Shown here: positions 1 through 24,269 of the stretch, piece after piece | Layout: each line of letters opens with the position of its first letter | Position numbering within the stretch: position 1 is the first letter of the stretch | IMG/VR virus record: IMGVR_UViG_3300036770_005011 | Location: 1 to 24,269 of that record | Strand: one strand, 5' to 3' | Source: a virus | DNA length: 24,269 nt | Position numbers and translations under genes: made by a program | Notes under the pieces: generated by a model | Databases searched by the model: none | The model's input: the letters and a program-made list of their open reading frames with translations, nothing else | What the model was told of the DNA's origin: nothing

Positions 1-459
1 TCCAGATGAACCGTTTACACCTGAACTGCCTGAACTTCCTGAACTACCAGTTGAACCAGAAGATCCTGTGCTACCAGAACTACCAGCAGATCCACTGCTT
101 CCTGATGATCCATTAATTCCTGAACTGCCCGAAGAACCATTTTGACCCGATGATCCAGATGAACCGTTTACACCAGAACTGCCTGAGCTTCCTGAACTAC
201 CAGTTGAACCAGAAGATCCTGTGCTACCAGAACTACCAGCAGATCCACTGCTTCCTGAAGATCCATTAATTCCTGAACTGCCCGAAGAACCGTTTTGACC
301 AGATGATCCAGATGAACCGTTTACACCTGAACTGCCTGAACTTCCTGAACTACCAGTTGAACCAGAAGATCCTGTGCTACCAGAACTACCAGCAGATCCA
401 CTGCTTCCTGATGATCCATTAATTCCTGAACTGCCCGAAGAACCGTTTTGACCAGATGA
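1..459 (-). repeat. 153-base tandem repeat, three full copies, inside the collagen-like gene
   Basis: Units begin at 1, 154 and 307, each 153 bases, and a fourth starts at 460 but diverges after about 16 bases. Each unit codes for 51 residues, exactly 17 Gly-X-Y triplets, with fixed landmarks GQNG, GING and GVNG. The units differ at only a few bases (for example a GAT/GAA change and changes around the GQNG codons). The array continues past the left edge, so the copy number is unknown. Confidence 0.95.
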
Positions 460-960
460 TCCAGATGAACCGTTTGCTCCTGAACTTCCTGATGATCCAG
501 ATGAACCTGAACTTCCAGAGGATCCGCTACTACCACCACTACCAGATGATCCAGATGAACCAGACGAACCACTAGACCCAGAACTTCCAGACGATCCAGA
601 TGAACCATTTGCACCAGAGCTACCTGAACTACCTGAACTACCAGTTGAACCAGAAGATCCTGTACTACCAGAACTTCCAGATGATCCTGATGAACCTGAT
701 GAACCGCTAGATCCAGAACTTCCAGACGAACCTGAAGAACCAGAACTTCCAGATGAACCACTTGATCCAGATGTGCCGCTACTACCCGAAGATCCAGCTG
801 GTCCTATTTCTTTGCCTGTAACAGATATTGCCGCATTAGGAATTAAATTTATATCAATTTCATTTTCGCAAGTATTAACGTTGCTTTGTAATGAAGAATT
901 AACTACGCTTACATCAATTGTATTTTTGCTGTTTGTAACATTTACATCAATACTTGCCAT
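1..960 (-). CDS. Collagen-like Gly-Ser-rich phage fibre protein (C-terminus outside window)
   Basis: The frame is open from an ATG at 960 to the left edge (320 codons, no stop). Residues 1-52 are a non-repetitive head (starts MASIDVNVTN). From Gly53 on, every third residue is glycine, about 89 Gly-X-Y triplets without interruption. X and Y are mostly serine, with some Asn, Thr, Ala, Ile, Val and Gln and almost no proline. Collagen-like triplets are common in phage tail fibres and capsid fibres and fold as triple helices; the non-repetitive N-terminus is probably the virion anchor and the missing C-terminus the tip. The ATG lies 3 bases after the stop of the neighbour at 964-1293, so they are likely co-transcribed. 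The repeats are about half serine, which makes the protein a possible O-glycosylation target for the enzymes at 16405-21961 (inference). Fibre role is inferred; collagen-like character is seen directly. Confidence 0.85.
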   Translation of the reverse strand, partial: MASIDVNVTNSKNTIDVSVVNSSLQSNVNTCENEIDINLIPNAAISVTGKEIGPAGSSGSSGTSGSSGSSGSSGSSGSSGSSGSSGSSGSSGSSGSSGSTGSSGSTGSSGSSGSSGANGSSGSSGSSGSSGSSGSSGSSGSGGSSGSSGSSGSSGSSGSSGANGSSGSSGQNGSSGSSGINGSSGSSGSAGSSGSTGSSGSTGSSGSSGSSGVNGSSGSSGQNGSSGSSGINGSSGSSGSAGSSGSTGSSGSTGSSGSSGSSGVNGSSGSSGQNGSSGSSGINGSSGSSGSAGSSGSTGSSGSTGSSGSSGSSGVNGSSG

Positions 961-963
961 ATT

Positions 964-1293
964 TTATAGATGTGTCACATCTGGTAACACGTTTAATCGG
1001 AATTCAAATAATGTTTGATCTTTTATTCCGGTTGAATAAAAATGAACATCACCATATAAATTAATAGGCGGAAAACCTTTTGTTACACTTGCCGGTATAT
1101 CAAAATATACTGAACCACTTTGATATGCTGCATACGCAACAGTTGGAACAAATTGATATAATAAATTTCCATCTGGATGTGCGCGAATTTGACCGGTGCA
1201 ACTCAAATTACTAAAATCATCAGTTGCAGATGAAAGATTGACTGTTTGTGTGCAAAGATAATCACCTCTAATAACTGATAGTTGAGTAGCCAT
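964..1293 (-). CDS. Small beta-rich virion-associated protein, unidentified
   Basis: 109 residues, starting MATQLSVIRGDY. I do not recognise it with certainty. The opening, followed by short beta-like segments and a CTGQIRAHPDGNLLYQF stretch, resembles small beta-sandwich domains found at the N-terminus of phage baseplate or fibre-attachment proteins. It sits immediately upstream of the collagen-like fibre gene (3-base gap), which suggests a fibre-linked structural role. It lies downstream of a terminator at 1329-1358, so it probably has its own promoter; GTGTAA (minus strand, 1309-1304) lies 10 bases before the ATG. No Shine-Dalgarno is visible. Confidence 0.6.
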   Translation of the reverse strand: MATQLSVIRGDYLCTQTVNLSSATDDFSNLSCTGQIRAHPDGNLLYQFVPTVAYAAYQSGSVYFDIPASVTKGFPPINLYGDVHFYSTGIKDQTLFEFRLNVLPDVTHL

Positions 1294-1328
1294 TTTTAAT
1301 ATTTTACACTTGATTTAAAAAAAGAGAC

Positions 1329-1358
1329 AAAAAAACCCCCATCTTGCGATGGAGGTTT
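1329..1358 (-). terminator. Rho-independent terminator after the SAP-like gene
   Basis: Read on the minus strand: an 8-pair GC-rich stem (1355-1348 with 1343-1336, one T-G wobble), extended by three A-T pairs, with a GCAA tetraloop, then a run of seven T (1335-1329) shared with the stem base. It lies 17 bases past the stop of the gene at 1375-1809 and separates that transcript from the fibre genes. Confidence 0.85.
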
Positions 1359-1374
1359 AATAAAAAATATAATA

Positions 1375-1809
1375 TTAAATTTCCTTTAATATTCGAATTG
1401 TTTTTGCGTGTTCCGGATTATTTGGATCTAAATTAAAAGCTGGATTTTGTGTTGTCATTGAAATCGTACCGCGAGAATGCTGCTTAAATTGACGCAATAA
1501 TTTTTCTTTCAACTCCATTCTTGATCCACTACCGAATATGCCTAACTTCTCACACATATTTTGTAAATCTAGCATTGTCATCTCTGCTAATTTCTCTTTA
1601 AATACTTCTAAATTAGAAGTACCAAAAGGATTCATCTTTTTGATGCCTAAAATTTCTTCAAGCTCTTTTACCTTTTGAATATCAGGATCATCGTTTTTCT
1701 TACCGTCTGCTAAAATTAAATTATCTAGCTGTGATTTGTTTTCAGTAGCTTTAATTTCTGTTTTTGATTCAACCTTCTTTGTTGTATTTTTCTTGGTCTT
1801 TTTAGCCAT
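1375..1809 (-). CDS. Small basic protein with SAP-like helix-loop-helix
   Basis: 144 residues. Residues 1-20 are very lysine-rich. Residues about 78-110 (MLDLQNMCEKLGIFGSGSRM and the following KEKLLRQFKQ) have the pattern of a SAP-type DNA- or RNA-binding motif: a short helix with leucines, a Gly-rich turn, then a Lys/Arg-rich helix. Its place after the capsid gene suggests a head or DNA-associated protein, but the family is not recognised. The ATG at 1809 has no Shine-Dalgarno. A strong terminator follows the gene. Confidence 0.65.
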   Translation of the reverse strand: MAKKTKKNTTKKVESKTEIKATENKSQLDNLILADGKKNDDPDIQKVKELEEILGIKKMNPFGTSNLEVFKEKLAEMTMLDLQNMCEKLGIFGSGSRMELKEKLLRQFKQHSRGTISMTTQNPAFNLDPNNPEHAKTIRILKEI

Positions 1810-1837
1810 ATAAGATAATAGTAAAATAATGATATAT

Positions 1838-2692
1838 TTAAATAAAAACTTGCGGATATAAAGCTTTCATTTTATTCACATATTCATGTATTTCCGGTCG
1901 GTTCCATTTACGACTTAATTTTGGTAAATTAAATTTATATAAAAAATCAAAAACAACAGCCGCACGAATACCGTTAATTGAAAACACCGGATATTTATTT
2001 AAACTGTAAGAAATTGAATTTTTTTTATTTCTAAAATAACAATTTGAAAATTTATCAAAAATTATTTTATGAAGCCATTCAATAATAAAAATTGAACTAC
2101 TAATTACTCTAAATGCTAAAATATTTCTTTTTTTATCAAAAAAAATACATCCATCACCATCAATATATCCTATCAAATAACAAAATTTTAAATATTCATC
2201 GTTTAAATTTGGCGGCGCTAGTCTTGATGTTTTATTTGGAATTATATTATAATATTTTTGCAAATCAGCAATCCATTTAGGTTCAGATATAACCACTCGC
2301 GAATGCAAAAAAGTACCATCTCTTAGCGATGTTTTTATCGGTCCATCAAATCCTGCATCTTTTTTAAATTGCTCCAAATGTTCAATATCAGAATTTGATA
2401 TTTCTAATCTGTAATTATAACAATTCAAACTATGTTTATTAATTGATGCATCAGCCGCACTAAATCCAGCCCAATAACAAGAAATGGCATTGGGAATCCA
2501 AAAATCTATATTTACATTATATTTTTTAGCAGATTTAAATGGGTTTTTTATTTTTAATTGTTTCGCTTTATTTTGACAAGAATGCGAACTACGGTTTAAA
2601 AATTTTCCAATATCTTTATAAGAATAAACTCCAGTAGAACATTTTTCTTTTAGAATATTGATTTCTGAATCAGTCCATAATTGATAGTTCAT
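1838..2692 (-). CDS. Free-standing LAGLIDADG homing endonuclease
   Basis: 284 residues. An N-terminal Myb/SANT-like helix-turn-helix (residues about 5-48, WTDSEINILKE...KDIGKFLNRSSHSCQNKAKQL) is followed by two LAGLIDADG motifs: YWAGFSAADASI with Asp81, and YLIGYIDGDGCIF with Asp180. Two motifs in one chain is the monomeric arrangement, in which each motif gives one metal-binding acid and the enzyme cuts a long asymmetric site. Such genes spread by cutting alleles that lack them. It stands between the capsid gene's terminator and the SAP-like gene, is as AT-rich as the background and unlike the richer capsid gene, and looks intact. The N-terminal HTH probably adds site specificity. Activity is inferred. 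Confidence 0.85.
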   Translation of the reverse strand: MNYQLWTDSEINILKEKCSTGVYSYKDIGKFLNRSSHSCQNKAKQLKIKNPFKSAKKYNVNIDFWIPNAISCYWAGFSAADASINKHSLNCYNYRLEISNSDIEHLEQFKKDAGFDGPIKTSLRDGTFLHSRVVISEPKWIADLQKYYNIIPNKTSRLAPPNLNDEYLKFCYLIGYIDGDGCIFFDKKRNILAFRVISSSIFIIEWLHKIIFDKFSNCYFRNKKNSISYSLNKYPVFSINGIRAAVVFDFLYKFNLPKLSRKWNRPEIHEYVNKMKALYPQVFI

Positions 2693-2729
2693 ATATTATT
2701 ATATATATTAAAGGTAAGTTATCTAGTTT

Positions 2730-2759
2730 AAAAAAAATGCAGAACACATGTTCTGCATT
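2730..2759 (-). terminator. Rho-independent terminator after the major capsid gene
   Basis: On the minus strand a perfect 10-base-pair stem (2759-2750 with 2745-2736, arms AATGCAGAAC and GTTCTGCATT) has a four-base loop and runs into eight T (2737-2730). It lies 9 bases past the capsid gene stop, as expected for a very strongly expressed unit, and it insulates the homing endonuclease gene from capsid transcription. Confidence 0.9.
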
Positions 2760-2768
2760 ATGATTATA

Positions 2769-3959
2769 TTACACTAGAAGACCCACAAGTGCCCTATTGT
2801 CAAGAACCATACGGCCCTCTTCTAATGCACCATAGTAACCAATCTTGCCTTGACGCAATGTATATTGATCATCAGCGACAAGATTGAATTCAGAACCAGT
2901 GTCAGAATCAACAGCGACAGCACGAACGAGAGAATCGCGTGATCTATCGAGACCAACGATAACTTGTTCGGTTGTTTGAATAGCTCTAGCAGTACCGCTA
3001 TTAGCAGGTAAAGCGTAGTTGTCAGCATAACTTACGCCAGAAGAAACTGTGCTGAAGATTGTGTTGAACTTCTTACCAACGCCGAATTCGAGAATTTCCA
3101 TGATGGAAACACCGAAGAATTCAGGAATACCAGCTTGGCTGAAGATTTGATCACGAATAGCATCAGTAGCTACGATACCGTTGTTACCACCGGTTTGATC
3201 AGCTTGATAACCAGCAGCTGTACCACCCTTAGCTAATGAACCCTTAGTGTTAATTGGGTTATAAGCCATACCACGAATTTCTTCGATGATTTCAGGTGAA
3301 ACGATGAGATCAGTTAGACCACGACGAGCACCTGAAGGAGTACCACCAACGAATGAAGCGTTGATTCTCTTGATCTTGGTAAATAACTTGTTCAAGTCAT
3401 TCAAAACAAATCTACCGGGAGCGGCAGCGCGGAAAACGTGATAGTTATCAGCAGCTGTAGCAGAATTACCAGTGGAAGCATTAGCGAGAGCAGTCATTAG
3501 AAGATTAGCAGAAGTTCTTTCTTGCTTGAGCATAACTTCTTGAGCTACGCGAGTGAAAGACTTGCTGACAACATCTAAACGGCTCTTAGCAGCATACTTC
3601 TTATCGAATGCGACAGCGCTGTCCAAGCGATAAGTAGCGATCTTGAGTTCAGAAGCCAAAGGTTGAACGATATTTTGAGGAAGACCACCAGCTACAGATT
3701 GGCTGTAAACTTTGATGTAATCTTCATCGAAGATATCATAATATAAATCCAAAGGAATGGAAGGATTATCTTCAGCGTTGAATTGAAGACTTGTAAACAA
3801 GTTAGAAACAGTAGGAGCATTATTGATAACTTCAGCCAAAACAGGACCAATGAATTCAGCCAAAGCTACTTGAGCTTCATAGGCTACTTCACGATTCTTG
3901 GAAGCTAATGCTTTGATTAGTTCGACTTGTTCGTCTGTTCTCTTTAAAACGATTTTCAT
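2769..3959 (-). CDS. Major capsid protein, T4 gp23-like (HK97 fold expected)
   Basis: 396 residues, shorter than T4 gp23 (521). It has the composition and layout of a phage major capsid protein: a helical N-terminal region (residues 1-60), a segment ending FDEDYIKVYSQSVAGGLPQNIV, a long helix of the spine type around residues 120-165, and a beta-rich C-terminus with VIVGLDRSRDSLVRAVAVDS. Position agrees: just after protease-scaffold and the likely decoration gene, with its own strong terminator. Base composition is markedly richer in G and C than surrounding genes, as expected for codon choice in the most abundant virion protein. The ATG at 3959 has no Shine-Dalgarno sequence upstream. Identification rests on context plus general sequence character, not on an alignment. 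Confidence 0.8.
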   Translation of the reverse strand: MKIVLKRTDEQVELIKALASKNREVAYEAQVALAEFIGPVLAEVINNAPTVSNLFTSLQFNAEDNPSIPLDLYYDIFDEDYIKVYSQSVAGGLPQNIVQPLASELKIATYRLDSAVAFDKKYAAKSRLDVVSKSFTRVAQEVMLKQERTSANLLMTALANASTGNSATAADNYHVFRAAAPGRFVLNDLNKLFTKIKRINASFVGGTPSGARRGLTDLIVSPEIIEEIRGMAYNPINTKGSLAKGGTAAGYQADQTGGNNGIVATDAIRDQIFSQAGIPEFFGVSIMEILEFGVGKKFNTIFSTVSSGVSYADNYALPANSGTARAIQTTEQVIVGLDRSRDSLVRAVAVDSDTGSEFNLVADDQYTLRQGKIGYYGALEEGRMVLDNRALVGLLV

Positions 3960-3977
3960 ATTATGTTAAGTTGGATA

Positions 3978-4649
3978 TTAGACAACGTAAGATGTAACGC
4001 AGTCGATTTGAACGAGAGCATATTTTCCTGTTGTGGCACCAGCGAAATAATCGCTCTTACCATTTTGGGAAACACGTTGACCAGTAGCTAGAATTCTACC
4101 GACGATGCTTGTAGTACCAGTGATTGGTGAAACTGTAGCAGCATCTAGACCAGAAACTTTACCAGCATTAGCAGAAACAACAAGGTGATTGTTAACTGTC
4201 ATGCTAGCATCGACCCAATCAATAGCTGTATCAGCTAATGTGAAAACACCGCGTGTAGCTACAGGAACAGCTTGACCAGATAGAACGGCTTGGAGTTCAG
4301 CTCTCTTAACAGGATTATAGAGAAGCTTTTCACCGTTTTCATCGGTTAGAAGTGTTTGATTGAGCGTAATACCAAGAACTGGAGAACCAGCGGTAGCCGC
4401 AGTAAAGGTGAGAGGTACAGAAGGGTATTGAGCAGCACCCAAGAAAGGATAGTCTGTCTTACCTAGTACTGTATCGTTAGTAGAGTAAGTAATTGGATCT
4501 AGATCCAAGTTACCAGCTGATACTTTGACGAATACACCGGCAGAACCGTTACCATTTGTTGATGGTGTGGAGTCTACAGTGTCGCTTGCGAACAAGTTGA
4601 TAACATCATGTTCGCTATATTGTCTAAATGGATATAATCTTAGTGACAT
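3978..4649 (-). CDS. Probable capsid decoration / accessory head protein
   Basis: 223 residues, rich in Ala, Thr, Val, Gly and Ser with repeated short beta-like stretches (GVFVKVSAGN, LVVSANAGKVSG, GRILATGQRVS), no charged coiled coil and no membrane segment. This is the usual look of capsid stabilising or decoration proteins, and such genes often lie directly beside the capsid gene. It shares the GC-richer codon use of the capsid gene, pointing to high expression. It is 18 bases upstream of the capsid start and 6 bases downstream of the protease-scaffold stop, clearly one operon. A head fibre or vertex protein is also possible. Confidence 0.55.
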   Translation of the reverse strand: MSLRLYPFRQYSEHDVINLFASDTVDSTPSTNGNGSAGVFVKVSAGNLDLDPITYSTNDTVLGKTDYPFLGAAQYPSVPLTFTAATAGSPVLGITLNQTLLTDENGEKLLYNPVKRAELQAVLSGQAVPVATRGVFTLADTAIDWVDASMTVNNHLVVSANAGKVSGLDAATVSPITGTTSIVGRILATGQRVSQNGKSDYFAGATTGKYALVQIDCVTSYVV

Positions 4650-4655
4650 ATAGTT

Positions 4656-6251
4656 TTAAAATTTAACTGTTATATTTTCCTTACTGAAAGCCTTGCTAAG
4701 TCTTTCTTTCCAAGAAACCTTCTCTTCAGTCGGCTCAATGCCTTGAGCGGGTATAGCAGCATCTTCAGGCTTTGCATTAGCTAAAGCGGTTTCGACTTCA
4801 ACAGTTTTTTCAACTACTTCGCTTGCTACTGTTTTTACTTGTCCCATTCTCTTAGCTAGTTCGGCTTCGAGACGGTCTTGGAAAGCTTTTTCTTGATCAG
4901 CCTTGAAAGCTTTGCTCTTGTGTCTATAAACTACTGCTAGTTTATCCTTATAAGAAGCAAAAGCCTCATCAGACTTATCTAAAGCGCTAATTTCTTTAGC
5001 GAGAAATTGACGATCTACATCATCAAAATCATATTCAGTATCTAGAACATTCATTCTAGAATTAAAAAGTTCTTGAGCGGCTTGGGCGCTCATTGTGGTT
5101 TCGAGTTCATTCAATCTAGCTAATGAATCAGCTAGCTTCTTGTTATTTTCTTCAAGATCTTTCTTGAACTGTTCGGCTTGAGCGACGGCTTCGAGCTTTG
5201 CTTTTTCAGCAGAAGCGATCTCAGCTTTGATTTCGTCGTTCTTGAGTTTGATACTTTCAGCGATCTTTGCAGAAATAGAAGCAACAGCTTCTTCACTGAA
5301 TTTTTCAGATTCTTGCTTTTCAGCGAGAACTGTTTTTAGCGCGGATAATATTTGGTCTAAATCCATAACTTTATTTTTGGTAATATTTACAGTATTATTT
5401 TGATTTTGTGAAAAATTATCTACTATTACTTTTTTAGGTGTATCAATTTCAATTGATTCAACGATTTCTAAAACTTCTGCTTCTGTATCTTCTTCAACTT
5501 CGTTTTCTTCTTCATTGTCAATAATAACACCTTGAACATCAGCAGCTGGATTCGTAGTAAATCCAATGCCTAATGGATAAATTCTGCCAGTTACTAATCT
5601 ATAAACTGGAGTGCCATCATTTAAAGTGCCGGGACCATCAAAACCTTTTAAGAATTTCTTAAATTCTTCTATTTGATTTTGTTTAGTAATTATTTCAGCA
5701 TTTTTTAGATCCAAGCTACCGATTGCAATTGCATATTCATTGAAACCAATTTCCCAGCTTGCGCTAATCTTTTGATATAATGGAGAATCAGGATTGTTAG
5801 AATTAACTAACGCATCAGCAAAATCACGATCAACTGTTTTATAAACGACAGCAGCTAAAGCAATATTGAATGGATCTAATTTTCCTTTAACATCATCTTC
5901 AAATAATAATTGATTATCACCATAAGATGAAAAAGCGGAATTAACAATATGACCAACAACTCTTGTTTTCTTATGTTCGATATTAGTAGGTTTATGAATA
6001 AAATATTTTTTAAAAGCAATTGCTGTATCGGTATTAATACCATCGCCGTTTTTATTAAAACGATTTACTACAGCAGCATTAAATGCAGCGCCAACAAGAT
6101 CGATGTTTTTATCCAAATTAACACTATTAGGAATTAAACTTCTTAAACCATCTAACGAAGCAACAGACAACAAAGGATTTTGATCAAAATTTAATGAAGC
6201 CGTAACTATATTATCAAATTTTGTTTTATAACGATAAAGATCGCTTGACAT
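4656..6251 (-). CDS. Prohead protease joined to scaffold/core protein
   Basis: 531 residues. Residues 1-240 look like a phage prohead protease: NIEHKKTRVVGHI with His93 (and His101), then a small segment SASWE with Ser163/Ser165, both typical of the His-Ser maturation proteases (T4 gp21, HK97 type), then a PLGIGFTTNPAADVQG-type strand. An acidic linker follows (about 248-270). Residues 296-450 are a highly charged Lys/Glu/Ala helix or coiled coil as in scaffold/core proteins (T4 gp22), and the C-terminus is basic. In T4 these are separate genes 21 and 22. Expected role: assemble the prohead around the core, then digest scaffold and trim head proteins. Which serine is catalytic cannot be settled by eye. 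Confidence 0.75.
   Translation of the reverse strand: MSSDLYRYKTKFDNIVTASLNFDQNPLLSVASLDGLRSLIPNSVNLDKNIDLVGAAFNAAVVNRFNKNGDGINTDTAIAFKKYFIHKPTNIEHKKTRVVGHIVNSAFSSYGDNQLLFEDDVKGKLDPFNIALAAVVYKTVDRDFADALVNSNNPDSPLYQKISASWEIGFNEYAIAIGSLDLKNAEIITKQNQIEEFKKFLKGFDGPGTLNDGTPVYRLVTGRIYPLGIGFTTNPAADVQGVIIDNEEENEVEEDTEAEVLEIVESIEIDTPKKVIVDNFSQNQNNTVNITKNKVMDLDQILSALKTVLAEKQESEKFSEEAVASISAKIAESIKLKNDEIKAEIASAEKAKLEAVAQAEQFKKDLEENNKKLADSLARLNELETTMSAQAAQELFNSRMNVLDTEYDFDDVDRQFLAKEISALDKSDEAFASYKDKLAVVYRHKSKAFKADQEKAFQDRLEAELAKRMGQVKTVASEVVEKTVEVETALANAKPEDAAIPAQGIEPTEEKVSWKERLSKAFSKENITVKF
5364..5366 (-). other. Candidate internal start for a separate scaffold protein
   Basis: Met296 of the protease-scaffold frame (ATG at 5366-5364) starts MDLDQILSALKTVLAEKQES, exactly where the charged scaffold helix begins. 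Base composition changes at this point: samples downstream (coding for scaffold) are about 37-42% GC, like the capsid genes, and samples upstream (coding for protease) about 20-25%. This would fit translation of extra scaffold from an internal start, as known for nested scaffold genes such as lambda Nu3 within C. Inference only; no ribosome site is visible. Confidence 0.4.
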
Positions 6252-6262
6252 ATAGTAAAATA

Positions 6263-8296
6263 TTACACGGAAAACTTAGTGCTGTGATATAATAAGCTTG
6301 CTGAATATGTATCTAATTGATGCTCGGCAGCCATTTCTTGAATAGAATTTAGTATTCCTAGTTTATCTAATGCAGTAGGATCATTTAATACAGAAGATGC
6401 AGTTTTAGGCCAATCTTTAAACTCAGTTCCAGTTATGATTGCTTCAGTTATACCTGTTACTAATTTTTTCTGTTCTGCACTTAATGATTTCTTATTATAT
6501 TTCTTTTTTAGCCCCGCTTCAACTAAACCATTAAGTGTTTTTGATTCATCCATAACTTTTGCAATAGCGTTTTTAGCAAAGACAGACGCCTTAGTTGTTC
6601 CTTTTGGACGACCGGCTGTATTTGGTGTTTGATTTTTAACTGGAGCTGCGCCAGTTGGCATACCTGGAATTGGAGGTGGTATCATTGGAACACCACCAAC
6701 AATTGGATTGTAATAACCTTGTTCTCTTTGTTGAACAAATTTTTGTTGAGCAGCAGCTAGTTCTTCGGAAGTAGGATAAATACCTGTTTCAATAACCTTA
6801 ATACCTTCTTCTGGAGGAAGAATACCAAGTTCCATCATTCTAGTCACAACACGATTAAATTGAGTTTCATCTTTTATTGAAACTTCTTCAAATCTAGCTT
6901 TGGGACATTTACCTTTAAATCCTAGATTTTTAAATATACCTTCAATTTCTGGTTGTAGAAAATCATTTATAAAAGCGTTTCTTGATTCTTTTAATCTTTC
7001 AAAGAATACTTGAGCTTTAACAGTAGTATTAGCAAACTTTTCAGAGCCAATTAAAATATTTTGCAAACCTTCTTTAATATCTTCATTAACAATACGATAT
7101 TTTTCATATCCTAATACTTTATTCATATCAGGAATAATAAATTCTGCTTTTGTTGTATAATCTGCAACAAGTACGCGACCAACTGATTGGTTATTTAACA
7201 AGCTTTGCATGGCTTTAATGTTTTTATGATTAATTCCACCTTTGCTTGGTTCAGTACCTAAAGTAATTAATAGAATTACATTCTCAATCGTTCTACAAAT
7301 AGCTTGATCGATTTTTTTCATCTCAAGCTTAAAGTTAATATCATCTAAAACTGGAAAACCAAACGGAATAGAAAATGGCTCGTAATCTTGCTTTTTATAG
7401 AATGAAGCAATAACATTTGTTGGATCTAATTGAATCTTCAAACCATCACGCGCCCATTGACCATTCTTGATTTTATCTTTTGTTTGCTCATCCAATTGAT
7501 CAAAGATCATTTTATCATGATCATTCTTAGGTGTTCTTAATCTTTCTAATTCGTATTCAGACAAAATCTTTTGATACAACATCTGTTTCCATGAGCTTGT
7601 TCTATTTACAGTAACATAATATGGATTTAATAATGTATAAGAAACAGGTATTTGATTTTTTACATCGTAATTACTTGGATAAGGTAATAATGAAACATCT
7701 GTTGTATAAGATTGACCATCGTATGTAGCATAAGATTCTAAAATCTTTTGAAAATCATTTATATCAAACTTAGCGTTTATTTTATAAAAGAAAACATTAC
7801 CACTTCTGTAATATTCGCGGAAATACTGATCTTTAATTCCCCAAATCTTTATATACTTCATCCATTTTGTGAAAAAGTCTCTTGCTTTTTGGCTTCCACC
7901 TTCTAAATATATTTCAGCGTTAGCAAACTCAGACATAATATCAACAGCGTTTCTGAAAATAGCTACATTTGCATAAGCTTTTTGACATAATTCAATTGCA
8001 TCGCGAATATTATAACCATTAATAGAAGTTTCGAAAGGCAATAAACCTTCTCGAATATTACCATAACGATAAATTTTTGGCCCTACATAAGCTAAATTAC
8101 GACGAATACCTGTAGGATTATCTGTATTTTGTGATCTTTCGTAAGAAGCTTTAGCATCATGATTATAAAAGGGCTCACCAACCAAAGTAGGTTCAGAATA
8201 ATCTCTAATTAAATCTTCTAATGGAGCCGATTGATCTTCTGTTCCTTTAGAAAATTTGCTCCAATATTCTGACTTCTTTGTATATTTACGGCTCAT
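6263..8296 (-). CDS. Portal protein, T4 gp20-like
   Basis: 677 residues. The N-terminal region (LAYVGPKIYRYGNIREGLLP, then helices with AIFRNAVDIMSEFANAEIYL and a YREYYRSGNVFFY-type segment) follows the layout of T4-type portals, and position between terminase and protease-scaffold is the T4 order. Portals form the dodecameric ring at one capsid vertex through which the terminase pumps DNA. After residue about 530 there is an extra C-terminal part: a Pro-rich linker (GGVPMIPPPIPGMPTGAAP), a basic GRPKGTTK segment and a helical tail, making it longer than T4 gp20 (524). GTGTAA at 8313-8308 lies 11 bases before the ATG. Gap to the next gene is 11 bases. Confidence 0.85.
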   Translation of the reverse strand: MSRKYTKKSEYWSKFSKGTEDQSAPLEDLIRDYSEPTLVGEPFYNHDAKASYERSQNTDNPTGIRRNLAYVGPKIYRYGNIREGLLPFETSINGYNIRDAIELCQKAYANVAIFRNAVDIMSEFANAEIYLEGGSQKARDFFTKWMKYIKIWGIKDQYFREYYRSGNVFFYKINAKFDINDFQKILESYATYDGQSYTTDVSLLPYPSNYDVKNQIPVSYTLLNPYYVTVNRTSSWKQMLYQKILSEYELERLRTPKNDHDKMIFDQLDEQTKDKIKNGQWARDGLKIQLDPTNVIASFYKKQDYEPFSIPFGFPVLDDINFKLEMKKIDQAICRTIENVILLITLGTEPSKGGINHKNIKAMQSLLNNQSVGRVLVADYTTKAEFIIPDMNKVLGYEKYRIVNEDIKEGLQNILIGSEKFANTTVKAQVFFERLKESRNAFINDFLQPEIEGIFKNLGFKGKCPKARFEEVSIKDETQFNRVVTRMMELGILPPEEGIKVIETGIYPTSEELAAAQQKFVQQREQGYYNPIVGGVPMIPPPIPGMPTGAAPVKNQTPNTAGRPKGTTKASVFAKNAIAKVMDESKTLNGLVEAGLKKKYNKKSLSAEQKKLVTGITEAIITGTEFKDWPKTASSVLNDPTALDKLGILNSIQEMAAEHQLDTYSASLLYHSTKFSV

Positions 8297-8348
8297 GGTA
8301 TAAATAGTTACACATTGTAACTTTAAAAGTGACTTTTAAACATTAATT

Positions 8349-11300
8349 TTATGCAATAAATAACGGCTCAAAAGTTTCCATAACATTATCGACTTGAGTA
8401 TTTTCCATATCAAAATAAATTTTTGCTAACCAATTACCTAATACTAAAGCTGAATAACTATCTTTTCTAGGTTTATCTGGACCTGTTTTACGTTTTAAAT
8501 TAGCTGGTAAATCAAAATTCTGTAAACCTTGAGCAGAAGTAGTAATTTGTATTAGTGCGCATTCTGTTTTAGTTAACAAAATCATATCAGTTAAATGCTC
8601 AACAAAATCAATCATTTTAGCTTCTTCGTTTTCTTTTTCTGAATCTAATGAATTAGAAAATTTTAAATTAGTAATGCCAATTCTTCTTTTAGTTTGCGCT
8701 CTGAAATTGTCATCAATTGCTCTGCTGCCAAAGAAAATACGACGATGATCAAAATTAGCTTGTAACATTTCATTCGCTAAACGTATCCAAGAAGAAGTTG
8801 GCTTTCTTAAAAATACATACTTATATTCTGATTTGTTATATTCCATTTTAGCAGAAAACAAGTTTTGGGCATATTCTTCAGGCCGCTCAAATTCTGTTGT
8901 AATTGATTTTAGATTAATTTTAGCGTCTTTGAAAAGTTCACTTTCATTGCAAGAATTCATAAACTGAACGCCACCGTTATAATCCATACATATTGCAACA
9001 ACATTGAAGTTTTGAAGTATATATAAAAAGTATTTAATATGGTCTTTTAATGATGAACCAGATAAAGCATAAGAATGGACAAGAGTTGATATTTGTTTTT
9101 CTCTATTTATCTTTAATACTTGAATCGCGAAATCGTCAGAAGATTCGGTTTCTGACCAAGAAGGGTCAACAGAAACTATATATTCATCTTCTGCATGACC
9201 CGCTACTTCAATTGACGGCAATTCACCATCAGGTATAGTACAAAGAGCCATTTTAGAAATTTTAAAATAACCAGAACTATCATCTGTAAATTGTGCTCCG
9301 AATTCTCTTAAAAACTGAGATTCACTCATCGTTGCTTTCGCTTGATTGATCAAATTTTGATCATATAATTGTGTCGGCGCACAATCATAAGAAAACTGCA
9401 TAACACAACGTCTAGTAGTATCTTTTGTTTTTGGATTAAAAATTAAATTTTCATACTGCTCATACAACTTATATAAATATTCAAATTTAAAAGATGCAGA
9501 AGATAATGCAATTAATTTATTATTAGGCCACTGATATCGATCTTCTTCTTTCATCTCGTCTTTTTCAATCAATTGTGTTTCGAGATTATAAAGCTCTTCT
9601 CTTTGTGTTGGATTTTGCACAACGGACAAGAACGGAACAATAACTTCATTATAAATACGTTCTGGCATCAATAAAAACTCGTCAATGATAATACGATGAA
9701 AGCGAAAACCGCGAAGCTTTTCACCATCGCCTAAAGGTAATGCTCGTATTCTGCTTTTACCGATTTCCATTACCCATTCATCATTACTTTTAGATACATG
9801 AGTAATACATTGTTTTAATAAATAAGCTTCTGGTTTTGCAGCAATATCTTCAATCTTTTTAAATATCATTTTAGACTGACGAAAACTGCGGCTCAAAATT
9901 CCTATCTCAACACCTTGATTAAATATCGCATCTAATGCTGCAAATATGCCACACGTATATGAATTATGATTTATAAATCCATCTGACATATAGCAATGTT
10001 CATTTGCTACTTGCAAATCTACGGTCTCATTAAGAGATTCTTCTTTTATTTTTACAAAATCAAAAAATAGATTTTCATCTAATAAATTATTTATTTTGTT
10101 TGAAGTTTCTAAATCAACAAAGTTTGCTAGATTTTTAGCAAGAGTCCGATTTGTTTTTTTTCTAAATGGCAATTTGATCTGCTGATTTTTATTTTTTTTG
10201 CAAATTGATTTTTTATTATATTTTGAAATTAAATATTCTCCAATAAAAGGAATCGTATTAGAAAATTGCCCATCAATATATTTTGCGGCATTAATTATAT
10301 TTAATTTTTCTTGTTTTCTATTTATTAAAAAACCAATAGAATCCTTAAATATTTTTATATTTTCATAAGTGCTTAATAAGATTGTCCAAGCTTTATTGCA
10401 AATATATTTTTTTCCTGAAAAATTAGACTCACCACCTTTAAAAGAAATTTTTGTAGTTGAATCTATTCCAAATATTAAAAGCAAAGTTCTGACTTGTTTA
10501 ATTAATTCATAAGACGTACTCGTAAAACCAATCTTTGCGCCATTAGAATTTCTACGTTTAGCTGATATTGAAGCGTAACCATCTGTATCAAATAAACCTT
10601 TTAATAGATTTGATGCGCTATCTTTCGAACAGTTTAAAAGTTTATAAGGAATTATTTTATTAACTGCTTTTTTTCCTACTTCAAAACCACAAAATTCAAG
10701 AAATTTTTGCAAAGACTTATTAGAAATAGTAAAGCTTTGGGCTTTATTGTTCTTTTTTTGATAAATTTTTAAATTAAGATTTAATTTATCACAAAAGTAC
10801 ATTAAGAAATTTTTTATTTCTATATCTTCGCTTGTGATTTGAATTATTTTATTTGTAAAACAGCCATCACCAATAAAAATTCCAAAAAAGTAATACCAAT
10901 CTTTTAACGATATTTTTAGTGGATCAATTACAACTTGATCAAATCTTTCTTTTTCAATAGAAAATCCTGCGAATATATTGATTTGATTACTGAAAAAACC
11001 ATTCTTACGCATTATAATACAATCTCCAATTGAAAGATCTTTAGCAAACTTCCATTCTTGTTCTAGATTTTTATTCAATATCAAAATTCTGTGATAATCT
11101 AGACCCTCAGATTCATAACCTTTATCTGTTGTTATCTTATATGTCTTTTGCTTTTTATTAACAGTTTTACCTTCCACTAATTGCATAGAATTTTTAGCAA
11201 GAACATAATCTCCAATTTGAACATCTATTGCTTTTTTAATTCCGTTATTTGTAAAAATTAAAGAATTTTTATTAGTACATTTACTTAAACCACGACTCCA

Positions 11301-11531
11301 TACCGCCAAAAAATAATCGCTTTCCAACATGCCTTTAATAGCCATATGTTGAAAAGGAAATAATTTAACTCCAGTAATCAAATCAGTTGAGAATGTAATA
11401 TTGTTTCTTAAAAACTGATAAAATAACAACTTAGCTTCTTTTTCTTCCATGAATCCTTCTTTTTGAAGAAGTTCTTCATTCGAAATTAAATAATTTTTTT
11501 TATTTTTTTGGCTCCCACATTCCCAGCTCAT
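8349..11531 (-). CDS. Terminase large subunit (gp17-like) interrupted by an intein
   Basis: 1060 residues; 621 after removal of the intein (residues 85-523), close to T4 gp17 (610). The DNA-packaging ATPase is split inside its P-loop: WSRGLSK before the intein and SYTCG after it give SRGLSKS once joined. Walker B is RIIIDEF with Asp617-Glu618; a coupling-type motif LIALSSAS follows (about 673-680). The C-terminal nuclease has SVDPSW (Asp789), CMDYNG (Asp850) and KDSYSALVLGNWL (Asp1024, aligning in style with the DDLVMSLVIFGWL of T4 gp17). The protein packages DNA through the portal and cuts concatemers. The start at 11531 overlaps the upstream gene by 32 bases; an alternative is Met28 (ATG at 11450), which has AAGGA just upstream. 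Confidence 0.93.
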   Translation of the reverse strand: MSWECGSQKNKKNYLISNEELLQKEGFMEEKEAKLLFYQFLRNNITFSTDLITGVKLFPFQHMAIKGMLESDYFLAVWSRGLSKCTNKNSLIFTNNGIKKAIDVQIGDYVLAKNSMQLVEGKTVNKKQKTYKITTDKGYESEGLDYHRILILNKNLEQEWKFAKDLSIGDCIIMRKNGFFSNQINIFAGFSIEKERFDQVVIDPLKISLKDWYYFFGIFIGDGCFTNKIIQITSEDIEIKNFLMYFCDKLNLNLKIYQKKNNKAQSFTISNKSLQKFLEFCGFEVGKKAVNKIIPYKLLNCSKDSASNLLKGLFDTDGYASISAKRRNSNGAKIGFTSTSYELIKQVRTLLLIFGIDSTTKISFKGGESNFSGKKYICNKAWTILLSTYENIKIFKDSIGFLINRKQEKLNIINAAKYIDGQFSNTIPFIGEYLISKYNKKSICKKNKNQQIKLPFRKKTNRTLAKNLANFVDLETSNKINNLLDENLFFDFVKIKEESLNETVDLQVANEHCYMSDGFINHNSYTCGIFAALDAIFNQGVEIGILSRSFRQSKMIFKKIEDIAAKPEAYLLKQCITHVSKSNDEWVMEIGKSRIRALPLGDGEKLRGFRFHRIIIDEFLLMPERIYNEVIVPFLSVVQNPTQREELYNLETQLIEKDEMKEEDRYQWPNNKLIALSSASFKFEYLYKLYEQYENLIFNPKTKDTTRRCVMQFSYDCAPTQLYDQNLINQAKATMSESQFLREFGAQFTDDSSGYFKISKMALCTIPDGELPSIEVAGHAEDEYIVSVDPSWSETESSDDFAIQVLKINREKQISTLVHSYALSGSSLKDHIKYFLYILQNFNVVAICMDYNGGVQFMNSCNESELFKDAKINLKSITTEFERPEEYAQNLFSAKMEYNKSEYKYVFLRKPTSSWIRLANEMLQANFDHRRIFFGSRAIDDNFRAQTKRRIGITNLKFSNSLDSEKENEEAKMIDFVEHLTDMILLTKTECALIQITTSAQGLQNFDLPANLKRKTGPDKPRKDSYSALVLGNWLAKIYFDMENTQVDNVMETFEPLFIA
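9963..11279 (-). mobile_element. Intein with LAGLIDADG endonuclease in the terminase P-loop
   Basis: 439 codons in frame within terL. It begins with Cys85 (CTNKNSLIF), has a block B-like LDYHRIL with the expected histidine (His147), two LAGLIDADG motifs (FGIFIGDGCF about 216-225 and LKGLFDTDGYAS about 310-321), a block F-like VDLQVANEHCYMSDGFI, and ends INHN before Ser524. Cys at the first position, His-Asn at the end and Ser at +1 are the canonical residues for protein splicing. The insertion point is the ATP-binding loop, so an unspliced precursor could not be active. It is intact by eye and as AT-rich as its host gene or slightly more. Confidence 0.95.
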
Positions 11532-12432
11532 AGTCTAAAAAATATTGTATGTCTACTTGCCATAACTTATTACCATGATATAAAAGTTTCGGTATAATAT
11601 CTAAAGATTTTTCGCGATTACCTGTAAATATGAATTGAATATGTCTAGCATATTTATGAGTTAAATAACGCATATTGTGAAAAACATATTCTAAACTAGT
11701 TCTGCGATTATATTTTTTATGATTGTATTTAATATCATTTATAGTAGATTCGATAACTACAAATAAATAACTATTTAATCCTACTGCTTTTTCTATCTCT
11801 CTTTCAAATCTACTTAATCCAGAAGCCATTGTTCCTAGAAAATCAGATTCACTTTTTCTATCAACAAAAGTATAACTATATGTATTATTTTCTAATAAAT
11901 AATCGCCAACATATAATTTTTCAATACGCGAATTAGCAAATTCTAATGGCATTTGTTCTCTAGTATCAATTAAAATAGTCGCATTCTGCAAATCAACATT
12001 ATTAAAATCTGATATTATATTTTTATTAAATACTGGTTCTTTATTCAATTCTTTGCAAAATGTATTATATGAACCGAAATGTTTTTTTATTATATTAATT
12101 GGTGGCAATGCTAATGTTTTAATTTCGTTATGAAATGGCGCATAAGAGTAATTCTTTTCTTTAATACGTTCAGAAATTATTTCTAAACATTTAGATTTAA
12201 CAATTTCTTGAGGCTGAGATCTCTCCCATTGCAAAAATTCATTTAAATCAATGAATTCTGTCTTGAAATAATCTTTTTTATTTAAATAAGGTATTTGTCT
12301 TTTATAAAACAGAGAATACCTCGGATAATGAGTACAATAATATTCTGCTTGATATATATTGTGTTTTTTTAAATGCGCGTGAAATGATTTATCATTATCA
12401 AACTTTTCATTACATATTTTACATTCTGTCAT
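11500..12432 (-). CDS. ERCC4/XPF-type nuclease with N-terminal C2H2 zinc finger
   Basis: 310 residues. Residues 4-24 form a classical C2H2 finger (Cys4, Cys7, His20, His24). Residues about 84-125 (ending KKHFGSYNTFCKELN) resemble the short helical repeat often attached to homing endonucleases. From about 150 an ERCC4 nuclease core is seen: ILIDTREQ (Asp156, Arg158, Glu159), VGDYLL (Asp177) and FVDRKSESD (Asp191-Arg-Lys, Asp197), the last a variant of the family's ERKxxxD with Asp in place of Glu. Such cores cut DNA at branched or flap structures. It overlaps the gene upstream by 4 bases and terL by 32, so it belongs to the packaging operon. It could act in branch removal before packaging or be a domesticated homing nuclease. 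Confidence 0.75.
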   Translation of the reverse strand: MTECKICNEKFDNDKSFHAHLKKHNIYQAEYYCTHYPRYSLFYKRQIPYLNKKDYFKTEFIDLNEFLQWERSQPQEIVKSKCLEIISERIKEKNYSYAPFHNEIKTLALPPINIIKKHFGSYNTFCKELNKEPVFNKNIISDFNNVDLQNATILIDTREQMPLEFANSRIEKLYVGDYLLENNTYSYTFVDRKSESDFLGTMASGLSRFEREIEKAVGLNSYLFVVIESTINDIKYNHKKYNRRTSLEYVFHNMRYLTHKYARHIQFIFTGNREKSLDIIPKLLYHGNKLWQVDIQYFLDYELGMWEPKK

Positions 12433-13499
12433 ATAGCATCTTCTTTAGAAATGCCTAAAATTCTAGCTTTCCAAGAAGACATATTTTCGAGTTTATTCGC
12501 TTCTTCTTTAATAACTTGTTTTTGCATTTCAGCTATTTTAATCATCATCTTTCTCTCATTTTCATCTTGAAATAATTCTACAAGATTAATGATAGAAGCA
12601 TTTTTTTGTTGATGTTGTTCAACTCTTCTTGAACGTTCGCCGTTAAGCTTTTGAATAGATTTATCTATGCGTTGTGCGCATTGATTATATTCTTCGCTAA
12701 TGGTCTTTAGAATTTCAGTTAAACGAATTGTAAGATCTTTTTGATCTTGAGTATCGTTAAACATTTCATTAACTTTATTTTTCTTAATATCTATTTGTCG
12801 CAAATTAATATAATCCATGCAAACATTAATATATAAATTAATTTCATCAATTGTTAAATCAGGTTTATCCCATACCGATCTTACGAATTCTGCCTCAAAC
12901 AATTCCTTATCTGTGGAGCTGGTATAAGAATCATAATTACCAACAAAGCGCGGACTAGCTAAATAAGTCAATAATTTATCCATATACTTTCTATGCTGCA
13001 AAGAAAGTTTCTCTTCACTTAAGTCTTGACCGCACCATCTATTTACTTTATTAATAACTGTTTTAATAGAACGCGGCACAGAATAGCGCTCATTAACACC
13101 TGATTCGTTATCTACTAAAAACTCAGGATATTTTTCTTTTACATATTTATGAACAGCGCGATATTCTGGAGTAATAAATATATTTAAATTTTGAACTCCT
13201 TGAAACTTTTCATTAAATAAAAGTTCTGTAATTTGTTTTGGAGTTATTCCTGTTTTTATATTCTGATCAATGAACTCATATTGAGTAGAACTAAGAATAT
13301 CAGTTGTTACTGCTTTAGGTTTATCTTTTTTACCTGCAAGAAATCCACTGTTTACTAAATAATCTCTCACTTCTTTTGCTTCTTTAGATCGACCAGTTAG
13401 ATCCTGTCGATTATGAAGCATGTTTGCGATTAAAACATAATCATTATATCCTTGTTCAATTTTTTGTGCGATAAATTTAGTTTGTTCTTCGTTTAACAT
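12429..13499 (-). CDS. Unidentified helical protein; possible small terminase subunit
   Basis: 356 residues. I do not recognise the family. Two helix-turn-helix-like N-terminal segments can be suspected (LNEEQTKFIAQKIEQGYNDY and YEFIDQNIKTGITPKQITEL, about 80 residues apart and similar in layout: end of helix, 'I..G', then a helix). The C-terminal third is highly charged and likely coiled coil (about 255-345). A DNA-binding N-terminus plus coiled coil, and the position just upstream of the nuclease and terL, would suit a small terminase (T4 gp16 role), but this is inference from context. Its stop overlaps the next start (ATGA, 4 bases), so the two are translationally coupled. Confidence 0.45.
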   Translation of the reverse strand: MLNEEQTKFIAQKIEQGYNDYVLIANMLHNRQDLTGRSKEAKEVRDYLVNSGFLAGKKDKPKAVTTDILSSTQYEFIDQNIKTGITPKQITELLFNEKFQGVQNLNIFITPEYRAVHKYVKEKYPEFLVDNESGVNERYSVPRSIKTVINKVNRWCGQDLSEEKLSLQHRKYMDKLLTYLASPRFVGNYDSYTSSTDKELFEAEFVRSVWDKPDLTIDEINLYINVCMDYINLRQIDIKKNKVNEMFNDTQDQKDLTIRLTEILKTISEEYNQCAQRIDKSIQKLNGERSRRVEQHQQKNASIINLVELFQDENERKMMIKIAEMQKQVIKEEANKLENMSSWKARILGISKEDAI

Positions 13500-13500
13500 A

Positions 13501-14217
13501 TTATTCGTTAAATATATCGTTTTCCCCTAAAAGAGATTGGGCTTTTAAAAACAACATCTTTTTTAAATTTTTTATTTGCTTATAACCCGCTTTTCTTCCT
13601 TTTTCTGAAGTTTTAAATTTTAGTATTTTAGCGACTTGATCATCAGTTAAATTATCAATAAAAAACATTTTATAAATAAAAAAATGTTTATCGCTAAGAT
13701 GATTTTTCATAAGATCATGCAATTTATATTCAGCATCTAAATAATCATGATCTCTTGTAGATTCAAAAGCAAAATGATAATTTTTATGATTTTCTAAACT
13801 AACTGTCATTTTTACATCATATGCGCTTTTCTTAACTTTTTCCCATTTAGCATATAATGGGCATTCATCACACTGTTTTCTGCTTTTTGTAAAACCACAT
13901 GAAAATTCATCTCCTGATTCGCCGCCGATATTTTGATTAAATGGACAAGATAAACAAGGACGTGCAAAAGATGTATAATTATTACGTATTATATTTTTGA
14001 TTTGATTAGTAACTATACGATTAATCCAAGGTTCAATAGGTCTAGATTGATCCCATAAATGCCATTTTCTATATATATGCAATTTAATAATTTGCTCAAT
14101 ATCTTCAAAGTCAAACCAAGTGATTGCTTTTAGCTTCCATTTGTTTCGGCGTTTCTTGATGACTTTATCAATTGTTTCATACATTTCCTCAAATTTTTTT
14201 TTATTGCTGCGTTTCAT
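13501..14217 (-). CDS. Phage sigma factor (gp55-like role) with inserted cysteine cluster
   Basis: 238 residues. Residues about 34-80 (WFDFEDIEQIIKLHIYRKWH...PIEPWINRIVTNQIKNIIRNN) have the sigma-70 region 2 pattern: an acidic D-E-IEQ helix for core binding and -10 recognition, then an aromatic/Trp helix. Residues about 172-228 (LTDDQVAKILKFK... then a basic helix) look like region 4. Between them are five cysteines, Cys88, Cys91, Cys107, Cys116 and Cys119 (CLSC...C...CDEC), probably a metal site. Small phage sigma factors such as T4 gp55 direct late transcription; that would fit its place beside head genes. The start overlaps the zinc-ribbon gene by 17 bases. The promoter it reads is not known. 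Confidence 0.75.
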   Translation of the reverse strand: MKRSNKKKFEEMYETIDKVIKKRRNKWKLKAITWFDFEDIEQIIKLHIYRKWHLWDQSRPIEPWINRIVTNQIKNIIRNNYTSFARPCLSCPFNQNIGGESGDEFSCGFTKSRKQCDECPLYAKWEKVKKSAYDVKMTVSLENHKNYHFAFESTRDHDYLDAEYKLHDLMKNHLSDKHFFIYKMFFIDNLTDDQVAKILKFKTSEKGRKAGYKQIKNLKKMLFLKAQSLLGENDIFNE

Positions 14218-14587
14218 CTATGTCTTTGGGATTTCTAGAAGGCCGACATTCAGATAATGACTGTTTAAGATATTCTTCCCTAGAAGGTATTTTAAAATCA
14301 CTATTAAGATTATAATTCATGCGTTCAGAGGAAGGTGGAACGCTTATAATTTCTGAAACAGAATATTTACTTTTTGATTTTTCTATTTCATAACTTAATC
14401 TATTTGGTTTAACAAATGTTGTTGGCAAACCATCTTCATCGTATTCAGGTGAACGAACTGAAGGTTTCTTGATTTGCTGTTGATTACTATGCAAAGCAGA
14501 AGCGCCAATTTGATTGCCACAATTGAAACAAAACTTAGCGCCCAAATTATTTTTAGTACCACAACTGGTACAATAAATATTTCCCAT
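14201..14587 (-). CDS. Zinc-ribbon protein with disordered tail
   Basis: 128 residues. Residues 6-23 form a zinc ribbon: CTSCGTKNNLGAKFCFNCG with Cys6, Cys9, Cys20 and Cys23. The remaining 100 residues are polar, rich in Ser, Pro, Glu and Lys, probably disordered with short binding motifs. It overlaps the sigma factor gene by 17 bases, so the two products may work together, for instance as adaptor for RNA polymerase or coactivator. That is only a guess from position. No wider family is recognised. A short inverted repeat lies directly before its start codon. Confidence 0.7.
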   Translation of the reverse strand: MGNIYCTSCGTKNNLGAKFCFNCGNQIGASALHSNQQQIKKPSVRSPEYDEDGLPTTFVKPNRLSYEIEKSKSKYSVSEIISVPPSSERMNYNLNSDFKIPSREEYLKQSLSECRPSRNPKDIDETQQ

Positions 14588-14588
14588 A

Positions 14589-14613
14589 CACCTATTATAT
14601 TAGTGTATAGGTG
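14589..14613. repeat. Short inverted repeat just before the zinc-ribbon gene
   Basis: CACCTAT (14589-14595) and ATAGGTG (14607-14613) are perfect inverted copies 11 bases apart. The element spans the phoH stop codon (14600-14602) and ends 2 bases before the ATG at 14587 of the zinc-ribbon gene. In RNA it could form a hairpin near the start codon; as DNA it could be an operator. It has no T-run and is not a terminator. Confidence 0.4.
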
Positions 14614-15346
14614 GTTTATCTAATTTCTTTAATGTATGTATAATATATTTCAATATTTCACTACGCAAAATATCTTCTTCATTAAATTCAAAACAAAAAA
14701 TACCTTTATCACGACTTTCATCATTATTAAAGATATCATATATTTTCATGAAACCTGATTTATTTCCAACATCAGATTGCATAGAATCGCCGCAAATAAA
14801 CATTTTTGTATTTTCACCGATACGTGTTATCGCTGTTATTAATTCTTTAGTTGAAAAATTTTGACATTCATCAATCAGAACAATCATATCTTTCCAAGTA
14901 GCGCCTCTAAGAAAATTAACAGGTAAAGCTTCAATTAGTTTTTGCTGCTCAAGATATTTTGTTTGATTTAAAGGAATCAACTCATCCAATTTATCATATA
15001 AAGGTATCATAAATGGATTAAACTTTTCATCAACAGTTCCAGGTAAAGCTCCTAATGCTCTTTCTCCAGATTCAGCTATTGTACGAATATATTTAATTTC
15101 AGAATGTGCTCCAGTATTAAATAAGTGAAGAGCACAATAAACACTAATGAAACTTTTAGCCGATCCTGCGGGTCCATTTATAAATATTATTTTTGTATTT
15201 TTATCGAATGCCTTTGTTACGATGTTTTTTTGTTTTTCTGTTAATTTGAAATCTTTGATGTTTAATTTTATATGCTTGAAGAAATTATCTTCTACGCTTT
15301 CATCGATTTCGTGTTTGATATGTTTTTTCTTTTTTTTACTAGACAT
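14600..15346 (-). CDS. phoH: PhoH-like ATPase
   Basis: 248 residues. Walker A is GPAGSAKS (58-65), Walker B is VLIDECQNF with Asp159-Glu160, and FICGDSMQSD follows, all characteristic of the PhoH family (P-loop ATPases with an RNA-helicase-like core). The N-terminus is very lysine-rich. PhoH is a common phage auxiliary gene, often used as a phage marker in water samples; its real job in infection is unclear, with phosphate stress and RNA metabolism both proposed. The gene is divergent from the glycosyltransferase at 15373, with 26 bases between start codons, and reads toward the sigma factor and packaging genes. Confidence 0.92.
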   Translation of the reverse strand: MSSKKKKKHIKHEIDESVEDNFFKHIKLNIKDFKLTEKQKNIVTKAFDKNTKIIFINGPAGSAKSFISVYCALHLFNTGAHSEIKYIRTIAESGERALGALPGTVDEKFNPFMIPLYDKLDELIPLNQTKYLEQQKLIEALPVNFLRGATWKDMIVLIDECQNFSTKELITAITRIGENTKMFICGDSMQSDVGNKSGFMKIYDIFNNDESRDKGIFCFEFNEEDILRSEILKYIIHTLKKLDKPPIH

Positions 15347-15372
15347 ACTTCAGTAATGTTTACACTATAAAT
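15347..15372. promoter_or_regulatory. Divergent control region between phoH and a glycosyltransferase gene
   Basis: Only 26 bases separate the two divergent starts. The minus strand holds TTTATA and GTGTAA (GTGTAA at 15365-15360, 13 bases before the phoH ATG), a hexamer also found 10-11 bases upstream of the starts at 1293, 6251 and 8296. With so little room, promoters must overlap the neighbouring genes or the transcripts are almost leaderless. Confidence 0.3.
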
Positions 15373-16416
15373 GTGATATTTCACTGCTTAAGTATACCTT
15401 ATTCACCAACTTGTAAAGAATATTCGTTATGCGCATTTGTTCAAAAAGTTTATAAATTTTGCGATGAAATGACAAAGCGTGGTCATACTGTATATCATTA
15501 TGGTCATAAAGATTCTAAAGTTAATTGCACTGAACATATAACTGTTACAGATAATGAAATTTTAAAAGATACATATGGCGATCTTAACGCTTGGAAAACA
15601 AAAGGTTATGATCAACATGTCAATAATAAAGCTTTTGATATTTTTAATGATAATTGCGTACAAGAAATAAATAAAAGATTAAAATCTAAGAATGAATTTA
15701 TTTTAGCATGGTTTGGTTTCGGTCATGAAAAATGTGTTAAAAATTTTTATGATAAAGCTATAGTAGTTGAACCAAGTATTGGTTATGATAGCATGTTTGC
15801 ACCGGTTAAAATTTTTGAAACAAAAAGCCAATTACATAAACTCCACGGAAATCAAAACACATTAGTGAATTTCGGAAAAGAATTTGTTATTTATCCTGGT
15901 TTTAATAAAAATGATTTTGAATACAAAGCGCAAAAATCTAATACCGCGCTATTTCTTGGAAGAATAATAAAAGAAAAGGGTGCACGTTTAGTTTATGATA
16001 TTTATAATCATATTAAGCAAGATATTATTTTTGCAGGCCCGAATATATTAAATTTAAAAGATACAAAATATTGTAAATTTATTGGTTTTGTTGAACCAGA
16101 ACAAAGAAAAAAACTATTAAGCGATGCTAAATGCTTAGTAGCTCCTAGTTTATTTATAGAACCGTGTAACTGGACTGTAATCGAAGCGCAGTTTTCTGGA
16201 ACACCTACAGTAACAACGGACTTTGGCGGTTTTACAGAAACAGTTGTACAAAATAAAACAGGCTATAGATGTTTTAGTCCTAAAAACTTAATCGATGCAA
16301 TTTTAAATATACAAAATATTTCTCCAAATGATTGCTATCTTAATGCAATAAATAAATACACAATTGAAAAACAATGCGATGACTACGAGATAGTTTTTAA
16401 AAATTTAATTCACTAA
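15373..16416 (+). CDS. GT4-family glycosyltransferase
   Basis: 347 residues from a GTG start (GTGATATTTCAC); no in-frame ATG exists upstream, because ATG at 15371 is in another frame and stops at once, and the N-terminus MIFHCLSIPYSPTCKEYSLCAF matches the usual first strand of this enzyme group. The Rossmann-like GT-B halves are visible: N-terminal strand with a GHTVYHYGH segment, then FLGRIIKEKGARLVYDI (194-210) and FIEPCNWTVIEA with Glu263 and Glu271 (EX7E signature of retaining GT4 enzymes). It transfers a sugar from a nucleotide-sugar. It is the only plus-strand gene in the phage part and overlaps the end of the giant enzyme gene tail to tail by 12 bases. Substrate unknown; probably part of the same glycosylation set. 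Confidence 0.88.
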   Translation: MIFHCLSIPYSPTCKEYSLCAFVQKVYKFCDEMTKRGHTVYHYGHKDSKVNCTEHITVTDNEILKDTYGDLNAWKTKGYDQHVNNKAFDIFNDNCVQEINKRLKSKNEFILAWFGFGHEKCVKNFYDKAIVVEPSIGYDSMFAPVKIFETKSQLHKLHGNQNTLVNFGKEFVIYPGFNKNDFEYKAQKSNTALFLGRIIKEKGARLVYDIYNHIKQDIIFAGPNILNLKDTKYCKFIGFVEPEQRKKLLSDAKCLVAPSLFIEPCNWTVIEAQFSGTPTVTTDFGGFTETVVQNKTGYRCFSPKNLIDAILNIQNISPNDCYLNAINKYTIEKQCDDYEIVFKNLIH

Positions 16417-19400
16417 ACCATTTATTATTATCTCGTTATAATAATCTTTTATATTCCAAAAGTTTTCAGTAATATCTACTCCATCTAGTGAAAAAAGTTT
16501 AAAAGTGATATCTTTATCATTTTTCATTCTTTCTAAAGTTTTATAAACTTCATGTCTTGGAAAGTAATCGCCAAGGAAATGAATTTCTCCTGAAAATTTT
16601 CTAACTGATTTCTTAAATAAATTATAATTATTATTTAAAATCAGTCTTTCATAAGCTTCAATATCAAATTTTAGAAAATCAATTTTTTTATTTATAAGAG
16701 AAATTAGATTTTCAAATGTTATAGATGAAACTTTTTGAATAGCATTTTCATGAAAAATAGATTTAAAATTTTGCACATCTAACTTATCAGATAAGAAAGC
16801 ATTCATTATAATAGGCTTGTCGTTATTTGATAAATTAGAAACAAAATCATTAATACAATCAACACTCGCATCAATACCTAGATAAGTTATATTCTTATTT
16901 TTATTTTTAAGATATAAATAACCTTTAGAACATCCTAGATCAACTACAAAATCATTTTCTTCAATTTTTTGATACAGTTCATATTGGTTATGCAAAAATA
17001 TTTCATTGAATACAAAAGAATCAAGATTTTTATAATTTGCTACATCAGCACCATCATAAATTATATTATCAATTTGTTTTTTAACGTCAGCAAAATATAT
17101 ATTTTTTGAACACTCAAATTGACGATCTGTATTTTGATGTCTCGGACACCAATTCCAATCTCCTTTGTTGAACTGGTAATTAGTATCATTCCAGCAACCA
17201 TTACATACATTTAAATTAGTAACTCTATATGGAGTATTAAATTCAGTAAAAGCTTTACTGAAACCATTAATCATAATTACTTTTTTGCCCAAAGCCCAAG
17301 CTAACCAACTAATACCAGAACCTAGACCAATATAAAAATCACAATAATTTAAATAATCTAAACAATCATTTAATGTATTTGTTTTTGGATGTATAACGTT
17401 ATTTAACCCTTTCAAATCCATATAATTCAACGGTTCTTTTTGAATTACAACAACTTGATATCCTTTTTGATTCAAATAATCTACAGTTTGCTGCCAACCA
17501 TCAGAATTTTGCCAATGTTTAAGAGCAGCAGTTGAAGCTGTAGTAATACAAACATATTTACCATCAATTTTTCTAGTGGCTTTAGATGTATCAATTTTAG
17601 GTTTTATTTCTTTATATTCTAAACCTAATATTTCCGCTGCTACTTGTTGTAGATTTTGCGTTCTATTATCTTTTGGAGTAGAACTAAAATCATTTGAATC
17701 AAAATAACCCAATTTGTAAGTAGCATAATAAGATGTATTTATAACACCATAATTTTTGAAATTAATTAAAGGATATTCATTTGCAAATAAATCTTTATTA
17801 GGGGTATAAAAATCAAGTAAACAATCATGCTTTTTTCTGAACTCTTCAACATAAGGCATCCAAGCAATCAAATCACCCAAAGATGGCGACTCATTAATTA
17901 TACAAACTCTTTTATATTTTAGATTTATACTATTTTCGTAAACTAGTTTTGAATCGCTACTAACCTTAACACGCCAATCAATAAAATATTTAATATTTGG
18001 CATTGTCCACATATTGTTTGTGATGTTAGATTCATAAATTAATTTACCATCAGTCTTATTGAAAAATTGAACAGTATAATTTGTATTATCGTTTCCTGAT
18101 ATTTCTAATTTGCAACCGTTATTATAATCAAGCTTAAATATATTGCTATGAATTTTATAGTCTATATGTTTAACATCAGTGTTTTTATAAATGTCAATCA
18201 GTTGATCTTTCATTTTATATTCTTTATTATAATGAGATAATAATTGTAAAATTATGTTAGTCCATGATTTTTTATGAATATTTTCTTTTATTTTTTCACA
18301 ATAAAAATCATAATTAGTTATAACATCACAAATTGCTGAAACAATATGATCAACATTTCTTTCAATTCTTGTTAAACCTATTAATTCGTTATTTTTTTCA
18401 AAAGTTGATAGAACAGGTAGTCCACAAGATAATGCTTCTAACAATGTTAAATTAGGGTGACCGGCTTCTAAAATAGATGGACTTAAAAATATTGTATGAG
18501 ATTGATATAATTCAATTAAATCATTTTCATTCAAATCATAAATTATATTTAATTTATCATAGTTACAATTATAGCGTTCAAAGAATTTTTTGTTATTCGA
18601 CGGACCAGCAACTGTAATTGGCAAATTTAATTTTTGTGCTGCTTCAATAGCAAAACTAAAACCTTTTCTATCTTCAGATGCGTCATGAATAAATCCATTA
18701 TTTGCGACACATAATAATTTATGATCCTTGAATTTATTATCTACATTTTTAAAAACCTCAGTGTTTACACCATGACTTAAATAATTTAAATTTGGTAAAT
18801 CAAAATATTCAACTAAATATTTAGCCGGAACAAATGATTTAACTGAATACTTTATTGCTTCATAGTTTTCTTTGAAACAAAAAGAATCTTTTCCATATAA
18901 ATATGCATGATGATCATGACAAGTAAAATAATATGGTATATTTCTGCTTTTAGCAAGCAATGCTAAATTAGCCATGTGAATATGTATAATATCACCTTCT
19001 TTATAAACTAAATCATCTAAATAAACGATTTGCGAATCAAAACCTAACTTTAATAATGATTGATGATACTCCCAAATTATTTTCTCTGTAGCGCCCCAAC
19101 CATTTGGAGGTATAGGTAAAAGCCCTGTATGAATATTAAAAATTCTAGGCATATTCATTTCTTTATTTTTTAAATAAATAATGCATTTCTCTATCTCGCT
19201 AACAGATTTACAACCGTGAAAAAATTTAATATCATTTTTATCGCTTGGAATAACATGCCACGGGCAATTTTTTACAAAATGAGATTTATTTTCAGCCTTA
19301 TAAAAATCATCTATATCAGTAATCGATCCAACATTATAATAACTTAGAGGCAATTGTTTTTTAGCGTTAATCTGCCATAATTTTAAATTTAATATTGTTT

Positions 19401-20046
19401 CATCATGATATGGAGCATATAAAACATGATTTTCAATTATTCTTTTATCAGCAGCCAATTTTTGGCAATCCATAAAAAAATCTTTACAAGATGTATTAAA
19501 TAAAAAATAACCACTTTGTACATAATGCATGGATCTATTTTTTATATTCAACATATCCATTGATTCTCTCTCTAAAACATCAGCGGTAAATGGATCTCCT
19601 TTTCCATTCCACATCATATATTCAAAAACCCCTTTAGTTGCTAAAGGGTAATTTTCTATTTCACTCAAATAAGAAAAAACTTCATCAACATTTTTTCTTA
19701 CAATTGAATCACAATCAATAAAAAATCCTTCTTCTAAACCATTTGATAAAGCATTTAAAACAATATCAAATTTTTTTACTAATGCGTGATAAGTATTGAC
19801 ATCTTCTCTATTAACAATACCAATATTGTTTAAATCTTTTGCGTTTTTAACAAAATGTGGATTTTCTAATTTATAATTAACTCTCTTTGCAATAATGTTT
19901 TTCAAATCAGTTTTTAGATCAAAATTATAAGTATATATTATTATTTTATTATTAGAAAATAATGACAATGTTTCAGCAAGTTTAATAGCCAAGTCAGCAT
20001 ATATTTCATTGGCGAAAGTTATATAAGCGCGTTTAGGAAATTTCAT
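16405..20046 (-). CDS. Four-domain glycosylation enzyme: GT-A, GT4, TibC-like O-heptosyltransferase, FkbM-like methyltransferase
   Basis: 1213 residues. (1) About 1-297: GT-A fold glycosyltransferase with FFIDCDS (DXD, Asp111 and Asp113). (2) About 300-620: GT4, with CVANNGFIHDASEDRKGFS and EAGHPNLTLLEALSCGLP (Glu527, Glu537). (3) About 628-710: beta domain (GCKLEISGN...NNMW...YFIDWRVKV), followed at 712-995 by a GT9-like domain with SLGDLIAWMPYVEEF, GLGSGISWLAWALGKKV and cysteines Cys948, Cys951, Cys967 and Cys979 (CNGC...DWNWCPRH...FECSK). This beta domain plus cysteine set is the hallmark of the TibC/AAH O-heptosyltransferases, which modify serines of autotransporters. (4) About 1030-1185: SAM methyltransferase, VVDLGCSKGY and IDFLKFDIEAYE, FkbM-like. 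Overlaps the upstream gene by 14 bases. Acceptor unknown; the serine-rich collagen-like protein is a candidate. Confidence 0.88.
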   Translation of the reverse strand: MKFPKRAYITFANEIYADLAIKLAETLSLFSNNKIIIYTYNFDLKTDLKNIIAKRVNYKLENPHFVKNAKDLNNIGIVNREDVNTYHALVKKFDIVLNALSNGLEEGFFIDCDSIVRKNVDEVFSYLSEIENYPLATKGVFEYMMWNGKGDPFTADVLERESMDMLNIKNRSMHYVQSGYFLFNTSCKDFFMDCQKLAADKRIIENHVLYAPYHDETILNLKLWQINAKKQLPLSYYNVGSITDIDDFYKAENKSHFVKNCPWHVIPSDKNDIKFFHGCKSVSEIEKCIIYLKNKEMNMPRIFNIHTGLLPIPPNGWGATEKIIWEYHQSLLKLGFDSQIVYLDDLVYKEGDIIHIHMANLALLAKSRNIPYYFTCHDHHAYLYGKDSFCFKENYEAIKYSVKSFVPAKYLVEYFDLPNLNYLSHGVNTEVFKNVDNKFKDHKLLCVANNGFIHDASEDRKGFSFAIEAAQKLNLPITVAGPSNNKKFFERYNCNYDKLNIIYDLNENDLIELYQSHTIFLSPSILEAGHPNLTLLEALSCGLPVLSTFEKNNELIGLTRIERNVDHIVSAICDVITNYDFYCEKIKENIHKKSWTNIILQLLSHYNKEYKMKDQLIDIYKNTDVKHIDYKIHSNIFKLDYNNGCKLEISGNDNTNYTVQFFNKTDGKLIYESNITNNMWTMPNIKYFIDWRVKVSSDSKLVYENSINLKYKRVCIINESPSLGDLIAWMPYVEEFRKKHDCLLDFYTPNKDLFANEYPLINFKNYGVINTSYYATYKLGYFDSNDFSSTPKDNRTQNLQQVAAEILGLEYKEIKPKIDTSKATRKIDGKYVCITTASTAALKHWQNSDGWQQTVDYLNQKGYQVVVIQKEPLNYMDLKGLNNVIHPKTNTLNDCLDYLNYCDFYIGLGSGISWLAWALGKKVIMINGFSKAFTEFNTPYRVTNLNVCNGCWNDTNYQFNKGDWNWCPRHQNTDRQFECSKNIYFADVKKQIDNIIYDGADVANYKNLDSFVFNEIFLHNQYELYQKIEENDFVVDLGCSKGYLYLKNKNKNITYLGIDASVDCINDFVSNLSNNDKPIIMNAFLSDKLDVQNFKSIFHENAIQKVSSITFENLISLINKKIDFLKFDIEAYERLILNNNYNLFKKSVRKFSGEIHFLGDYFPRHEVYKTLERMKNDKDITFKLFSLDGVDITENFWNIKDYYNEIIINGLVN

Positions 20047-21961
20047 TATTTAAATGAGCGTAAAAAAATCCTGTTTCATTTAAAAATTTTGGATCTTCAA
20101 TATTTATTATTTTATAATTTAATTTAGTAAATCTGTTGACTATATCAAATACATTCTTTTTGTTACCTAAATGATATTCAATAATGTATCTAGGACATTT
20201 TACAATTTCTTGATCACGCAGACCAGCTATTACTTCATATTCTGCACCTTCAATATCTATTTTAATTAAATCAATGTTTTTTATATTTTCTGAAGTATAA
20301 AAACTATTTAATGTGATTACGTCAACTTCTTCTTCTGTAACATTATTACCAGTATATTCATGAGCTTCTTTCATGAAGCCGCTAATCGTAGAATTATCTT
20401 GAACGCTCTTAATTTTTAATTTTCCATTTGTATTAAATATAGCTTTTTTAATTAATGTAAATTTATCATTATTACCGAGAACTTTAGATAACTGATCGAA
20501 AGCTTTTCGAGTTGGCTCAAAAGCGTAGATTTTTTTACTGCCTCGATTAGCCATGTATAAGCTAAATAATCCAACATTAGCACCAATGTCTAAAACAGTA
20601 TTTAAATTGTCTATTTGTAAATGACCATATATATTTTCATAAAACATTTGCTTATAATTTATATACAAACAATCAAATGGACTAAAATTAACATTCAAAA
20701 CAACCGGCATATAATTCAAATCTTTTACTTTAATTTTCTTCTTACCGAGTAAATTTTTATTCAAATCATAAAATTCAATCAAAAAAGTGCTAAAAAATGT
20801 TTCAGAACTAAAATCTTTATTACCATTAGGCACAATATACCATGATTTAGCTTCTGTAAAATCTACTTCACAATGATACATTGGTATATTTGTAAAACAA
20901 TCTTTAATAGAAACTAAATATTTGGTCTTAGGACCATAATTTGTTAATTCAAATTTATTCGGAGCCGTAAAAACTATATCAATCGGTAATTCTTTTGTAT
21001 AAAAACCTTTTATCATTGATAAATTGTGATCAAAATTATCAGATAAATATGTTATATTTTTATATTCATCATACATTCCACAATATACCGGCAAATTATA
21101 CATCAAAATAGGCATTCTCCAACCAATCGCTTCTCTTAATACTAAAGGATTTGTTTCTTTATCATGAGCTGTGCCTTTTGATGTGAAGAGAAATATATCC
21201 ATAGCATTATAAAATGTGTCAACATCTTTTCTTTCTCCCCACCATTTGCAGTTTGATGGAAAATCTTTCATCAATGGTTCCCAATATTCTCTAAAATTAT
21301 CAGCTTGATTACCGACAAAATGAAACTGCACCGGTTCGTTCAATAATTCTTTTGCGTATTGAATGATTTCTTTTTGATTTTTACGTGAAGTAAATAAACC
21401 AACGTTTAAGAAATGTACTTTATTAACATCTAAGCCTAAATTTTTTAAAGCTTCTGTGCGGTCTGTTTTTATTTTATATTCTATAGGATACAAAACAACA
21501 TCTGATGGTATATTTAATGGCGCAAACATTTGTTTTTGATATTCGCTTACAAATACAAAACGATCAGGGTAAAAACATTTATTTTGTATTTCAAAACTAC
21601 TATCATGAGATGTTTCAATAATCTTATATCGGCGGTTCTTATTGTATATGTTTTTTGCTATATCATGATTGCAAAAGTACTCTGGCATTTCTTCAAAATG
21701 TACAATGTCAGGATTGATAGAATTAATATGATTCATCAATTCTGCTTTATTTTCACCAAGTGTTATTAGTTTATTACCTAATATTTCTTTAATTTGATTT
21801 CGTTGTACTACGAGAACGCCGCCTGTTATATCTGAATACTCAATGCAATATATATCACAATCATTTTTTAGTTCTTGTATTTTTTTGAGTAAATATTGCG
21901 GACCGCCACCGGTTGACAAGTGCGGAGTAATAAATAATACTTTGAATTGATGATTTGACAT
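20033..21961 (-). CDS. GT4 glycosyltransferase - FkbM methyltransferase fusion
   Basis: 642 residues. Residues 1-330 are a GT4-type enzyme: FITPHLSTGGGPQYLL (Gly-rich loop), FLNVGLFTSRKNQKEIIQYA and a late segment GTAHDKETNPLVLREAIGW. Residues about 330-430 are a beta-rich spacer with no assigned family. Residues about 455-600 are an FkbM-type methyltransferase: VLDIGANVGLFS (458-467, SAM loop), YAFEPTRKAFDQL and IDLIKIDIEGAEYE. FkbM enzymes O-methylate sugars. Together the halves would add and cap a sugar in one chain. It overlaps the gene on either side (TAATG with the small gene upstream, 14 bases with the four-domain enzyme), so the set is one tightly coupled operon. Confidence 0.9.
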   Translation of the reverse strand: MSNHQFKVLFITPHLSTGGGPQYLLKKIQELKNDCDIYCIEYSDITGGVLVVQRNQIKEILGNKLITLGENKAELMNHINSINPDIVHFEEMPEYFCNHDIAKNIYNKNRRYKIIETSHDSSFEIQNKCFYPDRFVFVSEYQKQMFAPLNIPSDVVLYPIEYKIKTDRTEALKNLGLDVNKVHFLNVGLFTSRKNQKEIIQYAKELLNEPVQFHFVGNQADNFREYWEPLMKDFPSNCKWWGERKDVDTFYNAMDIFLFTSKGTAHDKETNPLVLREAIGWRMPILMYNLPVYCGMYDEYKNITYLSDNFDHNLSMIKGFYTKELPIDIVFTAPNKFELTNYGPKTKYLVSIKDCFTNIPMYHCEVDFTEAKSWYIVPNGNKDFSSETFFSTFLIEFYDLNKNLLGKKKIKVKDLNYMPVVLNVNFSPFDCLYINYKQMFYENIYGHLQIDNLNTVLDIGANVGLFSLYMANRGSKKIYAFEPTRKAFDQLSKVLGNNDKFTLIKKAIFNTNGKLKIKSVQDNSTISGFMKEAHEYTGNNVTEEEVDVITLNSFYTSENIKNIDLIKIDIEGAEYEVIAGLRDQEIVKCPRYIIEYHLGNKKNVFDIVNRFTKLNYKIINIEDPKFLNETGFFYAHLNNEIS

Positions 21962-22281
21962 TATAGATTAGCTTCTTTTTTAATAAATTGTTTGATCATT
22001 GTAGTAAAAAACTTCTCGAATCCAAGTTTTTTTATACATTCGCTTATTTTTTTCGATGCAACCATTTTACCCACGATCTCACCTTCTATATATTCATAAT
22101 CTTCCTCACCGCAATCGCAGAAAATATGTGGATTTTCTACCTCCATAACAAGAACTTCGATGCTTGTTATGTCTTCTTTAAAATCTGAGAAGTTGATTTT
22201 TGTCTTATAAACGCCTTCTTCGTCGGGTATTGCAGCCATTTTAGTACCACGACCGTCTTTATATATCAATATATAGTTCAT
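21961..22281 (-). CDS. Small unknown protein of the glycosylation operon
   Basis: 106 residues, no recognised family. It starts with strands (MNYILIYKDGRGTKMAAIPD), has a Cys-Asp-Cys in an acidic patch (IFCDCGEEDYEYIEGEIVG) and a lysine-rich helical end. The stop codon overlaps the next start (TAATG), so translation is coupled to the GT4-FkbM enzyme. It could be a small regulator or partner of that enzyme, but nothing in the sequence proves it. Start at 22281 has no Shine-Dalgarno. Confidence 0.65.
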   Translation of the reverse strand: MNYILIYKDGRGTKMAAIPDEEGVYKTKINFSDFKEDITSIEVLVMEVENPHIFCDCGEEDYEYIEGEIVGKMVASKKISECIKKLGFEKFFTTMIKQFIKKEANL

Positions 22282-22323
22282 TTAATATATACTATTATAT
22301 GATATACAAATATACTTAACAAC

Positions 22324-22740
22324 TTAATCTTTATGTAATTTTATATATTGTATAGCGTTATCTAGTATAAATAGATCATCTTTAAAACAACCTAAACCAC
22401 GATTACAAGTATGACATATATAACCTCTAAATTTGCCTGTTTTACTGTCGTGATCTAATACCCACGGGCCATTATTTTTATTGCCTTCTGAAGCGCATTC
22501 TTCAGCATTTCGATGGCATATGAGACATTTATAATCGGGATCAACAGGTGCGGGGTTCTGTGATTTCAACTCTTTTCTTATTTTTACTTGTGCTTTTTCA
22601 CATGTTCTACATTTAGATCTTTTATAATTGCCGCCCGATGCATACGAGAACTCGCACAGGTGCAAAGCACGGTGGCATGAAGTACACACTTTTAATTCAA
22701 TAAACGCTTTTACATATATATCTAAAAAATTAAAATTCAC
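22324..22740 (-). CDS. Endonuclease VII-like His-Me finger nuclease
   Basis: 138 residues. The core VLDHDSKTGKFRGYICHTCNRGLG (91-116 region: Asp96, His97, Asp98, Arg105, Cys109, Cys112, Asn113) is the endonuclease VII signature, preceded by CLIC (Cys72, Cys75). An extra N-terminal cysteine pair set, CTSC (Cys19, Cys22) and CRTC (Cys44, Cys47), makes a second metal site. T4 endonuclease VII (gp49) resolves branched DNA before packaging; small relatives can also be mobile nucleases. The start is taken as GTG at 22740; a second GTG at codon 18 directly before the first Cys is possible. Confidence 0.85.
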   Translation of the reverse strand: MNFNFLDIYVKAFIELKVCTSCHRALHLCEFSYASGGNYKRSKCRTCEKAQVKIRKELKSQNPAPVDPDYKCLICHRNAEECASEGNKNNGPWVLDHDSKTGKFRGYICHTCNRGLGCFKDDLFILDNAIQYIKLHKD

Positions 22741-23046
22741 TGTAAGTCGGCGGCTATTATATTATTCTACTTTCTTTTTGCAAGATAAAAAACAAGGGTT
22801 GGAACAAATTGTGTCGTATTTTTTTTGACTTTAACAAAGGAGATAATAGAAAATGTAGATATATATTTTTAAAAAAAGGGGGAGGGGTATATATATGTAT
22901 GTTTTATTATATATGTTTATATATCATAGGACATATAAATAGAGGAATTGAATGAAATTGGATAAAATGGATTAGAGATTGAGGAAAACCTCCCCCCACC
23001 GCAACGCGAAACAAGCAAGTCAAAAATTTTTTGAAAATTGGGGGGG
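22741..23046. other. Non-coding boundary region between AT-rich phage part and GC-rich end
   Basis: No convincing gene on either strand. 22741-22980 is AT-rich with long A/T tracts and G-runs (aaaaaaagggggaggggta at about 22,871). An AAAGGAGA sequence near 22,838 is followed by ATG then an immediate TAG. From about 22,981 the sequence turns richer in C and G (cctccccccaccgcaacgcg), with a final AT patch and a seven-G run ending near 23,046. The base composition changes for good across this stretch. Confidence 0.6.
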
Positions 23047-23063
23047 TTGGCACGATCCTTGCT
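23047..23063 (+). promoter_or_regulatory. Sigma-54-like -24/-12 element (copy 1)
   Basis: TTGGCACGATCCTTGCT has GG and GC exactly 10 bases apart and fits the sigma-54 promoter consensus TGGCACG-N4-TTGCW at all the key positions. It lies about 90 bases before the first small gene and upstream of its -35/-10 promoter. It may instead be a repeated operator; see the other copies. Confidence 0.5.
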
Positions 23064-23100
23064 CTCAGCAGAGTGAACGCTGTCCAGGAATCGAAAAAAT

Positions 23101-23152
23101 CTGCACAGAAGTTGTTGACGGATCGGCATCCCTCCTGTAGGCTATAGCCACA
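23101..23152 (+). promoter_or_regulatory. Promoter cassette 1 (type A), leaderless
   Basis: CTGCACAGAAGTTG precedes TTGACG (23115-23120), a 17-base spacer, TAGGCT (23138-23143), then nine bases ATAGCCACA and the ATG at 23153. A transcription start about 7 bases after the -10 would fall one to three bases before the ATG, so the mRNA would be nearly leaderless. No Shine-Dalgarno. The spacer differs from cassette 4 at only 3 of 17 positions. Confidence 0.8.
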
Positions 23153-23278
23153 ATGAATCACGACAAGAGCCTCTTCGAAAAAGTCAGCGACACCATCGTT
23201 ATCTTCACCGTGACGGTCTTCTACTGCATCCCTTTCTTCGGCATGGGCTACGGTATCGGCACCGGAATCTTCGGCTGA
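23153..23278 (+). CDS. 41-residue membrane peptide
   Basis: ATG at 23153, TGA at 23276-23278. The start is set by the promoter cassette, whose -10 box ends 9 bases before it, identical in all four cassettes. A charged N-terminus (MNHDKSLFEKVSD) is followed by a hydrophobic stretch (TIVIFTVTVFYCIPFF) and a glycine-rich end (GMGYGIGTGIFG), together one likely transmembrane segment of about 25 residues. Family not recognised. Codon use is GC-rich and unlike the phage genes to the left. Being first in a row of early-type cassettes, it could be a small host-takeover or membrane protein; that is a guess. Confidence 0.65.
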   Translation: MNHDKSLFEKVSDTIVIFTVTVFYCIPFFGMGYGIGTGIFG

Positions 23279-23282
23279 AAAT

Positions 23283-23334
23283 CTGCACAGAAGTTGTTGA
23301 CACCCTGAACCTCAACCTGTAAGCTGTAAGCACA
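23283..23334 (+). promoter_or_regulatory. Promoter cassette 2 (type B), leaderless
   Basis: CTGCACAGAAGTTG (23283-) is followed by TTGACA (23297-23302), a 17-base spacer, TAAGCT (23320-23325), nine bases GTAAGCACA and ATG at 23335. It begins 4 bases after the previous stop codon. Its spacer differs from cassette 3 at 3 of 17 positions. Confidence 0.82.
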
Positions 23335-23553
23335 ATGAAACACGAAATGACAGTGACTCTGAACAACATCCGCGTTGGCGACATCATTCCTGCCGGTTCC
23401 TTTGGCATGGGATTCGATGACGTGACGGTTACCGAGATCGGTCCTGACGAGGACTATGGAAACATGATGCGGATCGTGGTTGTCGGCCCGAAGGGTCGGA
23501 GCATCTACTGCCGATCCTTCGGCGGTCGTGATATCACCGTGGTCCGCAACTGA
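23335..23553 (+). CDS. 72-residue unknown protein, small beta fold likely
   Basis: ATG at 23335, TGA at 23551-23553. Sequence features: MTVTLNNIRVGDIIPAGSFG, then TVTEIGPDEDYG and RIVVVGPKGRS. Alternating beta-like strands with 'VGDII' and turn glycines suggest a small beta-barrel, similar in feel to SH3/KOW-type or other small nucleic-acid or protein binding domains, but I recognise no family. The start is fixed by the promoter cassette. Coding looks real: balanced GC-rich codon use, open for its full length, and framed by cassettes on both sides. Confidence 0.75.
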   Translation: MKHEMTVTLNNIRVGDIIPAGSFGMGFDDVTVTEIGPDEDYGNMMRIVVVGPKGRSIYCRSFGGRDITVVRN

Positions 23554-23562
23554 AAAGACCGG

Positions 23563-23600
23563 TTGACACCTTCAACTTCAACCTGTAAGCTGTAGGCACA
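23563..23600 (+). promoter_or_regulatory. Promoter cassette 3 (type B), leaderless, no upstream repeat
   Basis: TTGACA (23563-23568), 17-base spacer, TAAGCT (23586-23591), nine bases GTAGGCACA, ATG at 23601. This copy lacks the CTGCACAGAAG element found before the other cassettes (it has AAAGACCGG instead). It begins right after the preceding stop. Confidence 0.8.
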
Positions 23601-23759
23601 ATGAACAACGAACTTCTCGATCCTCAGTCTGAAGTCCAATCGCTCGCCGTTGTCTCAACGGAAGAGCTTCCCGGCTACGCGGAGTGGCTTGCCGAGTGTG
23701 AGGCTCAACTGGATCCCGATTGGATCTCAAGCTGGGCTAAACACTTGGGCGAATACTGA
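23601..23759 (+). CDS. 52-residue acidic unknown protein
   Basis: ATG at 23601, TGA at 23757-23759. Acidic, Trp-containing, with a predicted helix-rich C-terminal half (PGYAEWLAECEAQLDPDWIS, then SWAKHLGEY). No family recognised. It is too short to be found by length alone; support comes from the perfectly placed promoter cassette (-10 box 9 bases before the ATG) and the GC-rich codon use it shares with its neighbours. A small acidic helical protein in an early-type cassette could be an inhibitor or adaptor, but nothing shows its target. Confidence 0.65.
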   Translation: MNNELLDPQSEVQSLAVVSTEELPGYAEWLAECEAQLDPDWISSWAKHLGEY

Positions 23760-23760
23760 A

Positions 23761-23777
23761 AACAATCTTCGTGCCAA
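23761..23777 (-). promoter_or_regulatory. Sigma-54-like element (copy 2, minus strand)
   Basis: On the minus strand TTGGCACGAAGATTGTT: GG and GT 10 bases apart, with GT instead of GC in the -12 box. It is back to back with copy 3; the two share an inverted TGCCAA / TTGGCA pair 7 bases apart. Confidence 0.35.
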
Positions 23778-23784
23778 GTGAAGC

Positions 23785-23801
23785 TTGGCATGAAACTTGC
23801 T
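23785..23801 (+). promoter_or_regulatory. Sigma-54-like element (copy 3)
   Basis: TTGGCATGAAACTTGCT, GG and GC 10 bases apart. It points into the long hairpin at 23804-23861; a sigma-54 start, 12 or so bases past the -12 box, would fall inside the left arm. Confidence 0.45.
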
Positions 23802-23803
23802 GT

Positions 23804-23861
23804 GGGGCCCCTCCTTCTGTAAGTCCTTGATACTGAGGGACTTACAGAAGCGGAGGTCCCC
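23804..23861. repeat. Long inverted repeat / hairpin between convergent elements
   Basis: A 12-base perfect arm pair (23815-23826 and 23838-23849, TTCTGTAAGTCC) is extended outward by CCTCC/GGAGG and GGGG/CCCC with small bulges, 58 bases in all and a loop of about 11 bases. There is no T-run on either side, so it is not a classical terminator for the gene ending at 23759. It is followed to left and right by the inverted copies 3 and 4 of the TTGGCA element, making a near-symmetrical unit of about 95 bases (23785-23879). It could give a structured RNA end, be a protein-binding palindrome, or be a mobile-element relic. Confidence 0.7.
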
Positions 23862-23862
23862 T

Positions 23863-23879
23863 AGCAACTATCGTGCCAA
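23863..23879 (-). promoter_or_regulatory. Sigma-54-like element (copy 4, minus strand)
   Basis: On the minus strand TTGGCACGATAGTTGCT: a full match to TGGCACG-N4-TTGCW. It points into the hairpin, toward copy 3. Confidence 0.5.
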
Positions 23880-23897
23880 CACTGATTTTCCAGGCGA

Positions 23898-23914
23898 TTG
23901 GCATGAAACTTGTT
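23898..23914 (+). promoter_or_regulatory. Sigma-54-like element (copy 5)
   Basis: TTGGCATGAAACTTGTT, sharing the first 15 bases with copy 3 but with GT in the -12 box. It lies 12 bases before the promoter-associated repeat of cassette 4. Confidence 0.35.
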
Positions 23915-23925
23915 TCCTGAAAAAT

Positions 23926-23977
23926 CTGCACAGAAGTTGTTGACGGATCGGCGTCCGTCCCGTAGGCTATAGCCACA
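23926..23977 (+). promoter_or_regulatory. Promoter cassette 4 (type A), leaderless
   Basis: CTGCACAGAAGTTG (23926-), TTGACG (23940-23945), 17-base spacer, TAGGCT (23963-23968), nine bases ATAGCCACA identical to cassette 1, ATG at 23978. Confidence 0.82.
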
Positions 23978-24256
23978 ATGAAACGCAACGCTACCTACGC
24001 TGAACTGAACGCTGACTTCACTTGGACCGACTGCACTGGTGAGAAGATCGTTACCCCCAAGGGCACGAAGATCGAAGTGCGGGCGAGCTTCAAGGGAATG
24101 TCGATGCTGCACAAGGGCGACAAGTTCCACCCTGCTGGCGTGATGATCTGGATGGGACGAGATCTTCATCCGATCATTCCTCTTGACAAGATCGCGAACT
24201 TCACAATGAACGGTGAAGACGTGACTGCTCGATGGGCGAACGCCATCCTGAAATAA
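23978..24256 (+). CDS. 92-residue unknown basic protein
   Basis: ATG at 23978, TAA at 24254-24256. Strand-like segments (TYAELNADFTWTD, GTKIEVRASFKG, FHPAGVMIWMGRD) and a C-terminal helix (VTARWANAILK) suggest a small alpha/beta fold. No family recognised. The start is set by the promoter cassette. Immediately after the stop the CTGCACAGAAGTT repeat begins again, so another cassette must follow outside the window. It belongs to the GC-rich segment and is the longest of its four genes. Confidence 0.75.
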   Translation: MKRNATYAELNADFTWTDCTGEKIVTPKGTKIEVRASFKGMSMLHKGDKFHPAGVMIWMGRDLHPIIPLDKIANFTMNGEDVTARWANAILK

Positions 24257-24269
24257 CTGCACAGAAGTT
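24257..24269 (+). repeat. Fourth copy of the promoter-associated repeat, cut by the window edge
   Basis: CTGCACAGAAGTT matches the 5' part of the copies at 23101, 23283 and 23926. It shows that a further cassette begins at the right edge. Confidence 0.85.

Follow-up and report, generated by a model that had tools for sequence, protein, structure and literature searches.

The viral window analysed here (24,269 nucleotides; IMG/VR record IMGVR_UViG_3300036770_005011, positions 1 to 24,269) carries one intact open reading frame (ORF) that unites a GT-A, a GT4, a TibC-type and an FkbM-type methyltransferase domain. We consider it somewhat probable that this chain is a phage-made, multi-step protein glycosylation enzyme that acts on the phage's own Gly-Ser-Ser repeat fibres.

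Domain architecture of the 1213-residue protein

The features of the window on which the analysis draws are as follows.

16405–20046, minus strand: four-domain glycosyltransferase/methyltransferase gene, 1213 aa, ATG start
19159–20046, minus strand: GT-A domain, aa 1–296, DXD motif D111/D113
18187–19158, minus strand: GT4 (GT-B fold) domain, aa 297–620, PF00534 38.4 bits, fold Z 24–28
17059–18165, minus strand: TibC-type domain, aa 628–996, TIGR04414 332.6 bits, 4rap Z 40.9
16408–17046, minus strand: FkbM-type SAM methyltransferase domain, aa 1001–1213, PF05050 22.7 bits, class I fold
20033–21961, minus strand: upstream gene, 642 aa, GT4 and FkbM methyltransferase, PF00534 45.8 bits, PF05050 77.9 bits
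15373–16416, plus strand: convergent GT4 gene, 347 aa, phrog_3408 214.7 bits
1–960, minus strand: Gly-Ser-Ser repeat gene, candidate acceptor, cut by the window end

The initial annotation had described the 1213-residue ORF and its GT-A, GT4, TibC-like and methyltransferase parts without giving the strand, and profile as well as fold matches bear this architecture out. The frame is no artefact of joined neighbouring genes, since two relatives keep the same four-domain chain: L002, which matches the window at 99.99% identity across 15.9 kb, and L003, a contig whose protein is 93% identical. Compared with the L003 counterpart, the gene has a dN/dS of 0.105 and, judged by this ratio, is under purifying selection. 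At two further loci (L004, L013) the GT-A domain is encoded on a separate ORF and the GT4, TibC and FkbM parts remain fused. The main gene overlaps the 642-aa upstream gene by 14 bases and the convergent 347-aa GT4 gene by 12 bases.

Both aspartates of the GT-A DXD motif (D111, D113) are invariant among the 26 aligned relatives. In the Pfam scan of the window protein, aa 1–296 gave no match of their own; a weak GT8 match appeared in one of the 26 GT-A rows (E 0.002), and in profile comparison glycogenin and one Skp1 galactosyltransferase were likewise matched weakly (E 0.03–0.8). That GT-A enzymes are missing from the fold-match lists is uninformative, because GT4 matches fill these lists. The GT4 domain matched PF00534 (aa 459–548, 38.4 bits, cutoff 26.4) and PF13692 (aa 458–578, 36.6 bits, cutoff 27), and its fold was found in GT4 enzymes with Z 24–28. 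One of them is SdgB, which glycosylates Ser-Asp repeats (PDB 7vfl, Z 24.9), and the GT4 domain could therefore itself prime; however, SdgB is not singled out, as dozens of GT4 enzymes give similar values. PF05050 matched aa 1047–1165 with 22.7 bits, which is exactly the cutoff, and the modelled methyltransferase part adopts a class I methyltransferase fold.

The TibC-type domain and its sugar donor

Profile, structure and active site together support a core domain of the protein O-glycosyltransferase kind. The initial annotation had placed residues 628–995 in the autotransporter heptosyltransferase family, and the match is far above threshold: TIGR04414 (BAHT, the TibC/AAH heptosyltransferases) scored 332.6 bits over aa 638–995 against a curated cutoff of 200. 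TibC (4rap) was matched with E 1.5e-63, and the model superimposed on 4rap with Z 40.9 (365 of 384 residues at rmsd 2.1; model range 7–382), the N-terminal beta-barrel included. The Pfam model of this barrel alone scored 20.3 bits, below its cutoff of 27.

The window copy shares with TibC/AAH (PDB 4rap, 4rb4) the whole fold, the catalytic base, three donor residues and the four cysteines of the iron finger. The catalytic base of TibC, Asp110, corresponds to D725 and is Asp in 128 of 128 rows, a set that includes one bacterial row, L117. The donor residues Thr226, Lys230 and Trp305 correspond to T839, K843 and W914 (Thr in 117, Lys in 113 and Trp in all 128 rows). C948, C951, C967 and C979 align with the iron-finger cysteines of TibC; all 128 rows have the four cysteines, a conservation that is due in part to selection, because the loci were found via motifs touching the last cysteine or its surroundings. 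In TibC, a beta-hairpin thumb with a hydrophobic tip (F265/V266) is needed for the dodecamer. This region is gapped in the alignment with TibC, the window protein has no FV pair, and many phage rows are shorter there.

The known enzymes are bacterial and act on beta-helical autotransporters, whereas the window copy is phage-borne, fused to GT-A, GT4 and methyltransferase domains, and has a Gly-Ser-Ser repeat protein as its candidate acceptor. No autotransporter was recognised on inspection of the ORFs of the window, whose record is a fragment. A further difference concerns Arg286, which TibC requires; it contacts adenine and is highly conserved across the family (PMC4358343). Its equivalent in the window protein is C895, and Arg occupies the position in 47 of 127 phage rows (48 of 128 with L117) versus 29 of 29 bacterial rows. 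We therefore file the window copy as TibC-like only, not as an ADP-heptose transferase, and with the adenine-binding arginine lost, ADP-heptose is doubtful as its donor.

The ADP-heptose adenylyltransferase (TIGR02199) was found above cutoff in none of the 50 TibC records; the matches below cutoff in six of them, as we read them, fit related small nucleotidyltransferases. Of ADP-heptose biosynthesis, this search covered the adenylyltransferase. Together with the Cys895 replacement, the result does not support the 'self-contained' machine of the initial annotation as far as heptosylation is concerned. The ADP-heptose pathway is nevertheless not foreign to phages, since rfaE genes have been reported in pelagimyophages (PMC7029224). 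A cytidylyltransferase-like gene of the Microcystis phage Mel-JY01, considered as an ADP-heptose enzyme, matched NMN adenylyltransferase models only, and these weakly.

Spread in phages and linkage to repeat genes

The initial annotation had regarded the architecture as non-standard for a phage; rarity of the TibC-type domain is not supported, as relatives of it are encoded in 351 viral stretches. Among PhoH-sharing relatives, 61 of 80 loci contain TibC-type genes, as do 42 of 54 loci sharing the neighbouring GT4 gene, and the longest chains reach 1891 residues. Within an annotated phage collection, only 4 of 50,697 records match the domain. In a FastTree phylogeny of 157 rows, rooted at the midpoint and with bacteria taken from a single phylum (mostly best-scoring loci), the 30 bacterial rows form one group with a support of 99. 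As the deepest branches among the phages are long and weakly supported, we leave the direction of transfer aside.

A cultured phage is among the carriers. WWT39291 of Mel-JY01 (1226 aa) combines a TIGR04414 match of 317.4 bits with GT4 in a single chain; it is annotated as 'methyltransferase FkbM', but an FkbM match was absent at E 0.001 in the Pfam scan. Its TibC domain is C-terminal, and the protein aligns only with aa 604–996 of the window protein (41% identity). Upstream of the WWT39291 gene, at a distance of 1.7 kb, lies the end of a Gly-Thr-Ser-Gly-Ser-Ser ORF that spans at least 1016 aa.

The window holds such a repeat gene too. From residue 56 on, all 88 triplets of its product begin with Gly, 64 of them being GSS, with 57% Ser+Thr and no Pro. 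In a longer contig (L496) the full repeat gene encodes 582 aa and is followed by a second one of at least 376 aa. In the repeat protein of the phage itself, the C-terminus had only weak PHROG matches, to families of unknown function; among ten sampled repeat-protein C-termini, two carried S74, a tail-fibre chaperone domain, and several matched tail-fibre PHROGs. The repeat proteins thus look like fibres.

Across records, the pattern (Gly-Ser/Thr-Ser/Thr)n was found in 37 of the 50 TibC records versus 0 of 36 and 0 of 41 controls (Fisher p 2e-21, pooled). These controls were contigs of at least 20 kb sampled by two arbitrary 14-mers; they share only this length floor with the TibC records, host, habitat, G+C and length distribution being unmatched. 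The 14-mer behind one set was AT-rich, and within the set of 36, L373 and L402 seem to be near-copies. Neither PhoH nor the neighbouring GT4 gene was kept as a neutral control, because so many of their loci hold TibC-type genes. In five of the 13 TibC records without the pattern, the TibC locus contains a less strict Gly-X-Y ORF rich in Ser/Thr. The reverse comparison gave a strong TibC match (E < 1e-60) in 20 of 50 repeat-bearing records versus 0 of 77 controls, with the other 30 lacking TibC. Of the records of PhoH-sharing relatives, 23 of 37 carry the repeat (four-triplet pattern).

Linkage is also seen at close range. For 21 long records, the repeat lay within the fetched TibC locus in 17, versus 4.05 expected. 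Of 61 clusters, the bacterial L117 among them, eight had less than 100 bp between the TibC-type and the repeat gene, and six of the eight close pairs are codirectional with the TibC-type gene upstream and gaps of 30–66 bp. At bacterial loci, a Ser/Thr-rich ORF (21–30%) directly follows the TibC-type gene in 7 of the 28 read.

Candidate acceptors and other viral glycan systems

Since TibC-type genes co-occur with Gly-Ser-Ser repeat genes and lie close to them, a virion protein is the likeliest acceptor, and the (Gly-Ser/Thr-Ser/Thr)n repeat proteins that the phage itself encodes are the best-supported candidates. The TibC-type domain would transfer the first sugar onto Ser/Thr of these proteins, which would form fibres of the tail or of another part of the virion. 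The glycan may then be extended by the GT4 and GT-A domains, together with the two neighbouring GT4 genes, and methylated by the FkbM-type domains; the priming-extending-capping order of the initial annotation is a guess. Such a glycan might shield or stiffen the fibre or adjust its fit to the receptor. Against this reading stand the 13 TibC records without the pattern and the 30 repeat-bearing records without TibC; near the repeats of the latter, no glycosyltransferase was among the 25 most frequent Pfam families out of 76 (79 ORFs from 23 of 30 loci, compared with 79 of 118 ORFs at randomly drawn loci; rarer families may be hidden). In the window, some 15 kb separate the repeat gene from that of the enzyme, and TibC is known to act on a beta-helix rather than a collagen-like strand. 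The Cys in place of Arg286, the missing above-cutoff adenylyltransferase and the weak PHROG matches of the repeat protein's C-terminus count against it as well.

The initial annotation had named virion proteins or the host surface as targets; the former gain from the repeat-gene linkage, and the latter we keep as a rival, though an unlikely one. The cluster would then alter host surface polysaccharide during infection, for example blocking other phages, and the TibC-type domain would work as a GT9-like LPS transferase. Polysaccharide pathways commonly involve GT4, GT9-like and FkbM enzymes, and further GT9-like genes lie upstream in seven TibC loci (L023, L024, L025, L026, L028, L029, L030; two of them scored by profile). 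Phage clusters that modify O-antigen have a GtrA-like membrane flippase and a bactoprenol glucosyltransferase. Pelagimyophage glycosyltransferases have likewise been read as host-surface modifiers (PMC7029224). However, the TibC part has the TibC barrel and iron finger, its Z of 40.9 to TibC compares with 17.8–19.0 to WaaC and heptosyltransferase II, and a host-surface role does not predict the association with repeat genes.

Less likely still, a different virion protein (capsid, neck or baseplate) might be glycosylated, with the repeat link stemming from a shared variable tail module. The 30 repeat-bearing records without TibC fit this, as do the tail chaperone, Mtd_N and coat-protein genes near TibC-free repeats, and mycobacteriophage capsid and tail proteins are glycosylated, as told in PMC12619734. 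Against a different virion protein stand the six direct pairs and the dense Ser/Thr acceptors that the repeats provide. Decoration of hypermodified bases in phage DNA is very improbable: phage glycosyltransferases can modify DNA bases (PMC12619734), but TibC acts on protein serines (PMC4358343).

Several GT domains in one chain, as in the window protein, are found in Chlorella virus PBCV-1, where A064R (two GTs and a methyltransferase) and A111/114R (three GTs) build virion glycans (PMC9614988, PMC7826918). The window ORF also combines several GT domains with a methyltransferase, and the likeness is one of plan only: PBCV-1 is a eukaryotic virus with N-glycans on its capsid protein, and these descriptions mention no TibC domain. 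Mimivirus L230, a collagen lysyl hydroxylase/glucosyltransferase, adds sugar to peptides of a collagen-like protein that the virus itself encodes (PMC9614988), which resembles the fibre glycosylation proposed here; unlike the window enzyme, it targets hydroxylysine and is a different enzyme. Our literature search, which covered few subscription papers, found no description of a phage TibC-type enzyme or of a glycosylated Gly-Ser-Ser phage fibre.

Whether many aquatic phages possess a fibre-glycosylation system of this type seems to us evenly balanced. It would pair a TibC-type enzyme with Gly-Ser/Thr-rich collagen-like fibres as a viral counterpart of adhesin/heptosyltransferase pairs, with exchangeable GT and methyltransferase modules, lineage-specific glycans, and a donor besides or instead of ADP-heptose. 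If so, the long proteins with Gly-Ser-Ser/Gly-Thr-Ser repeats in environmental phages would be glycoprotein fibres, and an enzyme related to those that glycosylate bacterial adhesins would act on virions. Modular chains as long as 1891 residues would naturally give rise to variation in the glycans of the phage surface, relevant to host range, phage-phage competition and phage recognition. Mel-JY01, as a cultured phage, offers a directly testable case.

Architecture and active site of the TibC-type chain

The initial annotation had proposed that a single phage protein unites glycosyltransferases, a TibC-like domain and a methyltransferase. The frame behind it is genuine: it occupies 16405-20046 on the minus strand, starts with ATG and encodes 1213 residues. 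As this main gene overlaps both of its GT4-bearing neighbours, the window holds three adjacent glycosylation genes.

Features of the main gene, its product and its surroundings
1-960, minus strand: repeat gene, cut by the window start; all 88 triplets from residue 56 are Gly-first, 64 are GSS, with no Pro
15373-16416: convergent GT4 gene, overlapping the main gene by 12 bases
20033-21961: upstream gene with GT4 and FkbM domains, overlapping the main gene by 14 bases
Residues 1-296: GT-A type; D111 and D113 invariant in 26/26 relatives
Residues 297-620: GT4; PF00534 38.4 bits; fold Z 24-28 against many GT4 enzymes
Residues 628-996: TibC-type; TIGR04414 332.6 bits (cutoff 200)
Residues 1001-1213: FkbM-type methyltransferase; Pfam score at cutoff; class I methyltransferase fold

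The TibC-like domain was borne out by its profile score and by its model (mean pLDDT 86.6), which matched the TibC structure 4rap with Z 40.9 and rmsd 2.1 over 365/384 residues. The GT4 model had a mean pLDDT of 82, and its fold matches included SdgB, which glycosylates Ser-Asp repeats. Family matches of the GT-A domain were distant (GT8 in 1/26 relatives; glycogenin and a Skp1 galactosyltransferase at E 0.03-0.8). Compared with its relative in contig L003, the main gene had an overall dN/dS of 0.105, with values of 0.04-0.20 in the four domains.

According to PMC4358343, TibC employs Asp110 as base, the donor residues Arg286, Trp305, Thr226 and Lys230, and cysteines 339, 342, 358 and 370. The equivalents in the main-gene protein are D725, C895, W914, T839, K843 and C948, C951, C967 and C979, respectively. 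Among 128 rows less than 90% alike (127 phage, one bacterial), Asp110, Trp305 and all four Cys positions were kept throughout, Thr226 in 117, Lys230 in 113 and Arg286 in only 48; the cysteine conservation is partly a selection artefact, because the profile-scan loci were found by motifs in the cysteine region. Arg286 was kept in 29/29 bacterial rows (two representing one gene, the loci being mostly best-scoring). Judged by its conserved Asp, Trp, Cys, Thr and Lys residues, the enzyme family looks active. Since Arg286 is lost in many phage copies, including the main-gene protein, these copies may differ from TibC in nucleotide specificity.

Distribution among viruses

A TibC-type profile scan identified relatives encoded in 351 viral stretches (E 1e-3 or better among candidates); the 80 best were retained. 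The annotated phage collection, with 50,697 records, yielded four matches to a phage TibC-type query: two records of 735,411 bases, apparently the same phage, a 636-kb record, and the cultured Microcystis phage Mel-JY01. Among loci of relatives fetched via PhoH, 61 of 80 carried a TibC-type gene.

TibC-type chains combine GT-A, GT4, GT9-like, GT25-like, FkbM and TibC-type modules in varying order, up to 1891 residues in locus L136. The exact GT-A/GT4/TibC/FkbM order was seen in the window and the related L002 and L003 only; in L004 and L013, GT-A forms its own ORF. In the L004 ORF (4839-7562), some 600 residues of different sequence come after GT-A, which is not joined to GT4-TibC-FkbM. Many PhoH-sharing relatives, L142, L154, L171 and L177 among them, have an additional small TibC-type gene (about 275-300 aa) directly behind the large one.

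TibC is the nearest enzyme to the core domain, and no description of a phage TibC-type enzyme was found in the literature searched. The nearest viral plan to the main gene is that of PBCV-1 A064R and A111/114R (PMC9614988, PMC7826918).

Repeat proteins as candidate acceptors

In the longer contig of the window phage (99.99% identical over 15.9 kb), the complete repeat gene encodes 582 residues and is followed by a second one. Grouping at 85% identity gave 61 TibC clusters, one of them bacterial (L117), and 41 had a Gly-X-Y Ser/Thr-rich ORF within the fetched locus. The median gap between the two genes was 1694 bp in this set; eight clusters had a gap below 100 bp, and in six of these the repeat ORF was codirectional and directly downstream. 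Bacteria show a similar arrangement with the enzyme upstream: in 7 of 28 loci, the ORF immediately after the TibC-type gene is rich in Ser/Thr (21-30% Ser+Thr).

Among the 50 TibC records that reached 20 kb, 37 contained a fixed DNA pattern of five Gly-(Ser/Thr)-(Ser/Thr) triplets (the other 11 clusters were shorter, from the annotated collection, or bacterial). Five of the 13 pattern-negative records (L011, L057, L070, L074, L081) had a locus ORF with a looser form of the repeat. The pattern was absent from 36/36 contigs drawn by an arbitrary 14-mer and from 41/41 drawn by an AT-rich 14-mer. Conversely, 20 of the first 50 different repeat-bearing records of at least 20 kb among the matches listed had a strong TibC-type match (E <1e-60), versus 0/77 control contigs, which gave one weak partial GT9-like match (E 1.3e-7). 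With pooled controls, unmatched in host, habitat, G+C and length distribution, Fisher p was 2e-21 for the repeat in TibC records and 5e-10 for TibC in repeat records. Of the 21 repeat-holding TibC records with a length of 60 kb or more, 17 had the repeat inside the fetched TibC locus, where random placement would give 4.05 (P 8e-10, treating arrays as points and ignoring general clustering of tail genes). A four-triplet pattern occurred in 23/37 records of PhoH-sharing relatives. The window and record G151 end inside repeats, so fragments may conceal further repeat genes.

Peptidase_S74, a tail-fibre chaperone domain, scored above cutoff (22) in two of ten repeat-protein C-termini (L022, 51.3 bits; L044, 22.1), and several of the ten sampled matched tail-fibre PHROGs. 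The C-terminus of the window phage's 582-residue protein matched PHROGs only weakly, and all of these were of unknown function. In Mel-JY01, GTSGSSG repeats lie in a plus-strand ORF at least 1016 residues long, which comes before a gene annotated as structural and the gene for the enzyme of 1226 residues; annotation covers only the C-terminal end of the repeat ORF (WWT39288), the repeats themselves being overlain by annotated ORFs on the minus strand. In the same record (PP395634.1; L509 2-3052 and L508 5738-8001), an open ORF runs out at the opposite end, and its frame would fit that of the Gly-Thr-Ser ORF were the record circular.

Most likely, the main-gene protein O-glycosylates the phage's own fibres. 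The TibC-type domain would prime on Ser/Thr of the fibre repeats, GT4 and GT-A would extend the glycan, and the FkbM-type domain would methylate. The linkage data support the repeat protein as acceptor; the remaining steps we infer. Against fibre glycosylation, 30 of the same 50 repeat-bearing records lacked TibC, and around their repeats no glycosyltransferase ranked in the 25 most frequent Pfam families; the pattern was also missing from 13/50 TibC records. The missing Arg286 argues against it too, as does the lack of an ADP-heptose adenylyltransferase, above cutoff in 0/50 TibC records.

Further features of the window

The window, a virus record of 24,269 bases, also encodes PhoH and a T4-type terminase (PF03237); portal-, protease- and capsid-like genes were assigned by position, having no Pfam or PHROGs match at E 0.01. 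The terminase gene contains an in-frame insertion (9966-11280, minus strand) that looks like an intein by its terminal residues and motifs. L003 and L004 cleanly lack it; in L013, about 1.2 kb at this site remains unaligned. Overlapping the terminase start, 11500-12432 (minus strand) encodes an ERCC4-type nuclease domain with a weak C2H2-like finger match. A LAGLIDADG-like ORF with a Myb-like N-terminus (1838-2692, minus strand; weak Pfam matches) was otherwise found in L496 only, the same phage, most compared loci stopping short of this place. Finally, short direct repeats and very small genes form an array in 22900-24269 and in L002 1500-5000, with about 51% G+C (phage mostly 24-41%); L002 has two copies of a 92-aa ORF, one of which is the window's copy.
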